DNA of 64,000 nt from Oscillospiraceae bacterium. GTDB lineage: Bacteria > Bacillota > Clostridia > Oscillospirales > Oscillospiraceae. Under the pieces are notes generated by a model, which was not told the DNA's origin, ran no database searches, and was given only the letters and a program-made list of their open reading frames with translations. The stretch lies in the NCBI GenBank assembly GCA_009777775.1, contig WRLE01000002.1, positions 124,001-188,000 of the forward strand, written 5' to 3'. Positions within the stretch are counted from its first letter, which is position 1, and the number at the start of each line of letters is the position of its first letter. Shown here piece by piece: positions 1-64,000 of the stretch. Position numbers and translations under genes: made by a program.

Positions 1-104
1 ACAAGAATCCTGGGATAAAATTCTTTGAAACGAAACAATCCAACAACACCGAAGAGCATAAATACAAGCCCTGCTATTATTATGATATTCGCCACTATCA
101 TCAT
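1..104 (-). CDS. mnhG: Mrp Na+/H+ antiporter subunit G (partial, 5' end only)
   Basis: Only the first ~34 codons lie in the window; the gene runs off the left edge. The translated start is a hydrophobic helix (MMIVANIIIIAGLVFMLFG) followed by GLFRFKEFYPRI, the usual opening of MnhG/MrpG. The start at 104 has AGGAG nine bases upstream. It follows mnhF after a 37-base gap, so it belongs to the same minus-strand operon. In the Mrp family, subunit G is a small membrane protein needed for assembly of the cation/proton antiporter; that role is family knowledge. Confidence 0.75.
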   Translation of the reverse strand, partial: MMIVANIIIIAGLVFMLFGVVGLFRFKEFYPRIL

Positions 105-141
105 TTTTATCAACTCCTATCTATATATAGGTTTATTATTG

Positions 142-408
142 TCATTCCTCGGCTTGCTTATTGTCTTTTACTCTGTTTAAGATAAATGCTGTTATGAAAT
201 ATGTGCTGATGAAGCCAAAAAGGATATAAATTATTGCAAAATCTAGAATATATGCTGTGTTTACCATTGAGGCAAATACAATGATGATAATGATAAGTTT
301 TGTGGAAATAAGCGTTAATCCAAGTATTCGGTCCCATACTGAGGGTCCTATAATTGTACGAATCAATATCATAAATAAAAATGCAAACAATACCCAAATT
401 ACATACAT
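142..408 (-). CDS. mnhF: Mrp Na+/H+ antiporter subunit F
   Basis: Small protein of about 88 residues with three hydrophobic helices and the family signature RTIIGPSVWDRILGL near residue 20, followed by the second helix and a charged C-terminus. I chose the methionine at 408 (MYVIWVLF) because GAGGG lies seven bases upstream; the ATG at 414 sits almost on that ribosome binding site. The gene lies directly after mnhE and before mnhG, the canonical E-F-G order. The complex exchanges Na+ (or K+) for protons across the cytoplasmic membrane. Confidence 0.85.
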   Translation of the reverse strand: MYVIWVLFAFLFMILIRTIIGPSVWDRILGLTLISTKLIIIIIVFASMVNTAYILDFAIIYILFGFISTYFITAFILNRVKDNKQAEE

Positions 409-418
409 ATTCATTCCC

Positions 419-901
419 TCACAATTGTGCTTTTTGCAGCTGTTTTTCCAGCTTGCCTTTGATTAGTTCATCTGCATTTTCCAAATCCGCTGGGTCATCA
501 TCTTTTCCTCTAAGCCAAAGTACATGAATTTCTTGTTCATTAAGCTCCAGTGACAATGTCCCTGGAGTTAGTGTTATGGAATTAGCTAGCATGACATTGA
601 AAAAATCATTGTCGCTGTTGGTCTTGACTTTTACAATATCCACATTAGCTCCTTTTATAGTTAGTTTCATTGCAGCGAAACCAGCCATATATATTTGTCC
701 GATGAGATAAAAAAAATAGAGAAACAACCGCCATATTTTGATGCCGGTAATGCTCTCTATTGGAAATAGTTTATTAAAACAAGCCACACAGGCTGTGCTA
801 ACGGTTAATCCAACTATAGCTTGGGTAAGACTAAGATTTTCTGTGAGTATAATCCATATGATAGTCAGAAGGAGTACTGAAAATATGTAGTTTTTCTTCA
901 A
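419..901 (-). CDS. mnhE: Mrp Na+/H+ antiporter subunit E
   Basis: 160 residues with two N-terminal membrane helices and a cytoplasmic region ending in an acidic/basic tail. The segment NVMLANSITLTPGTLSLEL is the conserved MnhE core, and a Na+/H+ antiporter subunit E is expected immediately before F and G. The start codon is TTG at 901, supported by AAAGGTGG six bases upstream. No MnhA-D subunits are visible; upstream (to the right) is an unrelated acetyltransferase. The visible cluster therefore begins with E, with other subunits either downstream past the left edge or elsewhere. Confidence 0.88.
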   Translation of the reverse strand: MKKNYIFSVLLLTIIWIILTENLSLTQAIVGLTVSTACVACFNKLFPIESITGIKIWRLFLYFFYLIGQIYMAGFAAMKLTIKGANVDIVKVKTNSDNDFFNVMLANSITLTPGTLSLELNEQEIHVLWLRGKDDDPADLENADELIKGKLEKQLQKAQL

Positions 902-1036
902 TCGATTCCACCTTTATTTGGACAAATGGTTGCATTAAGCATATCTTTTGAAAATCTGCATTGCCGATGCATTTTCCGTTACTTCGCATTTTCCGTTAGT
1001 ATCTTTTATAGTATGGGTTACGAATTTATACCCTCA

Positions 1037-1609
1037 CTATATTTTATCGCGCAATTCGCTGCGCAGCATAATATATTTTGCATCATCCATGACTTTATTT
1101 AATTGTCTTGCGTTATATGTGCCTTCCTTCACAAAGGTAAAACCGCATTTTTCAATGACTCGCTGGGATTGATGATTATCAAGAAAATGGCATACAGTAA
1201 GAGCATCGATATCCACATTGGTAAAAGTCCAGTCAATCAATGCTTTTGCAGCTTCAGGAGTCAAGCCTTGTCCCCAATAGTCCTTTGATAGTGTGTATCC
1301 AATGTCCTTGACCTTTAGGTGCTGGTAATCGGGGTCTTCGTTTGCCCAGGATGTATGAAATCCTATGGAACCTATTACTTTGTTGTTTTCAATAAGTTCC
1401 ATGGCAAATACATTTTTTCCTTCGATGAATAATTGCAATACTTGCCTTGTTGTCCTCTTGAATCTATGGTGAGGCCAGCCTGCCATTTCACCCACACCGG
1501 GAACGGAGGCATATTCATAAAAATCATCAAGGTCGCTTGTTAGCCAAGGGCGTAGTATCAAGCGTTCTGTGATAATATATACTTTGGAAACATCAATAAA
1601 AATATCCAT
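1037..1609 (-). CDS. GNAT-family N-acetyltransferase (RimJ/RimL type)
   Basis: About 190 residues with the GNAT pattern: TERLILRPW at the N-terminus, the strand VIGSIGFHTSW, DIGYTLSKDYWGQGLTPEA as the acetyl-CoA pyrophosphate-binding region, and NHQSQRVIEKCGF near the end. This is typical of the RimJ/RimL branch acetylating protein N-termini or small amines; the substrate cannot be read. The frame extends to 1660, but the methionine at 1609 has AAGG eight bases upstream and begins the usual family N-terminus. The gene is monocistronic as far as can be seen. Confidence 0.8.
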   Translation of the reverse strand: MDIFIDVSKVYIITERLILRPWLTSDLDDFYEYASVPGVGEMAGWPHHRFKRTTRQVLQLFIEGKNVFAMELIENNKVIGSIGFHTSWANEDPDYQHLKVKDIGYTLSKDYWGQGLTPEAAKALIDWTFTNVDIDALTVCHFLDNHQSQRVIEKCGFTFVKEGTYNARQLNKVMDDAKYIMLRSELRDKI

Positions 1610-1745
1610 ATTCATAACCTTATCTAATGGTATAATAGAAACTGTATGTGCAGATGACATAAAATGAACAGTAACATATTATTCAAATTTTTCAGTATTA
1701 TACCAGACCAGCTAAAATGGGTCAAATTTATGTATAGAATTAAGC

Positions 1746-1776
1746 GAGAAACCCGCCAAATACTGACGGGTTTCTC
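1746..1776 (-). terminator. Hairpin terminator after the SLH protein gene
   Basis: A 10-bp perfect stem, GAGAAACCCG paired with CGGGTTTCTC, encloses an 11-base loop. It lies 66 bases past the stop of the SLH protein gene on the minus strand. The minus-strand tail (GCTTAATTCTAT) is only moderately T-rich; the plus-strand tail CTTTTAG is weak too. Confidence 0.6.
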
Positions 1777-1841
1777 CTTTTAGAGGAATGCTGAGATTCG
1801 CGTGTTACAATTGCACTTGCTTCACTCGATTGTATTGTAAC

Positions 1842-3977
1842 TTATTTTAATCTCCATGTTTCGTATCCATCGGCGCCTCTGATAAAGTCGTGGTCATTTG
1901 ATGCTTCAACTATTGCGGTATAGGCCCAATGGGTAGTATTTATGTCATTGAATACTTTTATTCCTGTTGGGATGTCTTCTAATCTGACTTTTCTATCGAG
2001 CATTTTATTCACTACAGTGACCACTTCAGCACGGTTAATGTTTTGCTGAGGTCTGAATGTACCATCGGGATATCCGCTGATCCAGCCTTTGGCATATGAT
2101 GAGTTTATGACGCTCACTGCCCAGTGGTTTGCAATGTCGGTGAAAGCATTTGTATACGTTTCAGCTAGATTGTCGAACCTGGATGCCATTGCAGCAAACT
2201 CCGCTCTGGTGATTGGTTGGTCAGGGCGGAAAGTGCCATCTGGATAACCTGTGATAATTCGAATGCTTGCCAGATAACTCACCGCTTGGGAATACCAAAC
2301 GCCTTCTCTAATGTCAGAGAAAACCGATGGAAGTGGATAGTCTTTATCTATTGCACTCAGAAGCCTGAAGAATATTGATGCTGCTTCTGCTCTAGTAATC
2401 GGGTGGTTCGGTCTGACGGAGTTGTCGGGGTAACCGTTTAGATATGGAACATGGTCTGCTAGAAATCCTGCTAGTGGGGGAGGTGTCGAAGGGATAGTAG
2501 TGGTTCCGCCGCTCGGGTTGCCACCACCAGGGGTGCTAGGGGATGGTCTTGTAACAACTGTGATAGATACAGTATTACTATCTTGCATTCCACTTTGTGT
2601 CTGCCAGCCTGTTATGACATTATTTGTTAAAAGCGTTGTGCCTGAGGGAATACTTACTGCCCAAGTACCAGTTGCTGTAACTGTTGCAGTTACTATAGTA
2701 TTGTTCGGCATCCTGACATTAATGGTGGCTCCAGATGTCCCAGTTCCGCTAATACTGGTATCTCCTGCATATACCGTGTTTATCGTTGGTGTGGAAAGTT
2801 TCGACAATGTTACTGGCGGCGTTACTATGCGGTCATTCCCATCTTCTTTAACTTCCTTGATAATATCATCAGCATCGCTATTGGGTCCATCTTTTCCTGT
2901 GACCTTTACAAAATTTGATATGTTTTGATTTAAAGCATTACTTGCTACTGTTACATTAAATACGATTGTCCTAATTTCACCTTTTACTATATTACCAAGC
3001 TGGGCTGTCAGCGTTCGTGTCGTGCTATCATAATCAATCGTCCCTGACCCTGATGGTTGTATAGAGGCAGAACCTGCAACATAGTTCACATATTGATTAA
3101 GTGTATCAGTCATGACTGCATTTACCCATATTGAACCATCTAATCCAGTATTTGAAATAGTAATGGTGTATATCAGCTCATCACCAACTTGAGTTGTGCC
3201 ATCGTTTCTCGTGTTGTTTACAACACCAATTTTTCTAACGGATGGTACAACAGAGTCAGCCTCCCAAGGACCTTGAATTACGAAGGCTTCTGGTTTTACA
3301 TAAGTATTGGGAGATTGAATATTATCGTTACTTGATTGTAAAAATGTCGTCCCATTACCAATCCAAGCAGAAAGTCTAAGAAATGCTTCTTGTACATGAG
3401 TAAATTCATACCGAAACATATCTTTGTCAAGCATTTGTCCATTAAGCGGCATAAAGTAATACTCAGCGATATCAACAGTTTGACCTGCCTTTATTTCGAT
3501 GGTTTCACCATCTTTTGCACATGATATTTTAGCTCCTAGGTACCTGCCATTTGCATCGTTTTGAATAGCAGTTGACCCTATACTGTCAAATCCAGACATT
3601 AGAGCTTTTACGTATTTATTAAATAATGGAATATCTCCAATGCTTTTTCCTGTGAAATATGGGTTTAATTCGCCTGGAGAGTACGGTGCAACCCTATTGT
3701 CAAATGATATCTGTAATCCTACACCGCTAATCATAAGGGAGTCTTTTTCGATACCAGCATGATGTATCTGTATTGTAGCAGTGATAAGCTTTGTTGACGG
3801 ATCTTGCATAAAGGACGTAATATACTGAGTGCCTTCATCTGCTACTAGCACTTCAGTTATCGAATTATAGAGAGGCAATCCTGTTGCTTGAGCTGCGTAA
3901 ACCATACCAATTGGCATTAATGTCAAGCTGAGTACTAGAATAAGTACTGTAGCTAATAATTGTTTTATCTTTTTCAT
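1842..3977 (-). CDS. S-layer-anchored surface protein with DUF11-like and Ig-like modules
   Basis: 711-residue secreted protein. A signal peptide (about 1-29, ending VYAAQ) is followed by a ~210-residue beta-rich domain (30-240) shared with the neighbour at 4231-7851. Next come a DUF11-type repeat (about 245-385; NNTRNDGTTQVGDELIYTI), a bacterial Ig-like module (about 395-475; TPTINTVYAGDTSISGTGTS) and a Pro/Gly/Ser/Thr linker. Three SLH domains (about 515-700, motifs such as ITGYPDGTFRPDQPITRAEF) close the protein. SLH triplets bind pyruvylated secondary cell-wall polymer, so it should be attached to the wall. It is the only SLH member of a five-gene surface cluster whose other members carry dockerins, so it is the natural candidate for an anchor. 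Ribosome binding site AAAGGATG precedes the ATG. Confidence 0.85.
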   Translation of the reverse strand: MKKIKQLLATVLILVLSLTLMPIGMVYAAQATGLPLYNSITEVLVADEGTQYITSFMQDPSTKLITATIQIHHAGIEKDSLMISGVGLQISFDNRVAPYSPGELNPYFTGKSIGDIPLFNKYVKALMSGFDSIGSTAIQNDANGRYLGAKISCAKDGETIEIKAGQTVDIAEYYFMPLNGQMLDKDMFRYEFTHVQEAFLRLSAWIGNGTTFLQSSNDNIQSPNTYVKPEAFVIQGPWEADSVVPSVRKIGVVNNTRNDGTTQVGDELIYTITISNTGLDGSIWVNAVMTDTLNQYVNYVAGSASIQPSGSGTIDYDSTTRTLTAQLGNIVKGEIRTIVFNVTVASNALNQNISNFVKVTGKDGPNSDADDIIKEVKEDGNDRIVTPPVTLSKLSTPTINTVYAGDTSISGTGTSGATINVRMPNNTIVTATVTATGTWAVSIPSGTTLLTNNVITGWQTQSGMQDSNTVSITVVTRPSPSTPGGGNPSGGTTTIPSTPPPLAGFLADHVPYLNGYPDNSVRPNHPITRAEAASIFFRLLSAIDKDYPLPSVFSDIREGVWYSQAVSYLASIRIITGYPDGTFRPDQPITRAEFAAMASRFDNLAETYTNAFTDIANHWAVSVINSSYAKGWISGYPDGTFRPQQNINRAEVVTVVNKMLDRKVRLEDIPTGIKVFNDINTTHWAYTAIVEASNDHDFIRGADGYETWRLK

Positions 3978-4007
3978 GGGAATACATCCTTTCTGTTGCT
4001 TTATGGA

Positions 4008-4074
4008 GGTATATCACATACCCACCTTGAACGCCTGTGGCGCTCTTGGCGGGGGATTTGGGTTTACCCCCGCC
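4008..4074 (-). promoter_or_regulatory. Structured leader of the SLH protein gene (three consecutive hairpins)
   Basis: Three inverted repeats stand in series just before the ribosome binding site: GGTAT/ATACC at 4008-4022, CGCC/GGCG with a 3-base loop at 4032-4042, and GGCGGGGG/CCCCCGCC at 4048-4074. They do not match riboswitch consensus sequences I know (cyclic di-GMP classes were considered). They may be an mRNA-stabilising or regulatory leader, or in part a terminator for the preceding gene. Confidence 0.4.
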
Positions 4075-4181
4075 TTATATTACGCAACATATCCAGTAGT
4101 GGGTACGATCCCAAATCTGAATCACATAGATATATGTAATAAATACCATATATCTTTCATTATTTTTCGTGTTTCCGCCTG

Positions 4182-4211
4182 TGAGAGCTGATGTATTGCA
4201 ATCAGCTCTCA
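4182..4211 (-). terminator. Hairpin after the 1206-residue dockerin protein gene
   Basis: Perfect 11-bp stem TGAGAGCTGAT / ATCAGCTCTCA with an 8-base loop, 20 bases past the stop codon at 4231. The minus-strand tail lacks a T-run, so it may be a processing or stability hairpin rather than a strong intrinsic terminator. Confidence 0.45.
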
Positions 4212-4230
4212 TAAGCATTTTTAAAGTGTG

Positions 4231-7200
4231 CTAACTAAAGAAATCTACGGTTTCTGCACCTGGGTATTCACTGGCATATCTGTTCCAGCGTTCTAGAATC
4301 ATCATGATATCCTCGTTATCTATGAGTGCATCAGCATTCATATCGCAATGCGGATTATAGAACTGATGCGTTGCATTAACTCCCAGCTCCATGAGTTCTA
4401 GAACCATCATGATGTCTTCGTTGTCGATTCTGAAGTCATCGTTACAGTCGCCCCACCAGAGGTTGAAGATACCATTTTCAGCTGTACCAGGAGAAGTAAG
4501 GGTTTTCAGGTCTGGGTCAGAAGGTGATATGGTAACATTCATCGCACGAATAAGGAAACCTGGACGTTTGATAGTCAAGACATAATTGCCAAAGGGTACA
4601 TTCTCTATGGTGAATCGGCCTGTCGGTGTACCTGGAATCAAAACAGCAACTGTTCTGAGAGCTGGATCTGCGGCTGTTCTGAATGTTGCTCTAAGCTCAA
4701 CCACTATGTTATGTTTATCCAAGAATGATTGTCCTAATTGCATATCATTAAATTCTTGTGGCCAGACTATACCTGTTACAGCACGATATGTTTTATCAAG
4801 TACTGTGACTATTACTTCATCACTTGGGTCTTTATCGGGCTCAATTTGAACGACTTTAATGGTATCACCTGTGTCTGGCTCTTTGCCATTGGGGATGTCG
4901 GCTTGCCATTTGCCATCGTTACCCACTTCGGTTTCGATTTTGGTGCCATCGTCGAGGGTAACGATAATATCGGCTCCAGGTTCGCCTGTACCTGTGATTA
5001 TTTTGTCATCCCTTGTCACTGGGTCAACTGTGGGTTCATCTGACTTAATAATGACGGTACGATCGCCTTCTTCATCTTCTATTTCTTCTTTTACATCAGG
5101 ACCTGTTGGAATGTTATCTTTACCTTCTATGGTTGCTACATTCTTGAAGGTTTTGCCATGGGCATCGGCATCAACGGTGACATAGAAAGTAACTACTCTC
5201 GTTTCGCCGCCTCTAACTCCGCCATCAATTCTAACAACAAGCTCCCTTGTGCTGATGTTATAAAAGCTATAAGTTGGTATTTGATTATCAAGGCGCGCAC
5301 TACCAGTTTCATATGTTAAGCCTTCAGGAATTGTGTCAAATACTCTAGGTTCATACCAGAGAGACTTGTCAGAACCATCGTTACTAATCTCTATGGTGTA
5401 GAGAATCCTGTCGTTTACCCTTGTTTTGTCATCTGAGCTTGTTTCATTCTCAGCATATTTTATGGAATTAGGAATAACATTTTTCTTTCCTTCAACTTTT
5501 ACCACAACAGGTAGACTGGGGTCTAAGCTGCCAACTATTTGTACTACGCTGACTTCATCATCTTCGATGAGGTTTACAGCAATGGGAACATTCACAGACC
5601 AATTGCCATTATTTCCTACTGTTGCTATACCTTTGGTGATAAAGTTGGGGAATGTGACTTCAATGCGAGCACCAGGTACGCCTGTTCCTGTTACTATTCT
5701 ATCGCCATCATTGATTTCATCCACATTGGGTTGGGGAGAACGATCTACCACATCTGGTTTTTCGTCATCATCTTCCTCATAGGGGTCTCCATCAATGAGA
5801 GCTGTGTTCTTAAAGGTTTTGCCATATGCGGTTTCATTGATTGTTGCTTGGAATGTGAGAGTTCTTGTAACTCCACCAGCTATGTCGCCAAGGTCAACTG
5901 TCAATGTACCATTGGCAAAGCTTGCAGCTGCACCAGCGGGAAGATTGTCAATCCTTGCACTATTGGCAACATAAGTGACTTCGGTGGGGAGTGTATCTTC
6001 AACAATGACATTTTCCCATAAAGACTTGGCAGGTCCATCGTTTCTGGCAACTACTGTATACTCAACGATGTCTCCCACACGCCATGTACCATCGGTTCTG
6101 CTAGTGTTTCTAGATGTTTTCAAGCCATACTTGATCACTGCAGGTCTTCCGCCGACTATGGCAGTCACTTCTTCGCTGGGGTCTTTACCGGTTTCATTTT
6201 GGACGACTTTGATTTCGTTACCTGTCAGCAGATTCACACCAGCTGGTACGTTAAATGTCCATGTTCCACCCGCTGCAACTGTAACATTGCTAGCTGCGCC
6301 ATTGGGGAGGGTGACTGTGATTTGAGCTCCAGCCACACCGGTACCTGTTATGGTTCTATCGCCTTCGGTGATGTCATCAACTGTGGGTGTACCCGAACGG
6401 TCTCTGATTGTGTGACCAGAGCCATCTTCATCGACTGTTTTGTCAAGGTCATCACCATCAATGCCGTCTTTACCGAATACACTTACACTATTTTTAACAT
6501 TCACTCCATATGCATCGGAGTTTACAGTTACATCGAATCTGATATCTACTTGTGTACCCCCTGCTATGTTACCCAGAGGTACTGTCAGAGTGTTTCCAGC
6601 GAAAGTATAGTCGGTTCCTTGAACCAAAGCTTGAGTACCACGGTATACATTACCAGCAAATGTTACGCCAGCAGGAATCACGTCAACCATCATAGCATTT
6701 GCCCATGTTGACAATGGATGTCCATCATTTTTCGCAACTACTGTGTAACGTAGGGTATCGTTTACTCGTGTGGTGCCATCGTTTCTTGTTACGTTTACCG
6801 ATGTTTTGTTTAGGCTAACATCATTGGCAGCGGAAAAGAAGTTGGGATCAAAGGATACCACTGTGGGTGCGCTTGCCAAGTATCTTTTGTAATTATTATA
6901 TTCTGGATCATTTCCACTATATGGGGTTGCTGCATATCTGATATTATATGTAGCACCATCATCAGAAACTATCGGAACACCACTTTGATAAGGTCCATTT
7001 GGTCCATTCACAGACCATTCCATGGTTGCTGCATTATATCCATTTATAACTCTGTTTGTTGTATCAGCGGTAACAAGTGGTGCTCTTTGCTCGAAATCGA
7101 TTTTAAAAGCTTGTGGAGCATGCACCCATGTCGCTGTGCTGGTGGGGTAGTTTCTGCTAGAAACCATAAAACGCGTACCATTAGCAATCCAAGTGCTTAG

Positions 7201-7851
7201 CCTTATCATTCTCGATGGGTAAGTAGACCATTGATAGCTGAACATATTAATATCAAGTAAATCTTGTCCATTAGTTGGCATGAAGTACATATGAGCTACT
7301 ATCGTTGATTCTCCTGGTGCCAAGGAAATTGTCAAATGGTCTTCTACTGTTGATATTTTTGCTCCAATAAATCTACCTGCTGCGTTGTTTTGAATTGTTG
7401 ATGAACCAACTGTATCAAATCCAAATCTTGGTGCATAAACATACTTTTTAAAATCGTCGATAGAATCGTTGGGACCACCTGAATACAGACGTAAGGCATT
7501 GTATATGTGATCTGTGTGAATAGTTGGATTGTACTCAAATGGTGATATCCTACTGTCGAAGGACAATTGTACACCAACACCCGAAATAACTATTGGTACA
7601 GCACCAACTCCAGTACTAGCATTTGTAATAGTGAATGTTGCTGTAATCAATTTGGTAGCGGGATCTTGCACAATGCTAGTTGTGTACTGTGTACTTCCAT
7701 TCGCAACTATATCAGTACCATTTAAGGCTATCAGAGGAAAAGTGGTTTCTCCTGTGCCTGGTGATGCAAATACAGCTGGAATCGTGGAGAAAAGCATGAC
7801 CAGAGTTAACAACAAGGTCAGCGCTTTTCTAGTTAGTTTGCTTCTCTTCAT
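4231..7851 (-). CDS. Large secreted multidomain protein ending in a dockerin-like module
   Basis: 1206 residues. A signal peptide (about 1-29, AVFASP) is followed by the ~230-residue N-terminal domain shared with the SLH protein. Then three DUF11-type repeats (about 355-475, 575-690, 790-910) alternate with three Ig-like modules (VDDITEGDRTITGTGV and close copies). A prealbumin/CNA-B-like fold follows (about 1015-1110; GRFTIENVPFGNYVLTIKRPG). The C-terminus has two EF-hand-like calcium loops (GDCNDDFRIDNEDIMM and CDMNADALIDNEDIMM), the layout of a type I dockerin. No catalytic domain is visible, so a structural or scaffolding role is likely. Dockerins bind cohesins; the partner is not identified. 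Confidence 0.8.
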   Translation of the reverse strand: MKRSKLTRKALTLLLTLVMLFSTIPAVFASPGTGETTFPLIALNGTDIVANGSTQYTTSIVQDPATKLITATFTITNASTGVGAVPIVISGVGVQLSFDSRISPFEYNPTIHTDHIYNALRLYSGGPNDSIDDFKKYVYAPRFGFDTVGSSTIQNNAAGRFIGAKISTVEDHLTISLAPGESTIVAHMYFMPTNGQDLLDINMFSYQWSTYPSRMIRLSTWIANGTRFMVSSRNYPTSTATWVHAPQAFKIDFEQRAPLVTADTTNRVINGYNAATMEWSVNGPNGPYQSGVPIVSDDGATYNIRYAATPYSGNDPEYNNYKRYLASAPTVVSFDPNFFSAANDVSLNKTSVNVTRNDGTTRVNDTLRYTVVAKNDGHPLSTWANAMMVDVIPAGVTFAGNVYRGTQALVQGTDYTFAGNTLTVPLGNIAGGTQVDIRFDVTVNSDAYGVNVKNSVSVFGKDGIDGDDLDKTVDEDGSGHTIRDRSGTPTVDDITEGDRTITGTGVAGAQITVTLPNGAASNVTVAAGGTWTFNVPAGVNLLTGNEIKVVQNETGKDPSEEVTAIVGGRPAVIKYGLKTSRNTSRTDGTWRVGDIVEYTVVARNDGPAKSLWENVIVEDTLPTEVTYVANSARIDNLPAGAAASFANGTLTVDLGDIAGGVTRTLTFQATINETAYGKTFKNTALIDGDPYEEDDDEKPDVVDRSPQPNVDEINDGDRIVTGTGVPGARIEVTFPNFITKGIATVGNNGNWSVNVPIAVNLIEDDEVSVVQIVGSLDPSLPVVVKVEGKKNVIPNSIKYAENETSSDDKTRVNDRILYTIEISNDGSDKSLWYEPRVFDTIPEGLTYETGSARLDNQIPTYSFYNISTRELVVRIDGGVRGGETRVVTFYVTVDADAHGKTFKNVATIEGKDNIPTGPDVKEEIEDEEGDRTVIIKSDEPTVDPVTRDDKIITGTGEPGADIIVTLDDGTKIETEVGNDGKWQADIPNGKEPDTGDTIKVVQIEPDKDPSDEVIVTVLDKTYRAVTGIVWPQEFNDMQLGQSFLDKHNIVVELRATFRTAADPALRTVAVLIPGTPTGRFTIENVPFGNYVLTIKRPGFLIRAMNVTISPSDPDLKTLTSPGTAENGIFNLWWGDCNDDFRIDNEDIMMVLELMELGVNATHQFYNPHCDMNADALIDNEDIMMILERWNRYASEYPGAETVDFFS

Positions 7852-7906
7852 GTTTTTACTTCACTCCATAACATTATTTTTTATGCTGTAATAATTTTGG
7901 GGTTGC

Positions 7907-7934
7907 TCCCCGGGGAAAGTATGCCATCGGGCAT
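7907..7934 (-). promoter_or_regulatory. Hairpin-rich leader of the 1206-residue protein gene
   Basis: The 189-base gap upstream of the gene contains the palindrome TCCCCGGGGA and the hairpin ATGCC-ATCG-GGCAT in tandem, followed by AT-rich sequence up to the start codon. It could be a folded 5' leader or the end of the previous transcript. No known riboswitch class fits. Confidence 0.3.
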
Positions 7935-8040
7935 GGGTTTTCGTCTGCGTTGTTTATTTCCTTTCTTGCCAAAATCATAACATTCTCCGAAGAGCATCAC
8001 CTCTTTTGTTTAATAATAACCCCTTAACAATACTGCTTAT

Positions 8041-9531
8041 TTAGTTAAAGGGATTCACACCATTTGAACCGGGATAATCCAGCAGCATCCTATTCCACAT
8101 TTCCAGCACCATTTGGATGTCTTCATTGTCAATTAGTCCATCGCTGTTGAAGTCACAGCCAGAGTAGTAATAAGGATGATTTGCATTTACACCCAGATTC
8201 ATGAGTTCCAATATCATCATTACGTCTTCATTGTCGATTCTACCGTCATCGTTGCTGTCTCCCCACCAGAGTCTAAACACGCCACCCTCTGCTATGCCAG
8301 GAGGTGAAAGGGTAATCACAGCGGGAGAAGCCTCACTCACCGAAACAAGCATTGCCCTCGTCAGATACCCAGGACGGTCAATGTGCAATACATAATTACC
8401 ATATGGAACATTCTCAAAAGTAAACTCTCCCAAACCGCTGCTGTCTACCAGCACGGCCTTTGTGCTAAGGTTGGCGGGGGCTGGTGTTAGGAAGGTGCTT
8501 CTCAGCTCAACTGTTATATCATGGCTTCTTACAAAAGCTTCACCCAAGCCCCATATGTCATTTGCTAACATGGGCCATACACGTCCTGTGACTGTTGGGT
8601 ACTCAGGCGGAGTGTAGAAGATGCCTTGATCCACCCATACTGCTGGATATATAAGTCCATATCCGAAAGCATGATTGTTGGGTAGGTTACCCGATGGCGT
8701 ATTTAATACATCAAGCTCATGGCAATAGCCGTCGCTGAGCATTGCGCTTTGCGTGGCTGAATGATTACCAGGTGAGCGGAGCCACATGGCAAAATAGTAA
8801 CCAACAGATGACTGAGCTGGGAGGTTAATCTTGCCAAAATTCGCTACTGCCTCAGGTGGACTTAGATAAGTGGTTGAATTGGCTCCGGGGAAATTACGAG
8901 TTAAAGAAACAAATCCTGCAGCTTCGCTATAGCTAAGACAAAAAGCTATGTTATTGCCGACTCCAACTTGATAGATAGTTGGTATGCTTAGCCCATCAAC
9001 CAAGTTCGTGGAGGAATAGCGAGTACCAAGGGTAGATAATGCATTATGCTGCATTGTGAAATCCCGCAAGCGAGCATTTTCGGGAAGGACATCATAATAT
9101 GTGTTTATACCTTGGGGGTCTGGTATGACTTCAAAGAAGTTAAACCAGCAATTGATGACACGGCTAACATTGTCCCTGGTGTATCCCACATTGGAGGTGC
9201 CGTCCTTTGGAGTTTGCCACCTTGCGCTTTGCCAGAGCGGGTCACCGTAATTAAAGGATTGCAAATTTAGAAAATTTGCTCGGACTATGAGTGAATAGTT
9301 GCCGTATTGGGCTATCTCCACCCAATTACTAATGTCTCCAGTCATTTCTGGTGTCAGGATTCTACCATCGACCACTGTGGGGTAGGGTTGTGGTGGAGGT
9401 CCTCCGCTACCTCCGCCTGGTGATGCCATCGCATATCCCATAGGCATCACTAAACCTACTGCGATAAGCAGTGTTAATACGATTGCCCATATCTTTGCGC
9501 TTGCATTGTTTTTTGAAAGCATATTGGTCAC
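8041..9531 (-). CDS. Secreted DUF6273-like protein with C-terminal dockerin-like module
   Basis: 496 residues. A signal peptide (about 1-36, AMASPGG) precedes a domain (about 50-315) opening VDGRILTPEMTGDISNWVEI and containing FAMWLRSPG and LIYPAVWV. These are the signature phrases of the DUF6273 family of Firmicutes surface proteins, whose function is unknown. A prealbumin-like domain follows (about 318-405; FTFENVPYGNYVLHIDRPG), then a dockerin-like pair of calcium loops (GDSNDDGRIDNED, CDFNSDGLIDNED). Every liganding Asp/Asn position of the loops is retained. The C-terminal 175 residues are nearly the same in the next two genes, while the N-terminal domains differ. This is the pattern of interchangeable cargo carrying one docking tag. 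Confidence 0.78.
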   Translation of the reverse strand: MTNMLSKNNASAKIWAIVLTLLIAVGLVMPMGYAMASPGGGSGGPPPQPYPTVVDGRILTPEMTGDISNWVEIAQYGNYSLIVRANFLNLQSFNYGDPLWQSARWQTPKDGTSNVGYTRDNVSRVINCWFNFFEVIPDPQGINTYYDVLPENARLRDFTMQHNALSTLGTRYSSTNLVDGLSIPTIYQVGVGNNIAFCLSYSEAAGFVSLTRNFPGANSTTYLSPPEAVANFGKINLPAQSSVGYYFAMWLRSPGNHSATQSAMLSDGYCHELDVLNTPSGNLPNNHAFGYGLIYPAVWVDQGIFYTPPEYPTVTGRVWPMLANDIWGLGEAFVRSHDITVELRSTFLTPAPANLSTKAVLVDSSGLGEFTFENVPYGNYVLHIDRPGYLTRAMLVSVSEASPAVITLSPPGIAEGGVFRLWWGDSNDDGRIDNEDVMMILELMNLGVNANHPYYYSGCDFNSDGLIDNEDIQMVLEMWNRMLLDYPGSNGVNPFN

Positions 9532-9636
9532 TTCCTCTTCATAATCTATTAATCAAAACTGTATGCTTGTATCAGTGTATCTGCTTTCGGTAAAAAAATA
9601 ATAAGAATCCGGTGCTTTTCTATAAAACAGTGTCAA

Positions 9637-11019
9637 TCATCTAAATGGGTCAACGCCGTTGGAGCCAGGATAATCCAGTAACATCCTGTTCCACATTTCC
9701 AGCACCATTTGGATGTCTTCGTTGTCTATGAGTCCATCACCATTAAAATCGCAACCAGCGTAATACAGTGGGCTATTTGCATTTACACTCAAATTCATGA
9801 GTTCTAATATCATCATGACATCTTCGTTGTCTACTCTTCCGTCATCGTTGCTATCTCCCCACCACAGACGAAATACTCCGCCATCAGCTATACCAGGTGG
9901 CGATAGATTAATAACACTGGGTGATGACTCTGTAACGGAAACCAACATAGCCCTAGTTAAATACCCTGGTCGGTTGATATGCAAGATATATTCACCCACA
10001 GGAACATTTTCAAATGTAAACTCACCCAAACCACTGCTATCTACTAATACAGCTCTTGTGCTAAACTGAGAGGGTGCTGGTGTCAAAAATGTCGATCTCA
10101 GCTCAACTATCACATCGTGGCTTCTTACAAAAGCTTCTCCAATACCCCAAATATCACCAGCAAGCATGGGCCACACGCGACCTGTGACTGTACCTCTATA
10201 TTCAAAAATTCGCGAATCCACCCACAGAGCAGGATAAACGAAACCATTGGAGACATTCATAACCGGACCCATTTGGAAAACCCTGCCTATGCATGTGGGT
10301 GTTTCATAACTCAAACAGCCAGCCGTATTAGCCACATCGCCTGGGGAACGCAGCCACATATAATGCACATATTCCTGAGGAATATATATTTTATTGTAGT
10401 TGGCAATCGCTTCGGAAGAGCTTATCTGATTGGCTATGGAGAGTTCCCGCATAAAGTATAATTGGGAACAAAAGTTCGCCGCTTCGCTATAGCTCAGAGC
10501 AAAAGCAATATCGTTTCCTATACCCACTTGGTATTGGCTTGGAGTGCTGAGACCATCTGTCAATGATTTGTTAGGATTACAGGTGGTTCCTATCATATTA
10601 ATGGCATTATTTTGCATGGTGTAGCTTCGTAGACGAGCATTTGTAGGTAGCCTGTCTGCTTCTCCAGTGGCTGTGCCATTGAACCAATCGTTTATCTTGT
10701 TTCGGACAGTGGATGTAGAGTAAGAAGTTGACGAGCCAAATGGGGTTTTTTGCCATGTATAGTTTCCTTTTGTGCCGGTATATACATTGATGTCAATAAA
10801 TATAGACCGTACTATCAGCGAATAACCTCCGCTTTGTGCAATTTCCACCCAATCGGCAGTATCGCCAGTCTCTTCGGGTGTTAGTATCCTACCATCGACA
10901 ACATAAGGTGTATTAGATGGTGAGGCATAAGCATTGAGCGGTGTTAGCAGTCCCACTAAGAATAAAAGGGATAGGACTATGGAAAATAGTTTTGAGCATT
11001 TTGTGTTTATATAGGACAT
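9637..11019 (-). CDS. Secreted DUF6273-like protein with C-terminal dockerin-like module (paralogue)
   Basis: 460 residues: signal peptide (about 1-32), DUF6273-like domain (about 40-270; VDGRILTPEETGDTADWVEI, YMWLRSPGD, FVYPALWVD), prealbumin-like domain (280-365) and dockerin-like module (380-450; GDSNDDGRVDNED, CDFNGDGLIDNED). It is a diverged tandem duplicate of the gene at 8041-9531, closest in its C-terminal half. Ribosome binding site AGAGAGGAAAG precedes the ATG. The gap to the next gene is 105 bases. Likely exported and displayed at the cell surface; the ligand or activity of the DUF6273 domain is unknown. Confidence 0.78.
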   Translation of the reverse strand: MSYINTKCSKLFSIVLSLLFLVGLLTPLNAYASPSNTPYVVDGRILTPEETGDTADWVEIAQSGGYSLIVRSIFIDINVYTGTKGNYTWQKTPFGSSTSYSTSTVRNKINDWFNGTATGEADRLPTNARLRSYTMQNNAINMIGTTCNPNKSLTDGLSTPSQYQVGIGNDIAFALSYSEAANFCSQLYFMRELSIANQISSSEAIANYNKIYIPQEYVHYMWLRSPGDVANTAGCLSYETPTCIGRVFQMGPVMNVSNGFVYPALWVDSRIFEYRGTVTGRVWPMLAGDIWGIGEAFVRSHDVIVELRSTFLTPAPSQFSTRAVLVDSSGLGEFTFENVPVGEYILHINRPGYLTRAMLVSVTESSPSVINLSPPGIADGGVFRLWWGDSNDDGRVDNEDVMMILELMNLSVNANSPLYYAGCDFNGDGLIDNEDIQMVLEMWNRMLLDYPGSNGVDPFR

Positions 11020-11050
11020 AGTTGCTTTCCTCTCTGACTAGTCATATTGT

Positions 11051-11105
11051 CTGCGCAAAGCAGTTTTTCACCAACAAATTATTTCGATGAAACTGCTTTG
11101 CGCAG
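11051..11105 (-). terminator. 16-bp stem hairpin between two dockerin-protein genes
   Basis: CTGCGCAAAGCAGTTT at 11051-11066 is perfectly complementary to 11090-11105, around a 23-base loop. It lies 11 bases past the stop of the 783-residue protein gene. The minus-strand tail has no T-run, so it may act as a partial terminator or protect the 3' end. Confidence 0.5.
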
Positions 11106-11116
11106 TTATCTCTGAC

Positions 11117-13468
11117 TTAATTAAAGGGATCTACACCATTGGTACCAGAATAATCAAGGAGCATACGATTCCACATTTCAAGCACCATTTGGATGTCTTC
11201 ATTGTCTATAAGACCATCGCCGTTAAAGTCGCAACCTGCATAGTAATAGGGGTGGTTGGCATTAACGCTCAAGTCCATGAGTTCAAGTATCATCATTACA
11301 TCTTCGTTATCTATTCTGCCATCGTCATTACTGTCTCCCCACCACAAACGAAATACACCATTTTCATTTAAAGCGGGCGGTGACAAGGTGATGATATTCG
11401 CATCATTCTCTGAAACTGTGACAAGCATTGACCTGACAAGGTATCCTGGACGCCTTATGTGGAGGACATAGTTGCCATATGGAACATATTCAAAGGTAAA
11501 CTCACCAAGTCCGGTGGAATCGAGCAACACAGCCTTTGTACTCAAATCCGGATGGGCAGGTGTCAGAAAAGTCGGTCTGAGCTCAACTACAACATCATGA
11601 CTTTCAATGAAGCTTTTTCCAATACTCCATATGTCATCTGTCAGCATTGGCCACACTTGTCCTTTTACCGTCCTGCCTAGGTCGTACATATATGTGATAT
11701 ATTTCGTCTCTCCACCTTGTATCGTACCTTGGGGAGCATCGCTTCCACTAGCCAGATACCCGCTCCGGTATCCATAAATATCAACTGGAGCATAGGGTCC
11801 GTAATTACCCGCATCGACAGTAAGTGTGAGCGGACTGCCAGCAAGGTTTCCTCCGGTTTTGCTATCTTTATATGTAATTACAATGGTAGCGTGTTTGACA
11901 TATTGGTAGGTGATGTTAATTACTTGTCCACCGTTTATAGTGCCTGAAGCAGGATCGCTGCCTGGTGCCAACACTCCCTGTCCATAGCCAGCAACATTAA
12001 TCGCTTGGTATGGTCCGTATGAACCAGGACTTACTATATGATGCTCAGGTGTAACGAGATTTGCTAGGGTATCGCGGTCTATGTGTCGGACATTTATTGT
12101 CGCTTGCCTGGAGTATTGATAAGTAATAGTTATAACTTGTCCACCGCTTATTGTACCTGAAGCGGGGTCGCTGCCTGGTGCCAATACTCCCGGTCCATAA
12201 CCAGCAACACTAATCGCTTGGTAGGGTCCGTATGAACCAGGATTTACTATATGATGCTCAGGTGTGACGAGATTTGCTAATGTATCTCGGTCTATGTGTC
12301 GGACATTTATTGTCGCTTGCCTGGAGTATTGATAAGTGATGGTTATAACTTGTCCACCGCTTATTGTACCTGAAGCGGGGTCGCTGCCTGGTGCCAATAC
12401 TCCCTGTCCATAACCAGCAACACTAATTGCTTGGTAGGGTCCGTATGAACCTGGATTTACTATGTGGTGCTCAGGTGTGACGAGATTTGCTAATGTATCT
12501 CGGTCTATGTGTCGGACATTTATTGTCGCTTGCCTGGAATAACGATATGTGATGGTAATTGTCTGTCCAGCACTAATTGTGCCTGAAGCGGGTGCGCTAC
12601 CTGGTGCCAATGTTCCCTGTCCGTAGCCAGAGATACTGACCGCAGGGTAGGGCCCATATGAGCCTGGGTTTACTTTGTGGCTAGCAGGTGTAACGAGATC
12701 TGCCCCAGTATTCATATCTATATGCCTAACATTGATGGTAGCTTGGGCAGGTTGAGAGCTGTCAGCATATTTCACCCAAACAGCAGGAGCTAGACCAAGT
12801 GTACTATTGGTGGTGGTGGTCTGATGATAATGGGTTGACGATGCGTACATTGCTGTCGAAGTGCTACTTCCAGGATATGTTTGTAAATTATGACTCCTGA
12901 GCCAAAATGCCGATTTCGCCCCGACTAAAGTGCTGTAGGCAATTCCGTTTTCAGGATAAGTAACCCTATCAACATCGTGGTGGGAAAGGGCAAAGAATAT
13001 GCTATTTGTTCGACTTCCTGCCATTGTGGCAGTAGGTGCTGAACCGATACCAGGAGTTTGAGGAAGATTGCTTGTGACTCCTTGCCAACCTTCGGCAGTC
13101 AAGTTGGGAACCACCGCAATTGTTTTCATTTGAGTAGTTTGTGAATATGCCGAATCCATCGCCGCTTGCAAGGTATTTCCTCCAAGGGTTGCTGATCCCC
13201 CATCTGCGCGAAATTGGGTTTTGCTATAACTGTCTCCATAAATAATCAACATGGCATAAGATTGTTGATTAATTGTACGTTTTTCAATAACAGTCCAGTT
13301 TTTTCCATCTATAACAACGTTGGAGCCAAGGTTTGTTCTACCGATTGTGTCTGCTATGTCTTGTGGATTTGATGGGCTTGCGCTTGCTTGAATAAATAAA
13401 CCCGATAGCAATATTAATACAATCAAAATCGTTATCAGGCGTGCTACACCTTTGGTATTTTGCAACAT
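11117..13468 (-). CDS. Secreted protein with five MucBP-type repeats and dockerin-like module
   Basis: 783 residues. A signal peptide (about 1-30) precedes a DUF6273-like domain (about 45-238; SAFWLRSHN, LGLAPAVWVKY). Five 71-residue MucBP-type repeats follow (about 240-600; ATINVRHIDRDTLANLVTP, GTISGGQVITITYQYSR). MucBP repeats occur in adhesins that bind mucus glycans; here they may act as spacers or binding units. A prealbumin-like domain (about 605-690) and a dockerin-like pair (GDSNDDGRIDNED, CDFNGDGLIDNED) end the protein. Repeats 2-4 are almost identical at DNA level. It is the first gene of the surface cluster in transcription order. Confidence 0.8.
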   Translation of the reverse strand: MLQNTKGVARLITILIVLILLSGLFIQASASPSNPQDIADTIGRTNLGSNVVIDGKNWTVIEKRTINQQSYAMLIIYGDSYSKTQFRADGGSATLGGNTLQAAMDSAYSQTTQMKTIAVVPNLTAEGWQGVTSNLPQTPGIGSAPTATMAGSRTNSIFFALSHHDVDRVTYPENGIAYSTLVGAKSAFWLRSHNLQTYPGSSTSTAMYASSTHYHQTTTTNSTLGLAPAVWVKYADSSQPAQATINVRHIDMNTGADLVTPASHKVNPGSYGPYPAVSISGYGQGTLAPGSAPASGTISAGQTITITYRYSRQATINVRHIDRDTLANLVTPEHHIVNPGSYGPYQAISVAGYGQGVLAPGSDPASGTISGGQVITITYQYSRQATINVRHIDRDTLANLVTPEHHIVNPGSYGPYQAISVAGYGPGVLAPGSDPASGTISGGQVITITYQYSRQATINVRHIDRDTLANLVTPEHHIVSPGSYGPYQAINVAGYGQGVLAPGSDPASGTINGGQVINITYQYVKHATIVITYKDSKTGGNLAGSPLTLTVDAGNYGPYAPVDIYGYRSGYLASGSDAPQGTIQGGETKYITYMYDLGRTVKGQVWPMLTDDIWSIGKSFIESHDVVVELRPTFLTPAHPDLSTKAVLLDSTGLGEFTFEYVPYGNYVLHIRRPGYLVRSMLVTVSENDANIITLSPPALNENGVFRLWWGDSNDDGRIDNEDVMMILELMDLSVNANHPYYYAGCDFNGDGLIDNEDIQMVLEMWNRMLLDYSGTNGVDPFN
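11890..12540 (-). repeat. 213-bp tandem repeats inside the MucBP gene
   Basis: The same landmark (CTTGCCTGG) recurs at 12103, 12316 and 12529, exactly 213 bases apart. The intervening units are nearly identical, encoding repeats 2, 3 and 4. The in-frame 71-codon period means copy number can change by recombination without breaking the gene. Confidence 0.9.
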
Positions 13469-13927
13469 AGGGAATTCCTCTCTTTACTTTATGCCTTTTT
13501 TGCTATGGAAAAATGTTGCTATTCATAGGATAATAACCCATTTCATTTAAGAGGTAACTAGCGAACGAGAAGTCTTGATAATCGTCAGTTTCGATACCTG
13601 GATTAATTCCGTGAAATCTAGCAGATTTATATGCTTTTATTCGACCCCAATCCCAATTGCCGCAGTGTTCGGCATTTGGTTGGGTGAATTTTTAATTAGA
13701 TGCCTAAGTTTGATTTTGCCAATGTTATTATACTTTTCGTTTTTGATGTGCTTAGTTGTGTTTCGCTCTTCAATAATATCGCATTTGTAGTTGTAGTTTC
13801 ACTCTTCTTCTTGTATAGATACTGTTATTCTATACTATAAATTTTATTCGCTGCTCTTTCGATGCTCTTTTATGATCTTCGCTCTTCAATTATTTTTTAA
13901 GGTTTCGTTTCGCTGTGTTTTGATATA
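13469..13927. other. Intergenic region, 459 bases, no gene seen
   Basis: AT-rich stretch between the surface cluster and the small ribbon-helix-helix gene. It holds the ribosome binding site and presumably the promoter of the MucBP-protein gene (AGAGAGG before its ATG). An inverted repeat GTATAG-N11-CTATAC lies at 13813-13835. The plus-strand frame in 13575-13790 has no ribosome binding site and poor composition, so I do not call it. Confidence 0.5.
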
Positions 13928-14137
13928 CTACTTTGCTAAGGTGTCTGCAGCTTTGTTATTTGATTTCTTTTTCTTTTCATAGCTGCCATTATTGGCTGTT
14001 TCCAAGCCAAGTGATAGTAGACAGCGGTAAAGCTCGGAATAAGGTTTGTTGTAAAATAATTTTCGCTTTAATTCGTCCGCTCCGGCTTCAATGTCAGGTG
14101 TGATATACAGCATGAACCGCTTCATATCATTAGGCAT
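13928..14137 (-). CDS. Small ribbon-helix-helix-like DNA-binding protein
   Basis: 69 residues (MPNDMKRFMLYITPDIEAG...). A short strand (RFMLYI) and two helices (PDIEAGADELKRKLF; YSELYRCLLSLGLE) fit the RHH/CopG fold, followed by a lysine-rich tail. The start at 14137 has a G6 ribosome binding site six bases upstream; the longer frame to 14161 reads through that site. It is divergent from the RHH gene at 14393, and the space between contains paired palindromes, so the two probably regulate each other or themselves. No toxin gene is adjacent, which speaks against a simple toxin-antitoxin pair. Confidence 0.55.
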   Translation of the reverse strand: MPNDMKRFMLYITPDIEAGADELKRKLFYNKPYSELYRCLLSLGLETANNGSYEKKKKSNNKAADTLAK

Positions 14138-14207
14138 AATCATCCCCCCTCTCTCATACATTGCATTTTACAATGCTTTGACTATGCTTTATCGTAATGG
14201 TGTATGA

Positions 14208-14252
14208 GTGTATCAGGCATACTGTCGTAATTATAGTGCATTACTGATACAC
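14208..14252. promoter_or_regulatory. 9-bp inverted repeat between divergent RHH genes
   Basis: GTGTATCAG at 14208-14216 and CTGATACAC at 14244-14252 are exact inverted copies 27 bases apart. The core TGATAC/GTATCA recurs in the palindrome at 14354-14371, which suggests one regulator binding all of these half-sites. Confidence 0.55.
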
Positions 14253-14343
14253 CTGTCAAGTACAATTTTCTACTTCTTTTGTATGTTATTCCATCTTTTG
14301 CAATTTTCATCATTATTTTTTCGTCTTTTCTTTAACACTTCTC

Positions 14344-14372
14344 TTTACATCGGTGATACACTGTGGTATCAT
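14344..14372 (+). promoter_or_regulatory. Promoter with overlapping 18-bp palindromic operator for the RHH gene
   Basis: TTTACA (14344-14349), 17 bases, TATCAT (14367-14372). The near-palindrome TGATACACTGTGGTATCA (14354-14371) covers the spacer and -10 box, a classical position for autorepression. The predicted transcript would begin very close to the GAGGTG ribosome binding site, giving an extremely short leader. Confidence 0.55.
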
Positions 14373-14392
14373 GTACACCGAGGTGATTACGT

Positions 14393-14599
14393 ATGGCTAC
14401 CAAAAAACCCAGATATATGATTTCCGTGACTACTGAAATGTTTGAGCAAATCGAGGATTTTCGTTTCAACAATCGTTTTCAAACACGTTCAGAGGCGACA
14501 ACGGAACTCTTGCGTATTGGTATCGAAGTGCTAAAAAAACAGCAAGAAGACGAAGAAAAAGCCGAAAAAACTAAAAATATTGAAAAAAACAAAAAATAA
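14393..14599 (+). CDS. CopG/ribbon-helix-helix family regulator
   Basis: 68 residues. The N-terminal ~45 are a standard RHH fold: strand RYMISVTTEMF, helix EQIEDFRFNNRF, turn QTRSEA, helix TTELLRIGIEVLKK. A charged lysine/glutamate tail follows. GAGGTG lies seven bases before the ATG. RHH dimers bind short inverted repeats in the major groove; a matching 18-bp palindrome sits over the predicted promoter, so autoregulation is likely. Partner genes or targets beyond the divergent neighbour are not evident. Confidence 0.75.
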   Translation: MATKKPRYMISVTTEMFEQIEDFRFNNRFQTRSEATTELLRIGIEVLKKQQEDEEKAEKTKNIEKNKK

Positions 14600-14718
14600 A
14601 TCTAAAGTTGATGTTAATTAGTACGATAACTATATAAGTTGATGAATTTAGTAGAGTTAACCGAGTCATAGGAGTAAACTCTTATCGCTTTCCATGCCCA
14701 ACATGGTAACAAGCGCTA

Positions 14719-14764
14719 ATTTTCTACATTTATTGTAGAATTGTTTGTAATAAATGTAGAAAAT
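14719..14764. promoter_or_regulatory. 14-bp perfect inverted repeat with three TGTAGAA boxes
   Basis: ATTTTCTACATTTA (14719-14732) and TAAATGTAGAAAAT (14751-14764) form a perfect inverted repeat with an 18-base loop. The loop carries a further TGTAGAA box (14734-14740) that could pair with the left arm instead. It lies ~160 bases upstream of the Rrf2 regulator. A promoter-like TTGACA-N17-TACCAT (14777-14805) follows immediately. Operator or attenuator are both possible. The rest of the 322-base gap (14600-14921) holds nothing else I can name. Confidence 0.5.
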
Positions 14765-14921
14765 GCTGAATTTGAGTTGACAATTGCGCAAAAATACATT
14801 ACCATATATGATGGTGAGTTATCGCGTCGAATGTATAATTCTGATAAAAAAATATATAATGCAAGTTGTGAAACCTACACCGGAATGACTAAGGGGTATA
14901 GTAATAACGGAAAGGCAGAAG

Positions 14922-15332
14922 ATGAAAATTTCGACACAAACAAGGTATGCAGTACGTTTTTTGCTGGAGCTTTCCAACACGGAAACCAAAGAAAAACCAA
15001 CGACATTGCATCAAATTGCGGAAAAACAGGGTATCAGCGATAATTATTTAGAATCGATTGCCACTAAGCTAAAGAAAAATGGGTATTTACGTAGCTATAA
15101 AGGCAGCGGTGGAGGATATTGTCTCTCACGAGATATAGACGATATCACATTGGGTGAAATAATGCGTTTAATGGAGTCCACGTATTTCCAAGTCCATTGC
15201 ACCCCCGATGCGAAAACTACCTGCGTAAATTATGAGACTTGCCAAATTGCCAACGCATGGGATTTGCTGGAACAGCATATTTCCGATTTGGTAAACAATC
15301 TCAAACTATCACAATTGGTGTGCGAAGACTAG
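14922..15332 (+). CDS. Rrf2-family (IscR-like) iron-sulphur transcription regulator
   Basis: 136 residues opening MKISTQTRYAVRFLLEL, the diagnostic Rrf2 start. It has a winged helix-turn-helix (IAEKQGISDNYLESIATKLKKNGYLRSYKGSGGGYCLSR, split here by wing residues) and three cysteines in the pattern C-x7-C-x5-C (about residues 92-107), the place where IscR and relatives bind a [2Fe-2S] cluster. It should sense iron-sulphur status, oxygen or NO. No iscS/iscU follows, unlike the usual operon; the next gene is convergent. The start at 14922 has GGAAAGG upstream. Confidence 0.88.
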   Translation: MKISTQTRYAVRFLLELSNTETKEKPTTLHQIAEKQGISDNYLESIATKLKKNGYLRSYKGSGGGYCLSRDIDDITLGEIMRLMESTYFQVHCTPDAKTTCVNYETCQIANAWDLLEQHISDLVNNLKLSQLVCED

Positions 15333-15438
15333 ACTGTAGTTATACAGTAGCACCAATCATAGATACATAAAAATTATGAAGATAATAAGAAGATAAATTA
15401 TCTAATTTTTATCTAATTTTGTCCATTGAACAAATGCA

Positions 15439-15462
15439 GCAGTACCAAGGCTTTGGTACTGC
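15439..15462 (+). terminator. Intrinsic terminator after the Rrf2 gene
   Basis: GCAGTACCAA and TTGGTACTGC form a 10-bp stem with a 4-base loop (GGCT), followed by a T-rich tail (GTTATTTTTATTT). It is 107 bases past the Rrf2 stop. The remaining intergenic sequence to 15595 shows no gene. Confidence 0.8.
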
Positions 15463-15595
15463 TCGTTATTTTTATTTGGCTCATTTGCTCATGTCTATTA
15501 TTCGCTTTCCTAATCTCCATACAAATGTAGCACATTTCACCCATGTTTGTCAAGGAAAAATGCATAATGTCAAAGTCAAAATGAATACTAAAAAA

Positions 15596-16615
15596 TCACC
15601 AATATCTGGCGTCGGCTGGCATGGTTGCGTAGGCGTTGAGGTCCATACTGGCGCGGGTGCCTGCTATATATTCATAATATCCTTGGCAAGCTATCATGGC
15701 AGCATTGTCACCGCATAAGCGAAGTGGTGGTATATATAATGTTTTCCCCATTGCTTGTGCTGCCAATGTCAAGTCCTTTTGTATACGAGTATTTGCAGCT
15801 ACTCCACCAGCAATGGCGATATTATCCCGATTATATTCCTTTGCTGCCTCCATGATCCTTGGAACAAGAATATCGCTCACCGCTGCAGCGAATGACGCAG
15901 CTAGGGATGCTTTGTCAAGGGTTTCGTTTCTTTGCTGCCCATTGTGGACAATGTTTGCAACTGCTGTCTTGAGTCCAGAAAATGACATATCATATGGATA
16001 CCCATCAATCACAGGGCGAGGCAGATTATATACTGTGTCATCACCCCCCCTTTGTGCAAGCTCATCGAGAGCCGCACCACCAGGGTATCCCAATCCGAGC
16101 AGACGCGCGACTTTATCAAAGCATTCACCAGCAGCATCATCCCTAGATCGACCTATTATACCGATGTCTGTGTAACTGCGAACATCTGCAATGATGCTAT
16201 TTCCCCCTGATACTATGGCACATAAAAAAGGCGGCTCCAGCTCAGGATAAGCGATATAATTAGCAGCTATATGACCCATTATATGATGCACAGGTATGAG
16301 AGGTATATCAAGAGCCATTGCTAGACCCTTTGCAAAGTTTACGCCAACAAGAAGGGCGCCGATTAGTCCCGGCGCATAGGTAACCGCAATGGCATCAAGT
16401 TGCGATTTCACTAGACCAGCTTTTTCCAATGTGGACGAAGCAAGCTTACCAATATGAGCAACATGGTTTCTAGAAGCAATCTCTGGAACAACGCCTCCAT
16501 ACAATGCGTGCATTTCCCCTTGGGAAAATATCGTTTCCGAAAGAAGCTCTCGCCCATTTCTTGATATGGCAACTGCTGTCTCATCGCAGGAGGTTTCGAT
16601 AGATAAGATAATCAT
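15596..16615 (-). CDS. tsaD: tRNA N6-adenosine threonylcarbamoyltransferase
   Basis: 339 residues, normal length for TsaD (Gcp). It transfers the threonylcarbamoyl group to A37 of ANN-decoding tRNAs, with TsaB and TsaE. Visible motifs: ILSIETSCDETA at the N-terminus, the metal-binding HHIMGHIAANY (HxxxH), GYPGGAALDELA, MSFSGLKTA, AIAGGVAANTRI and CGDNAAMIA. The usual SGGHT reads SGGNS here. It begins immediately after the rimI stop (adjacent codons) and is last in a polA-rimI-tsaD run. tsaB and tsaE are not in the window. Confidence 0.95.
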   Translation of the reverse strand: MIILSIETSCDETAVAISRNGRELLSETIFSQGEMHALYGGVVPEIASRNHVAHIGKLASSTLEKAGLVKSQLDAIAVTYAPGLIGALLVGVNFAKGLAMALDIPLIPVHHIMGHIAANYIAYPELEPPFLCAIVSGGNSIIADVRSYTDIGIIGRSRDDAAGECFDKVARLLGLGYPGGAALDELAQRGGDDTVYNLPRPVIDGYPYDMSFSGLKTAVANIVHNGQQRNETLDKASLAASFAAAVSDILVPRIMEAAKEYNRDNIAIAGGVAANTRIQKDLTLAAQAMGKTLYIPPLRLCGDNAAMIACQGYYEYIAGTRASMDLNAYATMPADARYW

Positions 16616-17080
16616 TTAATCACCTGCGACTCTCCGCTCCATCGTGAGCGCATCTTCCGTTGGTAATATATAGTAATCCTTTCGTCTACCAATTTCGACA
16701 AAACCAAATTTAACATACAAAGACTTCGCTGCTTCATTACTAACTCGCACTTCGAGAAACACCCTGGTCACATTATGAGTAATAGCCCATTCAAACACCG
16801 CTTCGAGTAGAGCTGTGGCAGCACCCTGCCGTTGATATTCGCTAGCAACGGCAATTTGGAGAAGCTCGCCATCGTTTCCAGTTTTTCGTATTATAGCGAA
16901 ACCCATGATTATATCATTGTCCACCGCCATTGGAAAAAAAGAATTAATATTGTTAAGTTCCGCCACCAAGCCCCCCTGAGTCCAGGGGAAGGAAAATGCT
17001 TCCCTTTCAATATCCATAATTCGCTGTATATCATTTTCACTTGCCATCACAATATCCATTTTTCCATTCTCATTTCTCAT
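16616..17080 (-). CDS. rimI: Ribosomal protein S18 alanine N-acetyltransferase
   Basis: 154-residue GNAT enzyme: IMDIEREAFSFPWTQGGL near the start (a RimI hallmark), LLQIAVASEYQRQGAATALL as the acetyl-CoA loop, and FLEVRVSNEAAKSLYVKFGF towards the end. The start codon overlaps the polA stop (ATGA at 17077-17080), implying translational coupling. It abuts tsaD, its common neighbour in Firmicutes. RimI acetylates the N-terminal alanine of S18; substrate identity here is by family. Confidence 0.9.
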   Translation of the reverse strand: MRNENGKMDIVMASENDIQRIMDIEREAFSFPWTQGGLVAELNNINSFFPMAVDNDIIMGFAIIRKTGNDGELLQIAVASEYQRQGAATALLEAVFEWAITHNVTRVFLEVRVSNEAAKSLYVKFGFVEIGRRKDYYILPTEDALTMERRVAGD

Positions 17081-19710
17081 TTTACATCATACCAACTTTT
17101 ACCGATTCTTGTATCTGCTACCAAAGGAACAAGCAATTGAGCAGCACTTTCCATTTCTTCACGCAATACAACACTTAAACCAAGTGCTTCATCTTCTGGA
17201 CATTCTGCAATTAATTCATCGTGGACTTGTAATATTAAGCACCCTTTATACCCTTCTTTTTCAATGCGTTTGGACACATTGATCATGGCAATTTTTATAA
17301 TATCAGCAGCCGTACCTTGTATCGGCATATTCAGTGCCACCCTCTCACCAAAGGAGCGTGTATTAAAGTTGGAGGATTTCAGTTCCGGTAGGTATCTGAT
17401 ACGTCCGAAAAGGGTGGAAACGAAACCTTGAGCTTTTGCGATTTCCACAATCATTGCCATATACTCCCTGACACCAGAGTATTTGTCCAAATAGCTATCC
17501 ATATAAGCCTTTGCTTCCCTAGGTAAAACACCTATATCATTTGCTAAAGAAAAGGACGAAATACCATATACTATGCCGAAATTAACAGCCTTTGCTCGTC
17601 CTCGCTGCTCCGATGTGACATTCTCCAGAGGCACCCCGAATACTTGGGAAGCGGTCACGGCATGTATATCGTCTCCCCTATGGAATGCCTCCAGCATAAC
17701 GGGGTCTTGGGCAATGTGCGCCAATACTCGCAATTCGATTTGGGAATAATCCGCTCCAATGAGCATCTTGCCTTCTTGGGCAACAAACATTTTTCGGATT
17801 TCTTCTCCCGTTTCTTTTCTCACTGGAATATTCTGGAGATTGGGTTCTATCGACGATAAGCGTCCGGTTGCTGTCACAGTCATCTGGAAATGTGTATGTA
17901 TGCGTCCACTGGGTTTAATTTCTTTCAATAAACCATCGATATATGTTGATTTTAACTTTGTTAATTCCCTATATTCTTTTATGTATTCTATAATCGGATG
18001 TTTACCCGACAAACTATCTAGCACCTCTATATTTGTGGAATATCCTGTTTTCGTTTTTCTAGGTGCTGGGAGCATAAGTTTTTCAAAAAGTATAACACCT
18101 AGCTGTTTAGGTGAATTTATATTAAATGTCTCTTCTCCCAAATTATATATCTGCTGTTGGGCATCTTCAATGCCTTCGGAGAGTGTTTTTCCATACTCCA
18201 CCAGAGCTTCCTTATCGACCATGAAACCTTTTTGTTCCATTTTCGCCAACACATAGCAAAGGGGTATTTCCACATCATTATATAATTTAAATAACTCCAT
18301 ATCGTTAAGTGTTTTCGTGAGTGGCTCCACGAGTAAAGATATTGCATATGCACTTTGTGCCAATGAATTAGAATTGTCAGAATGCAAAGACATTTGTCCC
18401 GATTCTTCATCATCTTCATACTGGAACATATAAGCACTGTATTTTTCTGCTATTCGTTTAAGTTCATATTTGTTATCGGTGGGAGATATAAGGTAAGCTG
18501 CCAGCGCAGTGTCAAATATCCATCCAGCTGTGTCTATTCCGCAATCATTACTTGTGCGGATAATATCTTTGATATCATGGGAGGCTTTTTTAATCTCCTC
18601 TCCCATTAGCATGGCAAAGGTTTTATCAAATTCTTCGCTTATGCCTCGCTTTATAATATATGCAGTATTATCTCCAGACATTACTACAGCTATTGCATCG
18701 AAATATTCCAAATCCAAGCTTATCGCAACGATTTCCGCACTTTTTGCAGCATCTAGCATACTTTCCACATCGCTTTTATCTCGCAGTTCAATTATACTTA
18801 CGCTCTGTACCGCCTCCATTTGGCTTGCTCCACCACCGGGTTGCTTTAAGCCATACTGAATAATCATTCGCGAAAAGCCAAGCCGTTTAAATATAGCAAA
18901 AAGCTTATCATTTGATGGTTCTTGGCATAGTGCTTCTTCAGGCTCAATTTCCACAGGAGCATCAACTCTGATGGTTGCCAACATATGGGATAACTGGGCT
19001 CTATCCCTTCCTGTTTCAAGTTTATTGCGAACGGAGTCTCTTATGTCGATTGTATCAAGGGTGGCATATATATCCTCTATCCCTCCGAATCTTTGAACCA
19101 GCTCCATTGCTGTTTTTTCACCAACGCCTGCTACTCCTGGAATATTGTCGGAAGAATCTCCCATGAGGGCTTTCAAGTCAATCATCCGCTCCGGAGTAAA
19201 TCCATATTCATCGAAAAACACGCTGGGTGTATAATTAATGGTTTCCGTTTGTCCTTTGCTGGTTTTTACCAGCTTTACCCTTGTTGTCTCCGAAACAAGT
19301 TGCAATGTGTCCTTGTCTCCAGTAACGATGACACATTCCCAATCCACAGCTTCACATTTTTTCGCTATTGCGCCTAAAAGGTCATCGGCTTCCCAACCAG
19401 ACATTTCCACACTTGGTATATTCATGGCTTCCAGCACTTCCTTTAAAATGGGAAGCTGGACTCGCAATTCATCGGGCATGGGTCTACGATGGGCTTTGTA
19501 CTGGTCATATTGCTCATGTCGAAATGTGGGAGCAGGAAAATCGAAAGTCACGCACAATGCATCAGGCATTTCCTCTGAAATAAGCTTTTGCAATATATTG
19601 AGAAACCCGTATATGGCATTCGTAGGTGTTCCATCACTGGCATTGAGCATACGTATTCCATAAAACGCACGATTTATCACACTATTACCATCAAGAGTCA
19701 TCAGTTTCAT
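17077..19710 (-). CDS. polA: DNA polymerase I
   Basis: 877 residues. The N-terminal 5'-nuclease domain (about 1-290) shows GWEADDLLG, VTGDKDTLQLV and the helix-hairpin-helix IPGVAGVGEKTA. A central 3'-5' exonuclease-like domain (about 310-470) keeps a D-x-E pair in the first motif (SLDLEY), but the later motifs are altered (HDIKD; YELKRIAE), so proofreading is doubtful. The polymerase domain (about 480-877) has motif A DYSQIELRVLAH, motif B RGRAKAVNFGIVYG and motif C QVHDELIAECP, all intact. It heads a minus-strand operon with rimI and tsaD. The enzyme removes RNA primers and fills gaps in replication and repair. Confidence 0.97.
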   Translation of the reverse strand: MKLMTLDGNSVINRAFYGIRMLNASDGTPTNAIYGFLNILQKLISEEMPDALCVTFDFPAPTFRHEQYDQYKAHRRPMPDELRVQLPILKEVLEAMNIPSVEMSGWEADDLLGAIAKKCEAVDWECVIVTGDKDTLQLVSETTRVKLVKTSKGQTETINYTPSVFFDEYGFTPERMIDLKALMGDSSDNIPGVAGVGEKTAMELVQRFGGIEDIYATLDTIDIRDSVRNKLETGRDRAQLSHMLATIRVDAPVEIEPEEALCQEPSNDKLFAIFKRLGFSRMIIQYGLKQPGGGASQMEAVQSVSIIELRDKSDVESMLDAAKSAEIVAISLDLEYFDAIAVVMSGDNTAYIIKRGISEEFDKTFAMLMGEEIKKASHDIKDIIRTSNDCGIDTAGWIFDTALAAYLISPTDNKYELKRIAEKYSAYMFQYEDDEESGQMSLHSDNSNSLAQSAYAISLLVEPLTKTLNDMELFKLYNDVEIPLCYVLAKMEQKGFMVDKEALVEYGKTLSEGIEDAQQQIYNLGEETFNINSPKQLGVILFEKLMLPAPRKTKTGYSTNIEVLDSLSGKHPIIEYIKEYRELTKLKSTYIDGLLKEIKPSGRIHTHFQMTVTATGRLSSIEPNLQNIPVRKETGEEIRKMFVAQEGKMLIGADYSQIELRVLAHIAQDPVMLEAFHRGDDIHAVTASQVFGVPLENVTSEQRGRAKAVNFGIVYGISSFSLANDIGVLPREAKAYMDSYLDKYSGVREYMAMIVEIAKAQGFVSTLFGRIRYLPELKSSNFNTRSFGERVALNMPIQGTAADIIKIAMINVSKRIEKEGYKGCLILQVHDELIAECPEDEALGLSVVLREEMESAAQLLVPLVADTRIGKSWYDVK

Positions 19711-19764
19711 AAAATATTTCCATTTCTCAGTTTAATATGTGAGATTTTTTGTTAGTTTACACAC

Positions 19765-19793
19765 ATTATCAGCATTGTCACTAGGAAAGTCAA
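19765..19793 (-). promoter_or_regulatory. Promoter of polA-rimI-tsaD
   Basis: On the minus strand: TTGACT, 17 bases, GATAAT, each one mismatch from the sigma-70/SigA consensus, about 55 bases upstream of the polA ATG. Confidence 0.65.
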
Positions 19794-19823
19794 TAAAAAT
19801 TGTCAAACAATAATGCAATCAAA

Positions 19824-19843
19824 AGCCCTGCTCTTGCAGGGCT
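19824..19843 (-). terminator. Intrinsic terminator of the first restriction-modification operon
   Basis: AGCCCTGC / GCAGGGCT, 8-bp perfect stem with a 4-base loop. On the minus strand it is followed by TTTTGATTG, 42 bases past the methyltransferase stop at 19885. Confidence 0.8.
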
Positions 19844-19884
19844 ATAAGTGTCATTGAGCATTATTTGGTGCATAAATATTATCA

Positions 19885-20859
19885 TTATGCATTATCAATC
19901 GAAATCAGCATATCTGAAACACTTTTTGCTATGTGCCAAAACATAACAGGAGCGATTGCATTTCCAATCTGTCTGTATGCATCAAGATCGCTGCCTGCAA
20001 AAAGAAACGACTCAGGAAATGATTGAATCCTTGCTGCTTCTCTTGGTGTAAAACGACGATAGAGTTCCTTTGATGGGTCAACAAGAAGAACCGGATCACG
20101 AGAATTTAAACTTGCTTTTGCTAGATGGCTTGTAACAGTTAAGCATGGTTCGTCGAGTTTTTGAGCTAGTCCACGTTTCATATTATTTTTTGCATTCTTC
20201 ATTCCTTGGACAGCCTTTTGAGAAAAATAGTATTTTTCTTCAACATTAATTAAATCAGGAATCGCTACCGATAAAGGAACAGGTATATCAACAGTAGTCG
20301 GAGATGGAAATTTATACTTCGTATCAATGTCTTTGCGTAAACCTACCAAGAAAACCCTTTCGCGCTTTTGTGGTACACCATAATCAGCTGCATTTAGTAA
20401 TGCAGTTGATACATTATAACCAGCATTAGAAAACTCATCTCTTACCCTTTGTATTATTGAACCTTTTTTTAAAGTCATGAAACCCTTTACATTTTCAGCA
20501 ATAAATACCTTTGGTTGCTTTGCTTGAACAATTCTTACCATTTCTTTATATAAGTTTGCTCTATCGTCATATGGGTCTTTGTTTGGATTCACAGTGCTAA
20601 AAGATTGGCAAGGAAATCCTCCGATTAGTATATCATGATCAGGTATAGCATCCTCATGAATATCACATATATCAGAAACAACAACATTCTCACATTCGAA
20701 ATTTAGTTTATAGGTATCAATAGCCTTTTTATCGATATCAGTTGCATATACAATTTCATATGGCAACTCCATATAAGATATCTCGTTAAAAGTAAAACTT
20801 CCAAGCAACCCGCACTCTGCACCACCACATCCTGAAAATAGAGAAGCAACCTTAAACAT
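19885..20859 (-). CDS. DNA (cytosine-5-)-methyltransferase, first system, enzyme B
   Basis: 324 residues with the m5C methyltransferase motifs in order: I (ASLFSGCGGAECG), IV (GGFPCQSFS, catalytic Cys near 83), VI (FIAENVKG), VIII (GVPQKRERVFLVG), IX (FTPREAARIQSFP) and X (YRQIGNAIAP). The variable region before motif IX is short. The start overlaps the end of the upstream nuclease gene by 8 bases, so the two are translated together. It probably protects one strand or half of the nuclease's recognition site; the target sequence cannot be read. Confidence 0.92.
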   Translation of the reverse strand: MFKVASLFSGCGGAECGLLGSFTFNEISYMELPYEIVYATDIDKKAIDTYKLNFECENVVVSDICDIHEDAIPDHDILIGGFPCQSFSTVNPNKDPYDDRANLYKEMVRIVQAKQPKVFIAENVKGFMTLKKGSIIQRVRDEFSNAGYNVSTALLNAADYGVPQKRERVFLVGLRKDIDTKYKFPSPTTVDIPVPLSVAIPDLINVEEKYYFSQKAVQGMKNAKNNMKRGLAQKLDEPCLTVTSHLAKASLNSRDPVLLVDPSKELYRRFTPREAARIQSFPESFLFAGSDLDAYRQIGNAIAPVMFWHIAKSVSDMLISIDNA

Positions 20860-22261
20860 CGGTTACCTCACCTCCATTTGTAATTATTGAATCTATTGCA
20901 TTATTCTTAAAATCAACCCTATATGTTGTTGGTATAGCTGTAATAATATCACTTTCATGTTTACTAGCAATATCAGATATTATGAATATTATAACAGAAT
21001 CTCTAGTAAAGTAAACTCTGAATATCTGGTAAGAGGCGCCATGCTGCTGAGCAGCTATCCATTCATTTCGAGTGACATTTAATGTATCAATCCATGATGT
21101 GTCTGAAATATCAGGAGCAGTAACACGCTTTGTTGATTTTACTTCGATATACTTAACGAATTCTACATCCTCACCTGGTTGTGCAACAACAGATTGTATG
21201 TCATATCCAAGACCGCGAGTTTTTCCAAAATGTATCACTTTCCCAGCAAGCCGAGCATTAAAATCGCTAACTCTTTGTTTTTCATATTCATACACATATC
21301 GCTCTCCCTCATCACCAATATCAAGAGTTGATAAAGTATTATTTGCTTCAACATTAGGTTCTAGCGGATCTTTTGGTATACCAAGAGCCTCTATAGAAGT
21401 ATCGAACATTCCATAAGCATCCGACAATTGAGAAAAATAGTACTCCCAGACAGAAAAAAACATCTGTCTCGATGACGCTTTTGTTAAATCAAATGAATAC
21501 ACATCAAATTCCGGTTTTTCATTATATTTTTCTGCAAACACTTCGATGAGTTCCATCTCACCAGAGTTTAAAACTACTTCATTCCCATTTATAATAACAA
21601 GATTTGCTAGTGCAAGGAGGTTAATTTGTTCATTTATATGCTGCCAGTCCCAAGACCTCCCTTTGTTTGGAGTGTTTATATCACGCTCTACACCATTTCT
21701 TTTGTCTGCAACAATTGTATCATACACTTCGAGCGGATTGGCTATTCCTTGTAAAACATCGAGGGAGTTAAGCATATAGTAACCAATGTCTTTTTTTGTT
21801 AGCTTTAAATTTCCGTTCTTTGCTAGAAGCATGACTTTTAATATGAATGGGTATTGGCGAATATTTAGTTTATTGTCAATGTGTATTTTTAGATCACGAG
21901 TGCTTTGTCCATTCGGAAACTGCATTTTGTAACAAATGTCTTTGAAAAAAGCGGGTGTATCGCTATCCTCGATAAATTTCAAGGTACGTTCAGATGCATA
22001 AATACATCCATCATCAGCAGCATAAAACATTCCAAATAATGTACCAGCTATTTCAGTTCTATGATTGTCGAGCGTCTTTTGTGATACAGCCTTGGTCAAT
22101 CCTGCATTGAAAGCATTATCAAAAGCTAGAGTGAAACTATCAGCATCACATGGACATATGTCAACGATGATTTTTGCATATAAAGGCAACAGATTGTCGG
22201 TTGCTTTTTGTGATTTGCCTCTAATTATACTGCACCGATATTGGTTATAATGATTATACAT
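20852..22261 (-). CDS. Putative restriction endonuclease with C-terminal DUF3883-like domain
   Basis: 469 residues; no close family recognised for the N-terminal two thirds. The C-terminus (about 320-420) has GDEGERYVYEYEKQR, then LGYDIQSVVA and KYIEVKSTKR. This arrangement (E near a helix, D, then E-x-K) is a PD-(D/E)XK nuclease core as seen in DUF3883 proteins. Its position between two cytosine methyltransferases, spaced by 5 and -8 bases, makes it the restriction subunit. The N-terminal region may hold the DNA-recognition part. AT content is higher than in neighbouring housekeeping genes, in keeping with transfer. Confidence 0.7.
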   Translation of the reverse strand: MYNHYNQYRCSIIRGKSQKATDNLLPLYAKIIVDICPCDADSFTLAFDNAFNAGLTKAVSQKTLDNHRTEIAGTLFGMFYAADDGCIYASERTLKFIEDSDTPAFFKDICYKMQFPNGQSTRDLKIHIDNKLNIRQYPFILKVMLLAKNGNLKLTKKDIGYYMLNSLDVLQGIANPLEVYDTIVADKRNGVERDINTPNKGRSWDWQHINEQINLLALANLVIINGNEVVLNSGEMELIEVFAEKYNEKPEFDVYSFDLTKASSRQMFFSVWEYYFSQLSDAYGMFDTSIEALGIPKDPLEPNVEANNTLSTLDIGDEGERYVYEYEKQRVSDFNARLAGKVIHFGKTRGLGYDIQSVVAQPGEDVEFVKYIEVKSTKRVTAPDISDTSWIDTLNVTRNEWIAAQQHGASYQIFRVYFTRDSVIIFIISDIASKHESDIITAIPTTYRVDFKNNAIDSIITNGGEVTDV

Positions 22262-22266
22262 AGCAT

Positions 22267-23364
22267 TTATCCTTCATTAAGTACAGACATAATGCTGTTC
22301 GCTATAACTTCAGCAAGCAGTGGAGGAACAGCATTCCCAACTTGCTTTAATTGACTTGTTTTGTTTCCAATAAACTCAAAAATATCAGGAAAAGATTGTA
22401 TTCTAGCTGATTCTCTAACTGTTGGAACTCTATTAGCTCTATAATGAAAATGATGGTTATGTCCAGTATCAATTGTAAAACATGGTTTATTACTATCCAT
22501 GCGAGTCCACGCTATATTTACTTTTCGAGTATCCCATAATTCCTTTGGAAGTGATTTATAATTACCACCATCAGGAACCATGGCGATGATTTCTTTTGTC
22601 TTTGGTTTATGTAAAGTTATGGTATGGTTGAGTACACTTGGACTAGCTTCTCGCATCATTACTTGATATTCATTTTCTGCATTTATTTGGTATTCTATAT
22701 CTTCGCCTAGAACATAGTCATCTGGTACGAAGTCCAAATCAGATATAGCTTCTTTTGATGTAATTTTCGCTTTACCAAAATCATTTCCATGTGTCGGTAA
22801 AGGGAACAAAAACTTAGTAGTATTCCGAATTTTTTCACTGTTTAATCCAACAAAAAAGACTCGGCGACGCTGTTGTGGAACTCCATATGCATCCGCAGAC
22901 AATGTTTCGTATGATAAATTATACCCAATTTCCGTAAAATCGGATAAAACACTTTTAACTGCATTTCCGCTAAAGAGACGGACAATACCTGGTACATTTT
23001 CCATTATGAATATTTTTGGCTTTATTACATCAACAAATCTAACAAATGATTTATAGAGTTCATTTCGAGGATCAAATTCGTTTCTTTTCCCAGACACAGA
23101 GAATCCCTGGCAGGGGGGACCACCAACAATAACATCAATATCTTCGTTATTTAGGTTGAGTTTCTTTGTTAACAAAGCTGGATCATAAATAGATATATCT
23201 TCATTTAGTGTTATCGAATTTGGAAAATTTCTTTGAAATGTAGCCAACGCATCATCCCATATGTCAATTCCCATACATATATTAAATCCTGCTCGCAGAA
23301 ATCCATGAGAAAAGCCCCCGCATCCACAAAACAAATCTATAACATTGTATTTACTTTCTGACAC
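22267..23364 (-). CDS. DNA (cytosine-5-)-methyltransferase, first system, enzyme A
   Basis: About 365 residues: motif I VIDLFCGCGGFSHGF, motif IV GGPPCQGFSVSG (catalytic Cys), VI IMENVPG, VIII GVPQQRRRVFFVG, a target-recognition region around 180-310, IX VRESARIQSFP and X LKQVGNAVPP. I favour a GTG start at 23364 because GGAGG lies six bases upstream; the open frame to 23397 is then leader. It is the first gene of a three-gene operon. It is not a close duplicate of the other methyltransferase in the operon, so the two probably modify different strands or sites. Confidence 0.92.
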   Translation of the reverse strand: MSESKYNVIDLFCGCGGFSHGFLRAGFNICMGIDIWDDALATFQRNFPNSITLNEDISIYDPALLTKKLNLNNEDIDVIVGGPPCQGFSVSGKRNEFDPRNELYKSFVRFVDVIKPKIFIMENVPGIVRLFSGNAVKSVLSDFTEIGYNLSYETLSADAYGVPQQRRRVFFVGLNSEKIRNTTKFLFPLPTHGNDFGKAKITSKEAISDLDFVPDDYVLGEDIEYQINAENEYQVMMREASPSVLNHTITLHKPKTKEIIAMVPDGGNYKSLPKELWDTRKVNIAWTRMDSNKPCFTIDTGHNHHFHYRANRVPTVRESARIQSFPDIFEFIGNKTSQLKQVGNAVPPLLAEVIANSIMSVLNEG

Positions 23365-23420
23365 TAAAAAACCTCCAACACCAAAACGCATTAACAAGTT
23401 TTGTTACCCAAGTTAATATG

Positions 23421-23449
23421 ATTATATACTAAACGACGATACAATACAA
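23421..23449 (-). promoter_or_regulatory. Promoter of the first restriction-modification operon
   Basis: On the minus strand: TTGTAT, 17 bases, TATAAT (perfect -10, weak -35), about 57 bases before the GTG start of the first methyltransferase gene. Confidence 0.5.
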
Positions 23450-23575
23450 TACTTGTTTTCCCGATATTGCGTCAATTATCAGCTTTGTTCCCAATCATAG
23501 GAATATCATTCAATTATTGCTCGTCATTTTGGCATAAATGAGTACCTAACCAAGCATTTATAAGCTTCTAGCATA

Positions 23576-23953
23576 GTGGATGAGAATGATAACACTTTAC
23601 AAAGACAGCAGGTCAAAAACGTAAAAAGAAAAACAATTATTATCATTGGAGTAATATATGTGGTTATTGCTGCTTCTGTTTTTCTAATATTGAATAATTC
23701 CAAATCTAGTAAGTTGGTAAAAACAACCTACTACAATGCAGCTGGCTTTGTTACTGGTTGGGACAATCATGACTACAATGAAATTGGTAATAGGAAAACA
23801 ACCAAGCATGATGCTGCTGGTGCGATTATTGGTTGGTCAGAAACACAGTTTGAAAACGATAAAGCTATTGAAATATACACATTTAACATTGATGGTTCTT
23901 TCAATCAATACCAATTAAACGAGTACAATAGTTCAAATCTGCGGTGTAGATAG
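23576..23953 (+). CDS. Small single-pass membrane protein, hypothetical
   Basis: 125 residues from a GTG codon. A basic N-terminus, one membrane helix (about 20-41; IIIIGVIYVVIAASVFLIL) and an outside region with two YD/RHS-like phrases (YYNAAGFVTGWDNHDYNE; HDAAGAIIGWSETQFEND). No good ribosome binding site is visible, so it may be a remnant or weakly expressed. It lies between the restriction-modification operon and a beta-lactamase fragment, in a stretch that looks like accumulated debris. Function unknown. Confidence 0.4.
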   Translation: MDENDNTLQRQQVKNVKRKTIIIIGVIYVVIAASVFLILNNSKSSKLVKTTYYNAAGFVTGWDNHDYNEIGNRKTTKHDAAGAIIGWSETQFENDKAIEIYTFNIDGSFNQYQLNEYNSSNLRCR

Positions 23954-24116
23954 GTTGCTTCTTCGACATGGCGTTGCATCCTTTTCTTTCTTGCCCCATT
24001 CTAACCGTTCAACCTTTTTCTGTCCAGTTTTGTATAACCTATTCAGGCTGCACACGATACTGTCGAGTCCTCTTTACAAAGTCAAGATGATTACGATGTA
24101 GTAGCACATCTAGTAA

Positions 24117-24359
24117 ATGATGAAAGGACAGCTGCTAAGAAGCAAAATCCCTTCAAAACTACCGCCTAATGTAATCGTTGCGAATAAAACAGGTGAGCTT
24201 GATGATGTTGAAAATGATATAGGTATTATTTTTACAGAAAATGATGCATTTGCTATAGTCGTCCTTACATCAAAAGTACGAAATACATCAGCAATTCGTT
24301 CTGCTATTGCAGACTTTGCACTTGCTGCATATAATTTTATTCAACTAGACATAGAATAA
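24117..24359 (+). pseudogene. C-terminal fragment of a class A beta-lactamase-like protein
   Basis: 80 codons resembling only the end of a serine beta-lactamase. IPSKLPPNVIVANKTGELDD contains the KTG active-site triad element, followed by the last strand and C-terminal helix (AIVVLTSKVRN; AIADFALAAYNFI). The SxxK and SDN elements and about 200 N-terminal residues are missing. There is a stop codon just upstream in frame and no ribosome binding site. Such a fragment cannot be active. It ends flush against the convergent J-domain/TPR gene. Confidence 0.65.
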
Positions 24360-27300
24360 CTAACCTAGCTTGCTTTTATATATGTTATACCTTGTGCTGT
24401 TGGCAGCGTTTAGGGCTGTTTCCAGGTGGTCTTTGGCTGTTTCGAGTTGATTTAGTTCTTGGTGGTAGAGACATAGGTTGAAATATGCTTCGTGGCAGAC
24501 CTTTGGGGGGCAATAAGTGCATTTGGCGGCATTGTTTATTGCCTCCTCAAAATGAGCGAGTGCTTTCTTATTGTTTCCCAGTCCCATATAGCAGCTGCCG
24601 ATTTTGGCATTAGTACAAGCATCGAGGGTTTTTTTGAGATACATTTTCAAAGCCTTACGGAAATCCTTTACCGCTTTTTTCTTTTCCCCCAGTTTTTTAT
24701 ATGTCTCTGCACGAGCTAAAAAGCAGTCAGGGTCACCAGCATCTGCACTAATCGCTCTATGAAACCATTCAAGTGCCTCCTTATAATCATCATTCCAATA
24801 ATGAATATATCCAATGGAAATCAAAGCATTGGCATATTCACTATTCCACTCCAGCGCTAGGTTGAAATATTCAAGTGCTGTCTCGTCATCGTTGAGAAAA
24901 ACCCTATATGTATGCCCAAGGGAATAATAAATACCTTCAACACTCCAAGACGCTCTTAGTGCATTGGTATCGCTGAGAGCCTTTAGGAAATCCTGCACCG
25001 CCTCCTGTTGCTTATTCATGTTTTTATATATATAACCGCGCCGAGCAAATAGGCTCACATTATCTGGATTTTGATTTATATTCTCATTTAGTAAATCTAT
25101 CGCCTCATCATATTTACCAAGACAGCTGAGACAGTCTCCTATGCTCTCGATGATATTCGGCCATCGAGGTTCCATATCTAAAATAGCATAATATTGGTCC
25201 AGAGCACTTTGATAATCATCTCGAATGTCAATATAGCAATAAGCTAACCTTTGTCGTAAGCGTTCGCTCGTGGGAAACTCATCAATTGATTTTTCCAGAT
25301 GGGCTATCGCATCCTCGCCTTTGTTAAGATTGATTAAAACTCGCCCTTTAATATTTCGACTCTCTGCGCTATCGAAACTATTAATTAAGCGTTCTGCCCA
25401 ATTAAGAGCATCATAGTGCAAATTTCTGTTTGAATATATAGAAATTATCCAATCATAATCGCCTTCTTGACAGATGTCCATTTTTGCTGCCGATTCAAAT
25501 GATTTCTTCGCCAACCTGAGTTGGTCTATTTGTAAATATGTCTCTCCCCGATCGATATATGGAGCTGTTCCAAAACTTTCTTCTTTTATTAGGCGATTAA
25601 ATATCTTGATAGCTTTCGAATATTCCATATGCTTTCTATATAACCTACCAAGATGCAACTCCCAAATAAGATGGCTCCCTTTTGAATCATATGCGATTGC
25701 CTTTTGAATATATTCGATCGCTAGCCCAAATTCTTCTCGCATTTCACAAACATAAGCCATTTCTCTATAAACGCGTGGTTTATAACTTTCTTCGATGGCT
25801 TCTTCAGATGATATAAGCTCAAGAAGTATAGTCCAAGACTGCTCATGACTTCCAATCGCTGCCAATGCAGTTGCTTTGTAATACTGTGCCCATGGGTGTT
25901 CGCTAAGTCCATATGTCGCTATATCCTCAATAATATTGAGGATATTGTTATAATTCCCTGTTGAGAGATATATCTCTATAATAATTACATAGGGTTCTGG
26001 GTTATATGGAAGTATTTGAATTGCAAGAGCGCAGCAGTCTATAGCTTCGGCATACATACCTAAGTCTCTGTATACATACGCTTTGCCAGTATATAGTATA
26101 ACCACTTGATCATTTACTTCTAAACCCACATCAAATTCAACAAGAGCTTCTTGTTGTTTTTCCAATTTATGTAGTGCCATACCCTTTGAATAATGGAGGT
26201 TCGCTTTTGAAGCTGTATCGTTGTCATCTATGGCAAGTCCTTCGTCCGCATATATTATTGCATCATCATAAGACTCCATAGCATTATAAGCAGATACCAA
26301 TATAACGTAGTTTCTAGACTTTTTTTGAAGGGAGACATCCTTTTGCAAAAACTCCAAGGCTCTTTCCGTTTCTCCCATATGTACTAGACATTCGCCCATG
26401 AATTCATAATATCGAAGTTGACTTTCTGCTTCATCGTATTTTCCAAGTAGCTCATAACAGTCATCGTATCTAGCTCTATTGAGATAATGCTTTGCGAGAG
26501 TAAATGCGATTTCGATATCATCAGGGCTATTTCGATGCAAAGCCTCGTACCTTTCAATCAGCATTTCGCTAACATGCTGAAAAGACATAAGCACGAAAGC
26601 ACTTGATGGATATTTATCAAACAATACAAGCAAACGCTCCCGGGCTTCTTCATATTCTTCAAGACTTATCAGGCATTCAATAAGCCCCTTTACGGCACCA
26701 AAATGTGAAGGTAGCTCATCCAACAATCCTTTAAAAACTACCAGTGCATCTTGAGCATTTTCCATCCCTTGAAGCGCAATGGCATATGCGAAGCGAGAGT
26801 TGACATCATCGGAATATTGCAAAAATGCTTCCCTTGCATATACCAATGCATTTTCTTTTTCTCCCCGAGCCAAAGCAAGCTTTGATTTTAAATGGAGCAA
26901 GCATGGATGATTTATCCCTGTTTGCTCCATTTCGTCTATCAGCAGATCAACATCATCGAGTTCATTTCTACCAACTAAACCATCGGCTTCATAAAGTAAA
27001 TATATAAAGCGGTCAGGACTAATGTCTATGGGGAATTGGTCGTAGCTCGGATATTCTGATACTATCTGGTTTTCCATATACTCGAAGAATCCGGCAGGTA
27101 TTGTCATTGTCAACGCTGCTTTTTTTTGAAGCCAAGCAAAGCGATCATTAAGTATTTGCAATACTGCTGATGGTAAATACCAATGATCAAGCAAGAATAT
27201 CAGTATTACATTGCTTGCCGCGTCTTCAGTTGCCAACTGTACACACACATCCTCTTTGAGAAGCTCTTTCCAGCTCTGTACCGATATGCGCTGGGAAAAA

Positions 27301-27530
27301 TCCCCATATAATAATTCCAATTTCTTTTTAAAAAGCCCCATGGGGGTATCGTCTGCAACCGCATCAATTGTCTCAAGAATTTCCTCATATGCAGCCCTGA
27401 CTCTTTGAAATCCTTCCGGGTCATCTTCTGGGTTGTGTTTGGCAATAGCAACCATATATGCTCGTCTTATGGCATCTTTATCATCAGTTTCTTCTAGGTT
27501 TAATACCAACCAAGGATTCACGATTATCAA
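24360..27530 (-). CDS. J-domain protein with long TPR array
   Basis: 1056 residues. The first ~60 residues are a J-domain ([35 protein letters not shown]), but the HPD tripeptide that triggers Hsp70 ATPase reads HNPEDDPE. The rest, from about 180, is a continuous series of some twenty tetratricopeptide repeats. Examples: [53 protein letters not shown]. The start codon is TTG overlapping the hsp70 stop (27527-27530) with AAAGGGG upstream. The pairing with a dedicated Hsp70 points to a chaperone couple, the TPR part probably holding client proteins. Confidence 0.8.
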
Positions 27531-29221
27531 AATCCCCTTTCAAATTCCATTTGGTCTAATTTTTCTTTGAATGTAACACAAAAATCCCGTATTTTACGCT
27601 CGTCCTGCGTGTCCAATACATCATCAAAGGCTTGGAGTTCCTTTTCCATGATTTGACGCTGGCTCCCTATGCTTTCCTCATACATTCGTTCCCCGCGCGC
27701 CTTTAAATAACGGTATTCTTCCTTGTCTCTGGGATGTATTTTTATGCTTGCTAACTCACTAATTTTTTGTTCTATTTCATCTTTTGTTAATACCCCAGGA
27801 TTTTTTTCGATGACTAGGGTTTTTTTCTCCGAAGTGGAAACCACAACTACCTCCACTTCGAGAATTCCATTTATATTATAAGTATACCTGACATCAACAG
27901 CTTCTTTGCCCGCTGGGGCTCGAGGTACTGATATTTCTATTTCTCCCAATGGAATGTTATCATCTGCTTTTCGACTCTCGCCTTGTAGAATTTTCACTAG
28001 TATTGTCGCTTGGTTATCATTGAGGGTGTACAGTCTCTCTGTGCGAGAAATAGGTATAACTGAATTTCTTTCAATAATAGGGAAGTAATGACCTGAGGAA
28101 TAAAACCCATTTGGTCTATACACAGCGATACTGGTTCCTAGGGTGTATGGACAAACATCGGTGAGTACAACCTCAGACAAAGCCTCATTTCGAGCTTTAA
28201 TGGCAGAGAGAATCGCTGCACCAAGGGCAACAACCTCATCAGGATTGATACTGGCAGCTGGATTTCGCCCAAACAACTTTTCAACAAAATCCTTGATAAT
28301 GTCAAGTTTTGTTGCTCCTCCAACCAATAGTATGGTGTCAATGTCTTCGATGTTCACAGCAGCATCGGAAACCGCACGTTTTAGCGGGTCATATAGCCTT
28401 CTGAATAAAGCTTCGCAACAAAGCTCGTATTCATCAATATCTACTGTTGTCTCATAAAGACAGTTTCTCAAAAAGCAACTAATGGTAACAATTCGTGATT
28501 TTGAAAATGCATACTTGGCATTTTCTGCACTTTTATATATCATAGCAGACTCGCTGCGAGTGAGATTATATAAATCATTTCTTTGTATGAATAACTCAGC
28601 CAATACTTCGGTGAAATCCTCTCCACCTAAATAATTATCTCCAGCAACCGCTCGAATTTCCATTACATTGTTATATTTTTCCAATATGGAAACATCAAAG
28701 GTGCCGCCACCCAAGTCAAATACTAGGTATTTTGTATAGTCTCTTTTTTCATGCAAACCATATGCAATCGCAGCAGCAGTCGGCTCATTAACAATACGTT
28801 CGACTTTAAGCCCTGCCAGTTCTCCAGCAATCTTCGTGTTTCGTCTTTGGGCATCGCTGAAATAAGCAGGGACTGAGACAACGGCTTCCTCCACCGTTTC
28901 ACCCAGATAGAGTTCGGCATCTTCTTTGAGCTTTTTGATAATCATTGAAGATAGTTCCTCGGGCAAAAAGGTTTTATCGCCGAGAATATATTCCTTTTTG
29001 GAACCCATATTGCGCTTGAATACAGCTGCTGTTTGATTTGGATGTGAAATTAAACGCTCTTTTGCAATTTTTCCCACAAAAATATTACCATCATCATCTA
29101 CGCTTACAACAGATGGTGTGAGGTTTTCTTTGTAAACATTTGGGATGATGATGGGTCCATCACTGGAAAAATATGCGGCAAGACTATTTGTAGTCCCTAA
29201 ATCAATACCTATTATCGCCAT
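27527..29221 (-). CDS. Hsp70-family ATPase (DnaK-like, short)
   Basis: 564 residues, about 45 shorter than DnaK. The nucleotide-binding domain shows [62 protein letters not shown] and [16 protein letters not shown], all intact. A substrate-binding beta domain follows (about 375-480) and then a shortened helical lid. It is a specialised paralogue, not the main dnaK, because grpE/dnaJ are absent and the partner is the J-domain/TPR gene that overlaps its stop codon. It follows the ABC ATPase gene by 89 bases. Confidence 0.88.
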
Positions 29222-29265
29222 GGTAAACTGACAATCCCCCTAATTCCTAAATCCTATTTTAATTT

Positions 29266-29313
29266 AACTCCTAACTTCTAATTCCTAACTCCTAACTCCT
29301 AACTCCTAACTCA
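29266..29313. repeat. Short tandem heptamer repeat (CCTAACT)
   Basis: Four uninterrupted copies of a 7-base unit (CCTAACT) within 29281-29313, with degenerate copies (CCTAACTTCTAATT) before them. On the minus strand the unit reads AGTTAGG and supplies repeated AGGAG-like strings. It lies between the ABC ATPase stop and the hsp70 start. Confidence 0.8.
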
Positions 29314-30420
29314 GCTAATCCGTTCTTCGCTTTCTTTATCGAATAAATAAAGCTTCTCACAATCTATTGCAAGGCGAACATCGCTTCCGGGTCTGGCTGC
29401 TGCGTTGACCGGGAGAGTGGCGATTAATTGAGTACTGCCGGAACTAACATATAAATACACTCCAGCACCCATTAATTCTGACAGCTCGACTTTTGCCTCG
29501 ATAACACCAGGGTAGCTTATACTATTCTTTTCGCTTTCGAGATATAAGCTCTCTGGTCTTATACCTACTATTATATCCTTGCCAATATATCTGTCAATAG
29601 TGTCCGAAGCGAAACGCGAATTTGGTAGCATAAGCTCTCCGCCATCGAAGGAAATCCATAAACTTCCATCTCTATATAATAATGTAGCATCGAAGGTATT
29701 CATCTGGGGTGAACCTATAAAACCAGCTACAAAAAGATTGCAAGGGAAGTCGTAAAGGTTTTGTGGAGAATCAACCTGTTGGATAAATCCGTCTTTCATC
29801 ACCACAAGCCTTTCTCCCATGGTCATGGCTTCCGTTTGATCATGGGTGACATATACAAAGGTTGTGCCAAGACTAATGTGCAGCTTCGTAATTTCCGAGC
29901 GCATTTGGGTACGTAGCTTGGCATCTAGATTCGACAAAGGTTCATCCAACAAAAAGACAGCAGGGTCTCTCACTATTGCTCTACCCAAGGCTACACGTTG
30001 CCGTTGTCCACCAGACAAGGCTCTCGGTTTTCTTTGCAAAAGATCGCTTAAATCAAGTATTTTCGCCACTTCTTCGACTTTTTCCTTGATTATCTTTTTT
30101 GGGATTTTTCGCAGCTTTAATCCATATGCAATATTATTATATACAGTCATATGGGGAAAAAGAGCATAGTTTTGAAACACCATGGCTATGTCCCTGTCCT
30201 TTGGTGCAACATTATTAATGAGCCTATCGTCGAGATATAGCTCCCCATCGCTTATTTCTTCAAGCCCTGCTATCATACGCAGGGTTGTAGATTTTCCACA
30301 ACCAGAAGGTCCCACTAGCACAACAAATTCTCCATCCATTATTTCCATGGAGAAATCATCGACGGCTACAACACCGCCTGGGTATATTTTTTTAACATTT
30401 TTAAAAGTTATGCTTGCCAT
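29311..30420 (-). CDS. ugpC: Sugar-type ABC importer ATPase (UgpC/MsmK family)
   Basis: 369 residues: Walker A GPSGCGKST, Q-loop VFQNYALFPHM, signature LSGGQRQR, Walker B VFLLDEPLSNLDAKLR, H-loop VTHDQTEAMTMG, then a C-terminal TOBE/regulatory region (about 240-369). This is the MalK/UgpC/MsmK type, which energises one or several carbohydrate importers. It is in line with the two permease and two binding-protein genes upstream, though separated from them by the adaptor and MacB-like genes. It should act as a dimer on the cytoplasmic face. Confidence 0.93.
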   Translation of the reverse strand: MASITFKNVKKIYPGGVVAVDDFSMEIMDGEFVVLVGPSGCGKSTTLRMIAGLEEISDGELYLDDRLINNVAPKDRDIAMVFQNYALFPHMTVYNNIAYGLKLRKIPKKIIKEKVEEVAKILDLSDLLQRKPRALSGGQRQRVALGRAIVRDPAVFLLDEPLSNLDAKLRTQMRSEITKLHISLGTTFVYVTHDQTEAMTMGERLVVMKDGFIQQVDSPQNLYDFPCNLFVAGFIGSPQMNTFDATLLYRDGSLWISFDGGELMLPNSRFASDTIDRYIGKDIIVGIRPESLYLESEKNSISYPGVIEAKVELSELMGAGVYLYVSSGSTQLIATLPVNAAARPGSDVRLAIDCEKLYLFDKESEERIS

Positions 30421-30498
30421 TTGTCGTCCAATCTGAGCAAGGTCATTTTACAGCTAGCTAAAATGTCCATTGCTCTACTTATGTGCATTAAATAGGTT

Positions 30499-31638
30499 TT
30501 ATTGTGGGTTTCTTATTTCGCGTTCTTCTTGTACTTCCCTTACTATCGCTTCGATGCCAGGAATGATAAGCTTTTCCATATTTGCTATCCTGTATTCCTC
30601 TGCCTTTCGATCGTGCTTTTCATCGATTTTTCTTTTAATAATTGATATGCACAATTTCACCAAATAGATGATTAGCTTTCTTCCATATACCAAAGTGCAG
30701 ATGATGGGAAAGACCGCACAGACAATTGTGAGAATCATTAACAGGGCAAGCCAGTCTTCGATGACGATGGCAGCATTTTCCCAATATGGTAACACTTGCC
30801 CATCAATGCGCATACTCCGCTGTCCATATGACTTTATAGTATCAAAAATCCTTGATAGTGCATATCGTTCGCTGTTTTCCACAATCGTTTCCCTGCTTGA
30901 GAAGTTATTAGTCATAATATTCATCGCAAAGCCACTTATGGGATTTGGCATGACGATTTCATATGATATTATTTCTGCGCTACCTCCATTTATTTCGCTA
31001 AGTGCTTCATATGACATATATATGGCTGCTGAGCCCGTGTAAGCTTTTTCGCTGGCAAAATCGCTTTCGCGGGAAACAACGCCAGCTATATAGTATGGTA
31101 TATTATTTATGCTCACTTGAAGTCCTTCAAGGTAGACTGAGCCAAAAAGCCTCCAGGCAAGCTCTTCATCCAAAAGTACTCTGTCTTTCATCAAGTCATT
31201 GGGAGAAAAATAGCTCCCATCACGTAGATATAAAGGATGAAAAAGGAAATAGTCTCCACCGACAGCGAAGACTTGCGCTGCGGTAGTTCCTGTATTGCCA
31301 ACAACGTTTACAGTCCCCGTAGCCGACCATGCATCAGTATAAAGTCTTCTGTCGTCTGTAGTAGATATTGACGCTTCAACCAGAGCTTTTTCCACATTTT
31401 CCCGAATACTGCGAATCATATATTCGCTAAAGCCAGACCCTTGGGGTAGAAATACTGATATTTGAGAAAAATGCTCACCGCTTTGCCCTGCCCATGCCTT
31501 TGCCGCCTGTTGGCTTCTAAGCATATTTTTAAAAGAAGCCGATATGAGGAAACAAATGATAACCGCAGTTGTCAATAGCATATTCACAACAATGAGTATA
31601 ATTGCGTTTTTTGACAGGGTTCTTTTTTTGCTCCGCAT
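30499..31638 (-). CDS. MacB-periplasmic-domain-like membrane protein, partner of the HlyD-like protein
   Basis: 379 residues. An N-terminal membrane helix (about 10-33) is followed by a ~240-residue extracytoplasmic domain resembling the MacB/FtsX core: LRDGSYFSPNDLMKDRVLLD, ELAWRLFGSVYLEGLQVSI, YYIAGVV. A second hydrophobic stretch (about 292-330) and a basic C-terminal tail close it. A full MacB/FtsX permease would have four helices, so two are missing. AGGAG lies ten bases before the ATG. It sits between the adaptor gene and the ABC ATPase gene. It could clamp the HlyD-like protein to the importer, but this is inference. Confidence 0.65.
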   Translation of the reverse strand: MRSKKRTLSKNAIILIVVNMLLTTAVIICFLISASFKNMLRSQQAAKAWAGQSGEHFSQISVFLPQGSGFSEYMIRSIRENVEKALVEASISTTDDRRLYTDAWSATGTVNVVGNTGTTAAQVFAVGGDYFLFHPLYLRDGSYFSPNDLMKDRVLLDEELAWRLFGSVYLEGLQVSINNIPYYIAGVVSRESDFASEKAYTGSAAIYMSYEALSEINGGSAEIISYEIVMPNPISGFAMNIMTNNFSSRETIVENSERYALSRIFDTIKSYGQRSMRIDGQVLPYWENAAIVIEDWLALLMILTIVCAVFPIICTLVYGRKLIIYLVKLCISIIKRKIDEKHDRKAEEYRIANMEKLIIPGIEAIVREVQEEREIRNPQ

Positions 31639-31682
31639 TTTGGTTTTGCTCCTATTGTTTTTGGGGGGTGCTGTGTGAGCGG

Positions 31683-31711
31683 GCGGCGCGTCAGGGATGC
31701 CGCGCCCTACG
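31683..31711. repeat. Dispersed GC-rich palindromic repeat, copy 1
   Basis: Contains GGCGCGTCAGGGATGCCGC, able to form a stem through GGCGCG/CGCGCC. Same element at 53568-53596, 53667-53695 and in the array at 56196-56454. It lies in the gap between the MacB-like and HlyD-like genes. Confidence 0.85.
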
Positions 31712-31728
31712 AAAAGGGGGGGTAGTGT

Positions 31729-33837
31729 TTAATTTATGAATCTTACTTGCATGCCGGGTTCTATGGGTCTGTTGGCTGTGGTTATTACGTAGTTTGAGCG
31801 ATCTAGGGCGCCGGATACTGCACTTTGGGTGTCGTCTGAGGCTATTATGTTTACATCAACGCGAGTGGCGACATAACGGTTACCCAAGGGGCTTCTATTT
31901 GTTTCTATAACCAACACGAAATCACCGTTTGTATCTGAGCGCAATGCGCTATTGGGAACGATGGTCGGATAGTTTTGGCTTCTTTGTCCAATGCTTATAC
32001 TAAGGGAAGTACCGCTTTCCACGTTACCTGAAACATCAAAGACCAAAATCCTTCCATTTACCGGATTTTGCGGGTCGTTTCTGATGGTGGATAGTATAAT
32101 CCGCAAATCTCCACCCCAATAGGAATATCTATCAAGTTCCGCAATGTCCCCTATTGCCACTTGCCGGCTTTGTTCCAGGGTGACGGGAATACTCATGGAG
32201 TACCCTCTATCGGTTAATTCAATGGTTATGAGCGTTGAACCAGGCTGGGTTTGGTCACCTGCTGATATGTTTATGGCTCTTATAATGCCGCTCACAGGCG
32301 ATGTGACCACAGCACCAGTTCCATCGGATTCCAGCTTTGCTATTTCGCTTCTTTTTATGCTTATTTGATTACGTTGCTCTGCCATGTTTAGAGACTGTAA
32401 CTCGCTGGCTATTCCATCCTTTTTTTGCTGTTCGCTGAGATTAAAGAGCAGTTCATCAATGGACATTTCCTGAGATTTTATGGCATCATCCGCTTGCCGC
32501 TGGATAGTTAATAAATTTTCTTCTTTGAGCTTCAGTTCATTTTCTGCTGCTGTGAATTCAGTTTTCGCTTTGTCCCTGTCCGTTAGAGCTTCATCCCTGT
32601 CTTTTTTCACAGCGGCGAGGGCTGTTTCCAAATCTTCTAGAGCTTCCGTTGCTTTTGTCAAATCACTTTTAGCATTTCTCTCCGCTGTTTGTGCATTTTC
32701 CAGCATCCTTGTACGGCGTTCATGTTCATATGAATTGTTACCACCAAGGAGACCATTGCGCTCCCTTTCCAACTGGAGCAAATCGTCTTCTAGCTTCGAT
32801 AGCTCGCCATCTAATTTAGTAAGTGTGCTGTAGGCAATATAATTTGGATCCGCGGTGCTACTACTATCAACATAAAATTGCCCATATGCAGCCAAATACG
32901 CCGCTCTTCTCACCATATCGTCCCAAGCTTCAGGCGGGGTGAGAACCAGAGGGGATGATGGGTCCGAGGGGTCGGATAGCTCCATGGTGGAAAAATGGTC
33001 AAAAGCATCAGTTACAAAGTCATCGTAATTTGATTGATGCATGATTTTCGCCACGTTGATTTCAGCGATTTTATTTGATATTTCTTCGTTTTTATTGTTA
33101 ATCCTCCGATTGACATCACTTGTGTCGCTACCTGAGTTGAGTCCACCAAGTTCCGATAAGTATCTTTGCGCATCTGCGACTGCTTCTGTGGCAGTAGTTA
33201 GCTTTGTTTGAGCTAGTTTCACTTGTTCCTGGGCAGTATCTCTAGAGCCTTCAGCAGTGGCATATCTTGTTTCTAAGCGACGCAATTCATCTTCCGCAGA
33301 GTCAAGGGTAAGCCTAGCTATTTCTAATTCCTCTTTTGCTTTGGCTATTTCTTCCTCACCCTTTTGAACTGCTTCGATTTTATTGGCTTCCAACTCTTCC
33401 AATTTCTCATTGGCTAGCCTAATACTGCGCTCTTGAGATGAGTAATCTCCATCCAGACTGGCATTTATAACAGCTCTTTCGTATTCAAGAGTCAATCTTC
33501 GTAGTTCCTCCCTGGCAGAAGACAGTTGGGTGCTTTCGGAGTCTGCAAGGGTGAAGAGGATGTCTCCTGTTTCCACTTGATTTCCAAGGCGCACATTTAC
33601 AGAGCTTATTGTCCTAGTTTGCTCCATTTTTACTTCATAACTGTTGTTTGCCGTTACCGTTGCTGTACCCCTTATTCTAGCATTAATTGTACCGGAACTG
33701 GTATAGCGTGCCGCCACTTCAGGCAAAGAGCGGTTCATAATAGTATTTGAGAAAAATGTCAATACGAGCAAAACAGCAAGAAACACGATTGCCGCATTTT
33801 TTACCCAATCTCTTTTTCGCACATTTTCTTCATTCAT
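31729..33837 (-). CDS. HlyD/RND-type membrane-fusion (adaptor) protein with extended coiled coil
   Basis: 702 residues, far longer than the usual 350-450. An N-terminal membrane anchor (about 12-33) is followed by a first lipoyl half-motif (VNVRLGNQVETGDILFTL). A very long heptad-rich coiled coil follows (about 100-510; repeated EELRRLE, AKTEFTAAENELKLKEENL). Then come the second lipoyl half (TSPVSGIIRAINISAGDQTQPGS) and beta-barrel domains to the end. Adaptors of this kind in Gram-positive bacteria pair with MacB-like exporters; the next gene encodes only the MacB-like extracellular part. Located inside a sugar-importer operon, which is unusual. Confidence 0.82.
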   Translation of the reverse strand: MNEENVRKRDWVKNAAIVFLAVLLVLTFFSNTIMNRSLPEVAARYTSSGTINARIRGTATVTANNSYEVKMEQTRTISSVNVRLGNQVETGDILFTLADSESTQLSSAREELRRLTLEYERAVINASLDGDYSSQERSIRLANEKLEELEANKIEAVQKGEEEIAKAKEELEIARLTLDSAEDELRRLETRYATAEGSRDTAQEQVKLAQTKLTTATEAVADAQRYLSELGGLNSGSDTSDVNRRINNKNEEISNKIAEINVAKIMHQSNYDDFVTDAFDHFSTMELSDPSDPSSPLVLTPPEAWDDMVRRAAYLAAYGQFYVDSSSTADPNYIAYSTLTKLDGELSKLEDDLLQLERERNGLLGGNNSYEHERRTRMLENAQTAERNAKSDLTKATEALEDLETALAAVKKDRDEALTDRDKAKTEFTAAENELKLKEENLLTIQRQADDAIKSQEMSIDELLFNLSEQQKKDGIASELQSLNMAEQRNQISIKRSEIAKLESDGTGAVVTSPVSGIIRAINISAGDQTQPGSTLITIELTDRGYSMSIPVTLEQSRQVAIGDIAELDRYSYWGGDLRIILSTIRNDPQNPVNGRILVFDVSGNVESGTSLSISIGQRSQNYPTIVPNSALRSDTNGDFVLVIETNRSPLGNRYVATRVDVNIIASDDTQSAVSGALDRSNYVITTANRPIEPGMQVRFIN

Positions 33838-33958
33838 TTACTTTACGACTCCGATCTAACTTTGATTTATTAACGATATTTGAGTACTGTACAGATGATA
33901 ATAACTCATTGTCTATGCTAGATGACTCATTCGTGTCGATTCCCAATAGTCGGTTATA

Positions 33959-34846
33959 TTACCCTTTCACAGAGCCTGAATGGGTGATGCCTTCCACCAG
34001 AGCTTCTTCGCCGTGGAGGAAGAGCAAAAGGGGTGGAATCATGTATACAACTGCTATAGCGAAAGCGACACCGACTTCCCCTGCGTTAATGACGGAAAGA
34101 TACACCGACAAGGGTTGCTTATCAGCTTCATTTAACATTATGATGGGTAATTCCACCATATTCCAATAGTCAATAAATACCAATATTACAATGGAATACA
34201 GAGCACTCCTACATTGGGGTAGGCACACTCCTGTGAATATCTGCCATTCACTGGCACCATCGAGTTTTGCTGCTTCAATGAGGGAAACGGGGATGCGCCG
34301 CATAAACTTCGTAAGTAGAAACACAGAAAATGGAGCAAAAGCACCTGGGAAGATGACTGCCCATCTTGTGTTAATGAGCCCAGTCCAATTGGCAACAAGA
34401 TAATTTGGTACGGTGGTGACTTGATATGGCATAAGCATTAGTATTATATATGAAAAGAATATCACATTCTTAAAGCGGCTTTGATATCGGGAAAAGCTGT
34501 ATGCAGCAAAGGAGGCTATTCCCACTTGGGCGATGACTATGGGTAAAACTAAAATTATGGAGTTCCAAAGCTTTAATATATAGTCTGGACTGCGAAATAG
34601 CACAACAATATATTGAATGAAGCTCACCTTGTCGGGTATCAGCTTTAGATTCACACTATCTGAAACATAAGCATTTCCGCTGCTTTGCCTCGCATCACGG
34701 AAAACCATTCCATAATTAGAGTCAATTTCGCTTTGAGCCATAAAGGAGTTTGACAAGGTGAGTACAGTGGGCATTAGAAAACCTACAGCAAAGACTGCTG
34801 CAAGTAAAAACAAGATAGTGCGTCCTATGTATCTTTTTTTACCCAT
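33959..34846 (-). CDS. Carbohydrate ABC transporter permease, MalG type
   Basis: 295 residues with six predicted membrane helices. The EAA loop preceding the fifth helix reads EAAKLDGASEWQIFTGVCLPQCRS, with the conserved EAA-x3-G element that contacts the ATPase. AAAGGAGG lies ahead of the ATG. It pairs with the MalF-type permease gene 98 bases upstream. The insertion between helices 1 and 2 (about 40-85) is longer than in many MalG proteins. Confidence 0.92.
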   Translation of the reverse strand: MGKKRYIGRTILFLLAAVFAVGFLMPTVLTLSNSFMAQSEIDSNYGMVFRDARQSSGNAYVSDSVNLKLIPDKVSFIQYIVVLFRSPDYILKLWNSIILVLPIVIAQVGIASFAAYSFSRYQSRFKNVIFFSYIILMLMPYQVTTVPNYLVANWTGLINTRWAVIFPGAFAPFSVFLLTKFMRRIPVSLIEAAKLDGASEWQIFTGVCLPQCRSALYSIVILVFIDYWNMVELPIIMLNEADKQPLSVYLSVINAGEVGVAFAIAVVYMIPPLLLFLHGEEALVEGITHSGSVKG

Positions 34847-34944
34847 TTTACTGTTAGTCCTCCTTTAACATCATAAACTTGTCGCTCATTGAGCTCTAGC
34901 TAGCACTCCCAAGGTCATATTCCGCAAAGACCATCTACATTGCT

Positions 34945-35880
34945 TTAGCCTTCCACATCCTTGCCGAAATAATTTTCAGCAACGAATAGAATCGCAATGA
35001 TTATCACCATTGCCACTGCCATGACAATGGCAGCTGAAGCCAGCCTTTGATAATCCAGATTTCGGAAGATATTATTCATGAAATGCTGGAGCATATACAA
35101 TCTCCCAACGGGATAACTCCCTGTGAGCAGATAGATTTCTCTGAAAACTTTAAACGAACTGATAAGGGATAATATGGTAACAAAGAGAATGGTTGGTGAT
35201 AAATAGCGCAGCTTAATGGAAAAAAACTTATTGATTGGACTTGCACCTTCCACATCAGCCACCTCCAACAATTCTCGTGGGATGTTGCTCAGTGCAGCCA
35301 TAAACAATATCATATTATATCCCAATGTTTTCCAAAGATAGAGAACCGCAATTACAACTTGATTATATTGAGATTGTATCCAGTCGATTTTACCAATATC
35401 GAAGTATGCAAGTACTTCATTTATAGCTCCATTATAGTCAAATAGCACTCGCCATATTAAAACAATAGATGCAACGGGCACCATCAGCGGGCTTAGGAAA
35501 AATGTCCGAAATTGGCTTTTGAGTGGTATACGCGCTTCAAGGAGCAAAGCAAGGAGCAGTGCAAGTATCACCGCCAAAGGCACTGCCACCACGGAAAAGG
35601 ATATGGTGTTTTTTGCTGCTGCTTGAAAAGCGTCATTTCGAAAGAGTGCTTTGAAATTATCTAGAAAAACGAAGTTGCGGCGCAGCGGGCTGTCTATCAT
35701 AGAATAGTAGAGAATAACGCCAAAGGGAACGATATAAAATATGGAAACACCCAGAAAGCTTGGCGCAAGCCAAAGCATACTGTTGAGTTTTTCTCGTATG
35801 CGCAGCTTTCTGGAGCCTTTGCCTACTTTCCCTTTGCTGCGTTTTTCTTTAATATTTCTTACAATATTCAACCGCTGCAC
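34945..35880 (-). CDS. Carbohydrate ABC transporter permease, MalF type
   Basis: 311 residues with a very basic N-terminus (KEKRSKGKVGKGSRKLRIR), six membrane helices and an EAA loop reading EVADVEGASPINKFFSIKLRYLSP. The frame begins with GTG at 35880, one base after the binding-protein stop. A TTG at 35871 has better spacing to AAGGTG, so the exact start is open. Forms the heterodimeric channel with the MalG-type subunit. Confidence 0.92.
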   Translation of the reverse strand: MQRLNIVRNIKEKRSKGKVGKGSRKLRIREKLNSMLWLAPSFLGVSIFYIVPFGVILYYSMIDSPLRRNFVFLDNFKALFRNDAFQAAAKNTISFSVVAVPLAVILALLLALLLEARIPLKSQFRTFFLSPLMVPVASIVLIWRVLFDYNGAINEVLAYFDIGKIDWIQSQYNQVVIAVLYLWKTLGYNMILFMAALSNIPRELLEVADVEGASPINKFFSIKLRYLSPTILFVTILSLISSFKVFREIYLLTGSYPVGRLYMLQHFMNNIFRNLDYQRLASAAIVMAVAMVIIIAILFVAENYFGKDVEG

Positions 35881-35881
35881 C

Positions 35882-38365
35882 TTAACTTAATTCTGATATG
35901 TAGATTGCTACTCGGCTTTGTATCACCCTGGCTGCATCGGCTGCGCTGGCGCGACCTTGGAAATAATCATCGGCACCTTCTGTGATGATATTTATAAGGT
36001 TTTCGTCATAGCCCCCAGCAACACCACTTATAGAATCGATGAGCTGATAAATCTGGTCTGCTTGCTCCTGGGTCATGGCGTATATATAAATCATTTCACC
36101 CATATCCCTGGGATACATAGCTCCCCCCATCGTTGCAACGCTGGTGACTACACTTGAACTAGAGCGATAACCAAAGCTATCTGCATTAAAAATTGTATAT
36201 CCGCCGTTTTCTGGATAATACCCCGCCTTGGGTACTGGCTGTTCTTCATCATCTTCATCTGTATAATATTCTTGAGTCATCATCTCCTCAAACATGGCAT
36301 CAAGCTTGCTTTTTTCAAGGGGGAATCCGAACATACGTGGTCCCATGGTTTGACCTTCTCCCAAAATTATCTCTCGCATAAATTCCCAAGCACCATCTTT
36401 ATCTATGCAGCTTGTGGTCATAGCCATGCTTCCTATCATGGTGATGACATTTCCAGCTCCGCTAGCTGTCGGGAACCCTTTATATACAACCTCGCCACCG
36501 AATCTTTCCTTGTCGATCATCGTGTTTAGCAAATCATATATGATACCAAACCTCATGATTTGTTCCCCTGAACTTATCAATTGCTCTTCGCTGACCCAAT
36601 TCTCAAAATCATAATCAACTTCATCGGGTATGGTACTGGCAAATTCCAAAAGCTTTATAAAATCATCTGTATCGAAATTAGCTGTTCCCGCTCCCCAGTC
36701 GATATAGCTATCCATGCCAAGCATAATTGCTTGCTGTAAGAAAGAACTCTTGGTCATATAGTAGCCTATCGGTGATGTGGCTTGGGGGTTGGCATTTATA
36801 ACATCCATGAACTCTTCCATTGTCCAACTGGTTTTGTCTCCCAGAATAGCTGGGTTACCCCACAAGGAAAATACATAGAAATTGGAAAACAACTGGTATA
36901 GTTTGCCATCAACTTCAGCCGCCCGCAAGGCTCCCTCAACTAAATCGGAGCGGCTCAAGCCTGGGTCAGCATCAATAAAGGGATTTAAGTCCTCTATTAA
37001 GCCTCTGGAAATATATTGGTTGAGCGGTAGCCCATTCGTAATTATCAAATCAGGAACCTCACCAGAAATAATTTCTGTGGAAAGCTTGGTTAAACCAGCC
37101 ATGTAATCATCTTGTGTGCTATATACTGAGTAGTCATTAACAAAAATCCGATATTTTTGATTTGTCCTGTTGAAGTTTACGATGGTGCTGCGTAAAGTCC
37201 AGTCGATATTCATACAAGCTAGTGTAAGTACGATTCTTGGAGGAACACTGTCTACGGGCACTTTGTTGAGAATTATTACCTCATATGTGGGTCCTGCAGA
37301 CATATTACTATAATCGTATGAATATGTTAAAGTAAATACATTGTCATTTGGTAACATAAACACATTGTTCATAGACATGCCGCCCACGCCGCTGTTAATC
37401 CAGTTGAGTAATAGCGTACTCTCGCCAGTCTCATCATCGATACCATAAAGATTGTTGTTGTCTGAAAAAATTAAAGCATACTCACCTGCACTGGGAAATA
37501 TATTATATGCATTGTCGGGCAACGGCACTTGCTCGCCCCAGTCACCAGTGACTACATCAATTTTTCGCATACCTCGATACATCCCACGAGTGGTAGTTGA
37601 ATCCATTATCCATCCCAGATGAGCAATGTCACCATCAGGTAGTTTCACAAGTGTATCAATCCAGTTGTCCACATCAACGGAAAACTTTTGATTACCTTTA
37701 TCATCGAGGACATAAATTGTTGTAGAAACAGCTATATAAATGTTGCCATCGTCGTCCATGTTTATAGCTTGAATATAGAAATAATCCAAACCTTCTGCAA
37801 AATCACTAAGGTCGATTGAATCCAGCTCTGCTCCTGTATTATCTAATTTACGAAGCACAGTACTACTACCTAAATCCTGGTAATAAGCGTACATACCATA
37901 CATATCTTCTTCTTCATCAAAATCATCCGGCAGGTCGAAATAGTAGAAGTTAGCTCTTTGTGCTATCCAAATGTTTCCTTCTCCATCAGCAAACATTCCC
38001 ATGATGTCTGTCGTGCTTTCTGCATTTTCCGGCGCATTCTCAGGCAGGCTCATAGGTACATAATTCTCAAGCAATGCCAAGTCATCGCCTTCGAAACTCA
38101 TTGTATAAAGCGACATGGTTGACTCATAGGTTTCTTCATCAAATGTATATGATGTTAAAACAAATTTGTCTCCTATCATTGTCATATTTCCAATGTTGCT
38201 AATGCCTTCCGGTAGAGTCTTGAACTCAGGGACATAAACATACTCAGAGCTACCCATGACTGAGTTATCGTCGTCATCACTATTGCTGTTGCAAGCTGCC
38301 AATAATGAGACTGCCATAATAATCGCCAATAAAGCAGCTGTTTTGCGAATAATACTTTTTTTCAT
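35882..38365 (-). CDS. Extracellular solute-binding lipoprotein with N-terminal propeller-like domain (copy 2)
   Basis: 827 residues. A lipoprotein signal with lipobox LLAAC (Cys near 25) is followed by an acidic linker and ~340 residues of repeated beta strands of propeller type (DDDGNIYIAVSTTIYVLDD; ADGEGNIWIAQRANFYYFD). From about 390 a carbohydrate ABC binding-protein fold follows (STEIISGEVPDLIITNG; VDGKLYQLFSNFYVFSLWG; MTMIGSMAMTTSCIDKDGAW-type closing region). Standard binding proteins have only the latter, ~420 residues. It is directly ahead of the permease genes. GAGGAG ribosome binding site. Confidence 0.85.
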   Translation of the reverse strand: MKKSIIRKTAALLAIIMAVSLLAACNSNSDDDDNSVMGSSEYVYVPEFKTLPEGISNIGNMTMIGDKFVLTSYTFDEETYESTMSLYTMSFEGDDLALLENYVPMSLPENAPENAESTTDIMGMFADGEGNIWIAQRANFYYFDLPDDFDEEEDMYGMYAYYQDLGSSTVLRKLDNTGAELDSIDLSDFAEGLDYFYIQAINMDDDGNIYIAVSTTIYVLDDKGNQKFSVDVDNWIDTLVKLPDGDIAHLGWIMDSTTTRGMYRGMRKIDVVTGDWGEQVPLPDNAYNIFPSAGEYALIFSDNNNLYGIDDETGESTLLLNWINSGVGGMSMNNVFMLPNDNVFTLTYSYDYSNMSAGPTYEVIILNKVPVDSVPPRIVLTLACMNIDWTLRSTIVNFNRTNQKYRIFVNDYSVYSTQDDYMAGLTKLSTEIISGEVPDLIITNGLPLNQYISRGLIEDLNPFIDADPGLSRSDLVEGALRAAEVDGKLYQLFSNFYVFSLWGNPAILGDKTSWTMEEFMDVINANPQATSPIGYYMTKSSFLQQAIMLGMDSYIDWGAGTANFDTDDFIKLLEFASTIPDEVDYDFENWVSEEQLISSGEQIMRFGIIYDLLNTMIDKERFGGEVVYKGFPTASGAGNVITMIGSMAMTTSCIDKDGAWEFMREIILGEGQTMGPRMFGFPLEKSKLDAMFEEMMTQEYYTDEDDEEQPVPKAGYYPENGGYTIFNADSFGYRSSSSVVTSVATMGGAMYPRDMGEMIYIYAMTQEQADQIYQLIDSISGVAGGYDENLINIITEGADDYFQGRASAADAARVIQSRVAIYISELS

Positions 38366-38445
38366 CGTTTTCTATTCTCCTCATAATCTTGTTTAGTTTA
38401 TAGCTATTATATCATCAATGCAAATTCCGTCAACAACATATCCCA

Positions 38446-40920
38446 TCAACTTTGTTCGGCTATGTAGATGGATACGCGGCTTTGGATTACCCTTGCTGCA
38501 TCGGCGGCTATGGCTCTGCCGTTAAAAAAGCTTTCTGCACCCTCTTGGATAATTTCCATCAAGCTCTCATCATAAACACCGGAAACAACATTCACTGTAT
38601 CGAATATCTCAAGGATTTGGTCTGCCTGTTCCTGGGTCATGACATAAATATATTGAAAATCGGCATAATTCATACCATAATAGGATTCCGCTCCATTTTC
38701 CTTGATATATTCATATACATATCCATAATAATCAACATCAAAATATGTCCAACCACCATCGGGATATATTCCTATTTTAGGAACAGGGATTTCGTTACCT
38801 TCTGTATCCGTATAGTATTCCTGGGTCATGACTCCATCGAGCATTCTATCGAAAGCTGCTTTATTGATGGGAAAGCCATAACTATAAAATGTATACGCGT
38901 TATAGTCTGAGGTATCGTTATCGGCTAATACATCCCGCATGAAATTCCATGCGGCTTCTTTGTCTTTACATGCACTCGTCATTGATATGCCATTTGTCAT
39001 TGATATGGTGTGCCCATTGTCATTGTTGGTGGGAAAACCTTTAAATACCAAATCACCACCAAAGGTTGCATACTCAGCTAGTGGATACATAAAATCATAA
39101 ATCGTACCAATACGCATAATTTGTTGCCCATTTTTAATGAGCTCATCTTCGCTGACCCAGTTTTCGTAATCATACTCAATTTCATCAGGAATGGTGAGTG
39201 CATATTCCAATAGTCCTATAAACTCATCAGTTTCAAAGTTTGCAGTACCATTTGCCCAATCGATGTAACGATCCATCCCCATATAGACGGCTAGATATAT
39301 AAATCTATTTCTATCTAAATAAAATCCCATGGGTGAAGTAGCTTGGGGGTTGTCCATGATAACTTGATTGAATTCCTCCATGCTCCAATGGGAATCATAT
39401 CCAAGAACATTAGGATTTCCCCATACAGAGAATATATAGTAACTGGGAAATATTTGGTATAATTTACCATCAAGCTCAGCGGCGCGAAGGACTCCCTCAA
39501 CCAGCTTTGTACGATTGTAATCGGGGTCGGCATCAATATATGGATACAAGTCTTCCAACAATCCTCTGGCTCCATATCTAGCAATGGGTAAGTTGCTGGT
39601 GAGTATCATATCAGGAATATCCCCAGATATGATTTCTGTATTTAATCTGGTTAAACCTGCATAATAATCATTTGCAAGGGCATAAGTGGAGTAATCGTTT
39701 ACATGTATGCCATATTCCAAGTTTGTTTTATTATAATTAAGTATAACTCTGCGTATATTCCAATCCAAACCATAACAGGCCAAGGTGAGGATGGTTTTTG
39801 GAGGAATGCTATCAGCCGGCACTTTTGATAGTATTGCAATTTCGAAATTTGCTCGACTACTCATACCAGTATAATCCCAATTATAGGTGGCAAACATGAT
39901 TTTATCTTCAGGAAGCATGACTAGTGTCATCAGATTGTCTGCATCGATACCATCATTGACCCAATTGAGCAGTTCTTCGTTTTCTCCACTTTCTATGACA
40001 AATCCCATTAAGCTTATACCATTTGAATGAACAAAGTCATATTTTCCAATTCCTGGATATATATTGTACGCATTATTTGGAATGGGAATCGCCTCTCCCA
40101 AACTCCTTGTGGAAATGTCAATTATTTGCAAAACACGGCCACCATATTCTTGAGACCAACCCATATATGCAACCGAACCATCTGATGTTTTGAATAATCT
40201 ATCTACCCAATCAATGATGTCCAAGGAAAAGAGTCTATTCCCATTTTTATCAAAGACAAAAATACTTTGTTGAACTGATATGTAAACATTTAAATCATCA
40301 TCTATACTCATACCATTTACCCAAAAATATTCAACGGATTCTTCTAGGCTTTTCAAGTCTATCCTCATTATTTCGGCACCGGTATTATCAAGCCTTCGCA
40401 CTATGGTAGTGTTGCCAAACTCCTGATAATACGCATACATCCCCCACTCATCTTCGGCATCAGGGTCGTAATCATCTGGTAAATCGAAAAAATAGAAATA
40501 TCCATTCTCCAAGATCCATATGTTTTCTTCGATGTCTGAATACATACCATTTATATACATGGAACCCATTGTATTTTCTGGAGCACCCTCTGGTTTTATA
40601 TCCATTGAATAGTTTTCCAATTCTTGCAAATCATCACCATCAAAACTCATGGAATATAGTTTGGTGACGGATTCATTTCTTTCGTCGTCATAAGTACTTG
40701 AGGAGAAAACCAATCTGTCTCCCACTACAATCATGTTTTGCATATCTGTGACTTTTTCATCAACACTGATATATTCAGGAATATAGACAAAACCATTGTT
40801 TCCTTGCGCTTCGCTTCTATCATCGCCATTATTCCCATTTTGGTTGCAAGCAGCTAAAAGGCTTGTCAGCAAAAGCGTTGCAAGCAGCGTAGCAATGGCT
40901 CGTTTTGATGTGTTTTTCAT
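38446..40920 (-). CDS. Extracellular solute-binding lipoprotein with N-terminal propeller-like domain (copy 1)
   Basis: 824 residues from the ATG at 40920, which has GGAGG eight bases upstream (the frame to 40935 begins within that site). The lipobox is LLAAC. It has the same architecture as the following gene and is similar throughout (RGLLEDLYPYIDADPD; QEQADQILEIFDTV; ADAARVIQSRVSIYIAEQS). This is a tandem duplication that has diverged, perhaps to a second ligand. First gene of the long minus-strand run. Attached outside the membrane by its lipid. Confidence 0.85.
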   Translation of the reverse strand: MKNTSKRAIATLLATLLLTSLLAACNQNGNNGDDRSEAQGNNGFVYIPEYISVDEKVTDMQNMIVVGDRLVFSSSTYDDERNESVTKLYSMSFDGDDLQELENYSMDIKPEGAPENTMGSMYINGMYSDIEENIWILENGYFYFFDLPDDYDPDAEDEWGMYAYYQEFGNTTIVRRLDNTGAEIMRIDLKSLEESVEYFWVNGMSIDDDLNVYISVQQSIFVFDKNGNRLFSLDIIDWVDRLFKTSDGSVAYMGWSQEYGGRVLQIIDISTRSLGEAIPIPNNAYNIYPGIGKYDFVHSNGISLMGFVIESGENEELLNWVNDGIDADNLMTLVMLPEDKIMFATYNWDYTGMSSRANFEIAILSKVPADSIPPKTILTLACYGLDWNIRRVILNYNKTNLEYGIHVNDYSTYALANDYYAGLTRLNTEIISGDIPDMILTSNLPIARYGARGLLEDLYPYIDADPDYNRTKLVEGVLRAAELDGKLYQIFPSYYIFSVWGNPNVLGYDSHWSMEEFNQVIMDNPQATSPMGFYLDRNRFIYLAVYMGMDRYIDWANGTANFETDEFIGLLEYALTIPDEIEYDYENWVSEDELIKNGQQIMRIGTIYDFMYPLAEYATFGGDLVFKGFPTNNDNGHTISMTNGISMTSACKDKEAAWNFMRDVLADNDTSDYNAYTFYSYGFPINKAAFDRMLDGVMTQEYYTDTEGNEIPVPKIGIYPDGGWTYFDVDYYGYVYEYIKENGAESYYGMNYADFQYIYVMTQEQADQILEIFDTVNVVSGVYDESLMEIIQEGAESFFNGRAIAADAARVIQSRVSIYIAEQS

Positions 40921-41000
40921 TTCATTTTCCTCCATTTTGCCAGATACTAAATAATGCGGTTTTATGATAATACCATACCACTAGCGAATGGTACACCCAG

Positions 41001-41022
41001 CTTGTATATGACTTGTATACAA
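41001..41022. promoter_or_regulatory. Candidate operator (GntR-like) upstream of the importer operon
   Basis: The perfect palindrome TTGTATACAA (41013-41022) resembles GntR-family sites. The string CTTGTATA is repeated at 41001 and 41012, one helical turn apart. It lies about 85 bases ahead of the first binding-protein gene; no regulator gene is adjacent. Confidence 0.4.
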
Positions 41023-41046
41023 TAGATTAAGTTCCCCTTAAGGAAG

Positions 41047-42639
41047 TCAAATGACACCAATTTCATATAGTCCAGTAACTGGATTACGTAGTGTTGCGTC
41101 CACGTAAATCATGTCTCCGGAAATCAGCACCGCTGCTTCATCTTTATGGATATTTCTACCCAATCGAGAAGTTGCAAGCTGCACTGCTTCTTTATGACGC
41201 TTATCGCGAATTTTAAGAAAAGCGGGCATATTTCTTCCCTTCACCATACCGAGCCAGTCAAAAATCATTGAATCTTTTAACAAATCAGGCTTAACAGCTG
41301 GTAACGCTTTCAAACAATCATATATTTTTCCAGCATACATATCAAGGGGCATACCATGATTTTGAACATACTCACCCAATATTCGATATAACTCAAAGGG
41401 GCTCAGTCTCGTAACTTCCAGTACATAGCTAAGTGTTTTTAGAAACCTTCCTTTATTATATGTCCGCTGCAGAGCGTTTTCAGCTATTTTCAACATGCTC
41501 AATTCCTCTGAACTGAGCCAAGGGCTACTCACAATTTCATATGGCGGCTCTTTTATAAAGCTGATACCTAGATCCTCGGCTTGCTCCCTAAGGACGCTGC
41601 CATGGAGTAGTTTCAAAAATCCAAGCTGCAGGGTGTGAGCTCCCAGAGCATAGGCACGATTAAAGCTATTTTGAAACTCATTGAAATCCTCATATGGTAA
41701 GCCTGCGATTAAATCCACATGGATATGGATATTCCCATATTCCAAGAGCTTGCGTATATTTTTTTCCGCTTTTATCAAATCAGTCTTTCTCGAGGAAGCC
41801 AAAAGTGCAGCTTCGAAATAACTTTGCAGTCCCGCTTCCAATTGTATACGCCCTGCTATAGCTGTACCCAGCAATTTCAAGCTTTCTTCGTCAAACAAAT
41901 CGGCTGCCACTTCAAAATGAAAGCAGCAATCTGTGTCCATAGCAATTACATATTCAAATAGTTCATAGGCTCGTTTTCCATCGCAATTAAATGTTCTATC
42001 CACAAATTTGATGGTTTTCGTCCCAGATTTCGACAGCTTATCCAATTGCTCCTTTGCCAATTCCAAGGGGAAATATTTTACAGAGCTTTCACCAGATAGA
42101 CAAAAAGCACAACGAAAAGGGCAGCCTCTGGATGTTTCGATGTAGGCTATCCTTGCTCCCAATGCATTCATGTATTCATCGTTATATGGGTTTATGGGTC
42201 TTTGGTTTAGTAATGAAGCCTTGATTATTCTCGGCGCAGCTATTTTCTCCTCCAATGCATCCAATAGCATTGGCAAACTTTCTTCCCCTTCACCGCAGAT
42301 TACATGGTCAGCACCTTGCCCAATCCAATGCTCCGCATTATATGATGCTTCGGGACCGCCTAAAACAATAACAACAGCAGGCAGTGCTTCTTTCAAAGAC
42401 ACCATCAACTGCTGTAGTTTACCAACATTCCATATGTAAGTGGAAATCCCCACCACCTGGGGTTTATTTTCCACTATTTTTTCAATAATTTCATTGTTAT
42501 TCTGCTTAATCGTAGCTTCAACAATGGATACATCATGGGACAACCGAGAGTTTTGCGATATCCCTGCTGATAATAGCCACACAGCCAAAGAAGAGTGGAC
42601 ATATTTCGCATTAATAGCCAATAGCGTTACTTTACTCAT
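41047..42639 (-). CDS. B12-binding-domain radical SAM protein (DUF4080 type)
   Basis: 530 residues. An N-terminal cobalamin-binding-like Rossmann domain (about 1-135; VVGISTYIWNVGKL, VIVLGGPEAS, HVICGEGEESLPML) precedes a radical SAM barrel (about 160-370) whose cluster motif is CPFRCAFC (C-x3-C-x2-C). A C-terminal extension (about 380-530) matches the domain usually labelled DUF4080. The reaction is unknown; the class includes methyl- and methylthiotransferases. Monocistronic and separated from ppk1 by 56 bases. Confidence 0.85.
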   Translation of the reverse strand: MSKVTLLAINAKYVHSSLAVWLLSAGISQNSRLSHDVSIVEATIKQNNNEIIEKIVENKPQVVGISTYIWNVGKLQQLMVSLKEALPAVVIVLGGPEASYNAEHWIGQGADHVICGEGEESLPMLLDALEEKIAAPRIIKASLLNQRPINPYNDEYMNALGARIAYIETSRGCPFRCAFCLSGESSVKYFPLELAKEQLDKLSKSGTKTIKFVDRTFNCDGKRAYELFEYVIAMDTDCCFHFEVAADLFDEESLKLLGTAIAGRIQLEAGLQSYFEAALLASSRKTDLIKAEKNIRKLLEYGNIHIHVDLIAGLPYEDFNEFQNSFNRAYALGAHTLQLGFLKLLHGSVLREQAEDLGISFIKEPPYEIVSSPWLSSEELSMLKIAENALQRTYNKGRFLKTLSYVLEVTRLSPFELYRILGEYVQNHGMPLDMYAGKIYDCLKALPAVKPDLLKDSMIFDWLGMVKGRNMPAFLKIRDKRHKEAVQLATSRLGRNIHKDEAAVLISGDMIYVDATLRNPVTGLYEIGVI

Positions 42640-42695
42640 TGCCGTATATTATCACAATAATACACTCTAGTGCAACAACAAGTAACAACAAACTA

Positions 42696-44894
42696 TCAGC
42701 TCATGAAGTTACCAGCCCATGATTTTAGTTTTTGCAATACGCTCAAGGGAGCGATTACCCGTTCTCCTTCGGTGATATTCTCTGTGTAGTCACGAATTTG
42801 CTCCACTTGCATTTGTTGGGAATCCACAGCTAAATCTGAATCCGAAGTACGCAATACATAGCGACCATCGCTTTGTTGGTCCCAAGCTTTAACATTATCG
42901 GAAAGCATAAGCTCAATTAGCCCAAAAATCCGCTCTTTGATGTCCGGATCCAAAATCGGACAAGCTACCTCAACGCGCCTTTCAGTATTTCTCGTCATCA
43001 AATCCGCCGATGAAATATATAACTTCCTATCCACACCTTCACCAAAGGCAAAAATCCTCGAGTGTTCCAAAAAAGTGCCAACAATACTGATGACGCTGAT
43101 ATTATCAGTATATCCCGAAATTTGTGGAATAAGGCAACATATGCCACGAACTATCATCGTAATTTTCACACCGCTTTGGGAGGCTTCTATGAGCTTGACT
43201 ATAATTTCCCTATCGGTGAGTGAGTTGCATTTGATGAAAATATTACCCGCCGCTCCCCTTTGAGCTTTTCTTTTTTCCACTTCAATGCATTCCATAATTT
43301 CATCCTTGAAGTGATTAGGAGCAACCCACAAGTGGGAATAATCATTATCCATGTTATTGAGTAGCAAATTATTGAAAAACTTAGCGGAATCTTCCCCAAT
43401 TTGTTGATTTGCAGTAATAAAGGAAAGGTCTGTATATAGCTTGGCGGTCTTTTCGTTGTAATTGCCAGTGCCGATTTGAGTTATATAGTTGATTCTTCCG
43501 TGATCATTTCTAGTTATTAAACATATTTTAGAATGCATCTTATACTCCGCAGGACCATATATGACTCTGCAACCCGCTTCATATAAACGTTTTCCCCAAG
43601 TAATGTTGTTTTCTTCATCGAATCTGGCTCGTAGCTCGACTGCCGCAATGACTTCCTTCCCATTTTCAGCAGCGCGGATAAGTGTTTCTGCAAGCTTTGA
43701 TTGCATATCAATCCTATACAGGGTAATTTTTATGGACATAACGCTAGGGTCTTCCGCTGCTTGTCTGATTAGTTCAAAAAATGTGGAAATTCCTTCATAT
43801 GGATATGAAAGGAGTAAATCCTTTCGACTTATCATTCGCATGAGCTGATTTCTCTGGGAGAGGGGAGTTATGTCCAGGGGAACATGGGATTGTTTCACAA
43901 GATGGGTGTCACCAATGGAGCGTGCTTCATCTTCCAACACATAGCAATAGGAAAGGTCAAGGGGTGCTGTGGACATAAACAAATGCCTATTATCCAGCTT
44001 AAGTTTGCCCAAGAAAAACTCCTTAAAAGCATCTCTGACTTCGTATTGAAATTCCAAGCGCACAGGAGCAAGTCTCAGCCTTTTCTTTAAAAGCTTTTGC
44101 ATCAGCTGGCTATATTCGATGTCTTCGTCCATGGCATTTATTTCTTCGATGCTTGTGTCGGCATTTCTTGTTACCGCCATTATAGTTTTTTCCACCACAA
44201 CATATGGCTTGAAAACAAGATGGGAAAAGTGGCAAATAATGTCTTCCAGCAACACAAAGCGACGATAATTGTCATCCATAAAGTAGATTCTATCCAATGC
44301 TGTTGGCATAGGTATTAGTCCAAATGTTGGCTTGCTTTTATGTTCGATGGAGACTGCGATATGCAATCTTTTATTGTCAATATGGGGAAAAGGATCACGG
44401 TTATCTATGATTTGGGGTGACAACAATGGCAAAATATTTCTAGTAAAATACTTTTCCAAGCTTTTTAGCTCGCTGAAGTCTAATTCATCCATTTTTAAGT
44501 GATATACACCCTTTTCCCTTAGCTGTTCCACTAGGGATGTGAAATATTTATCTTTAATTTGGTTCAACGAACTTGTTTGTTGATATATCGCATCAAGCTG
44601 TTCTTGGGCGGTCATCCAAGTCTTGTTATCATAATAATCTGGAGCATAAAGCACATAGTCAGTTAAGCTGCCAACTCTGACCATGAAAAATTCATCCATA
44701 TTACTACAGAATATGGCAACGAACTTTAGCCGCTCCAAGAGCGGATTGGGTGCATATGTGGATTCTTCTAAAACTCTCTCATTGAATTTTAGCCATGAGA
44801 GTTCTCGATTTTGCATACAAATGCCATATTCGTCGATTGTAGTGATTTCTTCCGGGTCAAAATCATCAATCTTCAAATCTATGGCTGATGACAT
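42696..44894 (-). CDS. ppk1: Polyphosphate kinase 1
   Basis: 732 residues from the ATG at 44894 (AGGTG six bases upstream; the frame extends to 44903 from a GTG). Ordered domains: N-terminal helical (NRELSWLKFNERVLEE), PHP-like head, and two phospholipase D-like catalytic domains. The phosphorylated-His region is YKMHSKICLITR and the second His is in EHSRIFAFGEG. It makes polyphosphate reversibly from ATP. Its start lies inside the 3' end of ppx (29-base overlap), so synthesis and breakdown enzymes are co-translated from one mRNA. Confidence 0.96.
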   Translation of the reverse strand: MSSAIDLKIDDFDPEEITTIDEYGICMQNRELSWLKFNERVLEESTYAPNPLLERLKFVAIFCSNMDEFFMVRVGSLTDYVLYAPDYYDNKTWMTAQEQLDAIYQQTSSLNQIKDKYFTSLVEQLREKGVYHLKMDELDFSELKSLEKYFTRNILPLLSPQIIDNRDPFPHIDNKRLHIAVSIEHKSKPTFGLIPMPTALDRIYFMDDNYRRFVLLEDIICHFSHLVFKPYVVVEKTIMAVTRNADTSIEEINAMDEDIEYSQLMQKLLKKRLRLAPVRLEFQYEVRDAFKEFFLGKLKLDNRHLFMSTAPLDLSYCYVLEDEARSIGDTHLVKQSHVPLDITPLSQRNQLMRMISRKDLLLSYPYEGISTFFELIRQAAEDPSVMSIKITLYRIDMQSKLAETLIRAAENGKEVIAAVELRARFDEENNITWGKRLYEAGCRVIYGPAEYKMHSKICLITRNDHGRINYITQIGTGNYNEKTAKLYTDLSFITANQQIGEDSAKFFNNLLLNNMDNDYSHLWVAPNHFKDEIMECIEVEKRKAQRGAAGNIFIKCNSLTDREIIVKLIEASQSGVKITMIVRGICCLIPQISGYTDNISVISIVGTFLEHSRIFAFGEGVDRKLYISSADLMTRNTERRVEVACPILDPDIKERIFGLIELMLSDNVKAWDQQSDGRYVLRTSDSDLAVDSQQMQVEQIRDYTENITEGERVIAPLSVLQKLKSWAGNFMS

Positions 44895-45804
44895 ATTGAT
44901 CACCTGTACCTAATATTCTCTCTATCAAATAGCCTTCCCTAACACCGAAATTGCTAACAGAAATGGTCTCGCAATCAAACACCTTGATAGCACGCTTCAA
45001 AATCGCCAGACCTGTGGAAATGGTCATGAGCCTATCAGGAACTGTTCTATATACTTTTAAGTATATATTGTCTTTGTTTCTGGCGAGATGCTTTGCAATC
45101 GTATCAATTTGCCTAGGAAATACTGTGTAATCTTCTTCGGAAATGTCGAAAAGCACACGAGATAGAGCGAGAGTTGCCCTTACCGTTCCGCCTGTACCCA
45201 CCAATACGGGTTGTTTTGTCTGATTTGCCCATTTTACTTTGGCAAATTGCTCTTTTACTGTTTCGTCTATTCTTTCCCGTTCCTTTAGGTTGGGAAGGAT
45301 TTCACCCACATGCTTGACATAAAGATTCAAGCAACCAATGGGTAAGCTTTCAAGTCGTTCGGGTACCCCATTTTTAAAGAGTACCAGCTCCGTGCTTGCC
45401 CCACCGATGTCAATCATCACACCGTTGCTGCAGTCAATAAATCGTGATGTTCCTGCATAACCCAAAGCTGCTTCTTCATCTCCGCTCAATATGACGGGAC
45501 TTAAGCCCGTTTCTTGGAATATGATTTCTACAGCTTTTTCGCCATTGCTTACATTCCTTAGAGACGCTGATGCAAAAACATGAATATTTTCGATCTGGGT
45601 AAACTTCAACGCCAATGACTTAAAATATCTCAAAATGCTACTTGCTTTATTTATCCCCACCATGTCAAGTTCATCGTTTGAGATGTATCCAGCCAAACCA
45701 GCCATGGACTTGTCGCTGAATGTCTTTTGCAAGTTGAGTCCATCACGCTCATATACGGATAGGCGAATGGAGTTTGAGCCCAGGTCAATGACTGCGTAGT
45801 GCAT
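44866..45804 (-). CDS. ppx: Exopolyphosphatase / pppGpp-phosphohydrolase family
   Basis: 312 residues, the short (single-core) Ppx/GppA form. ASKHA-fold motifs: VIDLGSNSIRLSVYE, GDEEAALGYAG, VMIDIGGASTELVLF and VGTGGTVRATLAL. It cleaves terminal phosphate from polyphosphate or pppGpp. It precedes and overlaps ppk1. Length is typical of Clostridia, lacking the C-terminal HD domain of E. coli Ppx. Confidence 0.93.
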   Translation of the reverse strand: MHYAVIDLGSNSIRLSVYERDGLNLQKTFSDKSMAGLAGYISNDELDMVGINKASSILRYFKSLALKFTQIENIHVFASASLRNVSNGEKAVEIIFQETGLSPVILSGDEEAALGYAGTSRFIDCSNGVMIDIGGASTELVLFKNGVPERLESLPIGCLNLYVKHVGEILPNLKERERIDETVKEQFAKVKWANQTKQPVLVGTGGTVRATLALSRVLFDISEEDYTVFPRQIDTIAKHLARNKDNIYLKVYRTVPDRLMTISTGLAILKRAIKVFDCETISVSNFGVREGYLIERILGTGDQYVISHRFED

Positions 45805-45979
45805 GATCGATCACTTCTTCCTCGGGGTTTGCGTTGCAGTCGAATTCACCTTTATACCCTATATAAACGAGTGAAACATCAACAGTTTTACGCATATTCA
45901 ATTCAACTATACTACAAAGTATGTTAAATCTTCAAGGTTTTATGGGTAAAAATTATGTAAAATTAGTGTTAAGACGCAT

Positions 45980-48664
45980 TTAGACCAAGTATTTATGCAT
46001 GATTCCTATTAACTCCTCTAAGTTAATGGGTTTACCAACATGGTCACTCATGCCCACAGAGATGCATTTTTCGATGTCTTCACGAAATACATTGGCAGTC
46101 ATAGCGACAATGGGAATAGTTGAGGCATTTATTGCATTGATGGAACGAATCCTGCGAGTTGCTTCATAACCATCCATTTCAGGCATTTGCACATCCATGA
46201 ATATCAAATCATATAAATCTGGCGATTCACCGAAACGTCGCACCGCTTCAAGACCATTTTCAACACAATCAATCAGAGACAATGTAGGTTCCAGCAATGT
46301 TGTAACAATCTCCCTGTTTATCTCCATATCTTCCACCAGCAAAATACGCCGTCCTTCGAAAATCCCTGAAATATCCTTTTGGGTTTCCTCGCTTTCCTTA
46401 TGTGAAACCCCTAGACATTCATTGATGGAATCAATTATCGCAGAGGGGAATAATGGCTTAGATAAAAAGGCTTTCACACCAGCTTCCACAGCATCTTTTT
46501 CAATCAAGTCCCAATCCACTGAGGAAATCATTATAACAACGCCATTGTTGTTGTGTTTACTTTTTTTCAAAGCTCGCGCCAAGTCGATGCCATTCATCCC
46601 AGGCATTTTCCAGTCCACGAAATATACATTATATGCACCATTCTTTTCGATTGTTGCAAGGGCTGATTCGCCACATGATGCCACATCGCAGTATGTTCCC
46701 GTTCCTTGCATAACCGCTTTAAAATAAGCAAGCACATCGGGGTCGTCATCAACAACCAAGACTCGAATATCATTTCTCAGGACATTTCTATCCATACTGG
46801 TATTTTTTCCTTTTCCTCGCTTCACTTGGAAAGTAAATGAAAATGTGGAGCCTTTACCAAGTTCAGATTCCACCCAAATACGTCCGCCCATCAGCTCCAC
46901 AATACTCTTTGAAATGGAAAGGCCCAATCCGGTACCTCCGAACTTGCGGGAAGTATCATTCATGGCTTGTTCAAAGGGGTTAAACAAGCTTCTTCGCTGT
47001 TCTTTGCTTATGCCGATTCCAGTATCGGATACGGAGATTTTTATTGTGCATTTACCGTTTTCTTCACCTAAAAACCAGGTTCCTATCCTTATGGATCCTT
47101 CAGTAGGGGTGAATTTTATGGCATTGCCCACTAGATTGGTTATCACCTGCGCTAGAGCTTGATCATCGCCATACAGTGCATCTGGAATGTAATTGTCGAT
47201 ACTAACCGATAAATTTTGCTGTTTTTCCTCGGCTTTGAAGCCTATCACATTGATGACCCTTTGTAACATTCTTTCGAAGCTAAACTCAATTGGCGAGAGT
47301 TCCAGCTTCCCTGCTTCAATTTTCGACATATCCAATATATCGTTGATTATACCCAAAAGATGTTGGGCAGCATCATCGATTTTTTTAAAGCTGTAATTTT
47401 TCCTTTCGATGTCTGCAGAGGATTTTCCGATTGTCACCATTCCAATTATTGCATTCATTGGTGTGCGAATCTCATGGCTCATATTTGCCAAAAAGTCGCT
47501 TTTCGCTCTGCTTGCCAAGTTCACTTCATTCAAAAGAGCCGCAAGCTTGTCCTGTAGCTCAATGAGCTCTGTTAGGTCGTCAATGCTACCCACAACACTC
47601 ATCGCTTCACCATTTGCATCATATACTGGGACAGTTCTCGAGTGGTATTTTTTCCCATCAATTTCAGTAATCCATTCCTGAGGACCTTCTTCAAAGGTTT
47701 TATTTACATTATCAATGATGTCCAAATGACGCCCCATTGCCTTGGCAGTGCTCAATTGCTTACCTTCCACGAAGCTAGGTTCTATACCAAGGGATTTGAG
47801 ATACAAACCATCAAAGAGGGTTATTGTACCATCTTTATCAACGCTCCATATAACACCCGAATAGTTGCTAATAACAGCATTCAGACGAGCATTGGATGCA
47901 TTAATTTTTTCTGTCATTTCATTTTTATGGATTGCATTAGATATCAAAAGACCAACGGAGCGCAGCATATGCATCTCCTCATCCTGGAGAACTCTCTCCC
48001 TTTGGCAGTCATCTAAACTGAATAGTCCCCAAAATTGACCATTAAGATATAAGGGGATAAGGACAACGGACTTTATATCAAAGGAACCGAAATAATCCTT
48101 TTGATACTCTGCCATTTGGGAAATGGGACCATTGATATATCCTTTATTGGAAATGATTTCAACCCATTCAGGCTTGTCTCCCAGGGGAAACTCCAAGCGA
48201 GTTGGTACTTTTGCCTTCTTTTTTCCAACATCGCTGAGCCAAACATGCCTTTGGGCAAAATGATCGAGACCAGCAATTGTCACGCTTCTCCAGATATGCA
48301 ATCTATCCACTTCCATATACTTGCCTATCATTTCAAAACACTCTGTAAGGCATTTCGTAAACTCATCTTCAGCATTTGCCATTAGCAAAATAGAGGAAAC
48401 ATGATTTGTCATATTAAGTAAAGAATCGCGCTTTTCAATGATTTGGATTATCTGCGTATACTCATCCAAAACCTTTGTATGAAGCTCAGCTACGCTTTCC
48501 TTGCTATTTTGACTAAATATGAAATTGTTATTAACGGCATTGGCGTAATTATCAGGTTCATGCATATTTATATAAGTATTTTCACATGATTGAGCTTCTT
48601 TTTTAGGCACAATAGCACAAAGCTCATTTTTTCTATTTATATTTGAATTATCAATTCTTAACAT
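45980..48664 (-). CDS. Hybrid histidine kinase: GAF-PAS-HisKA-HATPase-REC-REC
   Basis: About 894 residues from the ATG at 48664; the frame opens at 48763 with a GTG that has no ribosome binding site. There is a GAF domain (about 80-245), then PAS (260-380). HisKA has the phospho-His in NMSHEIRTPMNAIIGM. HATPase boxes are NLVGNAIKF, DTGIGIS and GGTGLGLSISK. Two receiver domains follow (VDDDPDV with FVDWKMPG; VEDMEINR with FMDVQMPEMDGYEA). No output domain and no membrane helix are seen, so it is a cytoplasmic phosphorelay hub; its partner HPt or regulator is not nearby. The 14 hydrophobic residues before 48664 are probably not translated. Confidence 0.9.
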   Translation of the reverse strand: MLRIDNSNINRKNELCAIVPKKEAQSCENTYINMHEPDNYANAVNNNFIFSQNSKESVAELHTKVLDEYTQIIQIIEKRDSLLNMTNHVSSILLMANAEDEFTKCLTECFEMIGKYMEVDRLHIWRSVTIAGLDHFAQRHVWLSDVGKKKAKVPTRLEFPLGDKPEWVEIISNKGYINGPISQMAEYQKDYFGSFDIKSVVLIPLYLNGQFWGLFSLDDCQRERVLQDEEMHMLRSVGLLISNAIHKNEMTEKINASNARLNAVISNYSGVIWSVDKDGTITLFDGLYLKSLGIEPSFVEGKQLSTAKAMGRHLDIIDNVNKTFEEGPQEWITEIDGKKYHSRTVPVYDANGEAMSVVGSIDDLTELIELQDKLAALLNEVNLASRAKSDFLANMSHEIRTPMNAIIGMVTIGKSSADIERKNYSFKKIDDAAQHLLGIINDILDMSKIEAGKLELSPIEFSFERMLQRVINVIGFKAEEKQQNLSVSIDNYIPDALYGDDQALAQVITNLVGNAIKFTPTEGSIRIGTWFLGEENGKCTIKISVSDTGIGISKEQRRSLFNPFEQAMNDTSRKFGGTGLGLSISKSIVELMGGRIWVESELGKGSTFSFTFQVKRGKGKNTSMDRNVLRNDIRVLVVDDDPDVLAYFKAVMQGTGTYCDVASCGESALATIEKNGAYNVYFVDWKMPGMNGIDLARALKKSKHNNNGVVIMISSVDWDLIEKDAVEAGVKAFLSKPLFPSAIIDSINECLGVSHKESEETQKDISGIFEGRRILLVEDMEINREIVTTLLEPTLSLIDCVENGLEAVRRFGESPDLYDLIFMDVQMPEMDGYEATRRIRSINAINASTIPIVAMTANVFREDIEKCISVGMSDHVGKPINLEELIGIMHKYLV

Positions 48665-48871
48665 TTTTCTATACCATCCATATTCAATAATTACCCTTAC
48701 TATACTTTGTCGGTATAGAATCTGAAATCCCCTGGAATAGGAAAAAAATATCGCATAATACACCCAAATTGAGAATATTCACTTTTTATGCATTAATTAT
48801 AACTGCAAATCATCAACCTTTGTCAAAGCATAAAATTAATTACACTGAAATTTAAGAAAATACACAAAAAA

Positions 48872-48914
48872 ACCTACAAACCAATGGGAAAGCTTCCCAA
48901 TTAGGTTTGTAGGT
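48872..48914 (-). terminator. Intrinsic terminator of the 170-residue protein gene
   Basis: ACCTACAAACC pairs with GGTTTGTAGGT; the inner part GGGAA/TTCCC pairs further. On the minus strand it is followed by TTTTTTTGTGTATTTTC, an excellent T-tract. Confidence 0.88.
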
Positions 48915-48969
48915 CTAATATTATTGTCTCTCTATCAAAAACGCATTAACACGAGCTAATCGTCCAGTT

Positions 48970-49479
48970 TTATGGCTCCACTTCAACGATTTCGATGATT
49001 TCTATCACATCGGTGAAGACCCTGGGCATGGTAACGCCAACGCTGGTCATGGTGATGCGTTTGCCGGTCACATCGAAATAGTGGTTGGAAATCCTGCTGA
49101 TTGCCGCAATGAATGAGCCACTGGAGCTCTTTTCATCAAAGAGTCTGTCAACCACATTGGGGCGAAACAGGTATTCGCTATCAGTGAGAAACACAGAGCC
49201 ATATCTTGTGCTTTCTATATATGTACACTGTGCCCAAGCGTCCATCAATGCGAATATGTCATCATCGATGATGTCATATTCTGTGCCATTAACTTTGATT
49301 TGTTTCGCTTCGCGGTTTACATCCTCTGTCCTGATGTCTGCAATATTGTAAAGATGCACTCCGGAACACATCAGCCAGAATACCAAGCTGTCTCTAACAT
49401 ATCTATTGTGATATGATCCGTATTCGTCCTTTACGGAATACAGAATCTCTTTAATTATGTCTGGTTTGTTTACCCTCAT
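48970..49479 (-). CDS. Recombinase-fold-like small protein, probably catalytically inactive
   Basis: 169 residues from the ATG at 49479 (GAGGAGGG six bases upstream). The region YVRDSLVFWLMCSGVHLYNIADIRTEDVNREAKQI, read with gaps, resembles the start of a tyrosine-recombinase catalytic domain (RD..L.F.LL..TGLR..EL..L...D). The arginine that should follow the glycine is replaced by His-Leu, and no R-H-R-Y set is seen. It ends in a strand-rich tail (VIEIIEIVEVEP). It has its own promoter and terminator. Could be a DNA-binding relic or an unrelated helical protein. Confidence 0.5.
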   Translation of the reverse strand: MRVNKPDIIKEILYSVKDEYGSYHNRYVRDSLVFWLMCSGVHLYNIADIRTEDVNREAKQIKVNGTEYDIIDDDIFALMDAWAQCTYIESTRYGSVFLTDSEYLFRPNVVDRLFDEKSSSGSFIAAISRISNHYFDVTGKRITMTSVGVTMPRVFTDVIEIIEIVEVEP

Positions 49480-49522
49480 CAATAACCCTCCTCATTAGCT
49501 TAAAGCTTTTTTGCGCTTTATC

Positions 49523-49550
49523 ATCTTACCACAATCATTTCGCTTGTCAA
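49523..49550 (-). promoter_or_regulatory. Promoter of the 169-residue protein gene
   Basis: On the minus strand TTGACA, 16 bases, TAAGAT, about 45 bases ahead of the ATG. The stretch 49551-49799 beyond it is very AT-rich and shows no gene. Confidence 0.55.
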
Positions 49551-49799
49551 TATGTAAGTAGCATAGTATATACCCTTTTTACAACGGAATTTTTTACGGA
49601 AACATTAGTATTTTAAAAAAAGTATAGATTTACTAGTGCTTTTGCTTATTAAAAGCAAGGTTTTAGTAATAAACGATGAATTATTACAATAATATTACGC
49701 AGACAAATGGACTATGTAGAATTATATGAATAAATATTTATTAAATGTGTATAAATATGAGTAATTATTCAATATTTATAAATTTGCAAAAAATAATGC

Positions 49800-49828
49800 T
49801 TGACAAGTGTTCTTTCGCCGAGTATATT
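49800..49828 (+). promoter_or_regulatory. Promoter of the trp operon
   Basis: TTGACA (49800-49805), 17 bases, TATATT (49823-49828). Transcription should start near 49835, just before the T-box leader. Confidence 0.8.
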
Positions 49829-49839
49829 ATGCTAAACCG

Positions 49840-50100
49840 TTGAGGCGGGGGTAACGGCAAAGGCGCACCATACAGAGAGCCTGGGTAGCTGAGAACTGGG
49901 CAGGGAATGCGGATTGTCAAATGGGCCGCTGAGGGCATGGTCAAAGGCATATTATGCCAAGTATTCCATGACGCGTGGGCATGCGTTAGTTGCCGGGAGT
50001 ATGTTGGTACTTCGCAAAGAGCACGAATTATCGTGAATCAGGGTGGCACCGCGGATTATATTCGCCCCTGACAAAGCTATTTGCTTTGTCAGGGGTTTTT
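49840..50100 (+). ncRNA. T-box leader, tryptophan-specific by its specifier codon
   Basis: All the T-box landmarks are present in order. Stem I opens AGAGAGCC and contains GCTGAGAA. The specifier region AAATGGGCCGCTGAG holds UGG at 49922-49924. The invariant T-box is GGGTGGCACCGCGG at 50041-50054. A 12-bp terminator (CCCCTGACAAAG/CTTTGTCAGGGG, 50065-50095) with a T-run competes with the antiterminator. Uncharged tRNA-Trp would pair with the UGG and the T-box and let transcription run into trpB. The specifier assignment is made by alignment to the general T-box layout; the tryptophan genes downstream agree. Confidence 0.92.
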
Positions 50101-50128
50101 ATATTTATCAGAAATAGGAGATGAGATC

Positions 50129-51313
50129 ATGGAAAACGGAAGATTCGGGATTTATGGGGGACAATATATCCCCGAGACATTGATGAGTGCTATAAGGGAA
50201 TTGGCACTTTCATATGAGCGATGGCGAAGAGATCCTGACTTCATTGAGGAACTGGACTCACTTCTGAAAAACTATGCTGGAAGACCCTCCCTTCTCTATT
50301 TCGCCGAAAAGATGACCAATGACCTTGGCGGTGGGAAGGTTTACCTAAAACGAGAGGACTTAAACCACACTGGTTCCCATAAAATCAACAATGTGTTGGG
50401 GCAGGCGCTCCTTGCCCAGAGAATGGGAAAGACTCGCCTGATAGCTGAAACTGGAGCCGGTCAGCATGGAGTGGCAACTGCCACCGCCGCTGCTCTCTTG
50501 GGAATGGATTGCGAGGTATTCATGGGTGAGGAAGATATGGAACGCCAAGCATTAAATGTTTATCGTATGAGACTAATGGGCGCAATAGTAACTTCCGTCA
50601 CTTCTGGAACAAAAACCCTAAAGGACGCTGTGAACGCCACAATGAGAGAGTGGGCAGGACGCATGGACGACACCCATTATTGCTTGGGTTCTGTGATGGG
50701 ACCCCATCCATTTCCAACGATGGTTCGTGATTTCCAAGCTGTCATCGGCAAGGAAATAAAAGAACAGCTCCTCTCAATGGAAAACAAGCTACCAAATGCG
50801 ATTATCGCCTGCGTTGGCGGAGGCAGCAATGCCATCGGTTCTTTCTACGAGTTTATCGATGATTCAAGTGTTGCTCTCATCGGTTGCGAAGCCGCTGGAA
50901 AAGGCGCGGACACCGAGGAAAACGCTGCAACCATAACCAATGGCTCTGTGGGCGTGTTCCATGGTATGAAGTCATACTTTTGCCAAGACGAGTTTGGACA
51001 AATCGCACCCGTCTACTCTATATCTGCTGGTTTGGATTATCCCGGCATAGGACCGGAGCATGCGATGCTTTTTGACAATGGCAGGGTGCGATATGAAGCA
51101 ATCACCGATGATGAGGCTGTTGACGCATTCGAGTATCTATCCCGCACAGAGGGAATAATTCCAGCAATCGAAAGTGCTCACGCACTGGCATATGCCATGG
51201 AATATGTACCTAGTTTGGAAAAAGACCAGATTGTCGTCATCACTCTATCTGGACGTGGCGATAAGGATGTGGCAGCAATTGCCAGATATAAGGGGGTCAT
51301 GCTCAGTGAATAA
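50129..51313 (+). CDS. trpB: Tryptophan synthase beta chain
   Basis: 394 residues: [15 protein letters not shown], the PLP lysine in [27 protein letters not shown] and the phosphate loop [10 protein letters not shown]. Joins indole and serine into tryptophan. The ATG at 50129 has AGGAGATG upstream; the longer frame from 50081 lies in the leader terminator. First gene of the operon, with the stop overlapping trpA by 8 bases. It is the standard TrpB1 type, matched by the adjacent alpha chain. Confidence 0.97.
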
Positions 51314-52079
51314 AATACAGCAAGCCTTTATAAAAGGAAAAGCTTTCATTCCATACATAACAGGGGGAGACCCTGATATGGAAACTACAGAAAAACTCAT
51401 TTATGCCCTTGCCGAGGCTGGGGCTGACATAATCGAAATCGGCATACCCTTTTCAGACCCCATTGCTGAAGGGCCTGTCATAGAAGCCGCCAGCGCAAGA
51501 GCTTTGGAGGCAGGATGCACGACAGACAAACTCTTTGAGCTTGTTTCTCGCGTATCCTCTCGGGTGGATATACCCTTGCTCTTTATGACTTATTACAATC
51601 CGGTTTTTGTTTATGGACTCTCCCGATTCACCGATATGTGCTCTCAAGTTGGCATTGACGGTTTGATTGTTCCAGATTTACCCTTTGAAGAAAGAGAGGA
51701 GCTACTTAAGCCATGCCAAAGCTGCGGATTGGAGCTCATATCCCTCATCGCACCCACATCCGTGGAGCGGATAAACAATATCGCATCAAACTCCAGCGGC
51801 TTTCTCTATTGCGTTTCTTCCTTGGGTGTGACAGGAGTCCGTACTTCCCTTCACGATTACGCAGCAAATATGATTTCCCAAGTGAAGGAAGTCAGCGACA
51901 TCCCCTGTGCAGTGGGTTTTGGAATATCTACACCCCAGCAAGCAAAGGAGATAGCAACGTTCGCTGATGGGGTAATCGTTGGCAGTGCCATTGTATCCAT
52001 TATCGAAGAGCATGGGAGAGATAGTATATCTCCAGTGAGTAGCTATGTTTCTACGATGGTAGAAGCGATGCGAACATAG
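51306..52079 (+). CDS. trpA: Tryptophan synthase alpha chain
   Basis: 257 residues starting at a GTG inside the last codons of trpB (51306), with AAGGGGG nine bases upstream. Motifs: [34 protein letters not shown] (catalytic Glu and Asp), [24 protein letters not shown] and [14 protein letters not shown]. Cleaves indole-3-glycerol phosphate and channels indole to TrpB. Confidence 0.96.
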
Positions 52080-52109
52080 TAATTATATTAAAAGAAATTG
52101 AGGTCAAAC

Positions 52110-53525
52110 ATGAAAAAAGCTATAGTTCCATACATCGGGAGCGGACTGCTGACCTTGCTTGCCATTTTGCTTATGGTGACAAAGCCACTGTCCGCAAGCC
52201 TTGACAATACCGCCCAATATATGCTCGGCGGACTCCTAATAACCCTTAGTGTATGGATTTTCAAACCATTTAATCTATCATATTCCGCAGGGGGAATGCT
52301 CCTTGCCTTCTTTGCCCTGGTTCTAGGGCTCAGACCAGCCGTTGTCTTTTCCGGCTTCACCCAATCAGCAATTTGGACTTTGATACCCGCACTTTTCTTC
52401 GGCTTCACCTTGCAAAAAACCGGACTGGGAAATCGGATAGCCCTTGGCATAATCAAACTTTTCAAACCGTCTTATGCATCTTTGGTTTTTGCTTGGGTGC
52501 TAATCGGTTTAATTCTCAGTATACTTACACCTTCCATCACTGTGCGAGTTGCAATTGTAATGCCCATCGCTGTTCAGTGCTGTGAATTGTGCAAACTGGA
52601 AAAAGGCTCAAAAGGCAACTCACTAATACTGCTCACAGCCTTTGGCATGGCACTCATCCCTGGCTCTGGTTGGCTCAGCGGCGCTTTATGGGGACCCATC
52701 ATATCAGGTATGATCAATGCTCTTCCCGAAACGGCAGGCTTGGTGACCTTTGATAGCTGGTTTAGCGTATTATTCGTACCAATGATACTAACAACAGTAT
52801 TAATGATAATCGGAAGCCTAATCCTTCTCAAACCTTCTGATAAATTATCGGAAGATGCCATTGACGTGATAAAGAATCAAAAAAGCGAAAAAATGAGTCA
52901 TCACGAAATCATCGCCGCAATCATTCTCGTGGGAGTTTTCATGCTACTTCTAACAGGGAGATACCACGGAATGCCTGATGCTGCGCTTTGCCTAATAGGA
53001 GTCTTTGCTTTCTTCCTTTTTGGCGTTTTGGAACCAAGGGATTTTAATGTAAGCATCAATTGGGATTTAGTGGTCTTTACAGCCATGGCTCTAGGTCTTG
53101 GATCTGTATTCACGGAAACAGGTATTTCAAAATGGCTAGCAGACATTATCATTCCAGCGATAGCTCCAATATCAAGCAATCCATGGATTTTTATGTTTAC
53201 TGCAATGGCATTTATGTTCCTATGGAGATTTTTCGACGTTGCCATACTTGTACCCACTATGGCTATCATGGTGCCGGTTTTGCCAGCAATTTATGATGCT
53301 TATCAAATCAGCCCCCTTGTATGGCTCGCTATCTTTGTAATGGCAGCTAATTGCTTCTTCATGGCTTTTCAAAATATGTGGGCTATGCTGGGTGTCTCCA
53401 TTGCTGGAGATAGAGCATGGACTAGTTCCCACTTGGGTGCATACGGTACGATTTACTTCGGTTCTTGCCTGTTGTCGTTGCTTGTGGCAATACCCATGTG
53501 GGTCAATGCTGGACTCTTTGGTTGA
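52110..53525 (+). CDS. SLC13/DASS-family anion transporter
   Basis: 471 residues from the ATG at 52110 (GAGG six bases upstream), with about twelve hydrophobic helices. The repeated hairpin sequences ILTPSITVRVAIVMPIA and WRFFDVAILVPTMAIMVPV correspond to the two substrate-binding SNT-like regions of the divalent-anion/Na+ symporter family (here SIT and DVA, so the Na+ motif is altered). Substrates of the family are dicarboxylates, citrate or sulphate. It is inside the trp operon, 30 bases after trpA, under the same T-box, and the anthranilate synthase genes are missing. Import of a tryptophan precursor is therefore worth considering but unproven. Confidence 0.85.
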   Translation: MKKAIVPYIGSGLLTLLAILLMVTKPLSASLDNTAQYMLGGLLITLSVWIFKPFNLSYSAGGMLLAFFALVLGLRPAVVFSGFTQSAIWTLIPALFFGFTLQKTGLGNRIALGIIKLFKPSYASLVFAWVLIGLILSILTPSITVRVAIVMPIAVQCCELCKLEKGSKGNSLILLTAFGMALIPGSGWLSGALWGPIISGMINALPETAGLVTFDSWFSVLFVPMILTTVLMIIGSLILLKPSDKLSEDAIDVIKNQKSEKMSHHEIIAAIILVGVFMLLLTGRYHGMPDAALCLIGVFAFFLFGVLEPRDFNVSINWDLVVFTAMALGLGSVFTETGISKWLADIIIPAIAPISSNPWIFMFTAMAFMFLWRFFDVAILVPTMAIMVPVLPAIYDAYQISPLVWLAIFVMAANCFFMAFQNMWAMLGVSIAGDRAWTSSHLGAYGTIYFGSCLLSLLVAIPMWVNAGLFG

Positions 53526-53539
53526 GTGTTGTTTTGCAC

Positions 53540-53695
53540 TGCGTTGTAATTGGCGCGGTGGAGACTTGCGGCGCGTCAGGGATGCCGCGCCCTACGGTGG
53601 GGGATTGCATCCTTGACATGTCGTATGAAATTTGATATTGCGTTGTATTTGGCGCGGTGGAGACTTGCGGCGCGTCAGGGATGCCGCGCCCTACG
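53540..53695. repeat. Two direct copies of a dispersed GC-rich palindrome unit
   Basis: A ~57-bp unit (GCGTTGTAATTGGCGCGG... to CCGCGCCCTACG) is repeated with an offset of 99 bases (cores 53568-53596 and 53667-53695). The cores equal the one at 31683 and those in the 56.2-kb array. They sit between the transporter and trpD inside the operon. Confidence 0.9.
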
Positions 53696-53769
53696 AAAAA
53701 AACTTTTTGAGATGCGGTTTTCTATGAAGGCGGCGTGAGACATGATAAAAATTTTAAGGAGAAGAATAA

Positions 53770-54783
53770 ATGATACGTGAAGCTATAATTACCTTGTCTA
53801 AGAAACAGGATTTAACATATGAAGCGGCAGAAGCGGTGATGGATGAAATAATGACTGGCGAAGCCACCTTGGTGCAAATGAGCGCGTATTTAACAGCTTT
53901 GAGCCTGAAAGGTGAAACCATCGATGAAATCACAGCCTCTGCATTTGGGATGCGTAAGCATTGCGTTCGATTATTACACAATGTTGACGCATTGGAAATC
54001 GTTGGCACAGGCGGAGATAACTCTAATTCATTTAATATATCAACAACAGCTGCGATTATAGCAGCGGCAGCGGGAGTTCCCGTTGCAAAGCACGGCAATA
54101 GAGGAGCTTCCAGCCTTTGCGGAGCAGCGGATGTGCTAGAAGCACTGGGAGTAAACATCAACCTTCCACCAGAAAGAAGCACAGAACTTCTCCATGACAT
54201 CGGCATTTGCTTCCTCTTTGCACAAAATTACCACATTGCCATGAAGTATGTTGCTCCTGTGCGTAAAGAGTTGGGTATTCGCACGGTTTTTAATGTCCTG
54301 GGACCACTTACCAATCCCGCAGGAGCTAACATGGAACTCATGGGGGTTTATGATAGGGAGCTGGTGGAGCCCCTTGCTAAAGTCCTCATGAACCTCGGTG
54401 TGACAAATGCAATTGTTGTCCATGGAGTAGACGGTTTAGATGAAATATCCATGAGCGCAGCCACTTTACTTTGCGAATTAAAAAACGGTTGGATTCGCAC
54501 TTACGAAATCACCCCTGAAGAATTCGGATTCCGCCGTTGCGAAAAATCAGAGCTGGTTGGTGGCACCCCCGAAGAAAACGCTAAAATACTACGAGCCGTG
54601 CTTGATGGAGAAAAGGGAGCAAAGCGAGATGCTGCAGTACTAAATGCAGCAGCAGCTCTATACATTTCGGGGAAGCAAGACTCGATACAGGAAGGAATTA
54701 TTGTTGCCCAAAACATCATTGACAGCGGGCAAGCAACGAGCAAACTGGATGAGTTTATTCGCTGTTCCAATATGGAGGGCTAG
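53770..54783 (+). CDS. trpD: Anthranilate phosphoribosyltransferase
   Basis: 337 residues: [17 protein letters not shown] (PRPP loop), [31 protein letters not shown] and [12 protein letters not shown]. Second step of the tryptophan branch, joining anthranilate to PRPP. AAGGAG lies ten bases before the ATG. No TrpG glutamine amidotransferase domain is fused. Follows the repeat-filled gap, so it may be partly uncoupled from the upstream genes. Confidence 0.97.
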
Positions 54784-54786
54784 CAA

Positions 54787-55581
54787 TTGAGCATTCTTGA
54801 CGAAATCGTTGCGGCGACAAAGCTAAGGGTACAAAGGGAAAAAGCAGCATCTGATACTGCATTTGCACCTGCCCCTACTTCTGCTCCTATGGCTACAACC
54901 GCTAGTTCCGCATATCCCTTTGAAGCGGCTTTGCGAAAACCTGGTTTTCACTTTATATGCGAAGTAAAAAAAGCTTCCCCTTCAAAGGGGATTATAGCAG
55001 AGGATTATCCATATCTCGAAATCGCCAAAGAATATGAAACAGCAGGAGCGACTGCCATATCAGTACTGACGGAAACAGATTTTTTTCTTGGAAGCCCACA
55101 ACACCTGTCAGAGATTCGCAACATTGTCAACATCCCCTTACTCCGCAAGGATTTCATCATTGACCTCTATCAAGTTGAGCAAGCTGCTCTGATGGGTGCC
55201 GATGCAATCTTGCTAATATGTGCAATCCTCAATCAATCTCAATTAGCCGAGTTTATCGAGACCGCAGATACATATGGCATGTCTTCCTTGGTGGAAGTCC
55301 ATGATGAGTCTGAACTGAAAAACGCACTCCAAGCCAGAGCTCGCATAATCGGAGCAAATAATAGAGACTTGAATACCTTTGAGGTAGACATGGAGAATAG
55401 CATTAAGCTTCGTAAGCTTGCTCCTGATAATGTGCTTTTCGTATCTGAAAGCGGAATCCAAACGCCCGAAGACATAGCAAAATTAAAAGAAAATGGAATT
55501 AATGCTGTCCTCATTGGGGAAACCCTAATGCGAGCCAAAGATAAAAAAGAGGCTTTATCGAAACTAGGTGGCATTATATGA
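54787..55581 (+). CDS. trpC: Indole-3-glycerol-phosphate synthase
   Basis: 264 residues starting at a TTG (54787) with GGAGGG seven bases upstream; the trpD stop is three bases before. Motifs: FICEVKKASPSKGII (phosphate/catalytic Lys), ISVLTETDFFLG, LLRKDFIIDLYQ, IIGANNRDLNTFEV and FVSESGIQ. A short Ala/Pro/Thr-rich insertion (about 20-40) is unlike most TrpC proteins. Overlaps trpF by four bases. Confidence 0.96.
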   Translation: MSILDEIVAATKLRVQREKAASDTAFAPAPTSAPMATTASSAYPFEAALRKPGFHFICEVKKASPSKGIIAEDYPYLEIAKEYETAGATAISVLTETDFFLGSPQHLSEIRNIVNIPLLRKDFIIDLYQVEQAALMGADAILLICAILNQSQLAEFIETADTYGMSSLVEVHDESELKNALQARARIIGANNRDLNTFEVDMENSIKLRKLAPDNVLFVSESGIQTPEDIAKLKENGINAVLIGETLMRAKDKKEALSKLGGII

Positions 55582-56186
55582 GTAAAGTAAAAATTTGCGG
55601 TTTACGCAGTTTTGAAGACATCGCTGCAGTCAATAGTGCCATGCCAGATTATATCGGTTTTGTCTTTGCAGAAAGCCGCCGACGGATAGATTTCGAAACC
55701 GCTACAATGTTGAAAAACCGCCTTGATGGAAATATCAAGGCGGTGGGCGTTTTTGTAAATGAAAATGCAGAGATTATTATTGATTTATGTAATCATGGTG
55801 TGATTGATATGATACAGCTCCATGGCGATGAAGATGGGAAATACATAGAAAACCTGAAAAATAGCTGCTCCTGTCCTGTGATAAAGTCGGTTTCTGTTTA
55901 TGATGCCATTCCCGCTTATCCGAAGAATGCAGATTTTTTGCTCTTTGATACTCTTTCGACACAAAGGGGTGGAAGTGGAGAAGCTTTCCAGCATGAGATT
56001 CTCATCGGCTTTAACGAAAAGCCATACTTCATAGCAGGAGGCTTAACGGTTCATAACATATCACAAGCAATCACCATGCTACAGCCATATGGGGTAGATA
56101 CCAGCAGCGGCGTTGAAACAAATGGATTAAAAGACCCCATCAAAATCCACGATTTTGTAAAAGCAGTTCGTACAAGCACCACATGA
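55578..56186 (+). CDS. trpF: Phosphoribosylanthranilate isomerase
   Basis: 202 residues: VKICGLRSFEDI (catalytic Cys), IGFVFAESRRRI, AVGVFVNEN, IQLHGDE, LLFDTLSTQRGGSGEAF (catalytic Asp) and IAGGLTVHNI. Amadori rearrangement between TrpD and TrpC. ATGA overlap with trpC shows coupled translation. Last gene of the operon; the 60-bp repeat array begins ten bases after its stop. Confidence 0.95.
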   Translation: MSKVKICGLRSFEDIAAVNSAMPDYIGFVFAESRRRIDFETATMLKNRLDGNIKAVGVFVNENAEIIIDLCNHGVIDMIQLHGDEDGKYIENLKNSCSCPVIKSVSVYDAIPAYPKNADFLLFDTLSTQRGGSGEAFQHEILIGFNEKPYFIAGGLTVHNISQAITMLQPYGVDTSSGVETNGLKDPIKIHDFVKAVRTSTT

Positions 56187-56195
56187 ATGCCATTT

Positions 56196-56454
56196 CGTAG
56201 GGCGCGGCATCCCTGACGCGCCGCCCATGTTGCATCGGATACCATGCAGCACCTTCGTAGGGCGCGGCATCCTTGACGCGCCGCCCATGTTGCATCGGAT
56301 ACCATGCGGCACCTTCGTAGGGCGCGGCATCCCTGACGCGCCGCCCATGTTGCATCGGATACCATGCGGCACCTTCGTAGGGCGCGGCATCCCTGACGCG
56401 CCGCTTGTGTTGCACTCGATACCTTGCGGCGCGTCAAGGATGCCGCGCCCTACG
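56196..56454. repeat. Tandem array of four 60-bp units with a palindromic core, closed by an inverted copy
   Basis: Units begin at 56196, 56256, 56316 and 56376, exactly 60 bases apart. Each has the core GGGCGCGGCATCCCTGACGCG followed by a spacer (CATGTTGCATCGGATACC). The spacers are nearly identical between units, unlike CRISPR. The fourth unit's spacer has diverged and leads into an inverted core at 56426-56454, so the ends of the array can pair. No gene; may serve as an operon end. Non-coding sequence up to 56521 adds nothing else. Confidence 0.92.
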
Positions 56455-56521
56455 AAAGCCACATATAATGGAAGAAGTGCTAAATATAGTTAGATTATTA
56501 TAAATAAAAGCGCAAAAGCAC

Positions 56522-56550
56522 TTGTAAATACAATCGCTCGGCGTTATACT
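56522..56550 (+). promoter_or_regulatory. Promoter of the EIIC-like gene
   Basis: TTGTAA, 17 bases, TATACT, followed by AAAGGTGG before the ATG at 56587. Confidence 0.6.
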
Positions 56551-56586
56551 GTCTGGTAATACATTTTTGAAAGGTGGCGCCGAAAT

Positions 56587-57660
56587 ATGTCAATTTCGGG
56601 TTTCATGAAAAAGCAGGGGATAGAAATAACCTGGCAACGAATAGGGCTTGACGCCTTGGGAGCCATGGCACATGGTTTGTTTGCCTCCTTGCTCATCGGA
56701 ACGATTATGAACACTTTGGGTACTCAATTGAGTATTCCCATCCTCAACCGGGTGGGTGGTTTTGCCACATCCGGCGTGGGTGCTGCTATGGCGGTTTCCA
56801 TTGGCTATGCCATGAAAGCACCACCCTTCGTACTCTATTCTCTCGTGGCAGTTGGTCAAGCGGCAAATTCGTTGGGTGGCTCTGGAGGTCCCCTTGCGGT
56901 TTTCGTTGTTGTACTGATTGCGGTTTTTGCTGGAAAACTCGTGTCAAAGACAACTCCCATTGACCTGATAGTTACACCCTTTGTCACCATCGTGGTTGGA
57001 GTCGGAGCTTCAATTATCCTGGCTCCACCCATTGGTCAGTTTGCTTCCGCTTTCGGCTATGCCATAATGTGGGCAACTGATATGCAACCCTTCCTAATGG
57101 GTATTTTGGTATCTGCCATTGTTGGAGTCGTCCTAACCTTACCCATTAGCTCCGCAGCTGTTTGCGCTGCCCTTGGCTTGGTGGGTCTCGCTGGGGGAGC
57201 CGCTCTAGCAGGCTGCTGCGCCCACATGGTTGGGTTCGCCGTGGCTTCCTATAGGGAAAATAAAGTGGGAGGCTTACTTGCCCAAGGCATCGGTACATCA
57301 ATGCTACAGGTTCCAAACCTAATGAAAAAACCCATACTCTGGATACCCGCTGTGATTGCTTCCATAGTCAATGGACCTGTTGCCACTGTTCTTTTCAAAA
57401 TCAAGCAAAATGGTCCTCCCATTTCATCCGGAATGGGAACATCAGGCATGGTCGGTCCTTTAGGTGTTATTTCTGGTTGGTTGGCTCCTTCTGAAGCCGC
57501 CCTCGCTTCCGGTGAAATAGCTATGAGTGCAACAGCCATGGACTGGTTGGGATTGGTTCTCGTCGCCGTTGTAATCCCGGCTGTAGTGGCGCTCATAGTT
57601 TCTGAGTTCATGCGTAATCGAGGCTGGATAAAATTCGGCGATTTGGAAATCGATTGCTGA
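56587..57660 (+). CDS. PTS EIIC-like integral membrane protein
   Basis: 357 residues with about ten hydrophobic helices rich in Gly and Ala. Segments such as GVGAAMAVSIGYAMKAPPFV, GLAGGAALAGCCAHMVGFA and SSGMGTSGMVGPLGVI are characteristic of the Firmicutes membrane family annotated as PTS sugar-transporter IIC (PTS_EIIC_2). There is no EIIA or EIIB domain and no such gene nearby, so phosphotransfer-driven sugar uptake is not certain. Own promoter; separate from the trp operon. Confidence 0.75.
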   Translation: MSISGFMKKQGIEITWQRIGLDALGAMAHGLFASLLIGTIMNTLGTQLSIPILNRVGGFATSGVGAAMAVSIGYAMKAPPFVLYSLVAVGQAANSLGGSGGPLAVFVVVLIAVFAGKLVSKTTPIDLIVTPFVTIVVGVGASIILAPPIGQFASAFGYAIMWATDMQPFLMGILVSAIVGVVLTLPISSAAVCAALGLVGLAGGAALAGCCAHMVGFAVASYRENKVGGLLAQGIGTSMLQVPNLMKKPILWIPAVIASIVNGPVATVLFKIKQNGPPISSGMGTSGMVGPLGVISGWLAPSEAALASGEIAMSATAMDWLGLVLVAVVIPAVVALIVSEFMRNRGWIKFGDLEIDC

Positions 57661-57822
57661 TGATATCCCTCAAATAGCTATCATTACCACCTCAGAGTCG
57701 AAAGTGACTACAACAAGCACCAGAATCATATAACTGCTCTCACACATGAAGTACTTGATAAAGATGACTCAAGGTCTATTGAGAAACGATTTACAAGAAA
57801 CTCTATTGCTTTCAAACAACTC

Positions 57823-57854
57823 AAACGGCATCCCGCTATATTGGGATGCCGTTT
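57823..57854 (+). terminator. Terminator between convergent genes
   Basis: AAACGGCATCCC / GGGATGCCGTTT, 12-bp perfect stem with an 8-base loop and GTGTTTTTTT shortly after on the plus strand. It may serve both the EIIC-like gene and the convergent 5'-nucleotidase gene. Confidence 0.8.
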
Positions 57855-57912
57855 GTCATTGTGTTTTTTTAGCAGACTAGTCTAAATAAGCTTTCAAAGA
57901 TTGTGTTAAGCT

Positions 57913-60147
57913 TTAAGCTGCAGGCTCTAGGTCTTCCTCTTCTTCGTCTTCTATGTCTTCCACTTCTTCTGCTTCATCTTCTGCTTCTTCATCAATCTCT
58001 TCCACATCATCTTCTACGTCTTCCACATCATCGACATCCTCCACAACGCCATCGAAGTTATCATTGGCATAATTAAAGAGGCGGAGAATCGTTGCGATGC
58101 TCTGTTGACGCTCATAAGAAGTCATGGGGCTGAACCTTCCACCGGATACGCCACCCATGATGCCCGCTGCTTGCACTTGGCCAACAGCTTCCACAGCCCA
58201 GGAGTTTACAGTTTCGCTATCTGCGAAATCCATGTCTTCCTTGGGGAGTTCCATATCCAAAGCCGCTGCCAGGCGAGCTAGCATCGTCGCAGCTTGCTGG
58301 CGAGTGAGTGTTCCATCGGGATTAAATGTGAATGCATTGCCGTCTCCCTGGGTAACACCAATTGTAAAGGCTTTGATTGCATAGATATTGTTTGTGTCGT
58401 TGAAAGGATTGGTAGCTGTCGCTATTTCCTTACCGGTGAACAGCTCATAAAGTGTGACTGCAAGCTCGGCAAATTCCGCTCTTGTGGTTGCTTCTGTATA
58501 TTTCCACTTCATATAGAAAGGCACAAGACCAAGGTCAATTGCTTCTCCGATTTCACCAACAGCCCATGCAGCTGGCATATCAACCATAACAATCCTGCCT
58601 TCTATATTAGCATACTCTTGTCCCACTTTTCCATCGAGCATTTCCACAACATATTGCACAAGGGCTTCGTCAAGGGCATTGTAGTATGCGGTCACGCCAT
58701 ATTCTGCTAGCATTGTGTATCCGTCACCGCCGATTTGGGTGAAATCATTTGTTGCCAGAGAATAGACTGCATTTAAGTCAAGGGGCTCATCGCCGACCAT
58801 GACATTTTTCACACGGTTTTCGGTTTCATACAGATGGACTTCAAATGTGACACCTGAAACTTGCGGGAAGCCACCAGATGGTCCTGGAGCTGCTGCTGTG
58901 CCATGCTCTAAAGCTGCCAGCAAATCCGCACCGGAAATATTAATGGTAACAAGCTCATTGCCGAAGGGATATACTCCGTTAAGGGTTTCGTATGTAATAT
59001 CTCCCACCGGAAGAACAGCGCCGCTGGTGTCACGGATACCGCCACCGTTGGTCAGCGCAACATCAGCGCCTGTCACATAACGGAAAGCATCTGTGCAGAG
59101 GTTTCCGAGGTTTGTTTCCTCTGTGCGGTTACCAGGAGCTCTTGCAGCAGTTAGCTCAACTAGTGTAGACGCCACAACTTGCTCCAAGAGAGGTTTTAGC
59201 TCCTCGTTGATTTCATCGATCATCGCAGCAACGTCTGCATCGGGCTCGAGCTCTTCTTCAACATAACCTGCTGTAATAACTCCATCAACGATGGTGACAA
59301 TACCAATGTTTTCTAAATATCTGCCTGTGGATGCAATAACAACATCATTACCGTCTTTATCAGAGACAGTGGAGAATCCTGCATTCTCTATACCTTGAAG
59401 GGTGGAATGGCTATGTCCATCGATTAAGAGGTTAATACCTGTGGTCGCCTCAATCACATCCACTGAACGCCAAGGCACGGATTCGGAATCAATTCCCAGA
59501 TGTCCCAAAGCAATGATATAGTCGCAGTCGAGGGCAATAAGCTCATCGATTTGCGCCTGGACGACTTCGTAAAGATTGTCGCCGCTGAAGCTATATCCAA
59601 TTGTATTGAGTGGGCTGGATTTCGTAGCCGCTTCTGGTGTGGTGATGCCAACTACGCCGATTTTGATGCCCAAATCTTCCGCATCAAACACTGCATAGGG
59701 CTCAAACACGCTAAGACCAGTATCGTCGTCTGTGTAGTTTGAGCTGAGCACTGGGAAGTTCATTTCTTCCGCAAGCTCAAGGAGCCTGGGCGCAGTATAG
59801 TTGAAGTCGTGGTTGCCGGGAGCCATTGCATCATAGCCCACTGCATTCATCAGTTCCACTATAAAGCTACCCTTTGATAGGTTCGCAATTGGCATCCCAT
59901 GGAGCATGTCTCCTGCGTCAAACAATAGCACATACGCTCCAAGGCTCTCGTAATATGCTTTTGCCGCTGCTACTCCAGCAAATCCCGGGCTTTCTGCCGC
60001 TGCAATGCGGCTGTGTACATCGTTTGTGTGCAGGATCACGATTTGCCCTGACATATCTTCATTACTGGCAAGAGTGCCAAAACTGAAGAACGCCAAGCAC
60101 ATGATGAGTGCTAGAAATAGGGCGGTGCTTTTTCTCATAGTTTTCAT
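57913..60147 (-). CDS. S-layer-anchored 5'-nucleotidase / metallophosphatase
   Basis: 744 residues. A signal peptide (about 1-27) is followed by a calcineurin-like metallophosphoesterase domain with metal motifs ILHTNDVHSRI, FDAGDMLHG, PGNHDFNY, IALGHLGID and DGHSHSTL. The 5'-nucleotidase C-terminal domain follows (about 335-510; LTNGGGIRDTSG, NGVYPFGNELV), then three SLH domains (about 525-690) and a very acidic tail of ~45 residues. It releases phosphate and nucleosides from external nucleotides at the cell surface. SLH fusion keeps it on the wall. AAAGGAAAG precedes the ATG. Confidence 0.92.
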   Translation of the reverse strand: MKTMRKSTALFLALIMCLAFFSFGTLASNEDMSGQIVILHTNDVHSRIAAAESPGFAGVAAAKAYYESLGAYVLLFDAGDMLHGMPIANLSKGSFIVELMNAVGYDAMAPGNHDFNYTAPRLLELAEEMNFPVLSSNYTDDDTGLSVFEPYAVFDAEDLGIKIGVVGITTPEAATKSSPLNTIGYSFSGDNLYEVVQAQIDELIALDCDYIIALGHLGIDSESVPWRSVDVIEATTGINLLIDGHSHSTLQGIENAGFSTVSDKDGNDVVIASTGRYLENIGIVTIVDGVITAGYVEEELEPDADVAAMIDEINEELKPLLEQVVASTLVELTAARAPGNRTEETNLGNLCTDAFRYVTGADVALTNGGGIRDTSGAVLPVGDITYETLNGVYPFGNELVTINISGADLLAALEHGTAAAPGPSGGFPQVSGVTFEVHLYETENRVKNVMVGDEPLDLNAVYSLATNDFTQIGGDGYTMLAEYGVTAYYNALDEALVQYVVEMLDGKVGQEYANIEGRIVMVDMPAAWAVGEIGEAIDLGLVPFYMKWKYTEATTRAEFAELAVTLYELFTGKEIATATNPFNDTNNIYAIKAFTIGVTQGDGNAFTFNPDGTLTRQQAATMLARLAAALDMELPKEDMDFADSETVNSWAVEAVGQVQAAGIMGGVSGGRFSPMTSYERQQSIATILRLFNYANDNFDGVVEDVDDVEDVEDDVEEIDEEAEDEAEEVEDIEDEEEEDLEPAA

Positions 60148-60209
60148 AAATTCTTTCCTTTCATGATATTGAGTTGCGCTATTTTTGCCTATTTTTTATG
60201 GCTTTGGAC

Positions 60210-60238
60210 ATTGTAACACTTTGATGCTCATATATCAA
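60210..60238 (-). promoter_or_regulatory. Promoter of the 5'-nucleotidase gene
   Basis: On the minus strand TTGATA, 17 bases, TACAAT, about 65 bases before the ATG at 60147. The rest of the gap to 60411 shows no gene. Confidence 0.6.
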
Positions 60239-60411
60239 TCGTTTCATAGAATTTTTCTGCTATGTAACATAAATATTACATTCGACCGTGTAAGCGTCAA
60301 AGCTACTGGCGAAATATACAAGAATTATAAGGAGATATTACCATTTATCAACATAATTTTCGACATTATTGCTATTAGGCATATACCCACAGGAAACATT
60401 ACATTTTTCTA

Positions 60412-60440
60412 TTGCTTTTTTACCCGATATCGGATATATT
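60412..60440 (+). promoter_or_regulatory. Promoter of the zinc-ribbon membrane protein gene
   Basis: TTGCTT, 17 bases, TATATT. The expected transcription start (about 60447) lies downstream of the in-frame ATG at 60441, which favours the ATG at 60465 as the real start. Confidence 0.5.
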
Positions 60441-60464
60441 ATGAAAAGAGAGGGGTTGAAACTC

Positions 60465-61409
60465 ATGGATGCAAAAACAACTGAATTTGCAAACAAAAAA
60501 TCTTTTACAATCGAGAAAAAATTTATACATGGTATCATGGACGATGTTTATGTCACCATCACGCCCACATCTGGCATGTTGAATATCTATCTCAGCATGT
60601 CTTGCCCAGTTGCAAAAGCCGAAGATGAGATAAAACAAGTCTTCAAACAATATAAGGGCATCAGCGCACCAAATGTGACCCAAAAGGGAGAATCAATAAC
60701 CATCATCGTCAATAGAACGAAAAAATTAATGGAATACGAAACCCTTGATGCGCTCATATCATCTTCCATCACAGCGGCAAAAGAGGCTAATGCCGTTCCC
60801 AATGTGCATTGTGTCAATTGCGGCAAGGAAACCGATGACATCGCCATCTTTAAGGATGTATGCTGCCCAGTTTGCTCTGGCTGCACCAGCGTGATTGAAA
60901 TGGAAAACAGAACATACACAGCATCGCCTATTACGTATTTAACTGGAATTATCGGAGCTCTCCTGGGTGCTTTGATATGCGCCATCCCTTGGATAGTCAT
61001 TTATCACAATGGATGGATACTCAGCATTCTTTCAGCACTCATCGCCCTTGGTGCATATCAAGGCTATAAATTGTTTAAAGGTCCTAGAAAGCGAGGCTAC
61101 GCTTTGTTTACCATATATACTGTATCGATACTGACTGCTGCATCTAGCTTTTTCATATATGTCTATGTATATGCAAGCTATGTATTTGAGACTTTACTCA
61201 CCTTTGATGACTTTAAATTTATCTTATCAAGATACTTCAGCAGCGAAGGAGAAATAAGAAGCTTGCTCATAGCCTTTGCCTTTTCAATAATGGGTATAAT
61301 CGGCATCCACAAGCAAATCGGCGATTACACCCTCCCCAGCAACGCCAGAGTCCTTGGCAAACGCCAAGGAAGCCTACAAATCGGCACCACCGAAGTACCT
61401 GCATTATAA
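60465..61409 (+). CDS. Membrane protein with zinc-ribbon-like motif, hypothetical
   Basis: 314 residues; GAGGGG lies nine bases before the ATG. The soluble N-terminal ~105 residues are followed by a four-cysteine motif (CVNCGKE...CCPVCSGC, about 112-137) like a zinc ribbon. Four or five hydrophobic helices follow (about 155-295; LTGIIGALLGALICAIPWIV; AFSIMGIIGI). No enzyme motif seen. Such proteins are common as uncharacterised envelope proteins in Clostridia. Monocistronic, with its own terminator. Confidence 0.65.
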   Translation: MDAKTTEFANKKSFTIEKKFIHGIMDDVYVTITPTSGMLNIYLSMSCPVAKAEDEIKQVFKQYKGISAPNVTQKGESITIIVNRTKKLMEYETLDALISSSITAAKEANAVPNVHCVNCGKETDDIAIFKDVCCPVCSGCTSVIEMENRTYTASPITYLTGIIGALLGALICAIPWIVIYHNGWILSILSALIALGAYQGYKLFKGPRKRGYALFTIYTVSILTAASSFFIYVYVYASYVFETLLTFDDFKFILSRYFSSEGEIRSLLIAFAFSIMGIIGIHKQIGDYTLPSNARVLGKRQGSLQIGTTEVPAL

Positions 61410-61439
61410 GAACACACCAAATTTCAACTCAATACAACA

Positions 61440-61470
61440 CCCCTGCAATCCATACATCGGTTTGCAGGGG
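61440..61470 (+). terminator. Terminator of the zinc-ribbon membrane protein gene
   Basis: CCCCTGCAA / TTGCAGGGG, 9-bp stem, 13-base loop, followed by TAATTATATTTG. The MITE insertion starts right behind it. Confidence 0.75.
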
Positions 61471-61486
61471 TAATTATATTTGCATG

Positions 61487-61636
61487 GTTACAAGTCACGG
61501 GGTGAAAATCCAGTGTCATTGCGAGGAGCGAAGCGACGTGGCAATCTTAATAAGATGCAATTACGGCATGATAAATTTTTCGCTACACTCTTAAATGACA
61601 CGGTTTGTGCCTACGAAATACCCCGTGACCAGTAAC
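61487..61636. mobile_element. 150-bp MITE with 17-bp terminal inverted repeats
   Basis: Left end GTTACAAGTCACGGGGT (61487-61503) and right end ACCCCGTGACCAGTAAC (61620-61636) are inverted copies with two mismatches. Exact 8-bp direct repeats TTTGCATG flank the element (61479-61486 and 61637-61644), a target-site duplication. No open frame inside, so it needs a transposase elsewhere. Sub-terminal GTGTCATT / AATGACAC also pair. The interior carries the GCGAGGAGCGAAGCGACG motif often seen in dispersed repeats. Confidence 0.85.
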
Positions 61637-61674
61637 TTTGCATGTATTAGTTAATCGCGTACAAGCATTATTAC

Positions 61675-61703
61675 TTGCAATATTCGCACTCTCGTATTAT
61701 AAT
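61675..61703 (+). promoter_or_regulatory. Promoter of the second restriction-modification operon
   Basis: TTGCAA, 17 bases, TATAAT (perfect -10), 29 bases before the HTH gene and 39 bases beyond the end of the MITE. Confidence 0.65.
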
Positions 61704-61731
61704 AGCAAAAACAGCCTATGGAGATTGAGAT

Positions 61732-61944
61732 ATGGATTTAATGACAGTGTCTGAAGCCGCAAAGTTGTGGAACATAACACCTCGTCGAGTGCAAGTTATG
61801 TGTGAAAATGGGCAGATAAAAGGTGCAGAAAAACTGGGTTTCATGTGGACTCTACCTAAGACAGCAAATAAACCAGTGGATGGTCGTACAAAACTAGCCA
61901 AGAATCAAGCCAATATATTGGATGGTGATATAAACAATGTATGA
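61732..61944 (+). CDS. Small helix-turn-helix (excisionase/MerR-like) protein, possible control protein
   Basis: 70 residues: VSEAAKLWNITPRRVQVMCENGQIKGAEKLG followed by FMWTLPKTANKP (read as two parts) is the winged-helix form found in excisionase-type and MerR-like DNA-binding proteins. GGAG precedes the ATG. The 3' end overlaps the methyltransferase start by 8 bases, so the two are coupled. In this place it could act as the controller of the restriction-modification genes, although it is not of the usual XRE-type C-protein family. Confidence 0.7.
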   Translation: MDLMTVSEAAKLWNITPRRVQVMCENGQIKGAEKLGFMWTLPKTANKPVDGRTKLAKNQANILDGDINNV

Positions 61945-63031
61945 TTTAAGTATGCCAGCTACCTTTGATGTTCGTGAGCAATTATCTTTGTTCAATGATC
62001 AGAGTGCGAACCAATCTATTGCAAAAAGACAAACAGATGTGCCATTTGCTTTGCAATTCATTGACTTATTCTGCGGTATAGGTGGGATTAGGCTTGGCTT
62101 GGAGCAGGCTGGTTTTCATTGCACCTTTTCCAGCGATATAAACACCGAATGCCAGCGCACTTATGCAGAAAATTTTGGCGATGTACCCTATGGTGACATA
62201 TACGAAATTGACGCAGCCATCGTACCGAATCATTCAATATTGACAGCAGGCTTCCCCTGTCAACCATTTAGTATATGTGGTAAAATGGGTGGTTTTGAAG
62301 ACACACGCGGAACTCTCTTTTTTGAGATATGCCGCATTATTGAGGCGAAGCAACCGAACGTGGTTCTTTTGGAAAACGTCAAGCACCTCATGTACCATGA
62401 TAAAAAGCGTACATTTGCAACAATTCTGGCAAGCCTAAACGAGCTTGGCTACTACACAGAGTGGAAGGTGTTAAACGCCGCAGAGTATGGTGTACCACAA
62501 AATAGGGAGCGCATTATTATCATCGCTTCGAAAAATAAGCCGTTTGACTTCTCAAAGATAGAAAAGCAACTCCCTAAGCCTGTGTTATTGCCATTTCTCG
62601 ATACTGAAGGAAACTTCGAATATATGAAAGACTCATATACACTAATAGAAAACCCAAAGGTTCAGGAGAAGTCGGGGCTAATCTTTGTTGGACATCGTAA
62701 CAAACCTATTCGTAAGGTGGGAGTGCGACCGGGAACAGAACACTTGTCACGCGTTCATAAGCAACCAAATAGGATATATTCTGCGATGGGTATACACCCA
62801 ACTTTACCATCACAAGAAACATCTGGTCGATTCTGGATACTAACACCTGATAACGAGGTTAGGAAACTGACAATTAACGAATGCTTTCGAATTATGGGAT
62901 TCCCTAATAATTTCAAGCGTCCAAGCTCAATAGGTGAGCAGTACAAGCAAATAGGTAACTCAGTATGTGTCCCAATGATACACGCTGTTGCGAAAGAGAT
63001 AAAAAACCAGTTCTTTGCAGAGGTGGATTAA
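61937..63031 (+). CDS. DNA (cytosine-5-)-methyltransferase, second system
   Basis: 364 residues: motif I FIDLFCGIGGIRLGLEQAGF, IV AGFPCQPFSICG (catalytic Cys), VI LLENVKHLM, VIII GVPQNRERIIIIA, a target-recognition region (about 210-300), IX LTINECFRIMGFP and X YKQIGNSVCVP. The ~35-residue N-terminal extension precedes motif I. It is followed after three bases by a nuclease gene that it should protect against. Different lineage from the two enzymes at 20-23 kb. Confidence 0.93.
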   Translation: MYDLSMPATFDVREQLSLFNDQSANQSIAKRQTDVPFALQFIDLFCGIGGIRLGLEQAGFHCTFSSDINTECQRTYAENFGDVPYGDIYEIDAAIVPNHSILTAGFPCQPFSICGKMGGFEDTRGTLFFEICRIIEAKQPNVVLLENVKHLMYHDKKRTFATILASLNELGYYTEWKVLNAAEYGVPQNRERIIIIASKNKPFDFSKIEKQLPKPVLLPFLDTEGNFEYMKDSYTLIENPKVQEKSGLIFVGHRNKPIRKVGVRPGTEHLSRVHKQPNRIYSAMGIHPTLPSQETSGRFWILTPDNEVRKLTINECFRIMGFPNNFKRPSSIGEQYKQIGNSVCVPMIHAVAKEIKNQFFAEVD

Positions 63032-63034
63032 ATA

Positions 63035-64000
63035 ATGACACATTCAGAGGTATTAATTCGAATATATGAAGATGCTCAGATTAAAGCGAACGAGGCTAAT
63101 TTTATTCCTGCGGGACTTGACGATGACTTAATAAGAGCAATAGATACTATTGCTCTACGTTCGGAGTCAAATAAAGGTGTTGTGACAGTATTGACTACTT
63201 TGCTCACACATAAAATTGTCGAACCTATGCAGGACATAAGGTATCATCAGGCAGGCATGGACGGAGGATTTGCAGGTCGTGGGATTGACCAGTCTTATGT
63301 GACTCCGTTCATGAAAAACGTGAGCTTTCCAGCTATGGCTGAATCCGGTTGGCTCACACGCACACTCGAACAACCAATGCCATATACTTTGGATTATAGC
63401 GGAAAAATCACGCCGATTGCTGTAAAGACTGCGTTCTTGGGTATTATTGACCACATACAGGAGCAGGGCATGTCCGCTGAGGCTGTCCTGCTTTACTTTT
63501 TTATATGTTTAGTTAAACAGCGAGACAGTATGAATGTAGAGCTTGCTAAGCCACATAGTCTATCAATATCTACGATAATCGAACTACTCGAAAAGCATTT
63601 TACAGTAAAATACACAGGTTCTGGAGCTTCACGGCTTCCGACACTTGCATTGTACGCAGCGTATGAATGCATGATGTCGGAAGTTATAAGATACAGAGAC
63701 AAGTATCTATGCACCCTTGAGAACCACACATCGGCGGATAAACAGTCTGGGCGTATAGGTGATATTGATGTGAACTACGAGGATGGCGTTGCATTTGAAG
63801 GTGTTGAAATAAAGCATGGAATCGTTATCACTCGACAATTGATAACAGACGCTTACGAGAAGTTCAAGATATATAATACAGACCGTTATTATATTCTCAC
63901 TACAGCTAACATGGATAATGCTGACTGGACTGGAATTAATGAGGAAATAGCGAAAATTGCTAGTATTCACGGTTGTCAGGTAATAGTAAACGGCGTTTAC
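63035..64000 (+). CDS. Putative type II restriction endonuclease (partial, runs off the window)
   Basis: The reading frame opens with ATG at 63035 (GAGGTGG eight bases upstream) and stays open for all 322 remaining codons to the right edge. The start is MTHSEVLIRIYEDAQIKANE. A PD-(D/E)XK-like active site is visible near residues 245-265: GRIGDIDVNYEDG followed by FEGVEIKHG (D ... E-x-K). Placed three bases after a cytosine methyltransferase, it is almost certainly the cognate nuclease. It resembles what I recall of SacI-type nucleases only loosely; family not settled. Confidence 0.75.
   Translation, partial: MTHSEVLIRIYEDAQIKANEANFIPAGLDDDLIRAIDTIALRSESNKGVVTVLTTLLTHKIVEPMQDIRYHQAGMDGGFAGRGIDQSYVTPFMKNVSFPAMAESGWLTRTLEQPMPYTLDYSGKITPIAVKTAFLGIIDHIQEQGMSAEAVLLYFFICLVKQRDSMNVELAKPHSLSISTIIELLEKHFTVKYTGSGASRLPTLALYAAYECMMSEVIRYRDKYLCTLENHTSADKQSGRIGDIDVNYEDGVAFEGVEIKHGIVITRQLITDAYEKFKIYNTDRYYILTTANMDNADWTGINEEIAKIASIHGCQVIVNGVY

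What the first reader, a model, noticed from the sequence alone, without database searches (positions are those of the whole stretch)
1842..13468. Dockerin-tagged surface proteins next to an SLH-anchored relative: a possible non-cellulosomal cohesin-dockerin assembly
Four consecutive secreted proteins end in the same prealbumin-like plus dockerin-like tag, while their N-terminal parts differ (DUF11/Ig array, two DUF6273-like, DUF6273-like plus MucBP). The fifth gene has SLH wall anchors and no dockerin. None has a glycoside hydrolase domain. Type I dockerins exist to dock on cohesins, so these look like interchangeable parts of a surface structure rather than a cellulosome. What is seen: the repeated calcium loops and SLH domains. 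What is inferred: that they assemble together.
Basis: partly seen in the sequence, partly recalled or inferred. Interest (0 to 1): 0.75.

Follow-up and report, generated by a model that had tools for sequence, protein, structure and literature searches.

The report
Dockerin-tagged surface assembly with hidden cohesins
A bacterium carries a five-gene operon whose surface proteins bear cellulosome-type plugs (dockerins) but no plant-digesting enzymes, and the wall-anchored partner appears to carry a matching socket so diverged that sequence searches miss it.

Summary
Four genes (4231-13468, minus strand) end in the same X-module+dockerin tag (52-86% identical, all calcium ligands kept); the fifth (1842-3977) ends in three SLH domains. 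The tag matches the XDoc of cellulosome scaffoldins (type II), so 'type I' is wrong. No dockerin protein found in this 2.8 Mb genome carries a recognised glycoside hydrolase domain.

The missing socket probably lies inside the locus. The SLH protein and the tagged gene-2 protein share an N-terminal domain ('ND') with no Pfam or PDB sequence match. Two low-confidence AlphaFold models of ND both have only cohesins in ranks 1-35 and 1-37 of a structural re-alignment. The order client-adaptor-anchor recurs in two termite-gut MAGs, in different neighbourhoods. One of them has three XDocs, two NDs and no Pfam cohesin. I propose a compact, non-cellulosomal assembly: SLH-anchored ND, ND-XDoc adaptor, and XDoc clients with C-lectin-like DUF6273 heads.

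Binding is inferred. Model confidence is low, profile-profile comparison with cohesins found nothing, and an ordinary SLH-anchored cohesin elsewhere in the genome could be the receptor. Judged a new variant of a known kind.

The parts
11117..13468 (-). gene 5, client: signal peptide, DUF6273-like head, four MucBP-like repeats, XDoc tag (783 aa)
   Evidence: Dockerin_1 23.5 bits; MucBP only E 0.063
9637..11019 (-). gene 4, client: DUF6273-like head + XDoc tag (460 aa)
8041..9531 (-). gene 3, client: DUF6273-like head + XDoc tag (496 aa)
4231..7851 (-). gene 2, adaptor: ND + three DUF11/Big_6 pairs + XDoc tag (1206 aa)
1842..3977 (-). gene 1, wall anchor: ND + DUF11/Big_6 + three SLH (711 aa)
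3273..3878 (-). ND of gene 1 (predicted cohesin-like receptor)
7087..7758 (-). ND of gene 2 (predicted cohesin-like receptor)
11120..11677 (-). XDoc tag of gene 5; dockerin at 11183-11338
9640..10194 (-). XDoc tag of gene 4; dockerin at 9703-9858
8044..8601 (-). XDoc tag of gene 3; dockerin at 8107-8262
4234..4791 (-). XDoc tag of gene 2; dockerin at 4297-4452
2022..2441 (-). three SLH domains of gene 1 (2022-2144, 2193-2321, 2379-2441)
12749..13375 (-). DUF6273-like head of gene 5 (weakest of the three)
10198..10914 (-). DUF6273-like head of gene 4
   Evidence: 41% identical to an L021 protein with DUF6273 at 35.6 bits
8602..9414 (-). DUF6273-like head of gene 3
   Evidence: 47% identical to gene 4 head
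14230..14259 (-). 12/12 consensus sigma-70-type promoter-like site, the best upstream of the unit
   Evidence: inferred operon promoter
1746..1776 (-). 14-pair terminator-like hairpin after gene 1
   Evidence: inferred operon end

Best explanation
The operon encodes a small self-contained cohesin-dockerin assembly on the cell wall that is not a cellulosome. Gene 1 is the anchor: its SLH domains hold it in the wall and its N-terminal ND is a receptor of cohesin-like fold. Gene 2 is an adaptor: its XDoc plugs into an anchor ND, its own ND accepts another XDoc, and its DUF11/Ig array acts as a spacer. Genes 3, 4 and 5 (and an RCC1-XDoc protein on another contig) are interchangeable clients whose XDoc plugs into an ND and whose heads are C-lectin-like DUF6273 domains, so what is displayed is binding or adhesion domains, not cellulases. 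Shown: domain content, gene order, recurrence in two other genomes, co-occurrence of ND and XDoc, and cohesin-like models. Inferred: that ND binds XDoc, the order of docking, and the ligands of the heads.
For: (1) The XDoc tag matches solved scaffoldin XDocs (profile E 2.2e-12) and keeps every calcium ligand. (2) Two ND models from the same five-sequence family: ranks 1-35 are all cohesins (best Z 8.1, 4wi0_A; first non-cohesin Z 6.0) and ranks 1-37 are all cohesins (best Z 8.9; first non-cohesin Z 6.9). 4wi0/4u3s chain A was crystallised with the very XDoc (chain B) that is the tag's best sequence match. (3) The order client, adaptor, anchor recurs in two MAGs from termite-gut samples with different flanking genes. 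(4) ND was found in 3 genomes, always beside XDoc genes; of 299 other family genomes none has ND and one has only a weak dockerin match to the tag model. (5) Genome G300 has 3 XDocs, 2 NDs and no Pfam cohesin. (6) Cluster C5 of the same genome has the same anchor/adaptor logic with recognisable cohesins: cohesin+SLH and cohesin+dockerin proteins. (7) A promoter-like site and a terminator-like hairpin bracket the five genes.
Against: Model confidence is low (mean pLDDT 54 and 55, pTM 0.60 and 0.59). Z near 8 is close to the level the tool warns about. Plain Foldseek ranks adenovirus knobs and other beta-sandwiches first. hhalign of ND against a 43-sequence cohesin profile found no homology (prob 2%), and ND hits nothing in Pfam or among PDB sequences. 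The two models share one alignment, so they are not fully independent. The genome has a conventional SLH-anchored cohesin that could be the receptor. A Coriobacteriia MAG has one XDoc without ND.
Confidence: 0.6

Rival explanations
1. The tags do not dock on ND but on the conventional single-cohesin SLH protein on contig C5 (or other Pfam cohesins of the genome). ND is a carbohydrate- or peptide-binding beta-sandwich with another job.
For: A 450-aa cohesin+SLHx3 protein exists and passes the Pfam cut-off, with an architecture like SdbA/ScaF. ND shows no sequence homology to cohesins.
Against: Genome G300 has three XDocs and two NDs but no Pfam cohesin. The C5 cohesin has its own cohesin-dockerin proteins nearby. 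The conserved gene neighbour is the ND-SLH protein.
Confidence: 0.22
2. The XDocs are no longer dimerisation plugs: stabilising, intramolecular or vestigial C-terminal domains, and the operon is a set of independent secreted adhesins.
For: No dockerin partner has been demonstrated; one MAG has a lone XDoc protein with no ND or Pfam cohesin.
Against: Both calcium loops are intact in all eleven XDocs compared (D-N-D-[DE]-D) and loop positions 10-11 are kept symmetric in most. Anchor and adaptor stay beside clients in three genomes.
Confidence: 0.12
3. The locus is an accessory arm of a true cellulosome whose enzymes were missed.
For: XDoc-type modules are typical of cellulosome scaffoldins.
Against: All nine dockerin proteins detected in the genome lack a recognised GH, PL or CE domain at the thresholds used, carrying instead LRR, RCC1, Ig, Glug, DUF6273-like and fn3 domains.
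Confidence: 0.03

Closest known systems
Acetivibrio cellulolyticus / C. thermocellum anchoring system (ScaA/CipA XDoc, ScaB adaptor, SLH-borne ScaC/ScaF/SdbA)
   Same: X-module+dockerin plug; SLH-anchored receptor protein (ScaF and SdbA have one type II cohesin + SLH); adaptor tier (PMC3413522, PMC5590126).
   Different: No CBM, no enzymes, no type I cohesin array; plugs sit directly on adhesin-like clients; receptor not recognisable as a cohesin by sequence; one receptor per protein.
Non-cellulosomal cohesins (Archaeoglobus fulgidus 2xdh; Clostridium perfringens 2jh2, 2vo8, 8ose)
   Same: Cohesin fold outside a cellulosome; 2jh2 and 2vo8 are the best structural matches of one ND model.
   Different: Here the receptor is not recognisable by sequence, is SLH-anchored, duplicated on an adaptor, and apparently co-transcribed with its proposed plugs.
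DUF6273 C-lectin proteins ('tentaclins' of gut phages)
   Same: DUF6273 head followed by other modules; DUF6273 was reported as C-type-lectin-like by AlphaFold+DALI (PMC10743442).
   Different: Here the heads are bacterial surface clients with an XDoc tag; no retroelement was looked for systematically.
Cohesin+SLH / cohesin+dockerin cluster on contig C5 of the same genome
   Same: Same anchor and adaptor logic in the same cell.
   Different: Receptors there are recognised as cohesins; the dockerins do not belong to the window's tag family.

Membership tests
XDoc (X-module + type II dockerin) | two F-hand calcium loops with ligands at 1,3,5,9,12 | tested here: met
   D-N-D-D-D in both loops of all four window tags
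XDoc (X-module + type II dockerin) | X-module directly before the dockerin, similar to solved XDocs | tested here: met
   profile hits 4u3s_B E 2.2e-12, 4wi0_B, 2b59_B
XDoc (X-module + type II dockerin) | binds a cohesin | not testable with these tools
   needs binding assay or complex prediction
Cohesin (for ND) | sequence similarity to cohesins (Pfam PF00963 / profile) | tested here: not met
   no Pfam hit; hhalign prob 2% with a shallow alignment, Neff 2
Cohesin (for ND) | cohesin jelly-roll fold | tested here: inconclusive
   two low-confidence models, both with only cohesins in ranks 1-35 / 1-37, Z 8.1 and 8.9; Foldseek not specific
Cohesin (for ND) | co-occurs with dockerins | tested here: met
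SLH-anchored wall protein (gene 1) | three SLH domains | tested here: met
   Pfam E 6.4e-38, three stretches
Cellulosome | dockerins on glycoside hydrolases or other carbohydrate enzymes | tested here: not met
   no recognised carbohydrate-active enzyme domain in any of the nine dockerin proteins found
Cellulosome | scaffoldin with several cohesins and a CBM | tested here: inconclusive
   only 3 Pfam cohesins in the genome, at separate places; CBMs not searched genome-wide
DUF6273 (client heads) | Pfam PF19789 above cut-off | tested here: inconclusive
   not in the window proteins; 35.6 bits in a 41% identical relative
MucBP (gene 5 repeats) | Pfam PF06458 above cut-off | tested here: not met
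   14.5 bits against 23

The most novel reading that the evidence does not exclude
ND, and the related-looking N-terminal domains of the SLH proteins beside the other dockerin genes of this genome (contigs C4 and C15) and of an L022-genome locus, are cryptic cohesins beyond the reach of current sequence models. Termite-gut Firmicutes would then hold several parallel, insulated cohesin-dockerin surface systems that display lectin-like, LRR and RCC1 domains instead of enzymes, and cohesin/dockerin counts would be a poor proxy for cellulosomes.
Probability: 0.4. Interest if true: 0.75.

Novelty: new variant of a known kind. Interest (0 to 1): 0.6.

Why it matters
Cohesin and dockerin transcripts in soil-feeding termite guts have been read as a sign of active cellulosomes (PMC7313118). 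This genome shows a dockerin complement in which no recognised enzyme is tagged. If ND is a receptor, the module is a minimal three-tier plug-and-socket display system, useful for finding more such systems and as a source of new orthogonal binding pairs. The claim is cheap to test because plugs and sockets come from one operon.

Tried and rejected
Pfam, NCBIfam and PDB-sequence searches for ND: nothing. hhalign of ND against a cohesin profile: no homology. Search of ND in 150 and then 300 family genomes, by single sequence and profile: only the window's genome. [quoted passage not shown] that second family (A4) was also found only in its own source places, so the link stays a lead. True cellulosome: rejected because no recognised enzyme carries a dockerin. 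Plain Foldseek: no specific fold. Rfam: no hit in 1-20000. Literature searches did not turn up a described system of this kind, within an open-licence library only.

Full report
WHAT IS THERE. Five minus-strand genes occupy 1842-13468. In the direction of transcription they are gene 5 (783 aa), gene 4 (460), gene 3 (496), gene 2 (1206) and gene 1 (711). All begin with a hydrophobic stretch that reads as a signal peptide (by eye). Genes 2-5 end in one tag of about 186 residues, 52-86% identical. The best promoter-like site upstream is a 12/12 consensus at 14259-14230, and a 14-pair terminator-like hairpin follows gene 1 at 1776-1746, consistent with one transcription unit; a 77-aa ORF at 13928-14161 would lie in its leader. 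These are pattern matches, not evidence of transcription.

THE TAG. The tag is an X-module (Pfam sees CarboxypepD_reg-like) plus Dockerin_1. Against PDB sequences its profile hits only XDoc modules: 4u3s_B (E 2.2e-12), 4wi0_B, 2b59_B, 3kcp, 5g5d and 5k39. These are type II dockerins with their X-module, the plug that fixes scaffoldins to SLH-anchored proteins (PMC3413522, PMC5590126). Both calcium loops are intact in all window tags and carry the same residues (NE) at positions 10-11 in both halves; a fifth tag on contig C6 (RCC1-XDoc) has the same NE/NE, which suggests, but does not show, one shared specificity. In genomes G300 and G301 client and adaptor tags differ at these positions (GR or GK against SK or NR), which would fit two specificities.

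THE GENOME. Pfam finds nine dockerins and three cohesins in 2.8 Mb. None of the nine dockerin proteins has a recognised carbohydrate-active enzyme domain at the thresholds used; they carry LRR, RCC1, Ig, Glug, fn3, PKD and DUF6273-like domains. One cohesin protein is cohesin+SLHx3 (450 aa, contig C5), and nearby are proteins with a cohesin-like domain and a dockerin. There are five dockerin loci; four have an SLH gene beside or within two genes. With about 57 SLH frames (counted by hand) in an assumed 2600 genes this is unlikely by chance (2e-5 to 2e-4), a rough figure that ignores clustering of SLH genes.

THE SHARED N-TERMINAL DOMAIN. Genes 1 and 2 share ND (43-48% identical), without a Pfam or PDB sequence match. 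AlphaFold of gene 1's ND gave mean pLDDT 53.7 and pTM 0.60; of gene 2's ND 55.3 and 0.59. Both are low, with a better-defined beta-sandwich core. VIA-align against solved structures put only cohesins in ranks 1-35 for the first (Z 8.1 down to 6.0, first non-cohesin 3zgi at 6.0) and ranks 1-37 for the second (Z 8.9 down to 7.0, first non-cohesin 6.9). Foldseek alone is not specific, and the tool notes that Z near 8 is common. A profile-profile test against 43 cohesins collected from family genomes found nothing, though the ND alignment is very shallow (five sequences). I therefore call ND cohesin-like by model and by position, not a proven cohesin.

RECURRENCE. A scan of 84,980 species genomes with the tag gave three loci, all from higher-termite gut MAG sets (sample codes occur in PMC7024585 and PMC7886697). 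In an Oscillospiraceae MAG (L021) and a Bacillota MAG (L022) the tag lies in the order DUF6273-like client, ND-DUF11/Big_6-XDoc adaptor, ND-...-SLH anchor, between different neighbours each time and different from those in the window. In the third (Coriobacteriia, L023) a lone XDoc protein occurs without ND. ND is present exactly twice in each of the first two genomes. G300 (L021) has three XDocs and no Pfam cohesin; G301 has five cohesin matches, four over the cut-off. In 300 genomes of the window's family only the window's genome has ND, and beyond it only one other genome gives a weak, dockerin-only match to the tag model, although ordinary dockerins occur in 132 and ordinary cohesins in 80 of the 300, the window's genome counted. 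Trees group the two adaptors' tags (93/91) and the two clients' tags (82/88) of G300 and G301, so the adaptor/client split probably predates their separation; the window's clients 3-5 form a later local expansion (100/100).

HOW IT PROBABLY WORKS. Anchor ND in the wall receives the adaptor's XDoc or a client's XDoc; the adaptor's own ND receives another XDoc; DUF11/Ig arrays give reach. What is presented are DUF6273-like heads, which are C-lectin-like according to PMC10743442, so adhesion or ligand capture is the likely output. Only domain content, order, recurrence and co-occurrence are shown; docking and ligands are inferred.

A LEAD BEYOND THE WINDOW. SLH proteins beside the C4 and C15 dockerin genes share another N-terminal domain (27% identical to each other, E 1e-9, a match that includes the signal peptide). 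In G301 contig C183 two neighbouring proteins carry domains that look alike, one with SLH, one with a dockerin and a classical cohesin. This repeats the anchor/adaptor pattern, but its relation to ND or to cohesins was not significant.

LIMITS. MAGs are incomplete, so 'no cohesin in G300' could be a gap. The two ND models come from one alignment of five sequences. No complex was predicted. The structural re-alignment only re-ranks Foldseek's candidates, and no other beta-sandwich of these proteins was folded as a control.

Noticed in passing
window 13928-14599: Two small ORFs (77 aa, minus; 68 aa, plus, weak TraM-like hit, looks ribbon-helix-helix) flank the 12/12 promoter-like site, with three TGATACAC/GTGTATCA copies at 14208, 14245 and 14354, as if an autoregulator controls the operon.
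   Followed up: partly
L013:10462-20000 and L014:1-4543 (contig C5): A second cohesin-dockerin cluster: cohesin+SLH, cohesin-like+dockerin, and a 2835-aa BspA-LRR protein with cohesin-like domain and dockerin.
   Followed up: partly
L015:2-11387 (contig C6): RCC1+XDoc protein with a C-terminal sub-threshold cohesin match, followed by a very large Kelch/RHS-repeat protein with a subtilase-like N-terminus.
   Followed up: partly
L085:154-14000 (G301 contig C183): Dockerin proteins (LRR; M64-peptidase-like) next to an SLH protein and a dockerin+cohesin protein that share an uncharacterised N-terminal domain.
   Followed up: partly
G000 whole genome: About 57 open frames with SLH domains, many for a 2.8 Mb genome.
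   Followed up: no
window 19885-23397 and 61937-64000: Several cytosine-methyltransferase-like genes with probable restriction partners.
   Followed up: no
L023:3138-5732: Coriobacteriia MAG protein with the XDoc in mid-protein and C-terminal hydrophobic segments, without ND or Pfam cohesin in its genome.
   Followed up: partly
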